From positions 62,001 through 126,000 of the forward strand of contig NZ_PDJD01000001.1 in the NCBI RefSeq assembly GCF_002563925.1: DNA of 64,000 nucleotides, written 5' to 3'. The position numbers and the translations under genes were made by a program. This DNA comes from Serinibacter salmoneus (GTDB lineage: Bacteria; Actinomycetota; Actinomycetes; Actinomycetales; Beutenbergiaceae). Position 1 is the stretch's first letter. Every line of letters begins with the position of its first letter. Below, piece by piece: positions 1 through 64,000 of this stretch. A model generated the notes under the pieces. The model worked only from the letters and a program-made list of their open reading frames with translations. It was not told the origin of the DNA and ran no database searches.

Positions 1-3000
1 TGGATGAGGTCCCGGGGCACGTGCCGTCGCAACTGCTCGGCGCGGGAGGACCGCACGGCGGACAGGCCGAAGCGTCGAGCGGTCAGCCGCAGCAGGCGGG
101 CCAACTCCACGGGCCCCTCGGTCTCGATGATGTCGACCACCTGCTCGCGCACCCGCGTGGCGGCGGCCTTCTCGGGGAGGGCGTCCAGCACGTCCACCCC
201 GCCGACCGCCTCGATGTGGGCGGGGACGAAGTCGGTGATCGCAGGTGGCTCGCGCAAGTCTCGGCGGGAGGGGGTCGCGATGCTCGACTCGGAGGGGGCC
301 TCCAGCACGGGCGCGGCGCGCATCAGCGCGGGCACGGGCGCACGGTCCGCGGCCTCCTCGCCGGCCTGGTCCTGGGACTCCATCGGCGCCCCCACCGTGC
401 CCTCGGCCGGGTCCTCGGCTGCGCCGTCGGTGGCGTGGGCCACGGCCTCGACCTCATCGGCGGCAGCCGCGGACTCCGCCTCCGCGAGGGCCGCCGCGTC
501 GCGGGCGTCGAGCAGCGCCACCGCGTCGTCGAACGCGCGGGCCAGGCGCTGCAGCACATCCTCGCGGTTCTGCAGCCACATCGGCCACCACACCCGCGCC
601 ACCGCCGGCCACCCCATGAGGTTTCTGAGGACCTCCACGGGCAGCACGTCCCGGTCGGACACGGTGCGGCGGGTCATCCAACTCTCGCCGTCCAGGAGCA
701 CGGGCAGCACCGGGCGGTCGGGCTCCTCGGCCCGTGCCAGGACCAGGTCGAGGCGGAAGGTGGACATTCCCACATCCGTCATCACGTGGAAGCCGAGCTC
801 GCGCAGCACGGCGGCGACCTCATCGCGGTGCCGGTCACGGATCGGCGTGCGGCTCTCCGGCGGGGGCACCGCGGTCCCGGCGGTGGAGGCCTTGACGAAC
901 GTGAGGTAGGCCTTGAGGTCCTTCGGCCCGCGATAGGAGGACCCCGAGACGTCCAACTCGGCCGGGTCGAAACTCGCGAACACCACGTTCTTGCGGCGAG
1001 CCCGGGTGACCGCCACATTCAGCCGGCGCTCACCGCCGGCCCGGGAGAGCGGGCCGAAGTTCGTGGGGATGCGCCCATTGGCCTGCTTGGAGAAGGCCAC
1101 GGAGAAGATCACCGTGTCGCGTTCATCGCCCTGCACCTGTTCCAGGGCCTTGACGAACAGGGCCTCCCGGCGCCCCATCCGCGCCTCGTCCATCACGGCC
1201 GCCACCCGGTGATCGGGGCTGGCGACCAGGAGGTCCTCGATGAGCTGACGCTGCGGTTCGTTGAACGTCACGATCCCGAGCGAGGGCAACGCGGGGCCCG
1301 CGTGCACGAGCTCGTGCACGTAGTCCACCACCGCCTGCGCCTCAATGGGGTTGGTGTTGGTCCCCGCCACCACCCCGCCGGGCAGTTCGACCGGCTCGTT
1401 GCCCGCGCGGGCCCCGGAGCGCAGGTACCGCCCGTCCGGCACCAGCCGGTACTCCAGGCCGGTGTCGGTGGACAGCAGCGTCGGGGTGGGGAAGGAGGAC
1501 AGCGCCCCGGTGTAGTAGGTGCGGTTGGAGAAGTCGATGAGCGCCTCGTCCTGGCTGCGGTAGTGCCAGCTCAGCCGCAGCGGCGGCACGCTCGCCAGTT
1601 CGCACTCGGACAGGATCGACTCCTGGTCCTCGACGATCTCCTCCTCGAGGTCATCGCCCGCTTCCCGCGGCCCGGTGGGTCCACCGACCCGCGCCGTGGG
1701 GGGCATCTGCTTGCTGTCGCCGACGATGATCGCCGCCCGCGCCCGGCCCAGCGACCCGACGGCCTCCGGCACCGTGATCTGGGAGGCCTCGTCGAAGACC
1801 ACCACGTCGAACTCCATCGTGCCGGGTTCGAGAAGATCCACCACCGAGGAGGGGCTGCCCAGCACCACCGGGGTCAGGGCGGCGACCGCCTCGCTGTGGG
1901 TGCGCAGGATCGCGCGGGTCCCCAGGCGCCGGGTGGTCTTCTCCAACTCTCGGGCGAGCCGCCCCACGTTCGCCGACGCCCGCAGCTGCGCCCGCCGCTG
2001 CAGCAGGGCGGCGGGCCCGGTCGTGACCCACTCCCGCCGGGTCTCGCGCTGCGCGGCGGTGTAGGACTCCACCCGCTCGTTGTGCGCGATCGGGTTGAAG
2101 CGGTCCAGGCCCTCGGTGGCGATCCGCTCGGCCAGGGAGGCCTCCGCGAGGCCCCGCAGCAGCGACTCCTCGGCGGTATCGGCGCGGATCTGCCCGGTCA
2201 GGATGCCGCTGCGAGCCTCCTCCAACCCCGCCTCGCGCAGGGGTTGCAGGCGCCGCACCAGGGCGCACCACTGCTGCAGGCCGAGCAGCCGCTCGTGGTC
2301 CAGGTCGTGCCGCCACGCCTCGGTGACCTGCTGCACGCGGGCGAGCAGGCCGACGCCGTCGCGCCACGCCGCCAGGTCGCGGGGATCGATCGCGAGTTCG
2401 CGATCGAGTGCCACCCATGCGTCCCGCCACGCGGTCAACTCCCGCCCGGCGCGGCGCACCTCGCCCGCGATCGCCAGGTCGCGCACCCGGGCCGCCCACG
2501 CCTCCTCGCCGCGCAGCGCCTCGGTCGCCTCGATCACCTCGGCCAGGCGCGCGCGGGCCGGTGCCAGGGCGTCCGGTTCGAGCAGCCGGCGCACGACGGC
2601 GTCGCTCACCTCCCGCAGCCCGGGCGTGGCCGCGAGGGTCTCGGCGACCCAGCCGAGCAGCTGCTGGGAGCGCTGCAGGTCCTGCACGATCCGCGGGGCG
2701 TCGTCTGGGTCGATCTCCGTACCCGCCGGGGCGCACTGCTGCAACGGGGCGATCGCCTCGCGCTGCCGGCGCCGCCGCCCGAGGAAGCCCGACTCGTTCG
2801 CCTGCCGCACCACCTGCGCCACGAGGGTGAGGTCCACCTGCAGGATCGAGGGGTGCAGGCCGTGCAGCCGACTGGTGGCGTCGGTGAGCGCATCCTGGCA
2901 GGTGCGCAGGGTCTGCTCGGTGGCGGTGGGCCACTGCGGCGCCAGGACCGCCGCGAGGTCGGTGCCCGAGGGCAGCGCGGGGTGGGCGCCGGCCACGAGA

Positions 3001-5993
3001 GTCTCCAGGTGCGCGACCTCCGTCACGCTCGCCAGGGCCTCGCTCAGGGCGCCCCCGACCTGCCCGGCCCAGGCCGCGCCGTCGAGCACCCCGCGGATCG
3101 CCGCACCGGTGGCGGCCAGGTCGAACGGGTCCCCGGCCCCGGGGCCGGCCAGCAGCCAGGGGTGGGGTGGGGCCACCCGGGCGGCGGCCGTCCACGGTTG
3201 GATGTCCGCCATCAGGCCGCGCAGCGTGGCCACCACGCCCTCCTCGCGGCGCACCACCTCGGCGTCGATCGGGATCGACTCGCCCTCGCCGAGCACAAGC
3301 AGTTCGTCGCGGGCGCTGTAGGCGGAGTGCCCGGCGGCGTTGCGGGCGTGCAGGTGGCGGGGGTAGGCGCCGAGTTCGAACCTGGCGGTGCGCAGCCGGC
3401 GCCGGGCGGTGTCCATCGCGGCCGGGTCGGGGGTGACGCGAGCGGCGAGGGACCGCTTGAGCTGGGCACGCACGACAGTGGCGTTGGAGCCCTCGTGGTG
3501 CAGGTTCAACGTGAAGGGCCCCAGGCCGATCTCGTCCAGGCGACGCTGCACCACCTCCAGCGCGGTGCCCTTCTCCGCCACGAACAGCACGTTCATCCCA
3601 GCCATCACGCAGGCGGCGATCATGTTGGTGATGGTCTGGGACTTCCCGGTGCCGGGCGGCCCCTGCAGCACGAACGAGCGGCCCTGGGTGGCCCACAGCA
3701 CGGCCTGCTTCTGGGTGGCATCCGCGGCCACGGGGGTCTCCAGGGCGTCCAGGACGTCCTCATCGGGGCGCTGCGCGGCGGCACCTGCGCCGGCGGCACC
3801 CGACTCCAGTGCCGGATCCAGTGCCGGATCCAGTGCCGGATCCCGGAACGGGTCGGTGGGGGTGTGCACGAGGTGGTGCACGAGCGGCCGGGTCAGGAAC
3901 GTCTCGGCGTGAGCGGTGAGGTCCTGCCACTTGCGGAACGCGGAGAGGTCCAGGGTGGCCAGGGTCGCCTCGGCGCGGACCACGAAGGGCAGACCCCGGC
4001 GTGCCACGGCCTCGCGCACCTCGGAGAGCACCGCGTCCACGTCGATCCCGGCACGGTCGGCGGAGGGTTCCGCCAGGCCCGGGATCACCAGGTCGTGCTC
4101 CCGGCGCAGCCACTCGATCAGGGCGGCGTTCGGGGTGGTCTGCTGGGTGGCGTCCAGCGTGAGGGTCAGGGTGGTGCCGCGGCGCACCGGGGTCAGGTTC
4201 ACCGGCACGAGGATGAGCGGCGCGGTGGCCATGACCCCCGGCTTGTGCGGCCAGTGCAGCGTGCCCAGGCATAGGAAGAGGGGGTTCATCCCCTTCTCCT
4301 CCCGGGAGGTCTTTGCGCGGTGGGCCATGCTGCGCAGTTCCCGCAGGAAGGTGCCGGCCGCGAGCGCGGTGGGTTGCCCGGCCTTCCTCCCCACCCGCTG
4401 CACGAACAGGGTGCGGTGTTCCAGCTGCTCGCGCAGGTCCGCGAGATCCGCCTCCTCGCCGCGCTCCAGCATCTCCAGGGCGTTGCGGGTGCCGCGCGCC
4501 TGCCACACCTCCGGGATGTCGTCCCCCGAACGCAGCGTGAAGGTGACGTCCTCGTGGAGGCGGTCCTCCAGGAGGCCCAGGGAGTCGGGTGGCAGCAGCA
4601 GCGGCTGCACCCGCGGGTTCGCGCCGAGGTTCAGCAGCGCATTGGTGGCGTTGAGGCTGAACAGCGAGGACTTCCAGGTGCGGTACCGGGGCGGGTGCGG
4701 ATCTCCCTGGCGGTCGGCGAGGGCGTCGTCCACGGCGTCCACCGCCGCGGCGTCGATCGGCGTGACCACGCTGCCACCGCCGGCGCGGTACTCGTGGATC
4801 TCCGCGATGCCGTCCGTGGTGACGACGGCGGGCAGCGGCCCCACGCCGTCCAGGCGCGCGGCGACCACGTCGATCGCGGCGAGGAGGTCGCCGTCGTCGG
4901 TGTGCTGCGCGCGGCGGGTGGCGCGCGAGCGCACGTGGGCGGGGGAGTCGTGGTGTCCCGAGGTGGCGGCGGTGGTCTCGGTGATGCCGAGCCAGCCGCC
5001 GCTGATGAGGGCGCGCACCCGCGCGGGATCGGTGATCACGGCCTGGCCGGGGTACCACTGGGCGCGCTCTCCGATCGGCTGAGGGTCGCGGCGCCAGTAG
5101 CCGGTGGTGATGTGGCCCCTGGTCAGCAGCAACACCGGCATCATGCCGACGTGCTCCATCACCGCCGCCATCAGCACCGCGGTGTCCATGCAGGTGCCCA
5201 GGCCCGCGCGCGCGACCTCGGCGTGGTCCCGGATCCGCTGCCCCTCACGCGCGAAGTCCCACCCGGGCGGCGGTTCGGAGTAGGAGATGTCCCGACCGCG
5301 CAGGGCCGCAAGGATCGCATCCACCGTCTCGTCCGCGTGCCGCTCGGCGGCGGCGACGTCGGAGTTCTGGAACCCGGAGAAGCTCGACTCGCCGGTCGCC
5401 TCCCGCAGCTGCTGCGCGGCCTCCCGCGCCAGAGCGGCGATCTCCGGGTGGTTGGGGCGCACGTAGCTCGCGAGCAGCGCACGCGCGAGGGAGCCGCCGT
5501 CCACCCGTTCGGAGGCGGAGTCGCTGGTCCACACCCACAGGTTGTTCGGCTGGACCTCCACCGGAGCGCGCAGGGCCGCGATCCGGTTCCCCGCGCCGTC
5601 CAGCAGGGTCACGGTGCACTCCGCCGCGAGCCGGTCGGTCACCCGCGCCATCACGCGGGCCGACAGCGGCACGTGGAGGGTCCCGAGCCTGTTCGCGCCC
5701 GGGGCGAGCTGCAGGTCGGTGACCTCCCGCTCCCCCAGCTGGAGATCGCCGTCGTGCACCAGGAGCGTGAGGCGGGCACCCGGCAGCGCCTCGGGGACCT
5801 CCAGGACCAGGTCGGTGACCTGCGGGATCCGCGCGAGGCTCGCCGGCCAGGTCCACCGCGGCGCCACGCGCGCCGTCACCCGGGCGGGCCGCTGTTCACG
5901 TCCGTGCTCGCCCGCCTGCTCGGCCTGTGGCTCGCCCGCCGTCGCCGCGCCGTCCGCCGCGCAGTCCGCCCCGTCGTGTGCCCCGTCGCTCAT
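1..5993 (-). CDS. DUF4011/DUF3320 superfamily I helicase-nuclease (3' end cut by window edge)
   Basis: This frame is open from an ATG at 5993 to the left edge, about 1,997 codons, with no stop seen; the gene continues beyond base 1. GAGGAGAGGA precedes the ATG. Domains in order: a transglutaminase-like segment near residues 265-295 (GTCMDTA, then GHITTGYW); a DUF4011-type stretch around 440-520; an SF1 helicase with Walker A GPPGTGKS near 778, Walker B VVFDEAS near 1400, then VGDSKQMPPT, SWHYRSQ and NVAVTRARK; a Vsr/DUF559-like nuclease segment near 1715-1800; and a DUF3320-like tail. A three-copy 12-bp repeat (3805-3840) encodes a DPAL linker just before the helicase core. Proteins of this architecture are large nucleic-acid translocases often found in accessory regions. 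Their substrate is not established here. The long opposite-strand frame over this stretch is a shadow. Confidence 0.88.
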   Translation of the reverse strand, partial: MSDGAHDGADCAADGAATAGEPQAEQAGEHGREQRPARVTARVAPRWTWPASLARIPQVTDLVLEVPEALPGARLTLLVHDGDLQLGEREVTDLQLAPGANRLGTLHVPLSARVMARVTDRLAAECTVTLLDGAGNRIAALRAPVEVQPNNLWVWTSDSASERVDGGSLARALLASYVRPNHPEIAALAREAAQQLREATGESSFSGFQNSDVAAAERHADETVDAILAALRGRDISYSEPPPGWDFAREGQRIRDHAEVARAGLGTCMDTAVLMAAVMEHVGMMPVLLLTRGHITTGYWRRDPQPIGERAQWYPGQAVITDPARVRALISGGWLGITETTAATSGHHDSPAHVRSRATRRAQHTDDGDLLAAIDVVAARLDGVGPLPAVVTTDGIAEIHEYRAGGGSVVTPIDAAAVDAVDDALADRQGDPHPPRYRTWKSSLFSLNATNALLNLGANPRVQPLLLPPDSLGLLEDRLHEDVTFTLRSGDDIPEVWQARGTRNALEMLERGEEADLADLREQLEHRTLFVQRVGRKAGQPTALAAGTFLRELRSMAHRAKTSREEKGMNPLFLCLGTLHWPHKPGVMATAPLILVPVNLTPVRRGTTLTLTLDATQQTTPNAALIEWLRREHDLVIPGLAEPSADRAGIDVDAVLSEVREAVARRGLPFVVRAEATLATLDLSAFRKWQDLTAHAETFLTRPLVHHLVHTPTDPFRDPALDPALDPALESGAAGAGAAAQRPDEDVLDALETPVAADATQKQAVLWATQGRSFVLQGPPGTGKSQTITNMIAACVMAGMNVLFVAEKGTALEVVQRRLDEIGLGPFTLNLHHEGSNATVVRAQLKRSLAARVTPDPAAMDTARRRLRTARFELGAYPRHLHARNAAGHSAYSARDELLVLGEGESIPIDAEVVRREEGVVATLRGLMADIQPWTAAARVAPPHPWLLAGPGAGDPFDLAATGAAIRGVLDGAAWAGQVGGALSEALASVTEVAHLETLVAGAHPALPSGTDLAAVLAPQWPTATEQTLRTCQDALTDATSRLHGLHPSILQVDLTLVAQVVRQANESGFLGRRRRQREAIAPLQQCAPAGTEIDPDDAPRIVQDLQRSQQLLGWVAETLAATPGLREVSDAVVRRLLEPDALAPARARLAEVIEATEALRGEEAWAARVRDLAIAGEVRRAGRELTAWRDAWVALDRELAIDPRDLAAWRDGVGLLARVQQVTEAWRHDLDHERLLGLQQWCALVRRLQPLREAGLEEARSGILTGQIRADTAEESLLRGLAEASLAERIATEGLDRFNPIAHNERVESYTAAQRETRREWVTTGPAALLQRRAQLRASANVGRLARELEKTTRRLGTRAILRTHSEAVAALTPVVLGSPSSVVDLLEPGTMEFDVVVFDEASQITVPEAVGSLGRARAAIIVGDSKQMPPTARVGGPTGPREAGDDLEEEIVEDQESILSECELASVPPLRLSWHYRSQDEALIDFSNRTYYTGALSSFPTPTLLSTDTGLEYRLVPDGRYLRSGARAGNEPVELPGGVVAGTNTNPIEAQAVVDYVHELVHAGPALPSLGIVTFNEPQRQLIEDLLVASPDHRVAAVMDEARMGRREALFVKALEQVQGDERDTVIFSVAFSKQANGRIPTNFGPLSRAGGERRLNVAVTRARRKNVVFASFDPAELDVSGSSYRGPKDLKAYLTFVKASTAGTAVPPPESRTPIRDRHRDEVAAVLRELGFHVMTDVGMSTFRLDLVLARAEEPDRPVLPVLLDGESWMTRRTVSDRDVLPVEVLRNLMGWPAVARVWWPMWLQNREDVLQRLARAFDDAVALLDARDAAALAEAESAAAADEVEAVAHATDGAAEDPAEGTVGAPMESQDQAGEEAADRAPVPALMRAAPVLEAPSESSIATPSRRDLREPPAITDFVPAHIEAVGGVDVLDALPEKAAATRVREQVVDIIETEGPVELARLLRLTARRFGLSAVRSSRAEQLRRHVPRDLI

Positions 5994-6075
5994 CGGTGTC
6001 CTCTCCTCGGGTCCGATCCTGCAACGGCCCTCCGACATTCTTGCCGGTGCCTCCCACCGCTGCACCCGCACCCGC

Positions 6076-6684
6076 TCACTCGGCCAGGGCCCGCGCCACC
6101 ACCCGGCGCAGCGCCGGGACCGCCTCGGTGGCGAACCAGGGGTTGCGTGCCTGCCAGCGGAAGTTGAGCGGTGAGGGGTGCACGAGGGGGAAGCGCTCGG
6201 GCAGGTAGTCGGCGAACCGGCGCACCGTCTCGGTCAGCGTGCCCGTCGGCGCCAGGTAGTACTGCTGCGCGTACCGGCCCACCAGCACGGTCAGCCGCAC
6301 CTGACGCATCTCGGCCAGCAGCGGGGGATGCCAGCGCGCGGCGAAACCCCGGCGGGGAGGCTTGTCGCCGCTGCGTCCCCGCCCCGGGTAGTAGAAGTCC
6401 ATCGGCAGCACGGCAATCCGTGGCCCACGGAACACCTCCTCCTCGACCCCGAACCACTCCCGCAGGGTGCGGCCGCTCGCATCGCTGAAGGCCACCCCGC
6501 TGGCCTGCGCCACCTGGCCGGGTGCCTGCCCGATGATGAGGATCCGCGCGGCGGGGTCGGCGGAGAAGACCGGCTGCCACCCGGCCTCGGTGAAGGCGGC
6601 GTTCTCGGGATCGGCGGCGATCTCGCGCCGAATCCGCGCGATCCGTGCGATCCGTGACGTGCCCGCGGGTGCGTCTCCCGTCAT
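6076..6684 (-). CDS. Uracil-DNA glycosylase family protein
   Basis: A 202-aa protein with the uracil-DNA glycosylase fold signature. The glycine-rich water-activating loop LIIGQAPG lies near residue 52, and the C-terminal minor-groove motif is HPSPLNF. The family removes uracil or related damaged bases from DNA in the cytoplasm, the first step of base-excision repair. The start is ATG at 6684, where ATGA overlaps the TGA of the upstream oxidase gene (6681-6683), so the two are translationally coupled. It belongs to a minus-strand operon with the oxidase and the PLP enzyme, although no metabolic link between them is obvious. The exact UDG subfamily cannot be fixed by eye. Confidence 0.87.
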   Translation of the reverse strand: MTGDAPAGTSRIARIARIRREIAADPENAAFTEAGWQPVFSADPAARILIIGQAPGQVAQASGVAFSDASGRTLREWFGVEEEVFRGPRIAVLPMDFYYPGRGRSGDKPPRRGFAARWHPPLLAEMRQVRLTVLVGRYAQQYYLAPTGTLTETVRRFADYLPERFPLVHPSPLNFRWQARNPWFATEAVPALRRVVARALAE

Positions 6685-8021
6685 GACCCCAGCACTCGCC
6701 GCAGGTACGCGTTCGCGAACACTCGATCCGGGTCCAGCTCCTCCCGCAGCGCCTGGAAGTCCGCGAAGCGCGGATAGGCGGGCGCGAGGTCCGCCGCGCG
6801 GCGGGTGTGCATCTTCCCCCAGTGCGGGCGACCGCCCCGGGCCCGCAGCAGCGCCTCCACCGCGTGGAAGTAGGGACGCGGGTCTTCCCCCTGCGCACGG
6901 TGCACCGCGATGTAGGCCGAGTCCCGGCCGTGCGCCGTGGAGAGCCACAGGTCGTCCGCCGCGGCGAACCGCACCTCCAACGGGAAGGAGATCCGCCACC
7001 CGCGCTCCTCGATGAGGGACCGGATCGCTCGCAGCGCCCCCACCACCTCGCCCGCGGGGATCGCGTACTCCATCTCGCTGAATCGCACGGTGCGGCGGGT
7101 GGCGAACACGCGGTGCGAGGCGTCGGTGTAGGTCCGCTCGCCGGAGAGTCGTGCGGCGATCCTGTTGATCCGCGGCACCAGGACGGGTGCGGCCCGCCCC
7201 AGCGCACAGGTGGCGCCGAAGACGCCGTTGGCCATGACGACCTCGTCCAGCCACGCCCGATGAGCGGGCAGCGGATCACGCCGCTGCCCGGCCGGGAGCC
7301 GTCGGTTGGTCTTGGTCATCGCGAGGTCGGTGTGCGGGAACCAGTAGAACTCCAGGTGGTCGGCGCTCGCGGCCCGCTCGTGCACGCTCGCCAGCACGTC
7401 CTCCAGCGGCTCGACGCGTTCGGTGGCGTGCAGGTCGAACGCGTCCACGCACTGCAGGGTCACCTCCGTGAGGATCCCCAGGGCGCCGAGGCCGAGGGCG
7501 ACGGCGGGGAGCAGATCGGCGTTCTCACCGCCTTCCGCGTTCTCGCCGTCTTCCCCAGAGGTCACCCGCAGCACCTCACCGGTCCCGGTCACCAGCACCG
7601 CCCCGATCACCTGCGTGGCGATCCCGCCGAAGCGCGCGCCGGTGCCGTGGGTGCCGGTGGAGATCGCGCCCGCGATGGACTGCGCGTCGATGTCGCCGAG
7701 GTTCGTCATCGCCAGGCCGTGCGGCGCGAGCAGCGCGGGGATCTGGTGCAGGCGCGTGCCCGCCGCCAGGGTCGCGGTCCGTGCCTGCCGGTCCACCGCG
7801 ATCAGGCCCTGCAACCCGTCCAGGGTGACCTGCACGTCGTCGGCCTGCGCGATCGCCGTGAAGCTGTGGCCCGCCCCGACCGCCTTCACGCGGCGACGCG
7901 TCGCGCGGGCCCGGGTCACGACGTCGACCACCTCGCCCAGGCTCCTCGGTGCGGCGACCCCGAGCGGGCTGGCGGACACGGTCCGCCCCCAGTTGCGCCA
8001 GAGGCCCGACGGCGAACTCAC
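6681..8021 (-). CDS. FAD-dependent D-arabinono-1,4-lactone oxidase family protein
   Basis: A 446-aa oxidoreductase. The N-terminal half is a FAD-binding type 4 domain: VGAGHSF contains the histidine that covalently holds FAD in this family, followed by GAISTGTHGTG. The C-terminal half is an ALO domain with HWGKMH near residue 400. Family members oxidise aldonolactones such as D-arabinono- or L-gulono-1,4-lactone with oxygen as acceptor. The start is GTG at 8021; the upstream PLP-enzyme gene ends in TGA at 8018-8020, giving a GTGA overlap, and the downstream glycosylase overlaps by ATGA. An ALO oxidase next to an Ala-racemase-like deaminase is a recurring actinobacterial pair. The natural substrate is not known from sequence. 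Confidence 0.9.
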   Translation of the reverse strand: MSSPSGLWRNWGRTVSASPLGVAAPRSLGEVVDVVTRARATRRRVKAVGAGHSFTAIAQADDVQVTLDGLQGLIAVDRQARTATLAAGTRLHQIPALLAPHGLAMTNLGDIDAQSIAGAISTGTHGTGARFGGIATQVIGAVLVTGTGEVLRVTSGEDGENAEGGENADLLPAVALGLGALGILTEVTLQCVDAFDLHATERVEPLEDVLASVHERAASADHLEFYWFPHTDLAMTKTNRRLPAGQRRDPLPAHRAWLDEVVMANGVFGATCALGRAAPVLVPRINRIAARLSGERTYTDASHRVFATRRTVRFSEMEYAIPAGEVVGALRAIRSLIEERGWRISFPLEVRFAAADDLWLSTAHGRDSAYIAVHRAQGEDPRPYFHAVEALLRARGGRPHWGKMHTRRAADLAPAYPRFADFQALREELDPDRVFANAYLRRVLGS

Positions 8022-9280
8022 AGGAACGCCTTTCCCTCACCGCGGTAGGTGGGGACGCGGGCGGTGATCGACTCGCCGGCGACCACCACCATCTCGTTCA
8101 CGTGCTCGGCGAGTTCCCCGGACTTCGCGTGCCGCAGCCACACCCGGTCCCCGACGGCGAGGCGTCTCGCGGCGGCGCCGGTCAGCGGGGTCTGGACCTC
8201 CCCGGCCATCTCGCGGGGCGCCATCGCGAGCCCCTCCGGGTGGACCACCCGGGGGAGTCGGTCAGGGCCGGGAGGGCCGGAGGCGATCCATCCGCCGCCG
8301 AGCACGGTCGCGGTCCCCGGGGCCGGCTTGCGGACCACGCTGAGGGCGAATCCGGTGGCGGGGCGGGGCGCGAAGGCGGCGTAGTCGTCGAAGTAGTGCC
8401 CGGCGAACAGGCCGGACCCGGCGGCGATCTCCGTCACCGACGGGTCGGCGGTGGTGGTCTCCACCGATCCGGTGCCGCCGCCGTTGACGAACTCCAGGTC
8501 CGCGAGCTCGCGCACCGCGGCGATCGCCTCGCCGCGGCGCTCGGCGAGCTCGGCCTCGGAGTGGCGCTTGATCCGGCGCATGACGGCGTTCATCGCGTGG
8601 CGGCCGGGGACGGCGTCGCTCACCCCGGCGATCTGCGCCTCATACGCCATCACGCCCACGAGGGCGAATCCCTGGCGGGCTGTGACGTGGCGGGCGAGGG
8701 TGCGCAGCGCCTGCGGGGAGTGGACGGGGGAGCGCAGCACTCCCACGTGGTGCAGGCCCAGTGGTCCGAGAGGGGCGGGGGCGTGCCAGGAGGCGTCCAA
8801 CTCGAGGCAGATCCGCAAGACGGGGCGGGAGGCTGGCGGCACGACGGCGTCGATCAGGTCGAGCTGGGCGACGTCGTCGACCATGAGGGTCACCCGGGCG
8901 GCGGCCCGCTCCTCCCGCGCCAGGGCGGCGATCGCGGCGCGGTCGGCGCTGGGGTAGCCGACCACCACGTCCTCGATGGTCTCGGCGAGCCACAGCGCCT
9001 CGGGCAGCGTGTACGCCAGCACCCCCGTGAACCCGGGGCGCGTGAGCAGGTCCTCGATCACGCCGCGCACCCGCAGCGACTTGCTGGCGATCCGGATCGG
9101 CTTCCCGGCGGCGCGCCGCACCAGGTCTGCCGCGTTGGCCTCCAGCGCCTCGGCGTCCAGGACGGCGAACGGCGGCTCCTGCGCGGCCGTCGCCGCCTCC
9201 CACGCGGGCCAGGGCGGCGCGATCAGGTGGGCGCGGGCTGCAGCGGGCACGAGTCCTCCACTCGACGGGATGCTGTTCAC
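8018..9280 (-). CDS. PLP-dependent amino-acid deaminase/aldolase (alanine racemase N-terminal fold)
   Basis: A protein of about 420 aa. The N-terminal TIM-barrel of the alanine-racemase/D-threonine-aldolase family has the likely PLP lysine in ASKSLR near residue 54. The C-terminal D-serine-dehydratase-like domain ends with DRVWLRHAKSGELAEHVNE, whose histidines match the metal-binding end of that family. Such enzymes cleave or deaminate hydroxy amino acids. GTG at 9280 (VNSIP) is preferred because the upstream extension of the frame reads antisense through the helicase gene and is not protein-like. No clear ribosome site is visible. It is the first gene of a coupled operon with the lactone oxidase and the glycosylase, divergent from the helicase at 9489. 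Confidence 0.85.
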   Translation of the reverse strand: MNSIPSSGGLVPAAARAHLIAPPWPAWEAATAAQEPPFAVLDAEALEANAADLVRRAAGKPIRIASKSLRVRGVIEDLLTRPGFTGVLAYTLPEALWLAETIEDVVVGYPSADRAAIAALAREERAAARVTLMVDDVAQLDLIDAVVPPASRPVLRICLELDASWHAPAPLGPLGLHHVGVLRSPVHSPQALRTLARHVTARQGFALVGVMAYEAQIAGVSDAVPGRHAMNAVMRRIKRHSEAELAERRGEAIAAVRELADLEFVNGGGTGSVETTTADPSVTEIAAGSGLFAGHYFDDYAAFAPRPATGFALSVVRKPAPGTATVLGGGWIASGPPGPDRLPRVVHPEGLAMAPREMAGEVQTPLTGAAARRLAVGDRVWLRHAKSGELAEHVNEMVVVAGESITARVPTYRGEGKAFL

Positions 9281-9300
9281 CGTAGGGCAGGGGCGTGGCG

Positions 9301-9353
9301 GTGCGCGGCATCCGTCTCCTGCGAACCCTCCGTCTCCCGCGAACCATTCCGCG
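9301..9353. repeat. Short imperfect direct repeats in the divergent promoter region
   Basis: Between the divergent starts at 9280 and 9489, the unit CCGTCTCCTGCGAACC recurs as CCGTCTCCCGCGAACC and then as a shortened TTCCGCGAACC, about 18 bp apart. Spacing near two helical turns would suit binding of a regulator to one DNA face. No family can be named. Confidence 0.4.
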
Positions 9354-9488
9354 AACCCGTGGGGTATCCGCCGAAACCGTGCGCGCGGGGCACGGTCTCG
9401 GCGTCGGAGGCACGTCCCCGCGGGCGTGGGCGAGTCGTCGCGAGCGGCGTCGGCGGTGGATGTCGGCGGTGCCGGGTAGCGTCGAGCC

Positions 9489-12400
9489 ATGGCTGAAGAG
9501 GTGGCGCTCGCTGGGGACATGGTCGCTGGTGACACTGTCGTCGGGGGCACCGTCCTGCTGGACGCCACCGCACGCGAGACCGACCACCTCGCGGACGACC
9601 CCGCCCGCAGGCGCATCCGCACCAGCACGGGCGAGAACCTCGTCGTGGACGCGGGCGCCGGCACCGGGAAGACCTCCGCGCTGGTGGCGCGCGTGGTGGA
9701 ACAGGTCCTCGGCGAGGGTGTGCCGCTGGCCCGCACCGCCGTGGTCACCTTCACCGAGAAGGCCGGCGCGGAACTGCGCGACCGGCTGCGCGCCGCCTTC
9801 GAGCAGCGGGCACGGGAAACTGACGGCGCTGACGGCGCCGATCGTGAGCGGGCAGAGGCGGCGCTCGCAGACCTCGACTCGGCCGCGATCGGCACCCTGC
9901 ACTCCTTCGCCCAGCGCATCCTCGCCTCCTTCCCGATCCAGGCCGGGATGCCGCCGCTCGTGGAAGTGCTGGACGAGGTCGGCTCCTCCGTGGCGTTCGA
10001 GAACCGCTGGCAGCAGCTCTGGCGCGGGATGCTGGACGACGACGCCCTCGCCGAACCCCTCGAGCTGGCGCTCGCAGCCGGCGTGAACGCCGATCAGTTG
10101 CGCTCCCTCGCGCGCGCCTTCGGCAACGACTGGGACCTCATCGACTCCCACGTGCTCGCCACGCCGCCGCGCGAGATGCTCCTGCCCGACGGCGACCCGG
10201 TGTTGCGCGCTGCCGTTGCCTTCGCCGAGGCGGCCGCCGAGTGCCGGGACCCGGCGGACAAGTTCCTCGAGGTCACCACGAAGGCCGCGGACTGGGTGAC
10301 CTCCTGGCGCGCGGCCCGCTCCGATGCCGAGCGCCTGGGCCTGGCGGTGACCCTGGGCCGCTTGACCACCGGCCGCGGCGGGAAGAAGGCCAACTGGCCC
10401 GACCTGGACGGCCTGAAGCAGCAGTGCAAGGACCTCGCCGAGCAGGCGCGCACCCTCGCCACCGCCTACACCGACGCAGCCCTGCGCCCCCTCGCGCGCT
10501 GGATCGCCGCGGCGGTGCGGGAGGCCGCCGCCGAGCGGGTGGCCTCGGGCACCCTGGAGTTCCACGACCTGCTCGTGGCCTCCCGCGACCTGCTGCGCCG
10601 CGACGCCGATGCCCGCGCCGCCCTCCAGGCGCAGTACCAGCGGCTGCTGCTGGATGAGTTCCAGGACACCGATCCCATCCAGATCGAGATCGCGGTGCGC
10701 ATTGCCGCGGGGGCCGACGGCGGCGCCCCCGACTGGCGCGACGTCGCCCTCCCACCGGGGTCCCTGTTCGTGGTGGGCGACCCCAAGCAGTCCATCTACC
10801 GGTTCCGCCGCGCCTCCATCGCCACCTACCTCGAGGCCGGGGAGCGCATCGGGGCGCGGCTCGCGCTCACCACGAACTTCCGCTCCCTGCCGGGCGTGAT
10901 CGACTGGGTGAACGCGGTGTTCGCGCAGATCATCCAGCCCTCCCCGGGTGCGCAGCCCGCCTACGAGCCGCTGGTGGCACATCGCACGCCTGCCCTCCCC
11001 GCCCCCGCCCAGGGCGACCGGTCGCGCCCAGGAGGCGACGCCGTCGGGCAGCCCGGGCAGCCCGGGCAGCCCGATCCAGGCGGCCCCGCCGTCACCCTCC
11101 TCGGCGCCACCCCGCACCCCAAGGGCACCCGGGTGCCCGGCATGCGCGAGGCGGAGGCGGACGACGTCGCCGCCGTGATCCGCCACGCCCTCGCGCAGGG
11201 TTGGCGGGTGCGGGACCGCGACAGTGGCGCCTGGCGGGCGCTGACCGCGCGGGACATCGCCGTGCTCATCCCCGCCCGGACCTCGCTGCCGTTCCTGGAG
11301 GCCGCGCTGGATCGCGCCGGGATCGCCTACCGCACCGAGTCCAGCTCCCTGGTCTACCAGGCGGAGGAGATCCGCAGCCTGCTGTGGGCGGCGCGCGCCG
11401 TGGCCGACCCCGCCGACCAACTCAGCTGCGTGGCCGCGCTGCGCTCGGCCCTGTTCGGCTGCGGGGACGACGACCTGTTCACGTACAAGCGCGACGGCGG
11501 CTCCTTCACCGTCGGAGCCCCCGTGCCCGAGGGCCTGGAACAGCACCCAGTCGGGGTGGCGATGGAGTACCTGCGGCGCCTGGCCCGCCGCAGCCGCTGG
11601 CTCACCCCCGCCGACCTGCTCACCGAACTCGCCACCGACGGCCGCGTGCTCGAGGCCGCGACCCTCACCCAACCCTCCGCCCGGGCGCGCGATGCGTGGG
11701 GGCGGGTGCGGTTCGTCATCGACCAGGCGCGGGCGTGGTCCGACGTGGAGCACGGGGGGCTGCGGGAGTACCTCGCATGGGCCTCCCACCAGGGGCAGGA
11801 CTCCGCCCGGGTCGCCGAGTCGCTGCTGCCGGAGACCGACCTGGATGTGGTGCGGATCATGACCGTGCACGCCGCCAAGGGTCTGGAGTTCGGGATGGTG
11901 GTGCTCGCCGGCACCACGAGCCATCCCCGCACCCCCAGCGGTGTGCGGCTGCTGTGGCGCGAGCGGGACTACGCGGTGCGGCTGACCAAGTCGATCGAGA
12001 CGAATGACTTCGCCGAGGCCGCCCCGCTGGATGAGCAGATGGACTCCGAGGAGCGCAAGCGCCTGCTGTACGTGGCCGCCACCCGCGCCCGCGAGCACCT
12101 CGTGGTCTCCCTGCACCGCGCCGAGGGCTCCCGCGCGGCCACGGCCGCGCAGATCTTCACCGACGCCGGGGCGCTGGAGGTGCCCGGCGTGGTGTGCTTC
12201 GAGGCGGAGCAGGCGCCCGACGGCGCAGGGCCGGGCGCCGCTGCCGGGTTGTCAGGGTCACCCGGGCCGGGGCCCGAGTGGGAGACCTGGCACGCGGAGA
12301 CCCGGGCGGCGCTGCGCCGCGCCGCTCAGCCGGCCTCCCGCTCCGCGTCCGGGTTGGAGGGGACGGAACCGGAGGTGGTCTGGGCGATCGCCGAGGCCGA

Positions 12401-13019
12401 GGCGGGGCAGACCACCAGCGCGGTGAACACGGCCGAGGACGACACCTTCGACGAGCACGCACCCGTGGGCGACCCCGGCGTGGACGACGAGCGGCTGCCG
12501 GCCGAGGTGATCGCGGGCCGCGCCAAGGGCGCGCGGGACGTGGACCTCGCGCCGTGGATGAAGGGCCGGTACGGCAACCTCATCGGTCGCGCCGTGCACG
12601 GCACCCTGCAGGCCATCGACGGCGATGCCTCCCGGATCGAGGAGGTGGCGCAGGCGCAGGCGCTCGCGGAGGGCATCGGCGACCTCGCGGACGTCGTCGC
12701 CGGCTTCGTGCGCTCCGCGCTGGCGCACCCGGTGGTCTCCCGGGCGCTCGCGGGGGAGCACTGGAGCGAGGTGTACGTGGGCGCGGTGGAGGCCGACGGC
12801 GTGGTGCTGGAGGGGTTCATCGACCTGCTCTTCCGCGAGTCCCCGGAGCGCGGAGGCGGCCTGGTGATCGTGGACTACAAGACCGACACGGTGCGCACCG
12901 AGGCCGAGCGCGCCGAGCGGTCCCGGTACTACGCCCCGCAGCTCGAGGCGTACGTGCGGGCGCTGGAGGCCGCGACCGGCGAGCGCGCCCGCACCGAGCT
13001 GGTCTTCCTCGGCGCGTAG
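9489..13019 (+). CDS. UvrD/AddA-like helicase with C-terminal RecB-type nuclease
   Basis: A 1,176-aa SF1A helicase of the AddA/RecB type. Walker A DAGAGTGKT is near residue 55, Walker B LLLDEFQDTD near 388, VVGDPKQSIYRFR near 430, TNFRS near 463, MTVHAAKGLEF near 791 and YVAATRARE near 860. The C-terminus holds a PD-(D/E)XK nuclease: GFIDLLF then VIVDYKTD near 1110-1132, with the preceding conserved histidine in GRAVHGTL. Such proteins unwind and resect DNA ends. No AddB-like partner is adjacent, so it may act alone or with a distant partner. There is no Shine-Dalgarno site; TAGCGT at 9477-9482 sits 6 nt before the ATG, suggesting a leaderless transcript. A 9-bp repeat near 11047-11073 encodes a GQP linker. 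Confidence 0.9.
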   Translation: MAEEVALAGDMVAGDTVVGGTVLLDATARETDHLADDPARRRIRTSTGENLVVDAGAGTGKTSALVARVVEQVLGEGVPLARTAVVTFTEKAGAELRDRLRAAFEQRARETDGADGADRERAEAALADLDSAAIGTLHSFAQRILASFPIQAGMPPLVEVLDEVGSSVAFENRWQQLWRGMLDDDALAEPLELALAAGVNADQLRSLARAFGNDWDLIDSHVLATPPREMLLPDGDPVLRAAVAFAEAAAECRDPADKFLEVTTKAADWVTSWRAARSDAERLGLAVTLGRLTTGRGGKKANWPDLDGLKQQCKDLAEQARTLATAYTDAALRPLARWIAAAVREAAAERVASGTLEFHDLLVASRDLLRRDADARAALQAQYQRLLLDEFQDTDPIQIEIAVRIAAGADGGAPDWRDVALPPGSLFVVGDPKQSIYRFRRASIATYLEAGERIGARLALTTNFRSLPGVIDWVNAVFAQIIQPSPGAQPAYEPLVAHRTPALPAPAQGDRSRPGGDAVGQPGQPGQPDPGGPAVTLLGATPHPKGTRVPGMREAEADDVAAVIRHALAQGWRVRDRDSGAWRALTARDIAVLIPARTSLPFLEAALDRAGIAYRTESSSLVYQAEEIRSLLWAARAVADPADQLSCVAALRSALFGCGDDDLFTYKRDGGSFTVGAPVPEGLEQHPVGVAMEYLRRLARRSRWLTPADLLTELATDGRVLEAATLTQPSARARDAWGRVRFVIDQARAWSDVEHGGLREYLAWASHQGQDSARVAESLLPETDLDVVRIMTVHAAKGLEFGMVVLAGTTSHPRTPSGVRLLWRERDYAVRLTKSIETNDFAEAAPLDEQMDSEERKRLLYVAATRAREHLVVSLHRAEGSRAATAAQIFTDAGALEVPGVVCFEAEQAPDGAGPGAAAGLSGSPGPGPEWETWHAETRAALRRAAQPASRSASGLEGTEPEVVWAIAEAEAGQTTSAVNTAEDDTFDEHAPVGDPGVDDERLPAEVIAGRAKGARDVDLAPWMKGRYGNLIGRAVHGTLQAIDGDASRIEEVAQAQALAEGIGDLADVVAGFVRSALAHPVVSRALAGEHWSEVYVGAVEADGVVLEGFIDLLFRESPERGGGLVIVDYKTDTVRTEAERAERSRYYAPQLEAYVRALEAATGERARTELVFLGA

Positions 13020-13021
13020 CC

Positions 13022-13075
13022 TGCCGCGCTGCCGCGCCCCAATCCGCGCCTCCCCGCGCTGCCGCGCCCCAACCT
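13022..13075. repeat. GC-rich tandem duplication downstream of the helicase gene
   Basis: The phrase CCGCGCTGCCGCGCCCCAA occurs twice about 31 bp apart, followed by further degenerate CGCTGC runs to about 13140. It fills the non-coding gap immediately after the helicase stop. No gene or clear terminator is visible in it. Confidence 0.5.
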
Positions 13076-13143
13076 GCTGCCGCCGGGCTGCCCCCGCCCC
13101 GCGCTGCTGCCGGTCTGCCGCGCTGCCTCGCCCGCCCCGCCAC

Positions 13144-13290
13144 CTCGCGCACGGCGGATCGGCTTCGCGCACGGCGGCTGTGTGACGCCGCCCCGCGGCC
13201 GGTGTGGCGTCCGCGCTGGTCAGCGAGGTGCGACCGAGCCTGAGGTCTCGTGTATCCGCCGCGCGCGAAGGCGATCCGCCGCGCGCGAAG
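13144..13290. repeat. Long inverted-repeat element, copy A
   Basis: The left arm (13144-13184) and right arm (13250-13290) are imperfect reverse complements of about 41 bp around a 65-bp loop. Each arm is itself two tandem units of about 20 bp, with CGCGCACGGCGGATCGGCTT as the left unit. The same structure recurs at 15287-15435 on the other side of the 574-aa gene, and similarity extends beyond the right arm (GGCCATACCC versus GGCCACACCC). The element is non-coding and could be a REP-like or MITE-like sequence. It occupies most of the 374-nt gap 13020-13393. Confidence 0.75.
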
Positions 13291-13393
13291 CCCTGGCGGG
13301 CGGTTGTCAGGGGTCGGCCATACCCTCGAGGCAGATCCGGGTGGGGACGCGGACGTCTTTTCCCTCCCATGCCGTCACGACGATGGGAGTGCC

Positions 13394-15118
13394 ATGAGCA
13401 AGCGGTCACAGAAGCGCGCACGAGCCCGCCGAAACCACGCTGACGCTGGGGGCGCAGCGGCTGCGTCAAGTGCCACCTCGCCCGCATTGCCCCCGGAATC
13501 GGCACCGGCCACCCCAGCCTTCGACGGCCTGGCGGCGACCCCGCCCGGCCAGGTGCCGCCGTCGTCGATCACCGTGGTGGAGGATGCCGCCGCGGCCCGG
13601 GACCTCGCCCAGAGGCTGAGAGCCAGGTCCTTCCCATGGCCCGTGGTGCTGATCACCGTGGCCTCCGGCCAGGAGGAGCCCTTCATCCCGGCGCAGGATG
13701 TGGCGGACCAGGTCGAAGGCCTCGCGCAGGTGTACGTGATGCCGACGGGCCCGCAGTCGTGGGCGTTCTCCAACGAGATGCCGCCGTTCACCCAGGTGTA
13801 CGGCGGGGCGAGCCGCGTGTATGCGCCAGATGGTCGGTGGCTCCAGGACCCGTACGCCTCGCCGCTGCGGATGGCGTTCTCGCACCCGGACGGCGTGCGG
13901 AAGAGCGACCTGTTGGTCTCGGACGTCTTCGCCGTGGCTCCGGTGGCCGATCGGTCATCGCATCCCGTCCGGACAGTGAGCGGAATGGTCGAGGGCGTGG
14001 TGGCGACGCGCGGCCTCGTGTCGCTGTCGGACGGCGGGATGGCGAGTGTCTGGGCCGAACTGACCGTGACGGGTGTGCCGATCGAGCGACTCCTGCGGCC
14101 ACAGCAGGCGGTCAGCGGCGTGCTGGACGAGACGACGAACCGCCTGGACATCTCGGCAATGCGCGGTGAGGTGGTGCCCGAGCGGGTGGTCGCGGATTCG
14201 CGCCCCGCGCCGGGAGAGCACCGGCATGTGCTGGTGCGCGTCGAATCGGTGACGGCGCAGGAGGTCACCGTGGCGCTGGTCCCGGGGGTGCCCGTCGCGG
14301 TGCCGGCGGTGCTCGCGGGGCCGGATGCGGCCGAGGCGTTCGCCGCGGGCGACGTGGTGGCCGCGACCTGGTGGCCCGAGGGCGAGGGGCACGAACTGCG
14401 CCTCGACCTGTGGGAGGAGGACGACCCGATTGCGCCGGCCCCGGCGCTGCTGCCGGATGGGCCACCGTGGCTCACCGAGGCGGACACTCATCCGGATGCG
14501 GCGGAGGGCGAGGAGGCGGACGGCGATGCCTCCCGGGAGGACGACGGCATCGACCCGAGTTCTCCCCTGGGCGCCGAGATCCTGGAGCTTCGGCGCTCGG
14601 TGGAGGAGCGATCCCGCGAAGTGGCGCGGCTGCGGGCGGAGCGCGCTGACCTTCGCCGGAGGTTGCGTGCGGGTCGCGCCGGGGGCGGCTCGGCGGTGCT
14701 GACCGGGCGGGAGTTCCTCGACCCGGTGGAGCAGTTCCGGTTCGAGGTGCACGTGGCGTGGGCCGGCCGGATCCCCGCGTCGGACAAGGCGCGTCGCCCG
14801 CTTCGCCGCTATGAGATCGGCCCGGATTTCCTGACCTCCCTCGAGGCCCTTCAAGGGGTCTCGCGGTCGAAGGTGCTCGGCGTGGTGGTGGAGGTGCTGA
14901 CCGATCTGGCGAAGGAACTGGCCGGTCGTGATCTGCACCGGCTGCGCGAGTCCGCGGCCGGTGGGGCCGCGGCGGTGACGCGGGAGGACGGCGCGGTCTG
15001 CTACCGGGCGGCGTTGCAGCGCGAGACTGCCTCGGCGCGACGCCTGCACTACTGGGAGCGGCCGGACGGTGTGATCGAGCTCAGCCGCGTGGTGAAGCAC
15101 GACGACATGACGCCGTAG
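13394..15118 (+). CDS. Hypothetical protein with beta-rich domains and a coiled coil
   Basis: A 574-aa protein not recognised as a named family. The start is ATG at 13394 with GGGAG just upstream; a longer open frame to 13250 runs through the repeat element and is rejected. Residues 1-55 are basic then Ala/Pro-rich. Residues 60-180 form a globular domain with conserved-looking VYVMPTGPQSWAFS and VYGGASRVY. Residues 190-340 look beta-rich. A Glu/Asp-rich linker and a short coiled coil (about 395-430, Arg/Glu-rich) precede a compact C-terminal domain of about 130 aa. No signal peptide or membrane segment is seen. The gene stands alone between two copies of an inverted-repeat element. Function is unknown. 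Confidence 0.8.
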   Translation: MSKRSQKRARARRNHADAGGAAAASSATSPALPPESAPATPAFDGLAATPPGQVPPSSITVVEDAAAARDLAQRLRARSFPWPVVLITVASGQEEPFIPAQDVADQVEGLAQVYVMPTGPQSWAFSNEMPPFTQVYGGASRVYAPDGRWLQDPYASPLRMAFSHPDGVRKSDLLVSDVFAVAPVADRSSHPVRTVSGMVEGVVATRGLVSLSDGGMASVWAELTVTGVPIERLLRPQQAVSGVLDETTNRLDISAMRGEVVPERVVADSRPAPGEHRHVLVRVESVTAQEVTVALVPGVPVAVPAVLAGPDAAEAFAAGDVVAATWWPEGEGHELRLDLWEEDDPIAPAPALLPDGPPWLTEADTHPDAAEGEEADGDASREDDGIDPSSPLGAEILELRRSVEERSREVARLRAERADLRRRLRAGRAGGGSAVLTGREFLDPVEQFRFEVHVAWAGRIPASDKARRPLRRYEIGPDFLTSLEALQGVSRSKVLGVVVEVLTDLAKELAGRDLHRLRESAAGGAAAVTREDGAVCYRAALQRETASARRLHYWERPDGVIELSRVVKHDDMTP

Positions 15119-15286
15119 TGCCGCGCGCGGGGTGGGCATGGCGCCGGGGTACGCGCGGCGCAGGCACCGGAGTGACGCTGTGGCGCCGGGGCTCGGCGTC
15201 GGCGCCCGAGTGACGCTGTGGCGCCGACGTGCCGTGGCCACGCCGGAATCACCGCACGACAGACCCCTCACGCAAGCGCGGCGCGC

Positions 15287-15435
15287 GCTTCGCGCACGGC
15301 GGATCGTCTTCGCGGACGGCGGTTGCGTGGCGCGTCGGTCGGGCATCCTCGGCGTTTGTGCAGGTCAGCGCCCTGGCCCTAAGCGCGCGGGTGCGTGTAT
15401 CCGCCGTCAGCGAAGGCGATCCGCCCTCCGCGAAG
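15287..15435. repeat. Long inverted-repeat element, copy B
   Basis: The left arm (15287-15329) and right arm (15394-15435) pair as imperfect reverse complements around a 64-bp loop. Arm sequence, tandem 20-bp substructure, arm order and loop length match copy A at 13144-13290, whereas the loop sequence differs except for a short GGTCAGCG. It lies in the 374-nt gap 15119-15492, which otherwise shows no gene. RNA from either strand could form a long hairpin, so it may also act as a terminator for the converging genes on both sides. Confidence 0.75.
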
Positions 15436-15492
15436 CGAGCCGCGCGTGGGTGGGCCACACCCGAGGGCACCGCGTGCTGGGCAGGTGGGTGA

Positions 15493-16431
15493 TCAGGGGA
15501 CGAGGTTGACCTTGCGGTCGCGGACGGCCACGGGCCGGGTGTTGGTGAGGTCGAAGGTGATGACCCCGGCTTCGCCGCCGCCGCTCCAGGTGATCTCCCA
15601 GTGGGTGGTGACGGTGAGGGGGTAGGTGCCGCGGGGTTGGTCGGTGCTGGTGCGTTCCCAGGTGACGGAGCAGATGCCGGGGCCTTCGAGTGCGCGCTGG
15701 GTGGCGGCGAGCTCCGTGGCCGTGCAGGTCAGGGGCGCTGATCCGTCGCCGGGGTCGATGTCGATGCCGGCCAGCTTGCCGTGCGCGGTGACGGTGATCC
15801 CACCGGCGGACGCCGAGGCGGACCTGGGGCCGAGGGCGTTGGGTCCGGCGTTGGTGGCGTAGACCTGGTTCGGCATCCGGATGAGGATGTTCGGGTCGGC
15901 GTTGTTCGGCTCGGGTGCCATGCCGATCTCGACGGCGCGCAACTCCATCGAGTCCACGGCCTGCTGCGCGAGCTCGGCAGGGGACGGGCCCGCGTCGGCC
16001 GCGGGCGCGACCCAGACCGGCCAGGTGATGGTGAGGACGCCCGGCACGTCCGAGCGGCACTCGTGGATCGCTCCATCGGTGTGGCCGTCCCAGGCGGCCA
16101 GCCCATCGGACGGGTCCGTGCTCAGTGGCTCAGGGTCGAGGTAACACATGTGCTCCGCGCTCCATCGAAGCCCGTCGAGAACACAGTCGATCGGCGTGCC
16201 GCGGGTCCCAGCGCACTGGTCCTTGCGCACACCTCCTCCTTCCCCGCCGCTATCCGACTCAGGAGGAGGCGTGGGTTCTGGGGTAACGACGCCGGGCGGT
16301 GTGGTCACGTCACAGTACTGGAACGTGGAGCCGCCTCCGCAGCCAGCGGCGGCAGCAACTGGCGCAGCAGCCGGTATCGAGAATGCCCAGGCGAGCACGG
16401 CTGTGAGTGCGAATGTGCGCCTACCACTCAC
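15493..16431 (-). CDS. Secreted actinobacterial protein with PKD-like C-terminal region
   Basis: A 312-aa protein with a Sec-type signal peptide: SGRRT, then a hydrophobic stretch ending VAAAA near residue 29. A Thr/Pro/Glu-rich linker follows, then a conserved extracellular region. The C-terminal part (IDIDPGDGSAPLTC, then TYPLTVTTHWEITWSGG) matches the pattern of actinobacterial secreted PKD-like proteins often labelled ATP/GTP-binding without evidence. GTG at 16431 is chosen because it begins the signal peptide; an in-frame extension to 16596 runs inside the upstream gene. It overlaps the end of the upstream lipoprotein gene by 11 nt, so the two form an operon. It is probably a cell-envelope component of unknown role. 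Confidence 0.75.
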   Translation of the reverse strand: MSGRRTFALTAVLAWAFSIPAAAPVAAAAGCGGGSTFQYCDVTTPPGVVTPEPTPPPESDSGGEGGGVRKDQCAGTRGTPIDCVLDGLRWSAEHMCYLDPEPLSTDPSDGLAAWDGHTDGAIHECRSDVPGVLTITWPVWVAPAADAGPSPAELAQQAVDSMELRAVEIGMAPEPNNADPNILIRMPNQVYATNAGPNALGPRSASASAGGITVTAHGKLAGIDIDPGDGSAPLTCTATELAATQRALEGPGICSVTWERTSTDQPRGTYPLTVTTHWEITWSGGGEAGVITFDLTNTRPVAVRDRKVNLVP

Positions 16432-17059
16432 AACTGCCGACCCGGTAGTCAATCCGCTCGTTGATCGTCCACACGCCACCGGACATGACGAGGCGATCGC
16501 GCAGCACGCGTAGGCCGCCCGGAGGCGCTTCGGGTTGGGTCTCGCCTGCGATGAGGAACTCGATCTCCGAGGTGTCGAGGCAGTGGTCGAGCACAACCTC
16601 AGGTTCCTGACCTGCAGAAACGGAGTGTGCCGTGACGCTCACTGTTGTTGGTTCTCCCTCCAACGTGATTGATTTCCCCGCTGATTCCAACATCTCCGCG
16701 TGGAGCGCCTCCCTGGCGGCTCCTGAGTATCGTGTGAACAGTTCGTTGGTTTCCGGTCCTGTGAAGCCGGCCTGGGCCACGGCGATGTAGAGGTCGTTGG
16801 CCTCGAGGTAGAAGGCCTCCGCTTCTTCGATGAGTGCGGCCTCCTCGGGCGTCCACTGCGAGGTCTCGCTCGCAGTGGGTGTTGCGGTGGTCTCGTCCGC
16901 GCGCGGTTCGATGCTCGTGGTGGCCTCGGCGGAGGTAGCCGTGGCTCTCGTATCCGCGTCGCCGCCGGAGCATCCCGTGAGCGTCAGCATCGTCGCGGCG
17001 GCGGCCACCACGATCGGTGCCGCCGTCGGCTGTCCGTGCATGCGCCGTCGTCTGATCAT
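16421..17059 (-). CDS. Lipoprotein of unknown function
   Basis: A 212-aa protein with a lipoprotein signal: an Arg-rich start, a hydrophobic segment, and lipobox LTGC with the lipidated Cys at residue 30. A Thr/Ala/Glu-rich linker leads to a domain of about 140 aa (from TPEEAALIEEAEAFY), the usual layout of small actinobacterial lipoproteins encoded beside PKD-like secreted proteins. ATG at 17059 follows GGAGGGGG by 4 nt; an upstream ATG at 17083 has no such site. It is cotranscribed with the downstream secreted protein. The two probably work together outside the membrane, but the function is unknown. Confidence 0.8.
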   Translation of the reverse strand: MIRRRRMHGQPTAAPIVVAAAATMLTLTGCSGGDADTRATATSAEATTSIEPRADETTATPTASETSQWTPEEAALIEEAEAFYLEANDLYIAVAQAGFTGPETNELFTRYSGAAREALHAEMLESAGKSITLEGEPTTVSVTAHSVSAGQEPEVVLDHCLDTSEIEFLIAGETQPEAPPGGLRVLRDRLVMSGGVWTINERIDYRVGSCEW

Positions 17060-17164
17060 GGTTCCCCCTCCGGTTGAGGCCACCGTAGGGCGAGCACCGC
17101 GAGCGTGGGGGAATCGAGTTGCGCCCTGTGGACAACCACCCGCGCACGCCGCCAGGCGGTCGGG

Positions 17165-18580
17165 TCAGGTTCGCGTCAGCACCAAGTTGAGGCCCTCGTC
17201 GCTGATGCGGACCACGTGGTTGTGCAGGCGACTGGAGTCAGTGGTGCTGCTCGCCGTCCACCCACCGCTCACGTGGTCGGCGACGGAGGAGATGGCCAAT
17301 TGGTCAGCGCCCGCGCCCGACCGCTCCAACCAGTCGCCCGCGAGGAGCGCCTCGACGGCCTTCTTGCCGTCCTTGCCCTTGGTGACCGCGCGGACCGACG
17401 GGCTGCGCAAGTTGATGGGCCCATCGCCGAAGGCGGAGGCGAGGCGCACGAGCATGTGCGCGGACGCGAGGTCCAGGTCGACGGCGGGGTCGTCCTCGAT
17501 CTCGCGGGCGATCCGGTAGAGCTGCCGACCCGTCAGCTCCAGCGGTGGGACCGGTTCACGCTTCGCCGTCGGCTCCTGGCTTGAGTCCTCGCCCGGCTCC
17601 GCCTCGCCCGGCTCCTCCTCCCTCTCGGAGCCATCGGCGGGCACACCCTCGAGCATGTCCAGTACCTCCTGCGTCGCCCACACCACGTGGCCCCTACTCC
17701 ACCAGTCGAGCTCGTCGGTCCCCAGTGAGGGGTGCGAGCCGACCTCCGGAGCGATCGCCGCCATCACGGCCGTCATGACCGCGTCCGCCTCCGCCTCCCG
17801 CAACTCGTGGGGCAGATTCTCCTTCTCGCGCCGTTCCCCCAGATGGTTGCAGAGCAGGTGCCCGAGTTCGTGGGTGAGGGTCGCGAGTTGGCTCTCCGGC
17901 GAGTGGCTGGCGTTGAGCGAGCAGTCGTACCTCACCTTTACCAGCTCCGTGGTCGCCCGACCCTTCCCCGCGACCACGGCCCGTTGGGCGACGTTCGCCG
18001 CAGTGCGGTGAATGTGGCCCGCCCGGGCGTTCCCGAGCGCGTGCTGATTGACGCGGATCCCGCGCGCGTTCCCGGCCTCGATGAGCCGTGCGAGGAGTTC
18101 CTTCGCGGGAGGCCATGGCGGGCGGGTGAAGTAGTCGGAGATCACCGGGCCCCGCCGGGCATTGGGCCCGGGCTCCACCTGGGAGACGTCCAGCACGAAG
18201 CAGACGCCCCCACTTCGGTGGCTGATCACGATGGGCTGCGCATTCGGCCTCGGGACGTACCCGAGGTCCTCCTCCCATCGCCGGCTCGTGCGCACATCGG
18301 TGGCGTCGGGCACCTGGGCGAGGATGAGGAAGGCGTTCCAGAACGAGTACCTCGGCCCCAGGAGGAAGGCCTGCGTGAACATCCTGTCGAACGAGAGAAT
18401 CCGTGCCGCATCGGCGCACGCGTCGATGTGCCGGGCAAAGGTGGACGGCCGGGCGCCGTGCTCGTGACGCCGGCTGGGCTCCCGGCGCACGAGCTCGCCC
18501 AGGTCCAGGCTGTCTTGGTAGGGGATGCGGCTCGGCACTCCCTTACTCGGTCGGCTCTGCCGTTCCACGACGGTGCTCAT
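17165..18580 (-). CDS. ImmA/IrrE-type zinc metallopeptidase with ArdC-like N-terminal domain
   Basis: About 471 aa. Residues 60-130 (YSFWNAFLILAQ, then GYVPRPNAQPIVI) match the ArdC/DUF1738-like domain of antirestriction proteins. The zinc peptidase motif HELGH lies near residues 236-240, with a likely third ligand in EAEADA about 25 residues later. Such proteins cleave repressors (ImmA/IrrE) or occur on conjugative elements with ArdC. The C-terminal 120 aa after an acidic linker are unassigned. ATG at 18580 is preferred because the frame upstream of it overlaps the repeat/pseudogene remnant on the other strand; a start at 18612 is possible. There is no Shine-Dalgarno site; TACCGT lies 7 nt upstream, compatible with a leaderless message. 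Confidence 0.75.
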   Translation of the reverse strand: MSTVVERQSRPSKGVPSRIPYQDSLDLGELVRREPSRRHEHGARPSTFARHIDACADAARILSFDRMFTQAFLLGPRYSFWNAFLILAQVPDATDVRTSRRWEEDLGYVPRPNAQPIVISHRSGGVCFVLDVSQVEPGPNARRGPVISDYFTRPPWPPAKELLARLIEAGNARGIRVNQHALGNARAGHIHRTAANVAQRAVVAGKGRATTELVKVRYDCSLNASHSPESQLATLTHELGHLLCNHLGERREKENLPHELREAEADAVMTAVMAAIAPEVGSHPSLGTDELDWWSRGHVVWATQEVLDMLEGVPADGSEREEEPGEAEPGEDSSQEPTAKREPVPPLELTGRQLYRIAREIEDDPAVDLDLASAHMLVRLASAFGDGPINLRSPSVRAVTKGKDGKKAVEALLAGDWLERSGAGADQLAISSVADHVSGGWTASSTTDSSRLHNHVVRISDEGLNLVLTRT

Positions 18581-18646
18581 GCCATGGACGGTAGAGAGGG
18601 GGACTGACATCCTCGCTTGCCCACGCGGCTCGGTGCGCGCGAGATG

Positions 18647-18721
18647 GTTGAGCACGGGCCACCTCGGTGCCCGCCGACTGAGGGCAGGGTGCTCCTGCAG
18701 CTCGCCCTGGGAGGCGGCTGA
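18647..18721 (+). pseudogene. C-terminal remnant of the gene decayed at 22052-22565
   Basis: The last 24 codons of this frame end LLQLALGGG and a TGA. They parallel the end of the pseudogene at 22052-22565 (MLLRLTLRGC and TGA), including the preceding EHxPxxCPT pattern and the shared bases TGCTCCTGC. Everything upstream of the remnant is lost. It is part of a shortened duplicate of the sequence in front of hipB. Confidence 0.55.
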
Positions 18722-18756
18722 GTCGGTCTGGTAGTGGCCAGGCGCCAGCGGGGTCA

Positions 18757-18844
18757 GCCATGAGCGGGGGCAGGGAGCGGCGCCGTGCCCCGAGTGCGCG
18801 AGCGTGCACATCGCTGGCATGTCACCGCTCTTGCACTTCGTGAG
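18757..18844. repeat. 88-bp direct repeat, copy 1 (hipB upstream region)
   Basis: 80 of 88 bases are identical to 23403-23490. The copy starts at a GCCATGA that ends the decayed neighbour and runs into the hipB promoter (through the -35 box). Copy 2 lies after a long pseudogene but has no hipB behind it. The pair marks a duplication followed by deletion. Confidence 0.85.
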
Positions 18845-18866
18845 AAAGTGCACGTACGATTACTTC
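18831..18866 (+). promoter_or_regulatory. hipB promoter with overlapping operator palindrome
   Basis: A TTGCAC -35 box (18831-18836), an 18-bp spacer and a TACGAT -10 box (18855-18860) sit 6 nt before the hipB ATG, so transcription should start at or beside the ATG and give a leaderless mRNA. A perfect inverted repeat, TGCACTT (18832-18838) and AAGTGCA (18846-18852), covers the -35 and spacer, the expected position for autorepression by HipB. Confidence 0.7.
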
Positions 18867-19130
18867 ATGGGAATCCCGCTCTCCACGCCTGCCCAGATCG
18901 GGGCGGCGATCAGGGGCGCTCGAATGCGTCAGGGCTGGACGCAGCGCGAGCTTGCTGAGCGGGCGGGCGTCAGCCGGCGATGGCTCATCACCGTGGAGTC
19001 CGGCGCGAGTGAGAGGGCCGAACTCGGCAAGGTGCTCGACACACTCGATGCACTCGACGCCAGGCTGGAGATGTCCACAGTGCCGAGCGACCCTCTGGCG
19101 GAGCTGCTCACGGAGTTGGGCGAACCATGA
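18867..19130 (+). CDS. HipB-like XRE-family transcriptional regulator
   Basis: An 87-aa helix-turn-helix protein. The HTH spans about residues 20-62 (WTQRELAERAGVSRRWLITVE), typical of HipB antitoxins, with a short C-terminal tail. It probably represses its own operon through the palindrome overlapping its promoter and would bind HipA. ATG at 18867 has no Shine-Dalgarno site but lies at the predicted transcription start. The final TGA overlaps the ATG of hipA (ATGA). An in-frame extension to 18804 reads through the promoter and is rejected. Since the adjacent HipA is truncated, the regulator may now lack its partner. Confidence 0.85.
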   Translation: MGIPLSTPAQIGAAIRGARMRQGWTQRELAERAGVSRRWLITVESGASERAELGKVLDTLDALDARLEMSTVPSDPLAELLTELGEP

Positions 19131-19471
19131 ACACACTCGCCGTGCTGCTCGACGGCGACCAGGTGGCCACTCTGGAGCAGACGCGTGGTGGTCAGCACGA
19201 GCTCGCATATGACAACCGGGCCGCCCGGACGCCGCTGTCCCTGTCGATGCCCCTGGGCGCCGGACCGTTCCGGCACCGCGTCGTCGACCCGTACCTCGAA
19301 GGTCTTCTCCCCGAACGGGAGTCGACCCGGGAGGCCATGGGCCGTTCCTTCGGCGTCTCGCCCCGCAACCCGTTCGCGCTCCTTCAGCGCATGGGTCTCG
19401 ACTGCGCGGGGGCCGTGCAGCTCTGTGCGGCGGCCGGGGCGCCGGTGCACAACCTCGAAACCGTGCAGTAG
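19127..19471 (+). pseudogene. Truncated HipA-like toxin (N-terminal domain only)
   Basis: 114 codons that match the N-terminal HipA domain: LAVLLDGDQVATL, YLEGLLPE and NPFALLQRMGLDCAGAVQ. A full HipA is about 400-440 aa; the serine/threonine kinase domain, including the P-loop and catalytic Asp, is missing. The frame stops soon after the point where normal proteins continue into the kinase lobe, and nothing resembling the rest follows. ATG at 19127 overlaps the hipB stop. Kinase activity should be absent. Whether the fragment still binds HipB is unknown. Confidence 0.8.
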
Positions 19472-19633
19472 CGCGTCGTAGCGCGATTCAGTGCCACCGA
19501 GGGCCAGCCGCGTTCCTATCACTGACGCGATCGACAGGTGGTTTGCTTTGGCTCTCTCCCGTCAGTCCCGGCAATCGCCGCAGCGCTGCGCGCTCGCCAC
19601 GAGGTCTCTTGTGGTTTCTGTGCCGGGTCGCGA

Positions 19634-20125
19634 TCATCGTGCGGACGCGTTTGCCCTGCTACCCCATGGGATTCCGTATTGCCTACTTGTCCGTCGCAGT
19701 TCATTTGGTTCGCGTATGACGTCAAGATCTATGTCTTCGCGGGCGGGGACCAAGAAGAATCCCTGCTCAGTGTCGGGATCGTAGTGAATAACTAGACCAG
19801 CCTCGTCGAGAGCATGCTCCCACTGCGCGCCGAGTGCAATGCGAGCCTTATCTCGATCTAGCCCTGCCCTGCGCGCCGCGATGCCCCGCAGCGCCTGGAT
19901 CGGAGCGAGCGCACGGTGCTCCTCGCTGACGGCCCAAGGGATCAGGAGTGCCTGGCGATCCAGTCGGGTGGGATAACCTAGCTTTCGACGCCAGTTACTC
20001 CACATGGTTGCCGTGGTCTCGATGCCATAGGAGTTCCTGTATCGCCGAATCATCTCGGCGTAAGGCAACTCGGCGTCGAACCACGCCTTCACCTCATCGA
20101 GGTCTTGGATCTTGCTTCGTGCCAT
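19634..20125 (-). CDS. Actinophage-type small hypothetical protein
   Basis: A 163-aa soluble protein. The N-terminal half (WFDAELPYAEMIRRY, then MWSNWRRKLG) looks like a small DNA-binding helix-turn-helix. The C-terminal half has HYDPDTEQGFFLVPA near residue 118. This layout (helical head, RAGLDRDKA-type helix, HYDPDTxxGFFxVP tail) is familiar from uncharacterised proteins of actinobacteriophages and their hosts. ATG at 20125 has a GAAGAG purine run 5-6 nt upstream. It sits between the hipBA remnant and a small zinc-type protein on the other strand, in a region rich in mobile-element scars. Function is unknown. Confidence 0.65.
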   Translation of the reverse strand: MARSKIQDLDEVKAWFDAELPYAEMIRRYRNSYGIETTATMWSNWRRKLGYPTRLDRQALLIPWAVSEEHRALAPIQALRGIAARRAGLDRDKARIALGAQWEHALDEAGLVIHYDPDTEQGFFLVPAREDIDLDVIREPNELRRTSRQYGIPWGSRANASAR

Positions 20126-20257
20126 GACTCTTCAGTCCTCTCGATCCCTGAGGTGTCCAGGTCTTGCTGGGCGCTTGTCTTCGGCGCGCCATCAACATAG
20201 GGTCGATCCTAACGAGTTGTGGCGGGTCTCGGGCTGAGGCTCCAGGAGGTGGCGACT

Positions 20258-20524
20258 TTGCCAGTCGAGAGTTGTGTACACGTCGGGTGCGGCCGGGCCC
20301 TCGGGGCCGCTCTAGTCGAAACGCATGGTGGCACGTTCATCCTGTGCGATGAGCACGAACGGAAGTTGGTCGCGGCAACGCGCTCGCGTGTGCCGAAGCG
20401 CCGTAAAGTCCGATCCTTCGAGGATTGGATCGCCACGCCGGAAGAACTCCGTGCGATTGAGGAAAAGGAAGCGGCGGATCAGTTGGAGATTGAGCGCCGC
20501 AGGCAGGCAGGATTGCTGCCGTAG
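20258..20524 (+). CDS. Small putative zinc-binding protein with TTG start
   Basis: An 88-aa protein: four candidate metal ligands (CVHVGC and, 22 residues on, CDEH), then a basic/acidic helical tail (SFEDWIATPEELRAIEEKE). The longer open frame begins with GTG at 20219, but a perfect AGGAGG at 20244-20249 sits 8 nt before TTG at 20258, so TTG is chosen. It resembles small phage-encoded zinc-ribbon proteins and neighbours a phage-type gene. No function can be assigned. Confidence 0.55.
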   Translation: MPVESCVHVGCGRALGAALVETHGGTFILCDEHERKLVAATRSRVPKRRKVRSFEDWIATPEELRAIEEKEAADQLEIERRRQAGLLP

Positions 20525-20627
20525 TCTTGCGCTGGCGTTCTGAGGCGTGAGGTGTCGGGAGACCAGTCCCCAGGCTATTGGGATTGGGTCGCGCTCGATT
20601 GCTCTCGTCAGCAGTCGATTCGGGGCT

Positions 20628-22015
20628 CATCGCAGTTGAGGGTGCGGGAGTGGCCTGAAGCCGCCTGCCTCGAGGAGAGAGCGGGCGATGTAGTGGGTGA
20701 GGTTGCGGAACCCAAGGGCGGAGCCGCGGCAGGTGTTCGAGCCGTCCATTGATGGCCTCCGTCGGGCTGTTGCTGGTGCCGGGCCGTTCGAAGTAGGCCA
20801 GGGCGTCAGCGGCTCGCTTCTTCAAGGTCCGTCCGATTGTGATGACCTCGCTCAGTACGGCTGGGGCGCCGGTGCTGACAGAGTCGTTCACGGCGGTCAT
20901 CAGGGCACTTCCTTGTGCGCGGTCGGGGTGGCGGTAGGCGGCGATCATGCGTTGGTAGATGCCCCAGGTTGCTTCTACCTGAACGTGCTCGTCCCCAGCG
21001 AACAGGGCGCTGATACGGGCGCGCTGCTTCTCGCTCAGTAGGTCGGCCCCGGTGCGCAGGGTCCGATGGGCGCGGTAGAGCGGATCATCACGTCGGCCGC
21101 GGTGAACGATGGAGGTCCTCCTGGACCCGGAGTCGGCACCGGCCCAAGGCGTCACGACCCAACCGGAGGACGTGGAAGGGATCCATGACACAGTCGCGGG
21201 AGGGAGCTCCACAGCCGCGGCGGTCTTGGTGTAGCCGTCCATCGCCGCGACCTCCACGCACTCACGCCACGGTTTCGCCCGTGCCGCGAGCCAGGCCTTG
21301 AACGCCTGCTTCGAACGGCCTTCGACCATGTCGAGCAGTCGTGCCGGGCATGTGTCGTCGCGGATCGGGGTGAGGTCGATGACCGCTGTGACGTACTTCT
21401 GGCCGCGGCGGGTGTTGTGCCACACGTGTTCATCGACTCCGATGACCGTGGCGCCGTCGAATCGGTGAGCATCATCGATCAACGCCCGTCGCCCTTCCGT
21501 GAGGACGGCGTCGTTCGCGGTGTGCCATGCCACCGCGAGGGCCTCGGCCGCTCGCGTCACGGTCAAATGTCCAGCGACGAGGCCGACCAGTGTCCAGCGC
21601 ACCGCTGCCCGCGACAGCTTCGCCCGAGGCTCCGCAGCCGCTGTGGTGTCCTGCCGCCACAGCCTCCCGCAGCCCTCGCAGCGATAGCGGCGCACCCGCA
21701 CCAGCAGCGTCGTGGGCCGCCAGCCGAACGGTACGTGCGCCAGCCACCGGAACACAGTCCCTCGCGGCGCGCCTTCAGCGCCGCACTGGCGGCAGGACGC
21801 GTCCTCATCGTGGGCGACCACACGGCACTCAGCACCGCCCGACCCAGTTCGAGACGCTGTCCGACCACGAAGAGACCAAGCTCGTCCAGCCGCGCGAACC
21901 TCGTCAGATTCGCAGGATCGATGGTCGCGCCAGGCGCGTCGAGGTCTTCCGGGTGGGCATTGTGAGAACGTCCATCCTGGGGGACCTCGACCCTTCCCCG
22001 AGACTGCGGCCCCAA
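20628..22015 (-). mobile_element. ISL3-family insertion sequence with frameshifted transposase
   Basis: The translated pieces reconstruct an ISL3 transposase of the Micrococcales type. An N-terminal zinc-ribbon region (CRQCGAEGAP and YRCEGCGRLW) is followed by a DDE core containing GVDEHVW and MDGYTK, then MDPFHVLRLGRDALGRC in another frame, WGIYQRMIAAYR, FERPGTSNSPTEAINGR, and the C-terminus NLTHYIARSLLEAGGF in a third frame ending at 20628. At least four frame changes occur (near 21840, 21180, 21085 and 20690), so the transposase cannot be made from one frame. I could not identify terminal inverted repeats or a target duplication, so the outer limits are approximate and follow the coding remnants. 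Confidence 0.85.
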
Positions 22016-22051
22016 CCAGATCAGCCAGCCACTCCTAAACCCTCACCTGCG

Positions 22052-22565
22052 ATGAACTGGTACCTGCGCCCGGCCGTGGTGCGGGAGATTGCCGTGCAGT
22101 TCGATCTGGAGCGGGAGTGGCCTGGGGCTTGCAACCGCGAGGACGCCACGTACCCGATCGCCGTCCAGGGGAGAAGGGAACCTGCGACCCGGTCGCGCTG
22201 GTGCGGCAGAGCGCCCGCTCCCTCTCCGCGCTGCCTGGTGAGGTCGCGCAGCTCGCCGGGTTGATGCTGATGCTCGACCTCGCCGCGCAGTCGGAGTTCG
22301 ACGGCCGGCCGGTCCCGGTTGCGTCGCTCCACGACCCCATGTTTCCAAGAGTGGCGTGCGCGCGGGTCGCCGCCCGGTCGAGCGATCTCGGGTGGCGCAC
22401 GAGTGCGCGGCCCGTCTCCGAGCGCGAGGTGTGGTGGGAGGTTGGGCCCCCCTGCGCGCGCTGCTCTACCGGATAGGTGCCCTGGAGGTGGGCGAACACG
22501 AGCCTGTGTGGTGCCCGACAGCGCGGGGCAAGATGCTCCTGCGGCTCACCCTGCGAGGGTGCTGA
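22052..22565 (+). pseudogene. Frameshifted hypothetical gene X
   Basis: Three frames must be joined. ATG at 22052 opens MNWYLRPAVVREIAVQFDLE; near 22180 the frame changes to DPVALVRQSARSLSALPGEV and later SEREVWWEVG; near 22445 it changes again to LLYRIGALEVGEHEPVWCP, ending MLLRLTLRGC and TGA at 22565. The joined product would be about 170 aa, with no recognised family and no membrane segment. It directly follows the ISL3 element. Its 3' end is duplicated at 18647-18721. Decay is clear; the original function is unknown. Confidence 0.6.
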
Positions 22566-22566
22566 G

Positions 22567-23409
22567 GTGGGAGTGAAGCACACCGAGCGCCGAGTGGTTC
22601 CGCCTGCACTCCGGCGTGGCCGTGGTGTCCTCACCGCGTCGGCTGCAGTTGTGGCGCTCCTGAACGAGGGCTTCGCCGAGAACAACATGGGCTATCTGTT
22701 CCACCTCACGACGTTCGTGGAGGGCGAGGTGGCGGGCCACGGAGAGATCCAGGGGTTCGCGCGGGCGGTGTGGAAGTGCGACGGCGTGTACACGGCCGCG
22801 GGTACCTCGCTGGACTTGGCTGGCGCAGCGGAGCAGACGGTGGTGGTGGGGGAGATCACGCTCGACGGCACCTTCCTCGCGGGCGAGTCCTTCACGGTGC
22901 CGCTGGCACCGGGTGGAGCGAGGACGCGGTGGTGCCGTGCGTGGAGGGCGCGGGCGTGGTGAGGACGTGGAGTCCGACCTTGCGTCCGAGGCGGCGGTGG
23001 CGCCCGTGACGGACGTCAGTGTGTGGCGCCTGCGCGCGGACGGAGCACCCGAGCGGACGGCGCTAACCGGTTGGAGCCGCAGTGGACCAGGGCTGCTCGC
23101 CGTCGACACCTCCGAAGCGGCAAGCGAATACACCTGGTTGACGACGGCGGGCCGGATGCTCACTGTGGCCGCCGGGCAGGACGAGGTGCGCGAGCTGGCC
23201 GGCCTTGAGGTGCCCGCCCCGGCATCCCTGGACCTGCACCTGGCCCTCGTGGAGGACGAGGGGCGGGTGGTTGACCGAGTGGCGGACCGTCTGCGCGTCC
23301 AGAGCATGCGGGTGGGCGACGGCGAAATCGAGCTGGGCGCGGAGGCACTGCTCGATCACAGGCCTCGGGCGATCTGTACATCTCGGAGGTACTCGTCGCC
23401 CGGCCATGA
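22567..23409 (+). pseudogene. Frameshifted hypothetical gene Y
   Basis: Starting at GTG 22567, one base after the stop of gene X, the frame reads a beta-rich protein (MGYLFHLTTFVEGEVAGHGE, then VVVGEITLDGTFLAGESFTV). It shifts near 22915, again near 22970 to VTDVSVWRLRADGAPERTAL, and near 23360 to a final SGDLYISEVLVARP and TGA at 23407-23409. The joined product would be about 280 aa. X and Y were probably an operon ahead of a hipB-like promoter. No family is recognised. Confidence 0.55.
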
Positions 23410-23490
23410 GCGGGCGCAGGGCGCGGCGCCGTGCCCCGGGTGAACGAGCGTGCACATCACTGGGATGTCACCGTTCTTGCACTTCGTGAG
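23403..23490. repeat. 88-bp direct repeat, copy 2 (orphan hipB-type promoter remnant)
   Basis: 80 of 88 bases match 18757-18844. TTGCAC and CACTTCGTGAG survive, but the sequence after GTGAG has diverged, destroying the -10 box and the right half of the operator, and no hipB follows. Confidence 0.85.
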
Positions 23491-23951
23491 TACGTGCGCG
23501 AACGGCGGGTGCGCGGCGCTGGGAGCCTGAGATCACGCTCGCTCCACGGCCGGCCTCATGTCCAACCGGGCCCCATCTCCTGAGACGCCGACAAACGGTC
23601 ACCGAAATCCCGAGACAACCGGGGCCACCAATGTACTGAGACAGGACACGCCGGCTTCCCCAACCTCACCAACTCCTCGCTGGATCTGTGGACGAGGCAG
23701 GCCGCCTCAGGCCCCGACTACACCGCTGATTGTGGTGCGCCGGCAACGCGCACGAGGATATTGACCTAGCCCCGGAGGTCATGGTGTAGTAACTGACTGG
23801 CACGGAGATCGGAAGGTGGGGACGATCTCTCGGGGGAAGAAGTCCGACTGAAGCAACAGGTGTGGGGAGCCTTGTTGTAGTCGAAGCGCTCCGTAGTACC
23901 GACGCGCCGAGAGTCTCCACCTGTATCGGGATGAACGGGGGAGGCCCGCGA
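23410..23951. other. Gene-free scar region with a possible IS end
   Basis: About 540 nt without a convincing gene. On the minus strand 23650-23575 reads TGTCCTGTCTCAGTACATTG followed by several TCTCGG/TCTCAG steps, the look of an IS481/IS3-type terminal sequence, but no transposase or second end is present. The rest looks like unassigned fragments up to the promoter-like stretch at 23761. Confidence 0.4.
23761..23792 (+). promoter_or_regulatory. Candidate MerR-type promoter
   Basis: A TTGACC -35 box (23761-23766) and TAGTAA (23787-23792) are separated by 20 bp. The dyad GACCT (23763-23767) / AGGTC (23776-23780) lies in the over-long spacer, the arrangement used by MerR regulators. It faces the truncated ABC ATPase gene. 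No MerR gene is nearby. Confidence 0.35.
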
Positions 23952-24323
23952 GTGATCCAAGTTGAGCGACTAACGAAGAAATACCGCCAGACCGTGGCGG
24001 TCGACGACCTGAGTTTCACGGTGGGTGAGGGCGCCCTCTTTGCGTTTCTAGGAACCAATGGGGCCGGAAAGTCGACGACGATCTCATGTATGACCACCCT
24101 TCTGGACTTTGATGCCGGGAGCATCCATGTCGGAGGCCGGGAGGTAGGTGTGAATGATCGTGACATACGCGCCGCAATCGGCGTGGTGTTCCAGCAGTCG
24201 CTGCTGGACCGGAGGCTGACAGTGAGGGAGAACCTCGACTCGCGAGGAACCTTCTACGGTGTGGGTCGGGCTCGCACAGACGAACTCATCGAGATGATCG
24301 ATATGCGGGGCAGCGGTCGGTAG
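23952..24323 (+). pseudogene. Truncated ABC transporter ATP-binding protein
   Basis: 123 codons starting at GTG 23952 (GGGGGAGG upstream). It contains the N-terminal half of a drug-exporter-type ABC ATPase: IQVERLTKKYRQTVAVDDLS, Walker A LGTNGAGKST near residue 36 and a Q-loop in GVVFQQSLLD near 80. The coding match stops at about DELIEMID, before the signature motif, Walker B and switch His. The last few residues come from the adjoining sequence of a truncated gene on the other strand. A complete protein would be about 300 aa and would need a membrane partner, which is absent. It cannot be functional. Confidence 0.8.
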
Positions 24324-24653
24324 CCAGAGGTCTGTCTCGGCGCGCACCTGCTCTGCGTGCTGTAGCGCCGCGATCTTGAGTTCCCGCACGTCGACTGTCT
24401 CACCGTCCTCGACGCGCTTGGCGAGCATCGACATCGGGTACATCACCGCTTGTGCACTGAGGTGCAGGGCTGCTGTGATGCCCCATTCGTCGGTGACCAG
24501 GCGCCACGGGCACGGCACCCCGTCGTCGGCGAGCATCACCGAGAGCGCATCACCTAGCTCCACGCCCAACGCCTCGAGCTTGAAGCCCTCCTCCGGCTCG
24601 ACCCCGTCCGCCAGGATCGCGCTGACGACGTTCATGGCCGCTTGCGTCCGCAC
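24300..24653 (-). pseudogene. Truncated DUF3806-like gene
   Basis: Reading from GTG 24653 (the frame is open a little further upstream), the translation has the DUF3806 pattern: LGDALSVML, WRLVTDEWGI, YPMSMLAKRVEDGETVDVRELK. Near 24305 the frame runs into the antisense of the ABC fragment, so its natural 3' end has been replaced. The two broken genes therefore mark a deletion or recombination junction near 24305. The function of DUF3806 is unknown. Confidence 0.55.
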
Positions 24654-24839
24654 ATGGGCCCCCGGACGTTCGTGCGGCGCTATAACGGGCTGCGCCTAGC
24701 CCCGGGTAGCCAAAGTACATGGAGATCACATCGCGCTTGAGCTCACTGGATCGATTATGGATCGTTTGGATGGTGCCACACTCCGGCCAGCTTCCAGGTG
24801 GCACTGCGCGGATCCCTGGCGCGCACTACCATGCTGCCC

Positions 24840-26081
24840 ATGGCGAGCAAAGACGTTCCAGAAGACTTCTTGCTGCAGTGGCGCCAGGCGAAGGCCGATG
24901 GCTCCGGGAGATTGGCTCTATCCGGTCCGAAGAGTTCGCATGGAGGGCGCACCGCAGGGGCGGCGGGCGACGGATTCTCGACGGATGGCGAAGAGCGCTA
25001 CTTCGCGGATGGCTGGGAGAGTCTCGATGAGGAGATCCCTCGCTTCAACCTCGCCGTCTTGGGAGATACGGGCTCGGGAAAGTCCAGCCTCGTGAACGCC
25101 ATCTTCGGTGAGATCAGGGCAGAGTCTGGCATCGGCGCCCCCGTCACCCAGTCGGTCAATGCGCACGACAACAAGGCCGGCACGCTCCGAGTGTACGACT
25201 TTCCAGGATTTGAGCTCGGATTCACCGGTCGTGATCCGATGAAAGTAATAAAGTCTGACCTGGGCAAGATCCAGAAGGGGCCGGAGGAGGGTCGCATCCA
25301 TCTCGCCTGGTTCTGTTGGGATCAAAGCGCTCGGCGCGTCCAGGAGCCACACGTCCAGGCGATCAACGAATTGCGCAAACGTGGCATCACGGTCATTGGG
25401 GTCGTGACCAAGGTTCGGGATGACGAGCAGCGCGAGATCCGTGAGTTTGGCCACTACATCCGAGAGGAGGTCAAAGGTCTGTGGTCGAACTCTGATGGTA
25501 AACCGACGGTCTGCTTCACGCGTGCCCTAGAGCCCACCGCTGGCCTAAAGAAACTGCTCGACGAGACTCGCTTGGCGGGTGGCGCGACGTTTCGAGATGC
25601 CATCGACGCAGCGCAGGTCTTGGACTGGGATGCGAAGAAGCGGGCCGCGCGCACTGTCGTCGTAGCCGCGGCTGCGACGGCGGCGAGTGCAGCTGCGGTT
25701 CCGGTTCCCGTGGCCACTGCAGCGTTTCTGGCGCCCGTGCAATTGGCTATGATGGGCAAGATTGCGCGGCTGATGGGCCTGAGTCTGGTTGGTGCCGTAG
25801 GTGGCAGTGGAGCGCTGGCACAGTTGGCGCTGCAGCTCACCGGACGAGCCGCCGCGCAAAGTCTCGTCAAACTTGTGCCAGGTGTGGGGTCTGTTGTAAA
25901 CGCTACGGTTGCGGCTGCGTGGACGTATGCCGCCGGCGAGGCGTGGATCTATCTATGTGTGGGGGTTGCAACCAAACGTATTGACCCGAGCCAGGTGGAA
26001 TCCGTCTACCGTTTCCTTTCGCCGATCATTTCCTTTATCTTCGAGTCCGTCCTGAAGGACTGGGGTAGCCGGGACCGTTAG
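24840..26081 (+). CDS. Era/dynamin-like GTPase with DUF697-type C-terminal domain
   Basis: About 413 aa. The G domain starts near residue 65: P-loop LGDTGSGKSSLVN near 70-82, switch I threonine in GAPVTQSV, G3 DFPGFE near 120, and G4 as GVVTKVRD near 183. After a linker, residues 275-395 form a hydrophobic alpha-helical region with QLAMMGKIARLMGLSL and LVKLVPGVGSVVNATVAA, as in DUF697 proteins that bind membranes. It probably hydrolyses GTP at the membrane face. ATG at 24840 is preferred: TACCAT (24827-24832) lies 7 nt upstream, a leaderless arrangement, and there is no Shine-Dalgarno site. It stands alone between scar DNA and the XRE/ADP-ribosylglycohydrolase module. GTPases of this class occur in defence islands, but the partner here is unknown. 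Confidence 0.8.
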   Translation: MASKDVPEDFLLQWRQAKADGSGRLALSGPKSSHGGRTAGAAGDGFSTDGEERYFADGWESLDEEIPRFNLAVLGDTGSGKSSLVNAIFGEIRAESGIGAPVTQSVNAHDNKAGTLRVYDFPGFELGFTGRDPMKVIKSDLGKIQKGPEEGRIHLAWFCWDQSARRVQEPHVQAINELRKRGITVIGVVTKVRDDEQREIREFGHYIREEVKGLWSNSDGKPTVCFTRALEPTAGLKKLLDETRLAGGATFRDAIDAAQVLDWDAKKRAARTVVVAAAATAASAAAVPVPVATAAFLAPVQLAMMGKIARLMGLSLVGAVGGSGALAQLALQLTGRAAAQSLVKLVPGVGSVVNATVAAAWTYAAGEAWIYLCVGVATKRIDPSQVESVYRFLSPIISFIFESVLKDWGSRDR

Positions 26082-26138
26082 TTGTTGTGCGGTAGCGGGG
26101 TGAAATGGCGGAAGTCCGATCGTGCCCGAGGTCCTTCC

Positions 26139-26618
26139 CTACCGCCCACCCCGCCGCCGCGCCTCCTCTTGCGCGACCCCGGTGACGATGCGCAGCTGAA
26201 GGCGCGAGAGGGCCTCCAGGCGCACGGAGGCTGGTAGGGCCTCGAGGGCCTCGGCGGCGATGTCGATGGCCTCAGCGGTCGTCGGCCCTCGCTGCCGCAC
26301 GCCGTTGCGATCCGACTCCAGCGGCCGGTAGTCACGCTCCCGCTCCGGGCGCCGCCGCACATCCTGCCTCCGAGGCGGCTCAGCCTCTCCTGGCTCGTCG
26401 AACCCGAATAGCTCGTCCAGCGTGAGCCCGAGAGCGCGGGCGAGGGTGGCCTGGTGTCGGGAGGAGGGCAGGCGGTAGCCCGTCTCGATCTGTGCCACGT
26501 AGGGGTAGGAGAGGTCGGTCGCCTCCGCCAGGGCGCGACGCGAGAGTCCGAGTTCCTCGCGGCGCGCCACGATCCGTCGACCGACCTCGAGGTCTCCGGT
26601 CTTGGGTGAACCCGCCAT
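26139..26618 (-). CDS. XRE-family transcriptional regulator
   Basis: A 159-aa protein with a Cro/CI-type HTH at residues 12-68 (VGRRIVARREELGLSRRALA, then SYPYVAQIETGYRLPSSR). An Arg/Glu-rich linker leads to a helical tail (ALEALPASVRLEALSRLQLR) that may mediate dimerisation. ATG at 26618 follows GGAAGGAGG by 6 nt. It is divergent from the ADP-ribosylglycohydrolase gene, and the shared 158-nt region holds a perfect CTATGCG/CGCATAG palindrome plus a separate half site, so it most likely represses the module. Confidence 0.88.
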   Translation of the reverse strand: MAGSPKTGDLEVGRRIVARREELGLSRRALAEATDLSYPYVAQIETGYRLPSSRHQATLARALGLTLDELFGFDEPGEAEPPRRQDVRRRPERERDYRPLESDRNGVRQRGPTTAEAIDIAAEALEALPASVRLEALSRLQLRIVTGVAQEEARRRGGR

Positions 26619-26663
26619 CCGCGCCTCCTTCCCGCCGCCGTCACGTCCGATGTGAGGACCACC

Positions 26664-26670
26664 CTATGCG
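26664..26670 (+). promoter_or_regulatory. Operator half site CTATGCG near the XRE gene
   Basis: The same ACCCTATGCG context seen in the full palindrome at 26731 recurs here, close to the start of the XRE gene, so it may be a second, autoregulatory binding site. Confidence 0.45.
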
Positions 26671-26730
26671 CTCAGCGTCGCAAGGTGTTGCGCTCCGCAC
26701 AGCAGCGGTATACGTTCAGCATCAGTCACC

Positions 26731-26747
26731 CTATGCGTAGCGCATAG
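26731..26747. promoter_or_regulatory. Operator palindrome upstream of the ADP-ribosylglycohydrolase gene
   Basis: CTATGCG (26731-26737), a TAG spacer, and CGCATAG (26741-26747) form a perfect 7-bp inverted repeat 29 nt before the ATG at 26777. It is well placed to block RNA polymerase. The ribosome site GGAGG follows at 26766-26770. Confidence 0.65.
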
Positions 26748-26776
26748 ACTACAAGAAAAACTCACGGAGGCACCCG

Positions 26777-28246
26777 ATGACCCTGACACCGGCACAATTG
26801 GACCGAGCCTGTGGTGTTCTCATCGCCTCGGCCGCGGGCGACGCGCTCGGCGCGGGTTACGAGTTCGCGCACGTGACCCCGGACCTCGAGCCCACCATGA
26901 TCGGCGGCGGCCTCGGTGGGTTCGCCCCGGGGGAGTGGACCGATGACACCGCGCAGGCCGTCGCCATCGCCCAGGCGGCCGCCACCGGGGGCGACCTGCG
27001 CGAGACCGCGGTGCTGGACGCCGTCGCCCACGGTTTCGCACGCTGGTACGCGCAGGGCCCCCCGGATGTGGGGGTCCAGACCTCCGCCGTGCTCGGCCGC
27101 GCCGCTGCCGCAGCTGGGCCCGCCACCCCCGACGCCGCCACCATGACCCGCGCGGCCCAGGAGGTGCACGAGGCCCGCGGCCGTAGCGCCGGGAACGGCT
27201 CCCTGATGCGCACCGGCCCGGTCGCCCTCGCCTACCTCGACGACCCCGCGGCCCTCGCCCAGGCGGCCATGACGGTCAGCGGCCTGACCCACCACGAGGA
27301 CGACGCCCGCGAGGCGTGCGCACTCTGGTCACTCATGGTGCGCCACGCCGTCCTGCACGGCACCTTCCCCGTGTTCGAGGACGTCGCGCCCTGGCTGCCG
27401 CGCGCCGACCTGTGGCGCGCGAGGCTCGAGGAGGCGCAGCAGCGCCCGCCCGCGGCGTTCGCGCAGAACACCTGGTCGGTGGGCGCGCTGCAAGCGGCGT
27501 GGTCGGCGATCACGCACACCCCCGTCCCCGCCGAACCCTCCCGCCACCTGCAGGATGCGCTGACCACGGCGATCCGGATCGGGCGGGACACCGACACGGT
27601 CGCCGCCATCGCCGGCGCCCTCCTCGGCGCGCGCTGGGGCGCGAGCGCCGTGCCCGCCCGGTGGCGACGGATCCTGCACGGCTGGCCCGGCATCGACGAA
27701 CGTGAGTTGGAGCGCCTGGCGGTGCGGATCGTGACCGGTGGTCGCGGGGAGAAGTACGGCTGGCCGCTCGTGGACCACCTCGACTACCGGCCGCTGCAGT
27801 ACCGGCCGGCCCGCGCCGTCGTCCACCCGCACGACGACGGGGTGATCCTGGGCGCCGCCACGATCCTGGACGAGCTCCCGGCCCAGGTCGACGCTGTCGT
27901 CTCCCTGTGCCGGCTGGGTCGGCGTCAGGTGCCACCAGGCGTGGAGCACATCACCTTCCGGCTGCAGGACGAGAGCGACCCGGCGAGCAATCCGAACCTG
28001 GACGCGGTGCTGACCGATGCCGCCGAGACGATCGCGGACCTGCGGGCCCACGGTCAGCGTGTGTTCGTGCACTGCGTGGCGGCCTACTCCCGCACGCCCA
28101 CCGTGGCGATCGCCTACGCGATGCGCCGGGGCGTGCCGCTGGCCACGGCGTTCGACGACGTCTGCCGCGCCCTGCCCTACGCCCACCCCAACGAGGGGTT
28201 CCGGGCCGCACTGACCCGCTTGGAAGGGAGCCTCGCCAATGCCTGA
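26777..28246 (+). CDS. ADP-ribosylglycohydrolase fused to dual-specificity phosphatase
   Basis: A 489-aa two-domain enzyme. Residues 1-315 are an ADP-ribosylglycohydrolase of the DraG/ARH type with the metal-binding motifs intact: AAGDALG near 19-25, GEWTDDTAQ near 52-60, and DTDTVAAIAGALLG near 274-287. Residues 330-489 form a cysteine phosphatase with HCVAAYSRT near 431, the HCx5R active site. The first domain should remove ADP-ribose from targets or hydrolyse a related bond, and the second should hydrolyse a phosphate ester. Substrates are not known. It is controlled by the divergent XRE regulator and overlaps the next gene by 8 nt, so the two are cotranslated. The fusion suggests sequential processing of a phosphorylated ADP-ribose derivative (inference). 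Confidence 0.88.
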   Translation: MTLTPAQLDRACGVLIASAAGDALGAGYEFAHVTPDLEPTMIGGGLGGFAPGEWTDDTAQAVAIAQAAATGGDLRETAVLDAVAHGFARWYAQGPPDVGVQTSAVLGRAAAAAGPATPDAATMTRAAQEVHEARGRSAGNGSLMRTGPVALAYLDDPAALAQAAMTVSGLTHHEDDAREACALWSLMVRHAVLHGTFPVFEDVAPWLPRADLWRARLEEAQQRPPAAFAQNTWSVGALQAAWSAITHTPVPAEPSRHLQDALTTAIRIGRDTDTVAAIAGALLGARWGASAVPARWRRILHGWPGIDERELERLAVRIVTGGRGEKYGWPLVDHLDYRPLQYRPARAVVHPHDDGVILGAATILDELPAQVDAVVSLCRLGRRQVPPGVEHITFRLQDESDPASNPNLDAVLTDAAETIADLRAHGQRVFVHCVAAYSRTPTVAIAYAMRRGVPLATAFDDVCRALPYAHPNEGFRAALTRLEGSLANA

Positions 28247-29690
28247 CGTGGCCGGCCTGCGCGTGAAGCCGGGCGAACTGATGATGATGCACGACGACGA
28301 TCACGAGCCGGTCGGCCTGGTCGCCTGGACTCACCGGGGCCGGTTCTGGCGGCTCGGTGGCTTCTGGCAGCCGGTGCCCGCCGCGAGCGCGATGTTCTAC
28401 GGCCTCACCCTGCAGGTGGTGCACGAGGACTTCGTCGCGTTCTACGACGTCCTGGAGAAGACCGGCATGCTGCCCTCCCCGGCGCAGACTGGGGAATACG
28501 CGGTGCCCGACGGCGCAGGGCGGGGCCGGCCGGCACGCCCGCCCAGGCGGCCCTTCGGGTGGGCGGGACCGGCGGAGGATCGGGTGCGTGGACTGGTGCT
28601 CGGACTCCTGGTGGGGGAGGCGATCGGCAGCACGGAAGGGGGTGGTGCGGGCGGGTCCACCGCGGGCGGAGGTGCCCAGGGCCGCAAGGCCACGGCCAGC
28701 ACCGCCGGTCTCGGGCTGAGCGCCGCGGCGTTCCCGCTGCGGATCGCCGCGGGCGGGCAACTCGCGTTGGCTACCATCGACGGCTTGGTGCGCGCGGAGG
28801 CCTCCATGCACCAAGCCCTCCCACGCGATCAGGTGCAGAAGGTGGCGACCCGAGAGGTGATTCGCGCCTACCGGCGGTGGGCGCTGCGGCGCCAGGAGGC
28901 GCCCAGCCGTGGGGTGGCGAACTCCGGGTGGACGGGCCAGGTGCTGGCGCTGCGCGAGCGGCGAGGCTCTTCGCCGTCCACGGTGTACGCGATCCGCGCA
29001 GGCAAGCCGAGTACGTCGACCGGATGTCAGGCCCTGGTGCGTTCCCTGCCGTTCGCGGCGTGGAACCGCCCGGGCCCCGAGGCGCTCAAGGCGTCGTGCG
29101 CTTTCTCCCACGCCCCCGCAGCCGGGTACGCGGCGCAGGTGGCATGTGAGGTGTTGCGGGTAGCGCTGCGCTCGGACACCGTGGAGCGGGCCGTGGCGCG
29201 AGCTCACGAGCTGATCGGGAACCTCGCGATCCTCGCGCAGGTGCGGGAGGCGGCCGCCAGGCAGGTGCGCAGCACGGAGCGTCTCGCTGAGATGGCGCCC
29301 GATGCGAGCTCCTGGTCCGCGTTGCAGGGCGGTGTGTACGCGGCGCTGTCCTACCCGGGGCCGGACGAGGTTCTTCGGGCCTTGAGATTCGCCGCCACCG
29401 CACCGGACGGCGATTCGGTCGCGGCCGTGGCGGGCGCGTTGCTCGGCGCAGTCCACGGCGTCGCGGCGCTGCCCCGGCGCCTGCAGGATCACCTGCCCGT
29501 GGGCTGGGTTGCCGACACTCTGGCCCGCGATCTCGTGCGGCTCAACACCGCGGGCGGGATGAGCGTGATCGCGGAGGGCTCGGCGAGCGCCGCGGCCCGC
29601 CTCCGGCGGGCCTACCCCGCGGTGATCGCGAAGGCGGTACCCGCGCCGGGCACGGCCCCGGCTACTCCTCACCCGCCCCGAACTGCCTGA
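28239..29690 (+). CDS. Degenerate ADP-ribosylglycohydrolase-like protein
   Basis: A 483-aa paralogue-like partner of the preceding enzyme. Residues 1-90 form an extra N-terminal domain (PGELMMMHDDDHEPVGLVAW) with no named family. From about residue 115 the ARH fold can be followed, but the catalytic residues are replaced: GDALG becomes GEAIG (near 125), the WTDDTAQ region has lost its aspartates (LRIAAGGQLALATIDGL), and DTDTVAAIAG becomes DGDSVAAVAG. It is therefore probably a binding or regulatory subunit, not a hydrolase. ATG at 28239 lies inside the end of the upstream gene. Its 3' end lies in a 45-bp sequence repeated exactly at the end of the SIR2 gene. Confidence 0.78.
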   Translation: MPDVAGLRVKPGELMMMHDDDHEPVGLVAWTHRGRFWRLGGFWQPVPAASAMFYGLTLQVVHEDFVAFYDVLEKTGMLPSPAQTGEYAVPDGAGRGRPARPPRRPFGWAGPAEDRVRGLVLGLLVGEAIGSTEGGGAGGSTAGGGAQGRKATASTAGLGLSAAAFPLRIAAGGQLALATIDGLVRAEASMHQALPRDQVQKVATREVIRAYRRWALRRQEAPSRGVANSGWTGQVLALRERRGSSPSTVYAIRAGKPSTSTGCQALVRSLPFAAWNRPGPEALKASCAFSHAPAAGYAAQVACEVLRVALRSDTVERAVARAHELIGNLAILAQVREAAARQVRSTERLAEMAPDASSWSALQGGVYAALSYPGPDEVLRALRFAATAPDGDSVAAVAGALLGAVHGVAALPRRLQDHLPVGWVADTLARDLVRLNTAGGMSVIAEGSASAAARLRRAYPAVIAKAVPAPGTAPATPHPPRTA

Positions 29691-29706
29691 GCGCGCGGGC
29701 CAGGGC
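29662..29706. repeat. 45-bp direct repeat, left copy
   Basis: Identical to 30965-31009. This copy encodes the last codons and stop (29688-29690) of the ARH-like gene. The copies flank the membrane-protein gene with a period of 1,303 bp and look like att sites or a long target duplication. Confidence 0.9.
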
Positions 29707-29789
29707 CGCTCACTCGCTGCGACGATGAGAGGTTGACGCTAGCGATGCCGAGACGCCAACCCTGCCTCCCGATGCCGTAGCATCGTCAA

Positions 29790-30956
29790 ATGCGTCCTAA
29801 ACCAGTCCAGAAGTCGCTGCAGAGCCGATCTGCTCCTGAGTCTCACGACTCGAAAGCGCTGGACCTCCGTGATCTGCACACTCCGATCACGCCGCGCGTG
29901 GCATACCTACTCGTGTTCGGCGCGGCCGCCTACGTCGTCTTGGGTGTGTTGTGGGTGGCTTGGGTGGACGGCGATCAGACAATGGCCGGGCTCGCCGAGC
30001 GGGTGCGTGCATGGTCTGGAGGCGGCGCGAAAGGCTTGGGTTCGCTTTCCTTCCTTGCTGTAGTGGCGACACTCGTGGTTGGTCTCTATGCGGCTGTAAT
30101 CGGGGCCCTCCCACGCACTAGTGACGAGGTGTTGGCGGGTAAGCGGATGCTTATTGTGGCCCTTGTTCTGGGTGCTGGGACGGTCTCGGTCGTGGTGCTT
30201 GTCAATATTGCGCAAGGTTGGAGCGGCGCCGAATCTCTCGTGGTGCTGCTGCTTGCGACTGTTGTAGGATCGCTGTGCGCGGAGGCGATGGCAAGGACCG
30301 TGAGCCAGAAGGTAAGTCCTGCGAATGCGGCGTGGCGTTGGCGGACGGAAATAAAGGTGCGTATTCGGCGCACGTTCCCTGCGCACTCCCGGCCGGCGCT
30401 GGTATTCGCGCGGATGGGTTACGCGCAGTCGCTGATTGCGGGGGGCGTCTGGCTAATCACTTTGTTTCTCGTGGCAATCGCCGCCGGTGCGGCCCTTGCT
30501 GCGATCGTTTCGCCCACTGGTGTTGAGGCAGCTGAGGTCGACGGCGCGCTGATGCTTGTATTCGCGTCACTGCTCGTAGGTCCGCTGGTGTATTGGCTGG
30601 TGTGCGCTGGGGTCATGTATGCAAGAAAGTGCGGCGTTTATGCTCTCCAGTGGATTGTCTTTGACTTTATCGCTGCGGTGGCATTCGCGTTTGCCTTATG
30701 GCAGATGAGCGTTGGTCTGGGGGTGTGCGTGGGGATCGGTGCACTAGTTGTCGCCGCTGCGGTGGGGTTTGGTTCATGGGTGGCGCCCAGGTTTGGTATG
30801 CGCCACGCCGTTCGGGCCAGCATTAGGAGCCAGTTGAAGCGCGATCTTGGCAAGGCTGAACGCGACCTTCGTGCCGCACTTGGGTATGTAGGTGATCCTT
30901 CGCGAGAAGTGCGCTCGAGGAGACGGCGAGTCCTGCCGTGGAGGACTGATCGCTAA
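29790..30956 (+). CDS. Polytopic membrane protein of unknown function, inserted between direct repeats
   Basis: A 388-aa protein with about eight predicted transmembrane helices: roughly residues 39-59, 88-107, 120-141, 149-168, 214-240, 252-278 and two more in 287-330. A basic linker lies between helices 4 and 5 and a basic C-terminal tail follows. No family is recognised. The coding sequence is visibly richer in A/T than the flanking genes. ATG at 29790 has no Shine-Dalgarno site; TAGCAT (29778-29783) is 6 nt upstream, suggesting a leaderless message. The gene is the only content of a segment bounded by perfect 45-bp direct repeats, so it appears to be an acquired cassette, possibly an effector or immunity component. 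Its stop is 8 nt from the stop of the convergent SIR2 gene. Confidence 0.78.
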   Translation: MRPKPVQKSLQSRSAPESHDSKALDLRDLHTPITPRVAYLLVFGAAAYVVLGVLWVAWVDGDQTMAGLAERVRAWSGGGAKGLGSLSFLAVVATLVVGLYAAVIGALPRTSDEVLAGKRMLIVALVLGAGTVSVVVLVNIAQGWSGAESLVVLLLATVVGSLCAEAMARTVSQKVSPANAAWRWRTEIKVRIRRTFPAHSRPALVFARMGYAQSLIAGGVWLITLFLVAIAAGAALAAIVSPTGVEAAEVDGALMLVFASLLVGPLVYWLVCAGVMYARKCGVYALQWIVFDFIAAVAFAFALWQMSVGLGVCVGIGALVVAAAVGFGSWVAPRFGMRHAVRASIRSQLKRDLGKAERDLRAALGYVGDPSREVRSRRRRVLPWRTDR

Positions 30957-30964
30957 CTGCGCGA

Positions 30965-31009
30965 CTACTCCTCACCCGCCCCGAACTGCCTGAGCGCGCG
31001 GGCCAGGGC
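30965..31009. repeat. 45-bp direct repeat, right copy
   Basis: Identical to 29662-29706. It begins exactly at the TAG stop (30965-30967, minus strand) of the macro-SIR2 gene and encodes that protein's C-terminal residues. Confidence 0.9.
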
Positions 31010-32647
31010 GGCCCACCCGTCGTGCGTGGCGCCCCGTGCCAGCGCCTCCTGGTACGCATCGCGCAGGGACTCCACGAGGTGGTCGTCCTCGACCTGGTAG
31101 CGGGCATCGAGCAGGTGGCTCGGTGCCCGCGCCGCGAACATCGCGACGGCGTCGAGGAAGATGGTCATGGAACGTGCCGCGGCGCGGCGAGCGTGTCCCG
31201 GCGAGGGCCCGCTTCCGCTCTCAGGAGCGCCGGCCTCGTCGTCGGTCCCCGCCATGACGACGGCGAACTGTCGTTGCCACAGCCGCTCGAATGCCCGATC
31301 GGGTCGCAGCGTGATGACGGTGCCGATGTCTGACTCCTCGGCGAATGTGCTGCCCTCCTCGGTCAACTGGCGTCGGAGCGTGGCCACCTCGTGGGCGAAC
31401 CGGATGAGGTTGTCATCGGTGAGCGAGGCGCCGACGACCAGGAGGTGCTTGGTCATCATCAGCGATTGGACCACAGAGCCGACGGGCTTCCAGCGGCTGT
31501 CGTAGGAGACGAAGGAGTTGCGCGTCAGCACGATGGAGTTCGGGTGATTCACGTCGCCGTGCATCTTCAGGAGCCAGGGTCCGGTCGCGGAGACGTCCTG
31601 CCAGGGCAGTACCGCAATTTCTCGGCGATCGCCGGTGCGCCCGGCGTTCTCCACCGCCCGCTCGTAGAGCCCGTCGTAGTTCGTGGTGACGGCGCTGGGG
31701 ATCTGCATCCCTGCGAGCAGGAGGTGGCTGAGGCTGGGGCGTTCCGCTCTGGAGATGATGTCAGCGACTCGCTCCCCGAGGGAGGGGCCGCCACGGTCGA
31801 CGGCGCGGCGAGCCTCGGCCTCGATGACCTCGCCCTGGTCGAGGGTCGGCAGGCGCTCGACTTCCTTCCACGTGAGATCCGAGTCCAGTCCCTTCAGGAG
31901 CTCCTGCAAGAGGCCACTCCAGCTCGGCAGGCCGGCGCCCATGCTGAGGCCCGCGCCGAAGAACAGTGCGACCTCGTGATTGGCGACCTTCGCGGCCAGG
32001 GACTGGGCCTGCGTGATCAGCCCCGGGCGGAGTCCGGCGAAGAGACGATGCTCCGCCAGCTGGGCGCGGCGCACGTGTTGCAGCACCGCGTAATCAGACG
32101 CCGAGGACGCCACGATCATCACGTCGACGCCGGTCTCTCTGACTGCGGCAGACAGGGACTGAACGAGCGATTCGGCGAGTCGGCCGCGGTCGTGTGCGTG
32201 CCCGGCCCGACCGGAGCCGAGCAGTGGCATCGCAATCACGGGCGCACCGAGCTTCGCCCTCCCGGCGGCCTTCCACAGGTCGTCGCCGGTGCGGGAGACG
32301 ATCTCGGCCACGGTGCGCGCGGCTATTTCGCCCACCTTGTCCGGCGTCCACCCGATGGAGTCGATGATCCAGGGCTGGGGATCACCAGGCGCGATGTCGA
32401 GGTCCAGTGGATCGACGGAGAATCGGCCCCAACCGACAGGCCGCAGCGTGGACCAGTCCTGGTCCGCGGGAACCCCCGCGGCTGACTTCCAGTGGTCGCC
32501 TACGGAGAACGGCGCGTCCGCCGGGATGACGACGGCCGTACTCGCTATCGCGTCCAGCCTCCCGTGCACGATGAACAGGTGGCCTTCGCCGGCGCGGTCG
32601 TCGCCACGGTGGTCGGAGCGGATGTCCTGCTCGGACTGGTGAGTCAT
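30965..32647 (-). CDS. Macro-like/SIR2-like NADase-type effector
   Basis: A 560-aa protein. Residues 20-205 resemble a macro/ADP-ribose-binding fold (FIVHGRLDAIASTAVVIPAD, then VIAMPLLGSGRAG). From about 225 there is a SIR2-like domain of the defence type: ALFFGAGLSMGAGLPSW near 225-241, TTNYDGLYERAVE near 318-330, MHGDVNHP near 361, and VVGASLTDDNLIRF near 402-415. SIR2 domains of this class deplete NAD+ in antiphage systems; here that is inferred, not shown. ATG at 32647 starts the conserved part, and an upstream frame extension is rejected. It lies 80 nt downstream of a retron-type reverse transcriptase on the same strand, so the two probably form an RT-plus-effector operon. Its 3' end is part of the 45-bp repeat. 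Confidence 0.85.
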   Translation of the reverse strand: MTHQSEQDIRSDHRGDDRAGEGHLFIVHGRLDAIASTAVVIPADAPFSVGDHWKSAAGVPADQDWSTLRPVGWGRFSVDPLDLDIAPGDPQPWIIDSIGWTPDKVGEIAARTVAEIVSRTGDDLWKAAGRAKLGAPVIAMPLLGSGRAGHAHDRGRLAESLVQSLSAAVRETGVDVMIVASSASDYAVLQHVRRAQLAEHRLFAGLRPGLITQAQSLAAKVANHEVALFFGAGLSMGAGLPSWSGLLQELLKGLDSDLTWKEVERLPTLDQGEVIEAEARRAVDRGGPSLGERVADIISRAERPSLSHLLLAGMQIPSAVTTNYDGLYERAVENAGRTGDRREIAVLPWQDVSATGPWLLKMHGDVNHPNSIVLTRNSFVSYDSRWKPVGSVVQSLMMTKHLLVVGASLTDDNLIRFAHEVATLRRQLTEEGSTFAEESDIGTVITLRPDRAFERLWQRQFAVVMAGTDDEAGAPESGSGPSPGHARRAAARSMTIFLDAVAMFAARAPSHLLDARYQVEDDHLVESLRDAYQEALARGATHDGWAALARALRQFGAGEE

Positions 32648-32727
32648 GTGCCGATTGTGCCGGGGTGCTCGATCGTTGTCCCTCCGGTGAGCCGCTCGAC
32701 GCCGACACGGGTTCGCTTCGGGGGGTC

Positions 32728-33816
32728 TCACACCGAGTAGTGCGTAGTTGCCGCGAGCCAACGCTCACGTGCAGGGACTCCCCAGTCGGGTTCGGCGTGC
32801 GTCGCGTGCGCGAGTCGGCCGTTCACGTGCGTCACGAGCGCGCCCGCGTTCTCGAAGCCCCAGTGATGGGCGTGCGGTTCCAGCCCGAACTCACTGACCC
32901 CTCGCGTGTGGAGTTCGAGTTCTCGCTTGTACTCCCTCGTCAGCCGGAGGTGGTGTCCGTCCACCAAGAGGCCGAGCACTTGTCGGCGCGCCCCGCGGCG
33001 CGCGACTGTGGTCTTCTTGTCGTTGAGGTGCATCCCCAGTCGTCCGAGTTCTCGGCGCACATGGGTGACCAAGCGGTCGGTGTCTGTGTGCGCTCGCGGC
33101 CGCCTGCTGGAGAAGTGCATGTCGTCGGAGTACCGGCTGTAGACCCACCGGTTGGCCTCCGCCCACTCGTACATACGTTGATCGAACTCACGCATCACGA
33201 GGTTGGAGAGCAAGCCACTGGTCGGTGCGCCCTGGGGGAGGAAGCCTTCTGGTGCATGGCCGAAGTAGTTGGCGCGCACCTTCTCGCAGCGCAGTGGCCA
33301 GCAGCGGCACTGGCGAGGATTGCAGAGCTGGATTGCTCCGGTCCTGCGCTGGTTCCAGGATAAGGGTGATGTCGACGGCGCTGTCACCAGGCGCGTGATC
33401 TGCGCAGCATCGAAGGAGTTGCGCGAGTGCGGACCGGGGAGCGCGCGGAATACGTGCCGCTCCGTGATGGAGTGGAAGAAGTTGCTGATGTCGAGCCGCA
33501 CGACGAGCTCCGCTCCGAGGTGGAGGCGGGCGCAGTCAACGATCGATCGGCCGCGGGCGTAGGCGAATGCGCGAGGGTGCGCCACATGGCCGGGGGTCCA
33601 CTCCGCGAGCAGGGCGCGTTGGAACGCCATGAGGTCGGCGTCGGGCTTGCGGATCTCTCGGGCTGCCGCTCTGATGCGGGGGACCGTCAGAACACGGTAG
33701 GGATCCACCTCGCGCCGGATGATTGCCCTCGTGCGTTCCGCGCCCAGGCCGGCGTCCCCGAGAAGACGGGCGAGTTTCAGCCCGAGTAGGAAGTCGCGTG
33801 GATCGGCCAACCACAC
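32728..33816 (-). CDS. Retron-type reverse transcriptase
   Basis: A 362-aa RT with all core motifs: RT1/2-like FAYARGRSIVDCARLH, motif A VVRLDISNFFHS near 107-118 (catalytic Asp), motif B LPQGAPTSGLLSN near 192-204, motif C YSDDM near 228-232 (two catalytic Asp), and a retron-like motif D/E region (LNDKKTTV, then RQVLGLLVDG). An unusual cysteine-rich insert (CNPRQCRCWPLRC near 161-173) lies between motifs A and B. The start is GTG at 33816, with GAGAGGTGA upstream. There is no maturase or endonuclease domain, so a group II intron protein is unlikely. It would reverse-transcribe a structured RNA, most likely encoded just upstream. It shares an intergenic region with the divergent SNF2 operon. 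Confidence 0.88.
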   Translation of the reverse strand: MWLADPRDFLLGLKLARLLGDAGLGAERTRAIIRREVDPYRVLTVPRIRAAAREIRKPDADLMAFQRALLAEWTPGHVAHPRAFAYARGRSIVDCARLHLGAELVVRLDISNFFHSITERHVFRALPGPHSRNSFDAAQITRLVTAPSTSPLSWNQRRTGAIQLCNPRQCRCWPLRCEKVRANYFGHAPEGFLPQGAPTSGLLSNLVMREFDQRMYEWAEANRWVYSRYSDDMHFSSRRPRAHTDTDRLVTHVRRELGRLGMHLNDKKTTVARRGARRQVLGLLVDGHHLRLTREYKRELELHTRGVSEFGLEPHAHHWGFENAGALVTHVNGRLAHATHAEPDWGVPARERWLAATTHYSV

Positions 33817-34033
33817 TCACCTCTCGCATGTAGCGTCGCGACAACGGCACCGCAGCCACGGTCATTCCAGTGGGCGTTACTCACCCACCTCCGATTGGCT
33901 GGGCCCGCCTGAGTGGCGGGTTCCTGGGTGTGGTCGGCCGACCGCCGCGATCCTATCGGGGTTTCGTTTCGGCAGCGAGCCGTACCCGATGTAGATTCAA
34001 CGCAGGACCACCCTCGACCCAAGGCTGCGCCAC
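33817..34033 (-). other. Divergent intergenic region; candidate retron-like structured RNA
   Basis: 217 nt between the RT and SNF2 starts, the position where retrons encode msr-msd RNA. On the minus strand it can form a stem CCCGCC/GGCGGG with loop ACTCA (about 33906-33922), a self-complementary GGTCGGCCGACC (about 33932-33943), and GTGGG/CCCAC around a 9-nt loop (about 33870-33888). The long a1/a2 repeat expected of a retron RNA was not found by eye, so this is only a candidate. It must also hold the promoters of both operons. Confidence 0.35.
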
Positions 34034-37000
34034 GTGAACCCGAGCACCACTGCAACGTCGCAGGTCAGCACGCCTGCCGACGCCTCACCCACGCATCAGC
34101 AAGCGGACCCCGCCCACAACGTCACGGCAACCTTCACCGCCGCCCCCGGCTCCACGGTCGAGGTGCGCGATGAGGAGTGGCTGGTGACCGCCGTCGAGCC
34201 CGGCGCCCCGGATCCGCAGACGCAAGAACCCACCTTCTTCGTCTCCGCGATCGGCCTGACGGGCATCACGAAGGACACCGAGGCGACGTTCTGGACTCAG
34301 CTCGACACGATCACGCAGTCCGATCCGCGCCACACCCGGGTGGTCGCGGACGGCAGCCCGGGTCACCGCAAGAGCCGCTTGTGGCTGGAGTCCATGCTGC
34401 GCAAGACCCCCGTCCCGGTGGGCGCCGAAGAACTCACCGTCTCCACCCAGGCCCTCGCCGACCCGCTGCCGTATCAGCATCAGGCGGTCCGTCAGGCGCT
34501 GGCCCCGGACAATCTGCGTCCGCGCATTCTCCTGGCAGACGCCGTGGGCCTGGGCAAGACCCTCGAGATCGGCATGATCCTCGCGGAACTCGTCCGCCGG
34601 GGCCGGGGTGACCGGATCCTCATCGTGACCCCGAAGCACGTGCTGGAGCAGATGCAGTTCGAACTGTGGACCCGGTTCGCGCTGCCGTTCGTGCGCCTGG
34701 ATTCCACGGGCATTCAGCGCATCCGGCAGAAGCTCCCGGCGAACCGCAACCCGTTCACCTACTTCAAGCGCGTGATCATCTCGATCGACACGTTGAAGTC
34801 GGACAAGTACGTGAACCACCTGCGCCGCCAGCAGTGGGACGCGGTCGTGATCGACGAATCGCACAACGTCACGAACGCCTCCAGCCAGAACAACCGGCTG
34901 GCCACCACCCTCGCGGAGCGCACCGATGCGCTGATCCTAGCCTCCGCCACCCCGCACAACGGCAAGGCCGAGTCCTTTGCGGAACTCGTCCGCATGCTCG
35001 AACCGAGCGCCGTCAGCCCCACCGGCGAGCTCGACGAGGATCAGGTGAAGCGCCTGATCATCCGCCGCCACCGGCACCACCCGGACGTCGCGGGCGTGGT
35101 GGGCGCGGACTGGGCGGAGCGGATGCCCCCGCACAACCTCCTCATCGACGCCTCCCCGGAGGAGAACGCAATCGCGGAGGAGTTGGAGCACACCTGGCTC
35201 TGGCCCGCGTCGGGCACCAACCCCTACTCGGGTTCCACCAAGGGCCTGTTCCCGTGGACCCTCGCGAAGGCGTTCCTCTCCAGTCCCGCGGCCCTGGCGG
35301 AGACCGTCAGGGAGCGCCGCAAGCGCCTCGCGAACCAGCCGACACCGAACCAACCGGCACCGAACCAACCGCCCACGAACGAGCAAGTCACCGACCAGGC
35401 CAAAGAACAACAAGCGCTCACCACTCTCGAGCACCTCGCCGAGCGCGCCGAGGCCGGCACCTCCGCCAAGTACGACGCCCTCCTGGCCCACCTCCGGACG
35501 ATCGGCGTCTCCAAGACCAGCCCCACCCGCGCCGTCGTGTTCGCCGAACGCCTCGCCACCCTGCACTGGCTGCGGGAGCGCCTGGCCCGTGACCTCAAAA
35601 TGACCACCGAGCAGGTCGCGGTCATGCACGGCGGGCTCACCGATGTGGATCAGCAGAAGATCGTGGAGAGCTTCAAGTTGGAGTCCTCCCCGATCCGCGT
35701 GCTCATCACGGGTGACGTCGCCTCCGAGGGCGTGAACCTGCACACCCAGTGCCATCACCTGATCCACTTCGACATCCCGTGGTCGCTGATCCGCATCGAG
35801 CAGCGCAACGGCCGCATCGACCGGTACGGGCAGAAGCACCGCCCGGTGATCACCACGCTCCTGCTGAACCCGAGCACGGAGCGGTTCGCGGGCGACATCC
35901 GCGTGCTGACCCGCCTGATGGAGCGCGAGGACGAGGCCCACCGCGCCCTCGGCGATTCCGCCTCCCTCATGGGCGAGTACGACGTGAAGGCGGAGGAGGA
36001 CTCGATCCGCCAGGTGTTGTCGGGCACCAAGCAACTCGACGACGTGGTGCACTCGGTCGAGGAGGTCCGGACCGCGGGTGGCCCCACGGGCATGCTGGCG
36101 CGCCTCATGGCGAAGCGCGCCGCTCCCGCGAAGCCCTCCGAGGAACCAGCGCAGCCCAACCAGTCCCGTCCCGCCACCGCAAGCGGGCTGTACGACGGCG
36201 AACTGGACTTCCTGAGTGACGCTCTCGCCGAGGCGCTGGTCACCCCGGAGAAGGACGTGCCGAACGGCGTCGCCTGGCAGACCCACCCGGGCCACGGCAT
36301 CGCCCAGCTCGACGTCTCCGGCGCCCAGACGAAGGATCTGCGCCAGCGTCTGGAGGTGCTGCCGCAGTCCTACCTCGCCGACCGCAAGGTCACCCGCACC
36401 TTCAAGCTCGCGACCACGGCGGTGGCGGGCAAGCGTGAGATCGCCCAGGCCCGCAGCAACGAGTCGACCTCGCTGTGGCCCGAGGCGCACTACCTCTCCC
36501 CGTTGCACCCGCTGCTGGAGTGGGCGGCGGACCGCAGCCTCGCGGCCCTGGGCCGCGGCCGCGTGTACGTGGTGCGCGGCGACGTGGCCGACCCCTCCGT
36601 CCTGCTGCAGGGCACCCTGACGAACGCCCGCGGTCAGGTCATCGCCACCTCCTACACGCATGTGCTGTTCCCGGGCGCCCCGAGCGTGCGCCCCGCGTTC
36701 GCGCAGCCGTTCGCCACGGCCGCCGAGGCGGTGGCGGCCCTGCGTCTGGCGGAGGTGAACACCGGCGGGGTGCCGGGCGCCGCCGCCTGGGGTGCGCTCA
36801 TTCCCGTGGCCGTGGACGAGGCACAGGCCATGATCGGGAACCAGGTCGCGGCCATCGAGGCAGCCACCCGGGACCGCATCGAGGCGTGGCGCGCCCGCTC
36901 CTCCCGCTGGCAGCAGCAGGCCGCCCGGGAGACCCAGCGCTCCACGGTGAGGCAGCGCACCGCGATGGTGGCCGCGGAGGAGGACCTCGCGGCGTCGATG

Positions 37001-37141
37001 AACCCGGAGCGCACCCTCATCCGCCCGCTGTTGGTGGTGGTGCCGCCCGGTGACCTGAGTGACCTGACCCCGGGTGACCTGCCCCCCGGCGATCTGACCC
37101 CCGGCGATCAGACCCCCGCGAGTGAGAACGGAGCCCTGTGA
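34034..37141 (+). CDS. SNF2-family helicase, DrmD-like
   Basis: A 1,035-aa SF2 ATPase. Walker A LADAVGLGKTLE near 167-178, Walker B VVIDESHN near 272-279, motif III ASATPHNGK near 300, and a C-terminal helicase lobe near 555-600 (GDVASEGVNLH and IEQRNGRIDRYGQ). A proline/asparagine repeat linker (about 435-455) and a C-terminal PGDL repeat tail are present. It resembles the SNF2 protein that leads class 1 DISARM operons. GTG at 34034 begins the operon, and its TGA overlaps the ATG of the methylase gene. It probably translocates on dsDNA in a defence complex with the next three genes; this is inference from gene order. Confidence 0.85.
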   Translation: MNPSTTATSQVSTPADASPTHQQADPAHNVTATFTAAPGSTVEVRDEEWLVTAVEPGAPDPQTQEPTFFVSAIGLTGITKDTEATFWTQLDTITQSDPRHTRVVADGSPGHRKSRLWLESMLRKTPVPVGAEELTVSTQALADPLPYQHQAVRQALAPDNLRPRILLADAVGLGKTLEIGMILAELVRRGRGDRILIVTPKHVLEQMQFELWTRFALPFVRLDSTGIQRIRQKLPANRNPFTYFKRVIISIDTLKSDKYVNHLRRQQWDAVVIDESHNVTNASSQNNRLATTLAERTDALILASATPHNGKAESFAELVRMLEPSAVSPTGELDEDQVKRLIIRRHRHHPDVAGVVGADWAERMPPHNLLIDASPEENAIAEELEHTWLWPASGTNPYSGSTKGLFPWTLAKAFLSSPAALAETVRERRKRLANQPTPNQPAPNQPPTNEQVTDQAKEQQALTTLEHLAERAEAGTSAKYDALLAHLRTIGVSKTSPTRAVVFAERLATLHWLRERLARDLKMTTEQVAVMHGGLTDVDQQKIVESFKLESSPIRVLITGDVASEGVNLHTQCHHLIHFDIPWSLIRIEQRNGRIDRYGQKHRPVITTLLLNPSTERFAGDIRVLTRLMEREDEAHRALGDSASLMGEYDVKAEEDSIRQVLSGTKQLDDVVHSVEEVRTAGGPTGMLARLMAKRAAPAKPSEEPAQPNQSRPATASGLYDGELDFLSDALAEALVTPEKDVPNGVAWQTHPGHGIAQLDVSGAQTKDLRQRLEVLPQSYLADRKVTRTFKLATTAVAGKREIAQARSNESTSLWPEAHYLSPLHPLLEWAADRSLAALGRGRVYVVRGDVADPSVLLQGTLTNARGQVIATSYTHVLFPGAPSVRPAFAQPFATAAEAVAALRLAEVNTGGVPGAAAWGALIPVAVDEAQAMIGNQVAAIEAATRDRIEAWRARSSRWQQQAARETQRSTVRQRTAMVAAEEDLAASMNPERTLIRPLLVVVPPGDLSDLTPGDLPPGDLTPGDQTPASENGAL

Positions 37142-40100
37142 TGGTCGCGAGCGATGCGATCACCGTTGGTGAGGACTGGATCAGCGAGCACTACCTGACC
37201 TCGGACGCCAAGGGCACCTTCCGCGCGAAGGTGCTGGAGCGCCGCAAGGAGTGGGACGCCACCGCGAAGGAGGGCCGCGAGACTCCGCGCACCCGGTTCC
37301 TGCGCGTGCGGCAGGACCTGTTGCGTACCTTCGCGGGCCTCGCGGAGTTGACGGACGCCGACGACGGCGCCACCGCAGCCACCGCCACCACCGCCCACTC
37401 CACCACCACCGCGCAACCCCATGAGGCCCCCAGCGAGGCCCTCAGAATCGCCCTGGATGCCCTGGACGCCACCCTCCTGCGCGCCCTGGGGTATGAGGCG
37501 TTCGGCTACGAGCCCCACCGCGAGGGCCCCGTGCTGCGCATCAACTCCCCGGGCCTGACCACCGGCGCCCCGCTCGCGATCATCTCCGCGACCACGGACC
37601 CCACCGGCGCCAAGGACCCCGAGTACCTGCTCTCCCGCAAGGGCTACACGCTGCGCAGGCCGTACGTCACCGAGGACGGCGAGGAGATCACCTCCGCCGC
37701 CCGGCTGCTCTCGCACCTGTTCGTGGCGGAGGACGGCCCCACCTTCGCCCTCGTGCTCGCGGGCCCGCTCGCGCTGATCACGGAGGCCACCCGATGGGCG
37801 GAGGGCCGCTACCTGGTGATCGACCTGCAGGTGGTCACCGAACGCGCCGAGGACGCCCGCGGCGGTGAGACCGACCGCGCCCTGACGTGCCTGGCGGCGC
37901 AGTCCCTCGCCCCGGACGCCGAGGGCAGCATCTGGTGGTCGAGCGTGCTGGAGGAGTCCGTCAAGCACACCGTGGGTGTCTCGCAGGATCTGCGCGACGG
38001 CGTGCGGGAGTCCATCGAGATCATCGCCAATGAGGTGGTCGCCCGTCGCCGCGCCCAGGGCCTGGAGCCGCTGCCCGCCGATCAGGCGCAGCCCCTGGCC
38101 CGCCAGTCGCTGCGGTTCCTGTACCGGATCCTGTTCCTGCTGTACGCGGAGGCCTCCCCGGAACTGGGGGTGCTGCCTACGGGGGAGGATGCCTACGAGC
38201 GCGGCTACAGCCTGGACCGGCTGCGGGAACTCACCCTGGTGGAGCTCGCCGATCAGGCCGACCTCAGCGGCACGCACCTGTACGACTCGCTGGCCGTGCT
38301 CTTCCGCCTCGTGGATCAAGGCACGGCTGATCAAGGCACTGCTGATCAGGGCACAGCCGACCAGGGCACTGCTCATCAAGGCACAGCCGACCAGGCCGTT
38401 CCGGAAGCGGACACCGCTGAGGACGACGGCGCTCCCCACCTCCCGGCGCTGATCTTCCGCTCCCTGCGGGCCGACCTGTTCCTCCCGCGCGCTACCGCCC
38501 ACATCGATGCGGTGGGCCTCGGCAACGGCGCCCTGCAGCAGGTGCTGGGCCGCCTGCTGCTCTCGAAGGAGTCCCGCGGTAAGGAACGCGGGTTCATCTC
38601 TTACGCGGAACTCGGCATCAACCAACTCGGTGCGGTGTACGAGGGGTTGATGAGTTACACGGGGTTCTTCGCTACCGAGGAGTTGTACGAGGTGGCCAAG
38701 GGGGGCGACGGCGAGAAGGGCTCCTGGGTGGTGCCCGTCACCCGTGCCGAGGGCATCAGCCCGAACGACTTCGTGCGGCGCGCCGATCCGGTCACGGGGG
38801 AGCGGACCCCGGTGGTGCACGAGCGGGGCGCGTTCGTGTTCCGGCTCTCGGGGCGGGAGCGGCAGCAGTCCGCCTCCTACTACACCCCCGAGGTGCTGAC
38901 CCGCTTCACGGTGTCGCAGGCGCTCGCCGAACTGCTCGATCAGCCCGACGAGCACGGCAACGAGCACGTCACCACGGCGCGGGAGATCCTCGACCTCACG
39001 GTCTGCGAGCCGGCGCTGGGGTCGGGGGCATTCGCCATCGAGGCGGTGCGGCAGCTCGCCACCGAGTACCTGCGCCGACGCCAGCACGAGACCGGCCGGA
39101 AGATCGACCCGGATGCCTACCCCCGGGAACTGCAGAAGGCGAAGGCCTACCTCGCCCTGCACCAGACCTACGGGGTGGACCTGAACGAGACCGCGGTGGA
39201 GTTCGCGGAGATCTCGCTGTGGTTGGACACCATGAGCGAGGGCCTGGCGGCGCCCTGGTTCGGGCTGCACCTGCGCCGCGGCAACAGCCTCATCGGCGCC
39301 CGGCACGCGTTCTACGGCAAGCACCAGTTGGCGAAGAAGGCCTGGCTGAGCGCCGTGCCGACCGACGCACCGCTCACCGGCGGCTTCGGTTCCGGCGGCC
39401 GCATCCACCACTTCCTGCTCCCCGCCGCTGGCTGGGGCAGCGCCACGGAGGCCAAGGAAGCGAAGACCCTCGCCCCCGAGTCCCACCAGCGGCTCAAGGC
39501 GTGGCGCCGGCAGATCACCGCGGTGCCCACCAAGCAGCAGACGGCGAAGCTGGTCGGGCTCGCGCATCGGGTGGAGGCGCTGTGGGACATCGCGCACCGG
39601 CGCCTGCAGATCGCCGAGCAGCAGGTCCGGCGCGACATCGGCCTCTGGGGCGCGCAGGACCTGCCCGTCGGCGGCGAGGTGACCCGCGAGCAGATCGAGG
39701 AGGCCCTCGCGGATCCCGCGGGTGCCTTCCAGCGACTGCGGCTGGTGATGGACGCCTGGTGCGCGCTCTGGTTCTGGCCGGTCGTACCGGACAATGACGG
39801 GCGCGACGACGCCGCTCACCCGGTCCAGCCGCCCACCCTGGAGGAGTGGCTGGCGGGGCTCACCGCGCTGCTCGGCGTGCACGTGGAGGCCAAGGGCGGC
39901 ACGGAGTTCCTGTACTCCAGCGCCACGTGGGAGGAGCTCGGTCACGAGGAGATCAACGATCGCACCTTCACCGGGGCCCTCTCCACCGACGACGCGGTCG
40001 CCCAGCACGCCTGGCTCGGGGAGGTGCAGCGCATCGCGGGCGGGCAGGGCTTCTTCCACTGGGAGCTGGATTTTGCGCCGGTGTTCGCCGGCCGCGGCGG

Positions 40101-42090
40101 ATTCGACCTCCAGGTGGGGAACCCCCCGTGGGTGCGGCCTCGATCCGACGTCGAGGCGCTGCTCGCCGAGGGTGACCCGTGGTGGCAACTCAAGACCAAG
40201 GCGACCCAGGAGGTGGTGCGCGCCAAGCGCGAGGCCACGCTCGCGCTGCCCGGCATGCGGCCGCTCGTCGTCAACGGCACGGCCGACGTCGCAGTGACCG
40301 CGGCCTACATCGGCGACGTCGTCAACTATCCGCACCTCGCGGGGCTACAGCCGGATCTCTACCGATGCTTCATGGGGCAGACATGGCGGCACCAGTCGCT
40401 CACCGGGCGAGTGGGCCTCATCCACCCTGAGAGTCACTTCACGGACGAGAAGGCCGGGAGTCTTCGCGCTGCGAGTTACGGACGCCTCCGGCGTCACTGG
40501 CAGTTCATCAACGAACTCCAGTTGTTCGAGATCGATCATCACCAGTCCTACGGCGTACATGTATACGGCGGCGAGCGGACGCCACGGTTCATCCAGGCGT
40601 CCACGCTGTATCACCCGGACACCGCCGAGCGTTCGCTTGCGCACGATGAGCCGGGCTACGAGGAGCCGGGCATCAAGGACCCGGAGGGAAGGTGGGATCT
40701 GCGCCCGCACAAGCACCGCCTGCTCTATGTCGACGAGTCCGTGCTCCACACGTGGCGTGACCTGCTCGAGACCCCAGCCGTTCCTGTGACTGAAACCCGC
40801 ATGGTGTATGCGGTGAACCGGGCGACCGAGACGGTGCTTGGCAAACTCTCCTCGGCGCCGCGCGTCGGTGCTCTAGGCCTGGAGTTCTCTCGCGGCTGGG
40901 ATGAATCCATTGACAGGAAGAAGGGGTTCTTCGACTCGGAATGGGGTGAGCCAGGCTCGTGGGACACAGCGATTCTTCAGGGGCCGCACCTCCACGTCGC
41001 TAACCCGGCGTACAAGACGCCGAACTCGACCATGTCGAGCAATCTCGACTGGTCGGCGGTGGACCTGGAGGAGTTGGCGGCCGACGCGATCCCGGCGACC
41101 TCGTACAAGCCGCGCGGCGACCGCGCCCGCTATGACGCCGCGTACACGCACTGGACCCGCGAGGTGGTGGTGGGTGCCGATGGCGAGCCGGTCGACCCGG
41201 TGCCCGCCGTCGATCCGCGCTGGATCCGCTCCGTCGAGACCGCCACCCACGGCGACGGCACCACGGTTCGCACCGAGTCCATCTCCGCGCGCGGCTTCTA
41301 CCGCCTCGCATGGCGCAAGATGGCCGCCAACACGGGCGAGAGGACACTCATCCCTGCGATCCTTCCGCCTGGAGCAACTCATATCGATGGAGTGTTCACT
41401 CTCGGCTCGATCGCTGGCGCGCCTTCGTCTCTCTTGGACGTCGCCGGGTTCACCTCGTCGTTGGTACTCGATGCCTTCCTGCGCGCCGCGCCCAAAGCAA
41501 ACATCCGTGCCGCGACGATCGAGAGTCTTCCGATCACGCTGGTTGCGAGGGTCAGTCATGCGCTGCACCTAAGGGTGCTGCGCCTCAACGGCGTCACCGA
41601 GGCCTACGCCGACCTGTGGGACGAGTGCTACGACCCCGCCTTCCGCGAGGACTCCTGGACCGGGCTGCCGGAACGCACCGGCTGGGTGGACCTGGGCGAC
41701 GTCGGGCCGCAGTGGACCCCGGACACCCCGCTGCGCCGGGATGAGGACCGGCGGCAGGCGCTGCTGGAGATCGACGCGCTCGTCGCGCTCTCCCTCGGCC
41801 TCACCGCGGACGAGCTCTGCACGATCTACCGCACCCAGTTCCCCGTGCTCTACGGCTACGACCGCAACCGCGACCACTACGACGCCAACGGCCGCATCGT
41901 TCCGCACTCCGTCATCACCACGTGGCGCAAGCGCGGCCGCAACGAGGGCCGCTACAGCGAGGAGGACCTCTCCGCCGTCCACCCCGGCAGCGGCGTGGAG
42001 TACCTCTACGAGTTGCCGTTCGAGACCCTCGACCGCGAGGCGCACCTGCGCCAGGCGTACGAGATCTTCGAGCAGCGTTTGGGGCGGTAG
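37141..42090 (+). CDS. Eco57I/PglX-like adenine-specific DNA methyltransferase
   Basis: A 1,649-aa methylase. The SAM-binding motif I is CEPALGSGAFAIEA near 622-635, followed by GVDLNETAVEFAEISLWL near 680. The catalytic NPPW motif of N6-adenine methylases is near 993. The roughly 360-residue gap between these motifs is very long. N- and C-terminal regions of several hundred residues probably recognise DNA, as in PglX and DrmMI. Five in-frame 15-bp repeats (38314-38388) encode a DQGTA linker. ATG at 37141 overlaps the SNF2 stop (GTGATG) with GGAG upstream; GTG 37138 is an alternative. It should methylate host DNA to mark self in the four-gene system. Confidence 0.87.
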   Translation: MVASDAITVGEDWISEHYLTSDAKGTFRAKVLERRKEWDATAKEGRETPRTRFLRVRQDLLRTFAGLAELTDADDGATAATATTAHSTTTAQPHEAPSEALRIALDALDATLLRALGYEAFGYEPHREGPVLRINSPGLTTGAPLAIISATTDPTGAKDPEYLLSRKGYTLRRPYVTEDGEEITSAARLLSHLFVAEDGPTFALVLAGPLALITEATRWAEGRYLVIDLQVVTERAEDARGGETDRALTCLAAQSLAPDAEGSIWWSSVLEESVKHTVGVSQDLRDGVRESIEIIANEVVARRRAQGLEPLPADQAQPLARQSLRFLYRILFLLYAEASPELGVLPTGEDAYERGYSLDRLRELTLVELADQADLSGTHLYDSLAVLFRLVDQGTADQGTADQGTADQGTAHQGTADQAVPEADTAEDDGAPHLPALIFRSLRADLFLPRATAHIDAVGLGNGALQQVLGRLLLSKESRGKERGFISYAELGINQLGAVYEGLMSYTGFFATEELYEVAKGGDGEKGSWVVPVTRAEGISPNDFVRRADPVTGERTPVVHERGAFVFRLSGRERQQSASYYTPEVLTRFTVSQALAELLDQPDEHGNEHVTTAREILDLTVCEPALGSGAFAIEAVRQLATEYLRRRQHETGRKIDPDAYPRELQKAKAYLALHQTYGVDLNETAVEFAEISLWLDTMSEGLAAPWFGLHLRRGNSLIGARHAFYGKHQLAKKAWLSAVPTDAPLTGGFGSGGRIHHFLLPAAGWGSATEAKEAKTLAPESHQRLKAWRRQITAVPTKQQTAKLVGLAHRVEALWDIAHRRLQIAEQQVRRDIGLWGAQDLPVGGEVTREQIEEALADPAGAFQRLRLVMDAWCALWFWPVVPDNDGRDDAAHPVQPPTLEEWLAGLTALLGVHVEAKGGTEFLYSSATWEELGHEEINDRTFTGALSTDDAVAQHAWLGEVQRIAGGQGFFHWELDFAPVFAGRGGFDLQVGNPPWVRPRSDVEALLAEGDPWWQLKTKATQEVVRAKREATLALPGMRPLVVNGTADVAVTAAYIGDVVNYPHLAGLQPDLYRCFMGQTWRHQSLTGRVGLIHPESHFTDEKAGSLRAASYGRLRRHWQFINELQLFEIDHHQSYGVHVYGGERTPRFIQASTLYHPDTAERSLAHDEPGYEEPGIKDPEGRWDLRPHKHRLLYVDESVLHTWRDLLETPAVPVTETRMVYAVNRATETVLGKLSSAPRVGALGLEFSRGWDESIDRKKGFFDSEWGEPGSWDTAILQGPHLHVANPAYKTPNSTMSSNLDWSAVDLEELAADAIPATSYKPRGDRARYDAAYTHWTREVVVGADGEPVDPVPAVDPRWIRSVETATHGDGTTVRTESISARGFYRLAWRKMAANTGERTLIPAILPPGATHIDGVFTLGSIAGAPSSLLDVAGFTSSLVLDAFLRAAPKANIRAATIESLPITLVARVSHALHLRVLRLNGVTEAYADLWDECYDPAFREDSWTGLPERTGWVDLGDVGPQWTPDTPLRRDEDRRQALLEIDALVALSLGLTADELCTIYRTQFPVLYGYDRNRDHYDANGRIVPHSVITTWRKRGRNEGRYSEEDLSAVHPGSGVEYLYELPFETLDREAHLRQAYEIFEQRLGR
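38314..38388 (+). repeat. Five tandem 15-bp repeats inside the methylase gene
   Basis: Units of the form GATCAAGGCACGGCT, each encoding DQGTA (once HQGTA), in frame. Change in copy number would alter linker length without breaking the frame. Confidence 0.85.
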
Positions 42091-42170
42091 CGCATGCGGG
42101 ATCGGTCGGCGTGGGGCAGACTGCCCCTCATGGGGGCAAAGTCGCCGAACACCGCTGAATCCGCATGCGC
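42090..42170. promoter_or_regulatory. Intercistronic inverted repeat with nested hairpin
   Basis: GCGCATGCGG (42090-42099) and CCGCATGCGC (42161-42170) are perfect 10-bp complements. Between them GGGGCA (42113-42118) and TGCCCC (42122-42127) form a tight hairpin. This is the only real gap in an operon whose other junctions overlap, so it may tune expression of the downstream genes. Confidence 0.55.
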
Positions 42171-42202
42171 GCCACTCGTGCTGACGGCAGGTGGGTGCGC
42201 GC

Positions 42203-45200
42203 GTGGCTGAACTGATCCCCGTCGCGCAGGCGGCGCGGCTACGTGAGGCCCTCGCGGAGTACCTCGGCACCACGTTCTCCCTGGCCGATCCCGCCACCCG
42301 CGCCGCCCTGGAGGACTTCCTCACCACCGCAGGCGGCGGCATGTTCCGCGGCCCCTACGTGCGCCTGCGCCTCCCGTTCCGCCCCGCTGCCGACGGGTGG
42401 CGCGACACCCTGGAGTGGTACGAGGGCTTCACCCCCTACGGCCATCAGGCCCGCGCCTTCGCGCGACTGAGCAGCCACGGCCTCGCCGAGGGCCAGCGGC
42501 CCCAGCCCACTCTCGTGACCACCGGCACCGGATCGGGAAAGACCGAGGCGTTCCTCTACCCGATCCTCGACCACGTGCTGCGCGCCAAGCGCCGCGGTAT
42601 CGCCGGCACCAAGGCGATCATCCTCTACCCGATGAACGCCCTCGCCAAGGACCAGGCCGATCGCCTCGCCCGCCTGCTCACCACCCACCCCGCCCTCGGG
42701 GAGGTCACCGCCGCCCTGTATGTGGGGCTGGACGGGCCCGAACGCAGCCGCGTCAGCGAGGACAGCCTCGTCACCTCCCGGCCGGTGATCCGCGACACCG
42801 CGCCGGACATCATCCTCACCAACTACAAGATGCTCGATCAGCTCCTGCTGCGCGACGGCGACGCCCCCCTGTGGGAACAGAGCGCGCGGAGCCTGCAGTA
42901 CCTCGTGCTGGATGAGTTCCACACCTACGACGGCGCGCAGGGCACCGACGTCGCCATGCTGATCCGCCGGCTCGGCCTCACCCTCGCCGCGCACGGCGCC
43001 CCCACCCACCCCGAGCGGCCGCTGGGGAACGTCACCCCCGTCGCCACCTCCGCCACCCTCGGCGGTGGGCCCGGCGAGCAGACCCCGCATGACGGCGCAG
43101 GAATCCACGCGGACGCCGGTGCGGATACGAGTGCAGCGGCGATGCGCACCTTCGCCGCCACCGTGTTCGGCGAGGAGTTCGCCCCCGATTCCGTGATCAC
43201 CGAGGACCGCCTCACCACCGCCGAATGGGCCGCCGACGCCGCCGACCGCATCGCGCACGAGCACGGCTACACCCCGGTGCCGCTGGACACCCTCACCTTC
43301 ACCCACCTCAACGCGTCCCACCCCGCGGGTGCGGACCCCGCCGCGGGAGAGGAGCCCGCCGCCACCGCCCGCGCGGTCCTCGCGGCGCTCTACCAGGACG
43401 GCGACGGCCACCGCCCCGACCTCACCGGCGCGCCCGAGGCCCTCCTGCTGGACCTCGTGAAGGCCCACCCGGCCACCGCGCGCCTGATCGAGGCCGCGCA
43501 GGAGGCGAGGGACCTGACCGAGTTGGCCCACGCCGTCGTGCCCCGCGGCGCCGCCACCACCCGGGCGGAGGCCCGCGCCACCGCCCCGGACGCCCTCACC
43601 CTGCTGCTCACCGCCCTCAGCCACGTGCGCGCCGTGTGCGGGCGCGGCGCCCTCTCGGTCGACACCCACCTGTGGATCCGGGAACTTACCCGGGTGGACC
43701 GCGCCGCCACCGGCTCACCCGCCTTCTCCTGGTCGGACGACGGCGTGGCCACCCTCGAGCACGGCGGCGCCGCCTTCCCCGCCCTGTACTGCCGCCACTG
43801 CCACCGCTCCGGCTGGGGGGTGGCCCTCGCCCCCACCGGCTCCACCCTGGACGGCGAGGACGAGGACATCCGCCGCCGCCACCTCGCGCGCGACGACCGA
43901 TTCCGCCCCCTGCTGCACGCCCCCGAGGAGGACGCCCGCTCCCGGGAGTCCGACCGCCCGGTGGACAACCTCATGTGGTTCCGCGTGGCCGACCGGCAAC
44001 TGGTGGCCAGCCGGCCCGATGCGGCCGCCATGGACGCCGGCGACGCCCTGCCCGTGCTCACCCACCGCAGCCAGGACGCCGGCGAACTGTCCGTGAACGA
44101 CACCTGCCCCTCCTGCCTGCAACCCGATGCGATCCGGTTCCTCGGCTCCGCGATCGCCACCATGCTCTCGGTGACCCTCTCGGCCCTGTTCGGCACCGAG
44201 AACCTCGACGACGCGGAGAAGAAGGCCCTGGTCTTCACCGACTCGGTGCAGGACGCCGCGCACCGCGCCGGGTTCGTGCAGGCCCGCTCGCACACACTCA
44301 CCCTGCGCGCCGTGCTGCGCCAGGCGCTCAGCGCCCGCGGTCGCGCCGAGGAACCCGAGGCGGGGGAGGCGAGCCTGGACGAGCTCGTGCGGGCCGTGCT
44401 GGAGGTGGCCGGGGACGACCCGCAGCGCCGCTACCGCATCCTCCCGCCCGACCTCGCCGATCTGGACGTCTTCGCGCCGTTCTGGCAGCCGGAGGCCACC
44501 ACCCGCGCCCGCAACAACGCACGCAAGCGGGTGGAGAAGCGCCTCGCGCTGGACGTGCAGTTGGAGTTCGGGCTGCGCTCCGGGGTCGGGCGCACCCTGG
44601 CCACCACCGGCGCCGCCACCGCGGGGGTGGACATCGAGGCCGCCCTGCTGGACCGTGTGGCCATCCAGGCACTGGAGTCCGCCGGCGGGGCGGGCACCCT
44701 GGAGTCCTTCAGCCCCACCGTGCCGCAACTGCGCGTTTGGGTGCGTGGGGTGCTGGAGCGGATGCGCACCCGCGGCGCCATCGGGCACGAGTGGTTCACC
44801 AAGTTCCGCCGGGAGGACGGCAACCGCTTCCGGATCTGGGGCGGGCGGCCCCGGCACGAGGGCATGCCCGCCTTCCCGCGCGGCGCCTCCGCCCCCGGCT
44901 ACCCCCGCATCGGCGGGCAGGCCGCCGCCAAGGACTCCGACATGGACCCGATCGGCAGCCCCCGCGGCTGGTATGCCACCTGGACCGCGGCCGCGCTCGG
45001 CGTGGCCGCCCCCGAGGGCGCCGCCCTGGCCAAGGCCCTCTTCACCGCCCTGGAGCGGCGCGACGTGATCGGCGCCGAGGTCTCCGACTCCCAGGCCACC
45101 ACCTACCACCTCAGCCCCGCGAGCATCACCGTGCGCGCCATCAGCCGCGACGACCTCGCCGCCGGCCGCGCCGCCCTGACCTGCACCACCTGCCACGACG

Positions 45201-48200
45201 TCACCCCCGCGCTGCCGGAGGTGGTGGAGCAACTCGACGGCGCCCCCTGCCTCGTGCAGCGCTGCGACGGACGCCTGGAACCCCACCGCGACGGCGACAA
45301 CTTCTACCGCCGCATGTACGCCGCCGCGGACATGCGCCGCGTGATCGCCCGCGAGCACACCAGCCTGCTGCCCGATTCCGAGCGCACCGCGTACGAGCAG
45401 GCGTTCAAGGCCTCCGCCGCCGCACCCGATGCGCCCAACGTGCTCGTGGCCACCCCCACCCTGGAGATGGGGATCGACATCGGCGACCTCTCCACCGTGA
45501 TGCTCGCCTCCCTGCCCCGCAGCGTGGCGAACTACATCCAGCGCATCGGCCGCGCCGGGCGCCTGACGGGGAACTCCCTCGCGATCGCGTTCGTCACCGC
45601 CCGCGGCGACCAACTGCCCCGCTTCACCGACCCGCTGGCCACCGTGAACGGGCTGGTGCGCCCGCCCGCCACCTATCTGGGCGCCGAGGAGATCCTGCGC
45701 CGGCAGTACCTCGCCAGCGTGGCCGACGTGCTCGCCCGCACCCCGGGTGCACCCCACCCGATCAAGGTGTCCGACGCGCTGGGGAGCAGCGAGCCCGGCA
45801 GCTACCTCGGCGCCCTCATCGCCGAGGCGGAGACCCATGCCGAGGCCCACCTGGCGGCGTTCCTCGGCGGCTTCGGTGCTCACCTCGACCCCGAGGTGGC
45901 GGACCTGCTGCGGGAGTGGGCCACGCCGTCGGCCGCCCCGGTTGAGAGCACTGATAGCGCGGATATCGCTGAGGGCACTGTGAGTACTGCCGGCGCCGAC
46001 AGCGCCAATGGGTACCTGGCGGGCAGCAGCGCGCTCGCCGCCCGCTGCCACGAGGCCAGCGCCCAGTGGCTGCGCCGCAGGGACACCCTCGAGTTGCGCA
46101 AGAAGGCCATCCAGGAGGCCCTGCCCGCGCTGCGTCAGGTCGCGGAGTCACCCGCCGCCACCGAGGAGGCGAAGCGGGAACTGCGCACCGCGCGCGCCGC
46201 CCTGGGCCTGGCGGACAAGCAACTGTCCGACCTCCACAGCGAGTACTGGGTCAGCGCGCTGGAGGAGTACGGGCTGCTGCCCAACTACACCCTGCTGGAT
46301 GACACCGTGCGCCTGGGCGTCTCGGTCTCCTGGGTGAACCCGGACACCCAGGAGTTCTCCCGCGACGCCCTCACCATCGAACGGGCCTCCGCGCACGCGC
46401 TGCGCGACTTCGCCCCCGGCTCCACCTTCTACGCCCGCGGCTATGCGATCGCGATCGACGCCGTGGACCTCGGCCGGGACGGGGAGGAGGTGCGCACCTG
46501 CGCCATCTGCCCCAACTGCGGCTACGGCGTGGACCTGCCCGACGCGCAGACCCAGGTCTCCGCCTGCCCGCGCTGCGCCCAGACCGGCATCGCGGACGTG
46601 CGCCAGTACCTGGAGGTGGTGGACCTGCGGGAGGTCTCCTCGGAGATCCGCCGCGATGAGGCCACCATCAACGATGCACGCGACGAACGCGACCGCACCG
46701 GCTACCAGATCCTCCTGACCACCGGGCACACCCCCGGTCAGGTGCGCAGCCGCTGGTACGTGGACGGGTACGGATTCGGCGCCAAGTACGTGCGTGACAT
46801 GCCGCTGACCTGGCTGAACCTCGGCCCGCGCGCCGCCCGCGGCGCCACCCTGACGATCGGCAGCCGGGAGGTCACCGCACCCCGGTTCCGGCTGTGCGAC
46901 TCCTGCGGCAAGCGGGACACCTCCTCCGGGCGCAACTCCGCCCGCGAGCACCGGCCCTGGTGCCCGCGCCGCAAGGAGCCCACCGAGCACACCCGGGAGG
47001 TGGTGCTGCGCCGCACCCTGCGCACCGAGGGCATCCTCATGCGGCTGCCCAGCTCGGTGACGATGGGCGACCAGTTCGCCCTGCCCAGCCTGCGCGCCGC
47101 CCTGCAACTCGCGCTGCGTGAGCACCTCGGCGGGGCACCGGACCACCTGGACGTGGCCACCGTCACCGAGACCGACGGCGACGGCACCGCGGGGGAGGCC
47201 CTGCTGCTGCACGACATCGTGCCCGGCGGCACCGGCTACCTCGCCGAACTCGCCGACCCCGAGACCGTGTGGGGGATGCTGCGCCGCGCCTGGCTCGTGC
47301 TGCGCGAGTGCCCCTGCCAGGGCGAGGACAAACTCGCGTGCGAGCGGTGCCTGCTGCCGTTCGCCCTCACCCACGAGATCGGCGTGACCTCCCGCGCCGC
47401 CGCCGAGCGGCACCTGCGCACCATCCTGCTGTCCGGGGAGGGCGCCGTGGCGACGGCGGGCCCCGAGGCGCCCGAGGTGCCGGAGACCTGCGCCTGGGAC
47501 ACCACCCAGGAGGAACCCGGGCGGTCCGACGGCGAATCCCAGCTCGAGCAGCGCTTCCGCCAGGTGCTGCGCGAGCGGCTGCAGACCATGGGCGCCACCG
47601 TGCGCGAGGTCCCCAACCAGTTCGGCAGTTCCTGGACGATCCACCTCGGCGGCGTCACCTGGCGCCTGGAGCCGCAGCAGTTCGCCAAGGACTCCCGGCC
47701 CGACTTCGTGCTCACCGCCGGACGCCCGGGAATCCCGCGCGTCGCGATCTTCACCGACGGGTGGTTCTACCACGCCTCCCCGGCCCACAACCGGGTGGCC
47801 GACGACGCGGCGAAGCGGGAGAACCTGCGGCTCGCGGGCTACCAGGTGCTCTCACTGTCGTGGCGGGACGTCGCGGGGGCGCAGGGCGCCGAGGGCGGCT
47901 CGGGTGGCTCTGGCGGCTCTGGTGGCTCTGCTGGCTCGGGGGCCGGCTCGGTCTCGCCGGGCTGGTTCGAGCCGTCCGTGGTCTCCGACCTCATGGCCGA
48001 GGGCGCGCCGCTGACCACCACGATGGTGGACCTCGTCTCCCGCTCCGGCCTGGAGCACCTCCTGGCCTGGATGCAGGCGCCGGAGGTGGAGCAGCGCCGC
48101 ACCCTGGCGCAGTGGGTGCCCATGCTGGCCCTGGGGCGCTCGGTGGGTGGGTTCACCGCCGCGGAGCAGCCGCTCGCCCGGGTGGCCCTCGGGATGCTCG

Positions 48201-48838
48201 ACGGCGAGGCCCCACCCGAGGAGGGCGGCGACGTGGCGACCTTCGCCTGGAGCCGCGGCACCCTCGCCCTGGCGCTTCGCGTGAAGGACGGCGAGGAGGG
48301 CTCCGCGGAGATCGCCGTCGTGCTGGATGACCGCGAGGAGGTGCTCAGCGAGGCCGCCCGCGACGACTGGCGCGAATGGCTGCACCTGGCGAACCTGCTC
48401 AACCACCGCGAGGCCCCGACCCTGATCACCACCCGCTCCGCCGTGGAGGCGGGGCAGGCGGATGGCGCCCGCGCCCCGGCCCCGGCGCCCACGGCCGAAC
48501 CCGAGGCGGCGCCGGTGCCCCAGGAGTGGGCGGACCTGGCCGCCACGGCGCTGCCGGAGGACTCCGCGCTGCTGCACGCCCTGGCGCCCCTGGCCGCCGA
48601 GGGCTACGCGGCACCGGAACTCGGGCAGGACGTGGAACTCGCCGGGGACCAGGTGCCGGTGGACCTGTGCTGGCCCGAGGAGCGGGTTGCGGTGCTGCGC
48701 GAGCCCGACGAGGACCTGCGGGTGGACCTGGTGCGAGCCGGGTGGATTGTGGTGGAAGCGGACACGGCGAGTATTGACGTGGGGAGCGTGCGCGAGGCGT
48801 TGGCGCAGGCAGACGGCACCAAGGACGGGGAGCAGTAA
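42203..48838 (+). CDS. DUF1998 superfamily II helicase with Vsr-like nuclease end (DruE/DrmAB-like)
   Basis: A protein of about 2,211 aa. The N-terminal DEAD/DEAH core has Walker [13 protein letters not shown] near 106-117, YPMNALAKDQADR near 145 and DEFHTYDG near 236. The helicase C lobe near 1085-1125 has TLEMGIDIGDLS and YIQRIGRAGR. A four-cysteine zinc knuckle (CAICPNCG, then CPRC) is near 1433. DUF1998 near 1670-1720 has PGGTGYLAEL and CxCxxxxxxxCxxC. A Vsr/PD-(D/E)XK-like segment near 1780-1890 has RPDFVL, AIFTDGWFYH and LRLAGYQVLSLSW. This combines functions held by DrmA and DrmB in DISARM and resembles Druantia DruE. GTG 42203 is preferred (AGGTGGG 7 nt upstream); GTG 42191 is possible. 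The frame ends TAATG, overlapping the next gene. Confidence 0.87.
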   Translation: MAELIPVAQAARLREALAEYLGTTFSLADPATRAALEDFLTTAGGGMFRGPYVRLRLPFRPAADGWRDTLEWYEGFTPYGHQARAFARLSSHGLAEGQRPQPTLVTTGTGSGKTEAFLYPILDHVLRAKRRGIAGTKAIILYPMNALAKDQADRLARLLTTHPALGEVTAALYVGLDGPERSRVSEDSLVTSRPVIRDTAPDIILTNYKMLDQLLLRDGDAPLWEQSARSLQYLVLDEFHTYDGAQGTDVAMLIRRLGLTLAAHGAPTHPERPLGNVTPVATSATLGGGPGEQTPHDGAGIHADAGADTSAAAMRTFAATVFGEEFAPDSVITEDRLTTAEWAADAADRIAHEHGYTPVPLDTLTFTHLNASHPAGADPAAGEEPAATARAVLAALYQDGDGHRPDLTGAPEALLLDLVKAHPATARLIEAAQEARDLTELAHAVVPRGAATTRAEARATAPDALTLLLTALSHVRAVCGRGALSVDTHLWIRELTRVDRAATGSPAFSWSDDGVATLEHGGAAFPALYCRHCHRSGWGVALAPTGSTLDGEDEDIRRRHLARDDRFRPLLHAPEEDARSRESDRPVDNLMWFRVADRQLVASRPDAAAMDAGDALPVLTHRSQDAGELSVNDTCPSCLQPDAIRFLGSAIATMLSVTLSALFGTENLDDAEKKALVFTDSVQDAAHRAGFVQARSHTLTLRAVLRQALSARGRAEEPEAGEASLDELVRAVLEVAGDDPQRRYRILPPDLADLDVFAPFWQPEATTRARNNARKRVEKRLALDVQLEFGLRSGVGRTLATTGAATAGVDIEAALLDRVAIQALESAGGAGTLESFSPTVPQLRVWVRGVLERMRTRGAIGHEWFTKFRREDGNRFRIWGGRPRHEGMPAFPRGASAPGYPRIGGQAAAKDSDMDPIGSPRGWYATWTAAALGVAAPEGAALAKALFTALERRDVIGAEVSDSQATTYHLSPASITVRAISRDDLAAGRAALTCTTCHDVTPALPEVVEQLDGAPCLVQRCDGRLEPHRDGDNFYRRMYAAADMRRVIAREHTSLLPDSERTAYEQAFKASAAAPDAPNVLVATPTLEMGIDIGDLSTVMLASLPRSVANYIQRIGRAGRLTGNSLAIAFVTARGDQLPRFTDPLATVNGLVRPPATYLGAEEILRRQYLASVADVLARTPGAPHPIKVSDALGSSEPGSYLGALIAEAETHAEAHLAAFLGGFGAHLDPEVADLLREWATPSAAPVESTDSADIAEGTVSTAGADSANGYLAGSSALAARCHEASAQWLRRRDTLELRKKAIQEALPALRQVAESPAATEEAKRELRTARAALGLADKQLSDLHSEYWVSALEEYGLLPNYTLLDDTVRLGVSVSWVNPDTQEFSRDALTIERASAHALRDFAPGSTFYARGYAIAIDAVDLGRDGEEVRTCAICPNCGYGVDLPDAQTQVSACPRCAQTGIADVRQYLEVVDLREVSSEIRRDEATINDARDERDRTGYQILLTTGHTPGQVRSRWYVDGYGFGAKYVRDMPLTWLNLGPRAARGATLTIGSREVTAPRFRLCDSCGKRDTSSGRNSAREHRPWCPRRKEPTEHTREVVLRRTLRTEGILMRLPSSVTMGDQFALPSLRAALQLALREHLGGAPDHLDVATVTETDGDGTAGEALLLHDIVPGGTGYLAELADPETVWGMLRRAWLVLRECPCQGEDKLACERCLLPFALTHEIGVTSRAAAERHLRTILLSGEGAVATAGPEAPEVPETCAWDTTQEEPGRSDGESQLEQRFRQVLRERLQTMGATVREVPNQFGSSWTIHLGGVTWRLEPQQFAKDSRPDFVLTAGRPGIPRVAIFTDGWFYHASPAHNRVADDAAKRENLRLAGYQVLSLSWRDVAGAQGAEGGSGGSGGSGGSAGSGAGSVSPGWFEPSVVSDLMAEGAPLTTTMVDLVSRSGLEHLLAWMQAPEVEQRRTLAQWVPMLALGRSVGGFTAAEQPLARVALGMLDGEAPPEEGGDVATFAWSRGTLALALRVKDGEEGSAEIAVVLDDREEVLSEAARDDWREWLHLANLLNHREAPTLITTRSAVEAGQADGARAPAPAPTAEPEAAPVPQEWADLAATALPEDSALLHALAPLAAEGYAAPELGQDVELAGDQVPVDLCWPEERVAVLREPDEDLRVDLVRAGWIVVEADTASIDVGSVREALAQADGTKDGEQ

Positions 48839-51141
48839 TGCCGCAGATCATCATGGGGCCCGCGGAGAAGTCGGGCCTGGACGGGTCGGTGAAGAAGGCC
48901 GCGTACTCCTTCCTGGAGAAGCTCCGGGAGGACGACACGGTGCCCGGGCTGCACATCGAACCCATCGCGCTCAGCGCCGACCCGCGGGTGCGCACCGGGA
49001 GGGTCAACGACTTCTGGCGCGCCCTGCTGGTCAAACTCACCCACGGCGGGGCCACCAGTTACGTCTACCTCGGCACCTACGCGCACGACGACGCGATCGC
49101 CCTCGCCAAGACCGCCAGCGTGCGGATCAACCCCATCAACGGGATCGCCGAGTTCATCAAGGTGGGCGACGGCGCCGCTTCAGCGGGTGGCAGCGTCCCC
49201 GTTGCCCAGGGTGCTGCTGACCAGGGTGGGCCGGCGGGGCCGGGTGGGGCTGCGCCGTCGGGCACCACCGTTCCCCCCAAGCCCGCTCCGGAGGACCGGG
49301 ACACCACTGCCTACCCGTTCCTGGAGACCCAGGGCGTGAGCGTGGCGGACCTGACCGGGCTCGGGTTCACCGAGGCGGCCGCGAAGCAGGCCGTCACGAT
49401 CAGCGACGACGACAGTCTCGAATCGTTCGCGGGGCGGCTGCCTACCTGGCAGGGCGTGGCACTCATCGACCTCGCCTATGGCAAGAGCGTGGAGGCGGTG
49501 CGGGAGGCGTACTCGATCCCGAGCGCGCCCCGCGACACCTCGCGCGATGACACCGACGAGGCGCTGCTGGCGGCGCTGAAGCACCCGGCCTCGCGCGCGG
49601 AGTTCGCGTTCATCGAGGGGCAGGAGGAACTGCGGGAGGTCATCGAGAACGCCGACTTCGCGCGGTGGCGCATCTACCTGCACCCCGAGCAGCGCACCTA
49701 CGCCGAACGGGACCGCAACGGCGCCTTCCGCCTCTCCGGCGGCGCGGGCACCGGAAAGACCGTGGTGCTCGTGCACCGTGCACGGCTCCTGGCGCGCGCG
49801 AACCCGCAGGCGCGGATCGTGCTCACCACCTTCAACCGCACCCTCGCGGACTCGCTGCGGGAGCAACTGCTCAGCCTCGACCCCGAGGTACCGCTCGCGA
49901 AGGCACCCGGGCAGCCCGGGGTGTACGTGGGGGGAGTGGACCAGGTGGCCTACCAAGTGCTGCGCGAGGCGGGCTCGGCGCTCGCCGGATCGCAGTCCTC
50001 GACCGGCGCGGTGGCGCAGGTGCTCGGGCCGCGCACCGCGCAGGTGCTGCAGGGCACCGCGCCGGGGGCGTGGGCAGAGGCGATCGCCGTGGCCGGGTCG
50101 TCCCTGCCGGAGGAGTTGCGCAGCGAGTCGTTCTTCATCGCCGAGTACGCCACCGTGGTGCTGCCGGGGCGGCTGACGGCGCGAGGTGAGTACCTGCGGG
50201 CGCGGCGACCCGGGCGCAAGGTGCCGCTCGGGCGCGCGCAGCGCAGTGGCGTGTGGGACGTGATCGAGGCCTACCGCGCCGCCGCCGCCGCCGCCGGGAC
50301 CGCGGACTTCGAGGAGAAGGCCATGATCGCGGCCACGCAGCTGGATGCTGCTGGTGCCCGGCTGGCCGATCACGTGCTGGTGGACGAGGCGCAGGACCTC
50401 ACCCCGGCCCGCCTCATGCTGCTGCGGGCGTTGGTGGCGGAGGGGAAGAACGACCTGTTCCTCGCGGAGGACTCCCACCAGCGGATCTACGGTCAGCGGA
50501 TCGTGCTGTCGAAGTACGGGATCAACATCCGGGGGCGCTCGCGCCGCCTCACGCTGAACTACCGCACCACGCACGAGAACCTCGCCTACGCACTGCGAGT
50601 GCTGGGTGACCAGGCGGCGTACGAGGATCTGGAGGCGGAGGGAGCGTCGGCGTCGGGGTACCGGGCGGCGCGCCGCGGCCCGACGCCGGAGATGATGCCC
50701 GCCACCTCGCTGGCCGAGGAGTACGAGGCCGCCGCCGAACTGCTGGGGGGATGGGTAGAGGAGGTGGGTGCCGGCGCCGCGGAGGCGCTCGGGGTGCTCG
50801 TGCACGCCAAGGGCGTGGCGGAGGCGCTGCAGCGCGCGCTCGCGGAGCGGGGAATCGAGGCGCAGTTCGTGGGGCCAGACAAGGAGGTGACGCCCGGAAA
50901 GGTCGTCATCATGACGATGCACCGCGCCAAGGGCATGGAGTTCAGCCACGTGCTGCTCTTCGGCATCGACACCGGATTCGGGGCCGGCGCCGCCCACCTG
51001 CGGGACGTGCCCGAGGCAGACCGTGCCGACGCGGAACTCCGCGAGCGCTCGCTGCTGTACGTGGCGGCGACCCGGGCGCGCGACCGGCTCGTGGTGATGT
51101 GGAAGGGGCAGCCGAGCGAGTTGCTGCCGGCGTCCGGATGA
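48838..51141 (+). CDS. UvrD-like helicase with RelE-like N-terminal domain
   Basis: A 767-aa protein. Residues 10-100 resemble the RelE/ParE fold (KKAAYSFLEKLR, DPRVRTGRVNDFWRAL, YLGTYAHDDAIALA). After a Gly/Pro linker, an SF1 helicase core follows: Walker A LSGGAGTGKTVVL near 299-311, Walker B VLVDEAQDLTPAR near 514, LNYRTTHEN near 574, MTMHRAKGMEF near 691, and LLYVAATRARDRLV near 740. No nuclease domain is evident. ATG at 48838 overlaps the TAA of the DUF1998 helicase gene, so the two are coupled. It is the fourth and last gene of the operon. The toxin-like head may bind a partner, RNA or the ribosome; this is inference. Confidence 0.87.
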   Translation: MPQIIMGPAEKSGLDGSVKKAAYSFLEKLREDDTVPGLHIEPIALSADPRVRTGRVNDFWRALLVKLTHGGATSYVYLGTYAHDDAIALAKTASVRINPINGIAEFIKVGDGAASAGGSVPVAQGAADQGGPAGPGGAAPSGTTVPPKPAPEDRDTTAYPFLETQGVSVADLTGLGFTEAAAKQAVTISDDDSLESFAGRLPTWQGVALIDLAYGKSVEAVREAYSIPSAPRDTSRDDTDEALLAALKHPASRAEFAFIEGQEELREVIENADFARWRIYLHPEQRTYAERDRNGAFRLSGGAGTGKTVVLVHRARLLARANPQARIVLTTFNRTLADSLREQLLSLDPEVPLAKAPGQPGVYVGGVDQVAYQVLREAGSALAGSQSSTGAVAQVLGPRTAQVLQGTAPGAWAEAIAVAGSSLPEELRSESFFIAEYATVVLPGRLTARGEYLRARRPGRKVPLGRAQRSGVWDVIEAYRAAAAAAGTADFEEKAMIAATQLDAAGARLADHVLVDEAQDLTPARLMLLRALVAEGKNDLFLAEDSHQRIYGQRIVLSKYGINIRGRSRRLTLNYRTTHENLAYALRVLGDQAAYEDLEAEGASASGYRAARRGPTPEMMPATSLAEEYEAAAELLGGWVEEVGAGAAEALGVLVHAKGVAEALQRALAERGIEAQFVGPDKEVTPGKVVIMTMHRAKGMEFSHVLLFGIDTGFGAGAAHLRDVPEADRADAELRERSLLYVAATRARDRLVVMWKGQPSELLPASG

Positions 51142-51208
51142 TCAAACGCTATATTTGTTGTGTGTTGCCGGTTTGGTAGCAGTAGGCGAGCAAGGGGGCG
51201 GTGCCAGG

Positions 51209-52996
51209 ATGCAGTTCAAAGGGTTGTCGGATGTGCCGGCGACGACGGACGAGCTCGGTATGGAGGAGTACGTCAAGGGGCTGACTGAGTTTCTGCTCAG
51301 GTGCCACACGCCGATGACCGTGGGTGTGCAGGGGGACTGGGGATCCGGGAAGACGTCGATCATGCAGATGGTCCGCGAGCAGATCAACGGCGAATCGGTT
51401 GCGGGATCACACGGCGCGGCCAATGAAGACGTGCTGGTGTTGTGGTTCAACACGTGGCAGTACTCTCAGTTCGATCCTGGTGAGCACTTGTCGCTCAGCA
51501 TCATGGAGGCCATTGCTCGAGCGCTGGACGCGGAGCGCAGGCAGACGAGGGCGCAGGGTGGCGACGAATCGGCTCTCCAGAAGATACGCAAGTGGAAGTT
51601 CTGGCAGATGGCGCCCCGCGTTGTCGAGGGCGCAATCGTTGCCGGCACGGCCGCTGTTGCTCCTGAGGCCGTCAGCGGTGCTGTCAAGGGTGCCGTGCAG
51701 GCGGCCCGGGAGACGTTCGAGAGCGCCGAGGGTGTGGGGGCCGAGCTCGATACCGCATCCTCGCTCTTGAGCATGCGGGAGGCATTCGCTGCCGATGTCA
51801 AAGCGACCGAGCGGCGGGTCCTCATCTTCATTGATGACCTGGACAGGCTGCGGCCCGCGCGGGCCGTCGAAGTCATGGAGGCAATCAAGCTCTTCCTCGA
51901 TGTCGAAGAATGTGTCTTCGTGCTGGCTATCGATACTGAGGTCGTCTACGCGGGCGTGCAAGAGAAGTACGGCTCCGACTTCAAGCAGGAAAAAGCGCAA
52001 GCATTCTTCGATAAGATCATCCAGGTGCCCTTCCAGTTGCCAGTCGCCGCGTTCGATGTGGAGAAGTTCTTTGCGGGTGCGCTCCCGCAAGTCGGCATCA
52101 GCCTGGGCGAAGGTGACGTGGGCAAGTATATCGACGTGGCGCGCAACTCTGTCGGGACGAACCCTCGCTCCACCAAGCGCCTGCTGAATACGTACACGTT
52201 GCTCCGGAGCGTGCACCATCAAGTGGGCGCCGGTGCTTCAGATCTCCACTTGTTCGCCCTCCTTGCGCTCCAGGCTGCGTACCCTGGCGCCTATCGCGCG
52301 ATAGCGGAAGAGGGTGCTGGTGAGAGCGTGTCGCGCTGGCGAGCGATCCTGAGTGATGAGGATAGCAATATTGCCGATTCCTGGGGTATACCTGAGGGAG
52401 TCGAGGGGAGGTTCATTGCGTTTCTCGGCGAACTATACAACATCTTTGGTGGGGACAAGTTTGACGGCAATCTGTTTGCGGAACTCATGAGTAGCACGTC
52501 GATCACGGGGACCTCGATCGGCCAGGGGCAGGCTGCAGGGCGGCGTTCGATCCCTGATCCCGGCGAGCGGATCGGCGCACTGCGCGCCCAGGGCATCAGT
52601 GACGCCCTGATTGCGCTCGGCGAAGAGTTCGAGGCGGCTCTGGCTCCGAGGAAGATCTCGTTGCGTGCCCCACGGAGCTACCCGACGGAGTGGAATATCT
52701 TCGCGCCGAACGGCGAGCATGAGAGGGACGTGCAGTTGGGTACACTCCGATTCAACAAGTCCTTTCTCCGGTTCGACCTCTTCCCTCGCCGACGCGCGCT
52801 CAGTTCCGAGATTGTCGAGAAGGCCCGACTGCGCCTGGAGGCCGAGTTCTCGAAGCGCGCGTCTACGGCGAGAGTGAAGGTCGCGCCGAGTGCTGATATC
52901 GCGGTCGCGGTGACGAGTATTCAGGCCAGGGATGAACTCTTGATCATTGTTGACGTTCTTTCCGGGGTCGCGGAAGAACTCGAGAGTTCCGTGTGA
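51209..52996 (+). CDS. KAP-family P-loop NTPase
   Basis: A 595-aa STAND/AAA-like NTPase. Walker A GVQGDWGSGKTSIM near 40-53, ALWFNTWQ-like LVLWFNTWQYSQFD near 75, Walker B VLIFIDDLDRLRP near 204-216, and CVFVLAIDTEVVYAGVQ near 232, the signature set of the KAP family. The usual membrane insertion between Walker A and B is represented at most by a weak Ala/Val-rich stretch near 145-165. KAP proteins occur in defence islands as signal-coupled ATPases. ATG at 51209 has GGTGCCAGG upstream, and the preceding 68 nt are A/T-rich (TATATT near 51151), so it may have its own promoter although it follows the UvrD gene. It converges on the DAC-cyclase gene. Confidence 0.85.
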   Translation: MQFKGLSDVPATTDELGMEEYVKGLTEFLLRCHTPMTVGVQGDWGSGKTSIMQMVREQINGESVAGSHGAANEDVLVLWFNTWQYSQFDPGEHLSLSIMEAIARALDAERRQTRAQGGDESALQKIRKWKFWQMAPRVVEGAIVAGTAAVAPEAVSGAVKGAVQAARETFESAEGVGAELDTASSLLSMREAFAADVKATERRVLIFIDDLDRLRPARAVEVMEAIKLFLDVEECVFVLAIDTEVVYAGVQEKYGSDFKQEKAQAFFDKIIQVPFQLPVAAFDVEKFFAGALPQVGISLGEGDVGKYIDVARNSVGTNPRSTKRLLNTYTLLRSVHHQVGAGASDLHLFALLALQAAYPGAYRAIAEEGAGESVSRWRAILSDEDSNIADSWGIPEGVEGRFIAFLGELYNIFGGDKFDGNLFAELMSSTSITGTSIGQGQAAGRRSIPDPGERIGALRAQGISDALIALGEEFEAALAPRKISLRAPRSYPTEWNIFAPNGEHERDVQLGTLRFNKSFLRFDLFPRRRALSSEIVEKARLRLEAEFSKRASTARVKVAPSADIAVAVTSIQARDELLIIVDVLSGVAEELESSV

Positions 52997-53021
52997 AACG
53001 ATCCCGCGGTGCGAAACTGGG

Positions 53022-53043
53022 AACACCCCGCCGAGATGGGTGT
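53022..53043 (+). terminator. Possible terminator hairpin after the KAP gene
   Basis: ACACCC (53023-53028) and GGGTGT (53038-53043) can pair around a 9-nt loop, about 26 nt after the KAP stop. There is no T-run. The remainder of the 214-nt convergent gap to 53210 shows no gene. Confidence 0.35.
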
Positions 53044-53210
53044 GTCGCTGGGGCCTCCTCACGCGGTCAACTCGTCGCTGCCGGGTAGGTGAAGCGCGCC
53101 GACACCACGCCGTGGCCAGAGCGGGTGACTCACGAGGGCGACTGTTCCGCCAGAACTGAGCGAGGGTAGCCCGCCGACTTCGGTGAATGTCAGGCGGTGT
53201 AGAACTCTCC

Positions 53211-54560
53211 TCAGCCGAGTGTCACCACGGGCTTCGAGGGTGCGTTGTTGCCGCCCGCCCGAAAGAGTTCGATCGCACCGTCCTGCGATACCTTGAACGC
53301 CGAACCATAGTGTGACAATCGCTGCGCCGCGGCGCGTCTCCCGCCACCGCCTCCGCCCGGAACCGACACGATCGCTCCGGCTGCGATCAGGGTTCCGTCT
53401 GACAGCACAATTGTGGCACCGTCCATATTGAGCAATTCAAGCCTGCGATCACGAGAGAGCTCGTGAAACTTCACGGACCGCGATCCGCGGGCAATCAATC
53501 GCGCACGGACATCACGGTGCTCGGCTGGCTCGAGATCCCACCGGTTCTTAGGTTGCACAAGCGCCGGCTCAAGCCTGCATGCCTCCTCGAAGTCGGGGAG
53601 TCGTGCTTGCTCAACGATGGCAATGGTTGCACCGTGCCGATTGAAACTCGCATCAACGAGCGCCTCGAGAATCGCATCGTTCACGCCGGGGTAGGCGAGT
53701 CGTCGCGTGCTTAGTGAGGCGCGAGGAAATGCGCGCCACGATCCTCGTCGAAACGCGTAGGTGAGTTCGCCGGAGATGAGCACCGCGATATCTCCGCTGT
53801 GCTGTATGGAGAACGCCGGTGTTCGGTGCACGCGTGAATATGCTGCTAGCCGAGCGAGCTCAGCCGGATACCAAGCCGCGTTGTCCGGGTGCAGGGTCGG
53901 CTCATTGAGATCCTCAATGCCAGTGACGCGCGCAAACTTGTCGACACAGATCGCCGTAGATCGGGAGGCCCCGAGTGCGGGATACCACGGGTACGCACCG
54001 CGATCCTGATAGTGATCCAAGAGGATGCTGTGGTCGCCTGGCTTCCCATCCGTGCCTATCACGACATTGGTGTGGATCGGCTGGCCCTCATAGGTAGAGA
54101 TCGCAACCTCTCGAAGAAAGTCGAGGATGGTTGTGAAGGCCGGCACGTGCCGATCAACGTCGCGATCCCGAGGCGTTTCGCCCACTTCGTCCGACAGGAC
54201 TCGCGCAATGGCAGTGGAGGTCAGGGAGCGTAGCACCACGGCCCTGAACGTCTCGGGCGTTTGTGCCAGGTCGCCGAGGGCCTTGCTGTACGCGGCGATG
54301 AACCTCATCTCCCGAGGTTCAAAGGCGCTTGATCGCCAGAGGCGCAGGGCTCGCGCAGGGGTCGCGGCAAGCTGGGGCAACGGGATCTCTTTGGACGACG
54401 GGGCGTGGCGATCCCGGCGCGGTTGTCGCGCGCTGGGCTGCTCGCTTGGCTCGACGAAACTCACGTCGTCGGGGTGGAGGCCAAGCATCACGATCAAGTC
54501 CTGCTTGGCCTGGTGGTCGAGCGCGGCTTGAGCGTCAGTCCAGTTCGTGTCCTCGGTCAT
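53211..54560 (-). CDS. DisA_N (DAC) domain nucleotide cyclase-like protein
   Basis: A protein of about 449 aa. Residues 1-80 are polar, and 85-250 form an unassigned domain. The C-terminal 190 aa match the diadenylate cyclase (DisA_N/DAC) fold: AILEALVDASFNRHGATIAIVEQ near 278, then the catalytic DGA motif in LLNMDGATIVLSDG near 379, LIAAGAIVSVPGGG, and GGGRRAAAQRLSHYGSAFKV near 400-420. The classic RHR triad is replaced by GRRAAA, as in divergent actinobacterial relatives, so the exact product is open. DAC enzymes join two ATP into cyclic di-AMP. ATG at 54560 has GGAGG 5 nt upstream. There is no DisA helical DNA-binding domain and no CdaA membrane helices. It is divergent from the 2TM-SAVED-like gene 85 nt away, suggesting signal maker and receptor (inference). 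Confidence 0.75.
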   Translation of the reverse strand: MTEDTNWTDAQAALDHQAKQDLIVMLGLHPDDVSFVEPSEQPSARQPRRDRHAPSSKEIPLPQLAATPARALRLWRSSAFEPREMRFIAAYSKALGDLAQTPETFRAVVLRSLTSTAIARVLSDEVGETPRDRDVDRHVPAFTTILDFLREVAISTYEGQPIHTNVVIGTDGKPGDHSILLDHYQDRGAYPWYPALGASRSTAICVDKFARVTGIEDLNEPTLHPDNAAWYPAELARLAAYSRVHRTPAFSIQHSGDIAVLISGELTYAFRRGSWRAFPRASLSTRRLAYPGVNDAILEALVDASFNRHGATIAIVEQARLPDFEEACRLEPALVQPKNRWDLEPAEHRDVRARLIARGSRSVKFHELSRDRRLELLNMDGATIVLSDGTLIAAGAIVSVPGGGGGGRRAAAQRLSHYGSAFKVSQDGAIELFRAGGNNAPSKPVVTLG

Positions 54561-54645
54561 CACGTCCTCCAGAGCGCGGCTGCGCGCCTAGTCTAGGCTA
54601 GTGGTCGCAAGTGCCGGGTCACGATCTTGAAGAAGGTGCCACCGC

Positions 54646-55833
54646 GTGGGTATGAGCAAGCGGAGTTCGAAAGGGCAGCGTGCTGAGTGGGTCACCGGTG
54701 AGTGGAAAGATACGACCTGGCGGTGGCAACGCAGGTACGCTGTGATTGCTGCGGTCTTGCTGGTGGTGGCGACAACCGCAGCCCCCATTGTCTTGGACAT
54801 CTGGCTGGAAGGGCGACCGGACTCGCAGCGCGTTTGGTTCCTTGTGGGTGCAGCGGTGGTCACTGTGGTTGCGTTGTTTCTTGCATGGTGGGCGACGTTT
54901 CGAGGGTCGGTCCTTGCCAACATTGACTCGGTGGTCTATGTCTCCATTGCGCAATTGGGTGAGACGGGGTGGTACCTGGACAATCTCCCTCGGCAGAAGA
55001 TGAAGCGATTCGAGTCGATTCGGCGAGTATATTCGCCTAGGTTGTCGGAAGGGACCATTGTCGACCTGCGCGGCCAACTCGAGTCCGCCTCTGCTGCGCT
55101 GGAGGAGGCGCAGGCGCGTGCGCATGGGGCGTCCCTCACCATTGTTCCGGGCGGGCATTTCCCGGCAGCGTTTGCGCTCGGAGCCCGCGCGGTCGTTTTC
55201 CCGGAGAGCGAGATCACCGAGTACGCGAAAGCGCACAAGCTGGGCGGTGCGGGCGCGGGCGGCAAATCGGATCGAGTCCGCCAGGCGGTGTTCTCGATCG
55301 GTGGGGCGGAACTGAGTTGCGGAACCGAGGCCACGGCAGGCCTCGAAGGGCCGCTCGCCTACAGCGCTGCCCCGTCTCCTTCGGAATCGGGGGGCGAGGT
55401 GGTCTCGCTGCGGATCGGAATCGCCAACGAGGACAATGTTCCTCAATGGCTGTGTGAGGAGCCCGTCACGTTCATTCTCGGCGCGTTGGACGGCGGCGGG
55501 CGTCTATCTTCGATCCAGGTGAGGTCGGGTGCGGATCACGACAAGTCTGCGGTGTCCCCCCTTGGCGCAGCCAAGGCCGTAGCATTCGCGATCACCAAAG
55601 CACTGCATGATTCGCCGACTGCGGCCGTGGAGGTGCGGGCGCGTGTGCCAAGGGCCGTGGCGTTTGCAGCGGGCGCCCTCTTCATGGCACGGCCAAAGTG
55701 GCGGGACGGAAACCGTGAGATCCGTCTCGCCATGCAAGATCTCAGCCGTCTGCGGCTATTCGCCCCGACGTACCAGACGGACGAGAACGGCCACGACGTG
55801 CCCGGTCCCATGCGCGAGCACCGAGTGTTCTGA
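54646..55833 (+). CDS. Two-TM protein with SAVED-like sensor domain
   Basis: A 395-aa protein. Two N-terminal transmembrane helices lie at about residues 30-52 and 64-86. The cytoplasmic part has two similar Rossmann-like halves: SLTIVPGGHFPAAFALGARAV near 160-180 and AVEVRARVPRAVAFAAGALFM near 325-345, each with the pattern xP-A-AFxxGA typical of SAVED/CARF folds, plus IGIANEDNV and a Y-containing C-terminal strand. In CBASS, 2TM-SAVED effectors bind a cyclic nucleotide and disrupt the inner membrane. The match here is by pattern only. GTG at 54646 (AAGG 9 nt upstream) or ATG 54652 may start. The divergent DAC-type cyclase gene 85 nt away would supply the ligand. Confidence 0.65.
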   Translation: MGMSKRSSKGQRAEWVTGEWKDTTWRWQRRYAVIAAVLLVVATTAAPIVLDIWLEGRPDSQRVWFLVGAAVVTVVALFLAWWATFRGSVLANIDSVVYVSIAQLGETGWYLDNLPRQKMKRFESIRRVYSPRLSEGTIVDLRGQLESASAALEEAQARAHGASLTIVPGGHFPAAFALGARAVVFPESEITEYAKAHKLGGAGAGGKSDRVRQAVFSIGGAELSCGTEATAGLEGPLAYSAAPSPSESGGEVVSLRIGIANEDNVPQWLCEEPVTFILGALDGGGRLSSIQVRSGADHDKSAVSPLGAAKAVAFAITKALHDSPTAAVEVRARVPRAVAFAAGALFMARPKWRDGNREIRLAMQDLSRLRLFAPTYQTDENGHDVPGPMREHRVF

Positions 55834-55905
55834 CTGTCACTCGAGTAGTTGGTGGCGCGAGCGGCGAGCCTGGGTGTGTGGTGAGTGGACCACGCTGGGT
55901 GTAGT

Positions 55906-55930
55906 GACCGCACACGGGCGCGGTGCGGTC
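55906..55930. terminator. Bidirectional terminator hairpin
   Basis: GACCGCAC (55906-55913) and GTGCGGTC (55923-55930) are perfect 8-bp complements around a 9-nt loop, in the 100-nt gap between the convergent SAVED-like and DUF1998 helicase genes. There is no T-run, as is usual for actinobacterial terminators. Confidence 0.6.
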
Positions 55931-55933
55931 CCA

Positions 55934-58900
55934 TCATGGCGCGAGTGCCCGCCACACGAGGTCAGGACGCGCTCGCAACTCACGCGGATCGGTCCACACC
56001 ACCCGTGCGGCCTTCTCCCGAGCAGCCTCCTCGGCGCGGGCCTGTTGAGGAAGGAGCTGACCGCTGCGCGGCCAAAGGGGGTGCCCGATGAGGGCGATCG
56101 TCCCATCGACCGTGAGGCATGGCAGGTCGCCGATTGTCCCGAGCGTGAGGTGCGAGAGGACTGGGCCGAAACTCTTGCGGAAGGCCTCGGCCGCCGCAAC
56201 GCCCTGCGATCCGTAACCGTGAGGATGGAGGCCTTGTCCAAGCGCGAGGGATGCCGCATCGATTGCCAGTCGCCAATCGAGTTGACCGTGCAGGCGTTGG
56301 TTGTCCCAGGAGCGCAAGCAGTCGGGGCACGACGACTGACACTCGGCGTGTGAGGCCGCGGCCCACCGGGTTGCGAGAATTGAGGATATCTCGCTGAGCA
56401 GTTCGGGAACGTGGCGGTGTCCAATCTCGACGGCGTACCCAGCGCCGTTTTCGAGGGTGTCGGCGAGATAGATCAGGTGTGTCTGTTGGCCGTTGACCTG
56501 CCGCGGCTGTGTGCCGGCGATCAGTTCAGCTGGGTCGATATCGAGCGCGGTCTGCGCTCCGCGGCGTAGAGCCTCTGCCAGAGAGTCCAATGCCGCCTTC
56601 CCGTGCGGTCCGATCTCTCGGTGCGTGGCGATCACCCCACCAGGAAGTTCGAGGTGGTTTGCCAGGAGCAGCAGAGCGTCGGTGACCCTCAGGTCTCCGA
56701 TGGCGACGCCGTGGAGGTCCGGCCGCTGGTCGTCACTAGCCGTGACGTAGCCAGGGGGCAAGCGCGTCAGGTTGAATCCATCTCCAGCGTTGTCATTCAG
56801 GGTGAGGATGATCTGCCTTGGCAGAGGCCAGATGTCGCAGTGGCCGGCGCGTCGCGGATCGGCGGGGAGGTCGACCCAGTTCAGTGATGGGGGGTTCGCG
56901 CGAGCACCCTCGTCGACATCGACAAGCTCTCCATCCGCTTTCGTTGCGGATCGAAAACCCAGCGGCCGGTACATCGTAATGCTGGAAAGTGGTGTGCCAC
57001 ACAGCGGGCAGGCCTCGCCTTGGGGTGTGGCAGAGCGCGCGACCATCGCCGTGGAGCAGTCGCCGCATCGCCAGACGGTGACCTTGGGTCCCATGGCGTC
57101 ACCGGTGGACTGCCTCGGGCGGGTGAACCCGTCTACGGTGTGGATCCAACCGTCTTTGGCGACTTGTGACTGTGGTGAGAAGAGCGAGACGGCCTGCGCG
57201 AGCGGACGGGAACTGATCGTGGACCGGTAGCCTCCTTGCCTGTCAACCTCCACCAGGTCTCGTGACGTGGTCGGGAAACCGAACATAGGGAGCACCCCGG
57301 CGGCCGCGAGCAGTGCAGACAGGTGCCGATGGTCGTGGGTGCCGGCATTGACTGCTTGATCGATCTCCTCAACGAGTTCCGTCTGAGCCCACCGTTGCTC
57401 GTTGCTGATGCTCGTCAGGTTGTACGCGGTGAGCCCCTGGATCACGGGATGGACATTGCTGCGCTTGCCAAGCCACGCTGCGATGGACTCGCGGCGATCT
57501 GGCCAGGCCGTCGTGAGACCGAACTCGCCGTGAACGCTGTCGGAAGAACTTTCACCGGTGGGGCGAAGAGTGCGGAATGCGCGCCGCAGTAATTCGGCGG
57601 CAAGGCCGCGCCGGACGACCTCCAGTCGGTCGGTATCAAGGAACGGGGCGGGCGGTAGGTCTCCGGTCATGCGTTCTGCGTGCTGGAAGTAGTAGTCGTC
57701 ATGACTACGATCTCGAGTGACCGTGAGGGCGAACGAGAAAGTCTGACCAGCTCGGCCCGCTCGGCCAACTCGTTGCTGATAGTTGAAGCGTTGAGGCGGC
57801 ATGTTGCCCATCACAATCGCCTGCAGGCTCCCGATGTCAACCCCAGACTCCAGGGTTGTCGTCGCGCTGAGCACGTCGATGGGGGAGGTGGAGTCGTTCT
57901 CACGAGGATGCGGATACAGGACGCCACGGAAGAGCCTCTGGCGCCGGCGCGCTTCACTCGGGGGACTGGTTTGGCCAGTGAGCTCTGCCACCGCCATGCG
58001 CTGCGGCTCCTGCGCGGAGAGCCATGCGTAATACGCACCGGCCTCCACGTCGCCCCGATCTTCGGGGGCGACCGTTCCCGGGCACGCGGTGCGAGTGCAC
58101 ACACCTCCGGACCGGTGCAGGTGTCGGCGACCGCAGAAGTCGCACCTCCAGTGCTCCGTAGGCGGATGCACCTGGAGCGGCAAGTCGGTTCGGTCGAGCG
58201 GGATGAGATCATCGCTAATGATGGGTCGCAGCGCGTCACTAACCCGCTGGCTCACCTGGTCCTGAACGAGGCCGTGCCGCGCCGCATACCTTTCGAGGTA
58301 GTCCTTCGCGGCCTGCGTGAGCGGATCGCTGGGTAGAGAGCCATTGCGGGGGGACCAGCGGCTGCCCATGAGGAGGAGACGCAAAACGGAGGCCGTAGCC
58401 TCCCGATACTCGTCCGGCGCGCCCGCTGGTTCGAGCCACGCAACGCCGGCGGTCTCGAGATCGTGGCTCGACGTGCCGCCGAAGAGGTCGCCCATCGAAG
58501 CGGCGAGGCTGGCACGGAAGTGTTTCAACTCCTCGGTGCGGATCGAGTGCCCGACCTGCTCCCACGCACCCGGTACTGGCGGCTCGAACGCGCGATACCA
58601 CGGTGTGACGTCGTCAGCGAGGGTGAGTGAACTCGAGCGCGGACCCCCGGGAGGGATGCCCAGACGAACCAGCGCGAGCGAAACGCGCTGCACGAGATCC
58701 GGCCAGGTGGTGGCAGAGCCGCCGGAGTCGCTCTCGAAGGCGGCGATGCGGTCGAGATCCTCGGGCGTCTCACGACCTGCGGCGAGGGCACGAAAGGCAT
58801 CCGCCACCTCAGGGTGGGCGTACTCCAGATCACTCGCTGCCGCTCGCCATTCAAGGGGCAGATCCCTGCGGGCGTTGCGGCGGAGCAGGTCCGCAGCCGA

Positions 58901-61087
58901 CGGCGGACGCTCCTCGAGTACCTTGCTGACCACCTGACGCAACGTGTCCCGGTAGTGATGAATGTTCAAAGCGATCGCGGTACGGGCTGCCTGGTCGCGG
59001 CTGTCGGAGAAGACGATCGTGCGTGCACTTGGTTGAGTCGGATCCTCGGCTCGCTGATGTCTCAACTGATTGAGCGCATTCGCCGTGACAAGCTCCACAG
59101 CCTGAGGGGGGGCTTGTGTATGGGCGCGAATCGGCGAACGCACCTCCCCTTGCGACAACCGCTGTTGCCGGTACTGGTGGTTGCATCGAGGGCACCGGAT
59201 GGGCAACGCTGGAGTCCCTTGCCCGCCGTTCTTAGCCTCGAGAACGAGCCCAGTGGCGTCATGGGAGGTCGGCTGCAGGAAGCCGACCGCCGGTGCCAGA
59301 TTGGCAAGGACGAAATCCGCGTGTTTGCCCGAGCCTCTCATCGACGCCGGCGTGGTGTGCGGCCAGTACCAGCGGTACTCCGCGGCGTCACGGCGAAAGA
59401 TCGGCGGTATCCGATCACGCTCGTTCGCGGGTGTGAGCCCGAGGAAGTATCCGTCGGCTACCCCGCCCGCCTGCACCCATCCTCCGAGGGAGGCATCACC
59501 GCAGACAAAGCAGTACAAGAGGTCGAGAACTCGGCCGCCGCAATCGCAGAAATGCCGCGGGTAGACAAACAAGCGACCGATTCCGGTGGTATTCCCTGCG
59601 CGTTGTCGCGCGAGCGGGAGTTGGTCGCATTGCGGATTGCTGCATGCGTACATGGCGCGCATTGTCCGCACGAACGTGTGGGCTCGAAGGCTCGTTCCGG
59701 GCGCACCCGATGGGCCGGCTGAGTTGTCCAGAAGCCGCTCCCACAGTGGTGCCAGATCCGTTTCAGCGCTTCCCGTCAACCGCTCCGCAATGACACGGCT
59801 CGGCGTCGCTCGAACCATGCCACTGGAATCGGTGCACGCGGCGGTGATATCGTCGAGCAGGGTGGCGCTTGAGAGAACTTCGTCCAAGGGGCGGGGAGAA
59901 ACGCCTGGCAGCGTCGGAGGCTTTGGACCAGTGACCAGTTTGAAGGTTCCGCGTGGCACTCCGAACAGTTGCTGGAGGAAGTTACCGCCTTCCGTTCCCA
60001 GTGAGGCGCTGGTGCCAATAATGCGGATCTGCGGCGACGTCGGTTCGAGGCCCAGGCGTAGGAAGAGGCTACGCAGGATCATGGCGATCTCGGTCCCGGT
60101 GGTGCCTCGGTAGAGATGAAGTTCGTCGACAACAAGGGTGAAGGCGTTGCCTGGGTCGCTGGCGAGCCATTCCTTCGTCTGATCGAATATCGGGTCCTCC
60201 AGTGACCGCATCAGCATCACGTTGAGCATCGAATAGTTAGTGATCAGAATGTCTGGCGGGGTGGCGATCATGTCCCAACGCGTGATCAGTTCGCCTCGGC
60301 GGGGGTCCTGCAATTGATGGCGCAGTTCCTCTTGCTTGCGGTGATCGTCGAACTCGCGCGACAATTGCGTGAGATCTTCCGCGATCGTTTGGAGGCCGGG
60401 GTGGCCACCGCGGCTGTTAGGCATAGTGGTCCTGCCCGGTGAGGCCGACGTGTATCGCCCGAACCAGAGATCTGGTCCGCCGCCCTTGCCGATTCCCCTG
60501 ATCGCTCGCCGGAGTCGTACCAGCTGATCCTCCACCAACGCATTTGTCGGGTACAGCACGAGAGCTCGCATGGCAGCCGGTCGCGAGGATTGCCTCACAG
60601 GCTGCCATCGCGGCGGGTTGCTCTCCCACCACAGTGTCCGGGGGCTTGCGTCATCCCATCCGCGTGACTCAAGAAGAAGGCGCGCGAGAAGCGGAAGGAG
60701 GAAGGCCTCTGTCTTTCCCGACCCAGTGCCGGTGGTGATGACGGGGTTGTGCACCTCTGCTTCGCTCAGCGCGACGCGGAGGGATTCGGCCTGGTGCTCT
60801 CCCAAGTACACGTCGCTGGGGTCGGTATCGAAGACGGACCCGAGGAGGAGTTCCGACTCCCGGGTCGTCAGACCTACCGCCTCGCCCGACGCTATGCCTG
60901 GTGCCGAACGCGGAGTCCTGATGACCGGCTCGACAAGGGGATCGGGAACGAGTGCCCGTTGATCAGAAAGGAGTGCTGCACGTTCGTGGCGTAGGCCCGG
61001 ATCGCGTAGCCAGAATGCAGTGTCGATATACCGAAGCATCGCTTCACGAATCGCCGCCGTCATGCTTGTGGGTGTTGCCATGCCCAT
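55934..61087 (-). CDS. DUF1998 superfamily II helicase, DruE-like
   Basis: A 1,717-aa protein. Walker [17 protein letters not shown] near 114-129, [13 protein letters not shown] near 180, [15 protein letters not shown] near 318-332, helicase C lobe [14 protein letters not shown] and [13 protein letters not shown] near 1080-1115, zinc motif CGDCSTAM then CPLC, and DUF1998 near 1530-1600 ([16 protein letters not shown], then [14 protein letters not shown]). Unlike the first DUF1998 helicase in this window, no Vsr-like tail is present. ATG at 61087 follows the upstream stop by 3 nt with GGAG in range, so it is cotranslated with the DruH-like gene. A large unknown protein followed by a DUF1998 helicase is the layout of Druantia type III. 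It should drive DNA unwinding in phage defence. Confidence 0.87.
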
Positions 61088-61090
61088 CGG

Positions 61091-64000
61091 TCATGCTCCG
61101 ATCTGATGGTAAATGTGAGCCGCGATGTCAGGAGGCACGCCGAGGTAGTCGACAAGGCTGTGGTCGGCCGTGTCTCGACGACGTGGCGTGCGCCCTGAGG
61201 CAAGCGTGGCGGCGCGTGAGTACTCTCCGGGTAGCAAAGCGCCCAGGGGGACAGAGAGCGTTCTTGCACGCCTGTCGTAGGCAAGCAAGGGCTGCGCCGA
61301 CTGCTGGAGAACGGGTGCCGCGTGCTTTGCGAGAGCGACGTTCGCCACCCGTGCAGCACCCAGCCGCACGTCTTCCTCCGTGCGCAGGAGGTACAAACGG
61401 GAGTAGCCATCCGCGCGGTATGCACCCGGTGCATCCCCCGACGTGACGTGTTCCCATCGGTCGACTGACGGTTCGTAGCGTTCAAGAGTGGCGATGCTCG
61501 GCATCGTGATTGCTGGGAGCGCCGCGACTACCGCCGAGAGCGGAGGCAGGCGTCGTGCCAGGTGGCGCGCTGGATCGGCAGTCACGCTGAGATCCGACAG
61601 CGCCTCCGTGATGCGGGTAGCGTCAGCCGTGGTCGTGAGGCGGTCGGGTGCGCCCTCCTGCGGCTCGCGGCATATCTGCGCTCCAGACGCGATGAACTCG
61701 CGCACGAGTGACCTCGGCCAACCGCCCAGCAGGAGGACTTCGCTGTCGATCACGGCGATGCTCGGCGGTCCAGCAGCCCAGGACCTCACCTCGCAGGTCG
61801 CCGGGTCTCGAACGAGCTCGAGTTGACCAAGGTCGGAGAGAGTCGCAGCAACTTCATGGTAGAAACGCGCCGACGGGTCGAACTGTTGCGTCAGGCCGCG
61901 GAGTTGAGAGGCCGATCCCGAACCCATCGTGAGCAATGCGTCGAGCAAGAGATTCCAGTCGAGATCGGTGCCCAGTGCAGACACTGTTTGAGTCGAGGCG
62001 GATGATCCCTCGGACGGATTACGCGCCAGGTTCCATCGTCTGGTGTTGCTCCAGTAGGAGTTGCTATAGCGCTTCGTGCGACCACACGTGATGCACACGC
62101 CGAGGCTCGTTCCTGGGTATCGGCCGCGAGAGTCAGGGCGAGCATCCTCCAGTTGTTCATGGTGGCGGCCGGTGTAGGCGCACGACCCGCTGTCCGGAAT
62201 GGCCACCTGTATCGGTCTGCGTCGAGGGGCTTCGCGGCTGCGCCGCCACCACGGCGCCGGCGGTGGAAGTTCGAACGCCGCCTGGGTTGACGTCGTATCG
62301 ACTCGGGGTGCACTCGCGTCTGCAGAGGAAGCATCAAGCGGATACGCGTTGATTGCCCACAGTGGACCATCCCAATTCTGGGGAACCTGTGGTGCCGCCT
62401 CACTAGATGTGGGGTGGGCTGAGTCGTGAAGCCAGAGACGACGTTCCATCGCCTCCTGGGAGTCCGGAACGCGTAGGCCGTAACTGCCTGGCTCGAGGCC
62501 TAGTTCGTCAAGTGCGATGGCCCGTGGTTCCCCCGAGACTGAACGGAACCTCTCGATCGGGATCGGGTTCTTGTGCTCGAGATCGAAGAGATAGGCGTCG
62601 AACTGCCCGCCGGGGCGGGCGACGGTCACTGTGGGTGGCCGATCTGCATGATAGCGCCACTCCCTACCGTGGCCCGGAAGGCGCAGCCCGCCTGATGCAG
62701 ACAGCGTGCTGTGCGTAATCGGGATGAGCGCCGACAGATCGTGGAAATGGCCGAACTCCTCGGTTGGCCTGCCGGCGACCGTCACGCCGTGGACCAGCCT
62801 CCACCCCTGAGGGATACCGACTGCGTCAGCACCAGTGACCTCGGTCCACGCCGTAGCCGACACCTCCCGGAGGGTCTGCTCGAATGATTGGTCTTCTCGC
62901 GCAAGGACTGCAACCTCGTCGCCAAGGCGAACCTGGGACACCTCAATCCAATCGGCCGAGGCTTCCTCACGTCGCAATACCACAATCGAACGCGGCACGC
63001 GTGACACAATTCTTCCAGCGATGGGATCATTGATGTCGATGCGTCCAGTCACCAATTGATCGGGCGTGAGGATGTCGCGAAGCGATTGAATCTGCAGTTC
63101 GCCGGGCCGCGATGGTACAAGTGAGACCTCTACGCCTCCGTCTGTGGCCTGAATTGTGGCGGTACGAGGCTCGCTTGCGCGTGGAAGACGCATGGTCAGC
63201 CAGATGGACCATCCGCGCTGAAGGCCGCTGCGGCGCGCGAGTGCGAGTCGTATCTGCGCTGCGCCCACCCCTTGACTATCCGACGCGGAGACGGTGCCGT
63301 CCCATGAACGCAGTATCTCCGCAACGGATTGGGTCAGTGGATGCCGCAGTTCTTCCTGCGCCCATAGCGACGAGAGATGCGCGGGCGCATAGGCGGGTGT
63401 CAGCCAGGCGTCGAGCAGCGGCAGCAATTGGCTCGTCGTCATGTCCGAATGTGGCGAGAGGTCGAAGTCGACAAAAAAAGACTCCAGTCGCCGGCGGTCT
63501 GTGTCGCGGACGAGCGCTTGAGCCATGGCTCGGCCGATGTACTCAAAGTGCCCAATGGAGAAGGTTACGGGGCGACCGCGGCGTCCCTGCAGCGCCGTGA
63601 GCCAATGCGTCAGAGAATCCCAAAGGATGGGCGAGGACTCACGGTAGGAGAGTGACATGCGCTCGGTGTCCTGGTCGAGCAGGCGCGCTAGTTGGCCATA
63701 GTAATTCGTGGCTCTGATGCCGTCGCCCGCCTTCATGCGTTCCGCTGCGAGCGAGAACAGCGCGAGTAGCGCGACTCCAGGTGGTGGATCTGTCTGCTCG
63801 CCATTATGCCACGCGTCGGTGGCTCGAGCGAAACGACGGAAGGCCGAACTCATGGTCGCTGGATCCAGGAGCCTCGTGACTGTTTCTACGAGGGCGGGTA
63901 CCACCTGCTCGCGGGGTAATCCGCGGCGCTCGGCGATGCGGTCGAGAGAATCGCCCTCGAGGTCAAGGAACACGAGGCGTTCGGCAGGGGCCGCTGGGTA
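61091..64000 (-). CDS. Large DruH-like protein (5' end cut by window edge)
   Basis: An open frame from the right edge to TGA at 61091, about 970 codons seen. The in-frame GTG at 63973 is not taken as the start because the frame stays open to base 64000 with sensible sequence (AAPAERLVFLDLEG). No enzyme motif is recognised. The first 300 residues are helical; residues 330-640 look beta-rich. A probable zinc site with CAYTGRHH and, about 28 residues later, CITCGRTKRYSN lies near 650-690, followed by a winged-helix-like stretch (LLLDALLTMGSGSASQLRGL) and a final mixed domain. Position directly upstream of a DUF1998 helicase and the Cys/His site suggest the Druantia type III protein DruH, but this is family-level inference. 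Confidence 0.7.
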   Translation of the reverse strand, partial: YPAAPAERLVFLDLEGDSLDRIAERRGLPREQVVPALVETVTRLLDPATMSSAFRRFARATDAWHNGEQTDPPPGVALLALFSLAAERMKAGDGIRATNYYGQLARLLDQDTERMSLSYRESSPILWDSLTHWLTALQGRRGRPVTFSIGHFEYIGRAMAQALVRDTDRRRLESFFVDFDLSPHSDMTTSQLLPLLDAWLTPAYAPAHLSSLWAQEELRHPLTQSVAEILRSWDGTVSASDSQGVGAAQIRLALARRSGLQRGWSIWLTMRLPRASEPRTATIQATDGGVEVSLVPSRPGELQIQSLRDILTPDQLVTGRIDINDPIAGRIVSRVPRSIVVLRREEASADWIEVSQVRLGDEVAVLAREDQSFEQTLREVSATAWTEVTGADAVGIPQGWRLVHGVTVAGRPTEEFGHFHDLSALIPITHSTLSASGGLRLPGHGREWRYHADRPPTVTVARPGGQFDAYLFDLEHKNPIPIERFRSVSGEPRAIALDELGLEPGSYGLRVPDSQEAMERRLWLHDSAHPTSSEAAPQVPQNWDGPLWAINAYPLDASSADASAPRVDTTSTQAAFELPPPAPWWRRSREAPRRRPIQVAIPDSGSCAYTGRHHEQLEDARPDSRGRYPGTSLGVCITCGRTKRYSNSYWSNTRRWNLARNPSEGSSASTQTVSALGTDLDWNLLLDALLTMGSGSASQLRGLTQQFDPSARFYHEVAATLSDLGQLELVRDPATCEVRSWAAGPPSIAVIDSEVLLLGGWPRSLVREFIASGAQICREPQEGAPDRLTTTADATRITEALSDLSVTADPARHLARRLPPLSAVVAALPAITMPSIATLERYEPSVDRWEHVTSGDAPGAYRADGYSRLYLLRTEEDVRLGAARVANVALAKHAAPVLQQSAQPLLAYDRRARTLSVPLGALLPGEYSRAATLASGRTPRRRDTADHSLVDYLGVPPDIAAHIYHQIGA

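What the first reader, a model, noticed from the sequence alone, without database searches (positions are those of the whole stretch)
26139..29690. XRE-controlled pair: ARH-phosphatase fusion plus catalytically dead ARH paralogue
An ADP-ribosylglycohydrolase with intact metal motifs is fused to an HCx5R phosphatase and overlaps by 8 nt with a second ARH-like protein whose catalytic aspartates are gone. A divergent XRE repressor with palindromic operator controls them. Active enzyme plus pseudoenzyme under tight control recalls toxin-antitoxin or defence modules acting on ADP-ribosylated, perhaps phosphorylated, targets. It lies beside a macro-SIR2 gene, another ADP-ribose/NAD function.
Basis: partly seen in the sequence, partly recalled or inferred. 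Interest (0 to 1): 0.6.

Follow-up and report, generated by a model that had tools for sequence, protein, structure and literature searches.

The report
ADP-ribose eraser with inactive twin
A bacterial enzyme, probably built to remove ADP-ribose tags during conflicts with phages or toxins, is paired with a look-alike that has lost part of its catalytic centre and lies near a likely NAD-destroying defence gene; the enzyme belongs to a predicted but untested immune family, while the partner and the repeated link to the defence gene look like a new variant.

Summary
The cassette is real. Gene 1 (26777-28246) is an ADP-ribosylglycohydrolase (ARH) fused to a dual-specificity phosphatase, with both active sites intact. 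Gene 2 (28239-29690), overlapping it by 8 nt, is an ARH-fold paralogue that lost the first metal motif but keeps D-G-D-S in the second. A divergent XRE gene flanks an operator, CTATGCG-N3-CGCATAG, unique in the 3.27-Mb genome and conserved in two relatives.

Gene 1 belongs to a published predicted conflict family (ARG plus rhodanese-phosphatase; PMC9503650), common in Actinobacteria, often beside NrtR-like, ARPP-1 and TY-Chap genes. The pseudo-ARH partner is a minority variant: beside gene 1 in 5 of 30 order-sample loci (window included; two not intact) and fused in one reading frame in 4 of 80 named loci (4 of 6 Streptomyces). It recurs in separate clades. A macro-SIR2 gene recurs too: 15 of 80 named loci, all within 4 kb, and 7 of 9 sampled genomes holding both.

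Toxin-antitoxin is not supported. Most likely this is a de-ADP-ribosylation cassette whose pseudo-ARH binds or presents ADP-ribosylated substrate, perhaps wired to the SIR2 NADase. That wiring is inferred. A new variant of a known predicted kind.

The parts
26139..26618 (-). XRE-family repressor (159 aa), divergent from gene 1
   Evidence: Pfam HTH_3 E 5.1e-12; relatives in the same divergent position in G006 (59% over 1-156) and G005 (78% over 1-72); in G005 the conserved C-terminal end lies in another frame, so that copy looks frame-shifted after its HTH
26731..26747 (.). Operator palindrome CTATGCG-TAG-CGCATAG, about 30 bp before the gene 1 start
   Evidence: Unique in the 3.27-Mb genome; conserved in G005 and G006, with a second, similar palindrome on the XRE side in G006. 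A lone half-site CTATGCG lies at 26664-26670
26777..28246 (+). Gene 1: ADP-ribosylglycohydrolase (residues 13-295) fused to DSP-type phosphatase (residues 396-481)
   Evidence: Pfam; catalytic residues conserved; PDB profile matches: 6dre, Thermus ARH, DraG and ARH3 for the ARH part, DUSP structures for the tail
28239..29690 (+). Gene 2: pseudo-ARH (about residues 112-450) with an unassigned N-terminal stretch of about 112 aa
   Evidence: Pfam E 9.1e-16; TDD motif absent; PDB profile match to ARHs E 1.7e-13; AlphaFold2 model pLDDT 70.5, pTM 0.70, Foldseek best ARH3 TM 0.70 by target length (the alignment included active ARHs)
30965..32761 (-). Macro-SIR2 gene, convergent with the cassette (likely ATG start at 32647); possible linked effector
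   Evidence: SIR2_2 E 2e-21; PADLOC ThsA SIR2 E 6.5e-30; PDB ThsA E 1.8e-17; macro domain by family profile, macroH2A1.1 E 3e-7; recurrent near gene-1 homologues

Best explanation
The cassette is a variant of the predicted ARG-centric conflict systems: an inducible eraser of ADP-ribosylation. The XRE protein represses both divergent genes through the operator at 26731-26747. When a phage or toxin ADP-ribosylates host molecules, repression is lifted; gene 1 removes the ADP-ribose with its ARH domain, and its phosphatase tail removes the phosphate that is exposed or released (for example ADP-ribose on a phosphate end, or an ADP-ribose phosphate). Gene 2 keeps the ARH fold but lacks the first half of the metal site, so it most likely binds without efficient hydrolysis: a non-catalytic subunit that recognises ADP-ribosylated substrate or holds it for gene 1, in a complex with it. 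The nearby macro-SIR2 NADase may be the second line, killing or arresting the cell if the ADP-ribose signal persists. Shown here: gene content, motifs, conserved operator, natural fusions of the active ARH with the pseudo-ARH, recurrent macro-SIR2 proximity. Inferred: inducer, substrate, complex formation, role of gene 2, link to the SIR2 effector.
For: Domain content and motifs. Operator unique in its genome and conserved in three genomes. Among the 80 named gene-1 homologues kept, an NrtR-like gene cluster occurs in 34 loci, ARPP-1 in 14, macro-SIR2 in 11 (families read from one member each), matching the published description for the first two. Pseudo-ARH fused in one ORF in 4 of 80 named loci, and adjacent on the same strand in 5 of 30 order-sample loci, of which G163 is a fragment and G111 is split over two frames; fused without detected phosphatase in G579. 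Ten pseudo-ARH-bearing rows need 7 changes on the 108-row gene-1 tree, at least 5 forced by starred branches. Macro-SIR2: 19 of 396 genomes, 9 of those also carry a gene-1 phosphatase-tail match, 7 of 9 with matches under 3 kb apart; 15 of 80 named loci, all 15 within 4 kb against 7.2 expected (1 of 20,000 simulations as high); 22 labelled rows need 17 changes, at least 12 forced. Gene 2 evolves faster than gene 1 (pN/pS 0.79 against 0.41, window against G005) but stays open.
Against: Gene 2 is absent beside most homologues, including G006, the relative with the same XRE, operator and macro-SIR2, and 2 of the 6 named Streptomyces loci (L132, L137). Both labels are more clustered on the tree than shuffles (pseudo-ARH 7 against 9.7, SIR2 17 against 20.4), so shared descent explains part of the recurrence. 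Solo pseudo-ARHs exist: G602 and G545 with no gene-1 match in the 14 kb fetched, G188 and G084 with ordinary genes among the neighbours scanned, two each. Window gene 2 keeps D-G-D-S, so residual metal binding or altered activity is possible. Macro-SIR2 is convergent here with a gene in between, not one operon; G376 and G111 carry the ARH pair without it nearby, and the SIR2 gene beside the pair in G005 shows no macro match. The window has an XRE regulator, not the Nudix or WYL sensor of the published systems. No complex structure and no biochemistry; the gene 2 model from pseudo-ARHs alone failed (pLDDT 37).
Confidence: 0.5

Rival explanations
1. The macro-SIR2 protein is the toxic NADase or ADP-ribosylating effector of a single module, and the ARH-phosphatase plus pseudo-ARH is its restraint: the ARH erases the mark or signal that triggers or is made by SIR2, and the pseudo-ARH senses or blocks it.
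For: Recurrent proximity across the gene-1 tree; SIR2 most like ThsA NADases; a macro domain, an ADP-ribose-binding fold, is fused to it. The published systems were sought for lacking a coupled ART or sirtuin, so this subset departs from that premise.
Against: 65 of 80 named loci show no SIR2 match in the fetched flanks, some of which are short; 10 of 19 macro-SIR2 genomes have no match to the gene-1 phosphatase tail, so each seems to work without the other; orientation varies between convergent, divergent and tandem; defence genes cluster anyway, and no matched island control was run.
Confidence: 0.25
2. Toxin-antitoxin pair: gene 1 acts on a modified host target, gene 2 neutralises it, XRE autoregulates.
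For: Tight overlap, divergent XRE, autoregulatory-looking operator.
Against: Gene 1 homologues usually lack gene 2, which a toxin could hardly afford; the active part is an ADP-ribose eraser fold; the partner can be fused in the same polypeptide.
Confidence: 0.08
3. Housekeeping or NAD-metabolism role: gene 1 recycles free ADP-ribose phosphates or reverses endogenous ADP-ribosylation; gene 2 is a relic or scaffold.
For: Frequent NrtR-like (Nudix-winged-helix) regulators beside homologues; a characterised ARH removes ADP-ribose from phosphate ends of RNA (PMC11833690, abstract and passages seen).
Against: Patchy distribution: 41 of 396 genomes with a match to the phosphatase tail; no NAD-salvage family among the 25 most frequent neighbour families shown on each side; defence-type neighbours; island location with DISARM-like genes.
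Confidence: 0.12
4. Gene 2 is merely a decaying duplicate without function.
For: pN/pS 0.79; broken or fragmentary copies in G163, G111 and the second G376 copy.
Against: Intact and alignable in window, G005 and four Streptomyces fusions with shared conserved residues; present in separate clades of the gene-1 tree.
Confidence: 0.1

Closest known systems
ARG-centric anti-ADP-ribosylation conflict systems (Viruses 2022, PMC9503650; section 3.8 read in full; author names in part recalled)
   Same: ARG domain plus rhodanese-phosphatase-superfamily phosphatase; relatives carry NrtR-like regulators, ARPP-1, TY-Chap, vWA and helicase neighbours as described
   Different: Window has XRE instead of a Nudix or WYL regulator, no ARPP or TY-Chap among the neighbours scanned, an added pseudo-ARH, and a macro-SIR2 neighbour; the section read does not mention an inactive ARG, and the systems were sought by absence of coupled sirtuins or ARTs. 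Its Figure 7 and supplements were not seen
Tri1 immunity protein (ADP-ribosylarginine hydrolase) and DraG
   Same: Same ARH family as gene 1; best NCBIfam matches and among the best PDB matches (that 6dre is Tri1 is recalled). Recalled, not checked: Tri1 also protects by occluding its toxin, a precedent for a non-catalytic ARH role
   Different: Far below both curated cut-offs (95.9 of 490 and 85.1 of 337 bits); no toxin gene of that kind was looked for
Thoeris ThsA and other SIR2 NADase effectors
   Same: The nearby protein has a ThsA-like SIR2 domain and a divergent macro domain
   Different: No TIR match among the window proteins scanned; near an ARH cassette and beside a reverse transcriptase
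Human ARH3
   Same: Best Foldseek match of the gene 2 model, TM 0.70 by target length
   Different: 16% identity; first metal motif absent in gene 2

Membership tests
ARG-centric conflict system | ARG (ARH) domain with catalytic residues | tested here: met
ARG-centric conflict system | Coupled phosphatase, usually rhodanese-phosphatase superfamily (a little over 55% in the paper) | tested here: met
   DSPc domain with HCx5R
ARG-centric conflict system | Nudix- or WYL-sensor repressor (over 42% in the paper, so not obligatory) | tested here: not met
   Window has XRE; NrtR-like clusters in 34 of 80 relatives
ARG-centric conflict system | No coupled ART or sirtuin (the search premise of the paper) | tested here: inconclusive
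   macro-SIR2 lies 1.3 kb from gene 2 and recurs near homologues, but whether it is coupled is not shown
ARG-centric conflict system | Accessory chaperone or ARPP gene (optional) | tested here: not met
   No Pfam match to these in the 12 window proteins scanned; present near relatives
ARG-centric conflict system | Protection against viral or toxin ADP-ribosylation | not testable with these tools
   Needs an experiment; only a prediction in the paper
Type II toxin-antitoxin | Obligatory two-gene partnership | tested here: not met
   Gene 2 beside or fused to gene-1 homologues in 5 of 30 and 4 of 80 loci
Type II toxin-antitoxin | Autoregulated operator | tested here: inconclusive
   Conserved unique palindrome; binding not tested
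Type II toxin-antitoxin | Toxicity relieved by partner | not testable with these tools
   Needs expression tests
Thoeris | ThsA-like SIR2 effector plus TIR (ThsB) gene | tested here: not met
   SIR2 present, no TIR match among the scanned window proteins
Tri1 / DraG equivalogs | NCBIfam curated cut-off | tested here: not met
   95.9 of 490 and 85.1 of 337 bits

The most novel reading that the evidence does not exclude
An eraser-reader-executioner circuit: an ADP-ribosylhydrolase-phosphatase, a catalytically lapsed ARH that reads ADP-ribosylated molecules, and a macro-SIR2 NADase that fires when the mark or the free ADP-ribose signal is not cleared. The pseudo-ARH would be a repeatedly recruited ADP-ribose reader class, and the SIR2 coupling would make these systems abortive-infection switches rather than simple repair.
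Probability: 0.22. Interest if true: 0.72.

Novelty: new variant of a known kind. Interest (0 to 1): 0.45.

Why it matters
Bacterial counters to ADP-ribosylation by phages are predicted in PMC9503650 but were not tested there. Here a compact, locally regulated cassette offers a testable unit, with natural fusions that suggest which parts touch. If the pseudo-ARH reads ADP-ribose marks, it would be a non-catalytic reader built on the ARH fold; the recurrent macro-SIR2 neighbour would connect eraser systems to NAD-depleting immunity.

Tried and rejected
Literature: six searches of the open-licence library; several lists were capped (15 of 334 papers shown, 12 of 20). PMC9503650 is the only paper in which I saw ARG-phosphatase systems described. 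No listed title or abstract start reported a pseudo-ARH partner or the macro-SIR2 link, but apart from PMC9503650 and passages of PMC11833690 no text was opened, so absence from print is not shown. A recalled DOI for a rhodanese-phosphatase paper was not held.

Structure: gene 2 with only four Streptomyces pseudo-ARH segments failed (pLDDT 37); adding 43 active ARH rows gave pLDDT 70.5, so that model supports the fold but cannot speak to the lapsed site. The N-terminal ~112 aa stayed at low confidence (10-residue blocks of 33-62) and was not assigned. A search of predicted viral structures added only phage and giant-virus ARHs at E up to 0.001.

NAD salvage was my first guess for the NrtR-like neighbours; the Pfam scans showed ARPP-1 and SIR2 instead. 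Phage relatives of gene 1: 13 records, matched over the ARH part only, none covering 80% of the query. Gene 2 in plasmids: 1 of 72,556 records, partial match. The about-1e-50 hits are another ARH family, some with and some without TDD, and were not counted as partners. L082 (G013) was in alignment A5 but has TDDT, so it was left out of A7 and used as an outgroup only. In genus g23 an ARH-DSP-like and a gene-2-like gene share a contig roughly 11-28 kb apart in several genomes; not treated as pairs.

The 30 order-sample loci (L035-L064, window included) are those returned for 41 genomes with a match; the other loci were not checked for a partner, and L063 and L064 are weak, distant members. Genome searches scored only the best few candidates per genome (4, 8, 3 and 5), so misses are possible. 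Genes were called by a home-made codon caller; neighbour families were named from single members. The two samples may share species, so their counts are not added. The tree kept 108 of 111 rows: L044, L059 and L126 were dropped for short ARH matches. That saw the same 396 genomes is taken from shared handles.
Full report
What is there. The window (62001-126000 of a 3.27-Mb single-contig genome) holds gene 1 at 26777-28246, gene 2 at 28239-29690 and a divergent XRE gene at 26139-26618. Gene 1 is an ADP-ribosylglycohydrolase joined to a DSP-type phosphatase; gene 2 is an ARH relative with an unassigned N-terminal stretch. Across gene 1 and 80 named relatives the ARH aspartates D56 and D57 and the TH motif are invariant (81 of 81), D271 and D273 near-invariant (80 of 81), and the phosphatase cysteine and arginine of HCx5R are present in 77 and 76 of 81; 4 of 81 rows lack the phosphatase part. 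Gene 2 lacks the first metal motif (TDD) but keeps the histidine of the TH motif (as SH) and, in the window and the Streptomyces copies, D-G-D-S at the second motif; G005, G188 and G084 have lost that too. 'Pseudoenzyme' is therefore likely, not proven.

Regulation. The intergenic region holds CTATGCG-TAG-CGCATAG at 26731-26747, the only match to CTATGCGNNNCGCATAG in the genome. The two relatives with a related XRE gene and gene 1 in the same arrangement (G005, G006) carry the same 7-3-7 palindrome in the same place, and G006 has a second, similar palindrome on the XRE side. In G005 the conserved C-terminal end of the XRE protein lies in another frame, so that copy looks frame-shifted after its HTH. 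This is good evidence for a dedicated local repressor in the window and G006.

Family and context. A scan of named genomes kept the best 80 of at least 546 gene-1 relatives, mostly Actinobacteria (Nocardioides, Mycobacterium and relatives, Cryobacterium, Arthrobacter, Streptomyces, Gordonia and others). Neighbour clustering gave an NrtR-like gene in 34 of 80 loci (27 members within 1.5 kb), ARPP-1 in 14 and macro-SIR2 in 11 (identities from one member each). A Pfam scan of 79 immediate upstream and 72 downstream neighbours agreed: NrtR_WHD 16 of 79, ARPP-1 9 of 79, TY-Chap1 3 of 79, XRE-type HTH_31 3 of 79; SIR2_2 most frequent downstream, 5 of 72, and 1 of 79 upstream. This is the kind of system that PMC9503650 predicted as a counter to viral ADP-ribosylation (section 3.8 read in full; passages). 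The ARH-phosphatase fusion is therefore known; that section reports a prediction, not a test.

The partner. With a profile of the pseudo-ARH clade, a partner adjacent to gene 1 is seen in 5 of 30 order-sample loci: the window, G005, G376 (shortened at its N-terminus), G111 (split over two frames) and G163 (a fragment). In 4 of 80 named loci, all Streptomyces (4 of the 6 Streptomyces in the set), it is fused in one reading frame as ARH-phosphatase-pseudoARH. G579 has ARH and pseudo-ARH fused with no phosphatase domain detected. G376 has a second, broken copy of the pair. On the gene-1 tree of 108 rows the 10 partner-bearing rows need 7 changes, at least 5 forced by starred branches; shuffled labels need 9.7 on average, and 1 of 500 shuffles was as low. 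So the trait is partly inherited within clades and has also been gained or lost several times. Gene 2 diverges faster than gene 1 (44% against 76% identity, pN/pS 0.79 against 0.41, window against G005). Solo pseudo-ARHs also exist: G602 and G545 without a gene-1 match in 14 kb, and G188 and G084 with ordinary genes among two scanned neighbours each.

Macro-SIR2. The gene at 30965-32761 has a ThsA-like SIR2 domain and a macro domain recognised by family profile (macroH2A1.1, E 3e-7; single-sequence matches are weak). In the order sample 19 of 396 genomes have a relative (E up to 1e-15), 9 of them also have a match to the gene-1 phosphatase tail, and in 7 of these 9 (G000, G005, G006, G163, G192, G211, G379) the matches lie less than 3 kb apart; G111 and G376 are the exceptions. 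In G005 the SIR2 gene shows no macro match. In the named set 15 of 80 loci have a SIR2 match, 8 of them with a macro match too, all 15 within 4 kb of gene 1 although up to 10 kb of flank was held; placement at random gives 7.2, and 1 of 20,000 simulations reached 15. The label needs 17 changes on the tree, at least 12 forced, against 20.4 for shuffles. Defence genes cluster in islands and I ran no matched island control, so the null is not perfect; repeated close proximity is still hard to dismiss. It departs from the premise on which the published ARG systems were sought, the absence of a coupled sirtuin.

Mechanism. Shown: domains, motifs, operator, fusions, co-location. Inferred: XRE is relieved during attack; gene 1 removes ADP-ribose and its tail removes phosphate; gene 2 binds ADP-ribosylated substrate without turning it over; macro-SIR2 is the fallback. 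A characterised Streptomyces ARH removes ADP-ribose from RNA phosphate ends (PMC11833690, abstract and passages), which makes a hydrolase-phosphatase relay on phosphate-linked ADP-ribose plausible. Toxin-antitoxin is unlikely because gene 1 mostly occurs without gene 2.

Verdict. In its core a real and ordinary member of a predicted conflict family, with two features worth following: a recurrent, fast-evolving pseudo-ARH partner and a recurrent macro-SIR2 neighbour.

Noticed in passing
window 32728-33816 (-): A reverse transcriptase gene next to macro-SIR2: PADLOC RT_III-A E 3.2e-89; NCBIfam retron St85 family 175.8 bits, below its cut-off of 235. Apart from the window's own copy no relative was found in the loci held; possibly a retron-like unit using macro-SIR2 as effector.
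   Followed up: partly
window 34034-52996 (+): DISARM-like island: DrmD-like SNF2 helicase, type IIG/DrmMI-like methylase, a 2215-aa DEAD plus MrfA-Zn-binding protein, UvrD helicase, KAP NTPase.
   Followed up: no
window 24798-26081 (+): GTPase with weak dynamin- and LeoA-like matches just before the XRE gene.
   Followed up: no
window 29790-30956 (+): 388-aa ORF, apparently membrane-spanning by eye, with no Pfam or NCBIfam match, between gene 2 and macro-SIR2.
   Followed up: no
L006:2303-3070, L074:9456-10373, L076:4618-5394: One protein cluster near gene-1 homologues in three genomes; the L074 member is N-formylglutamate-amidohydrolase-like by Pfam.
   Followed up: no
L190 against L195, L199, L206: A separate solo ARH family keeps TDDT in some members and has THLT or THHT in others, so loss of the first ARH metal motif has probably happened more than once.
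   Followed up: no
L006:7844-9829 (-): In G005 the SIR2 gene beside the pair matches the SIR2 part but not the macro part, and the short ORFs behind it look like transposase remains by eye.
   Followed up: no
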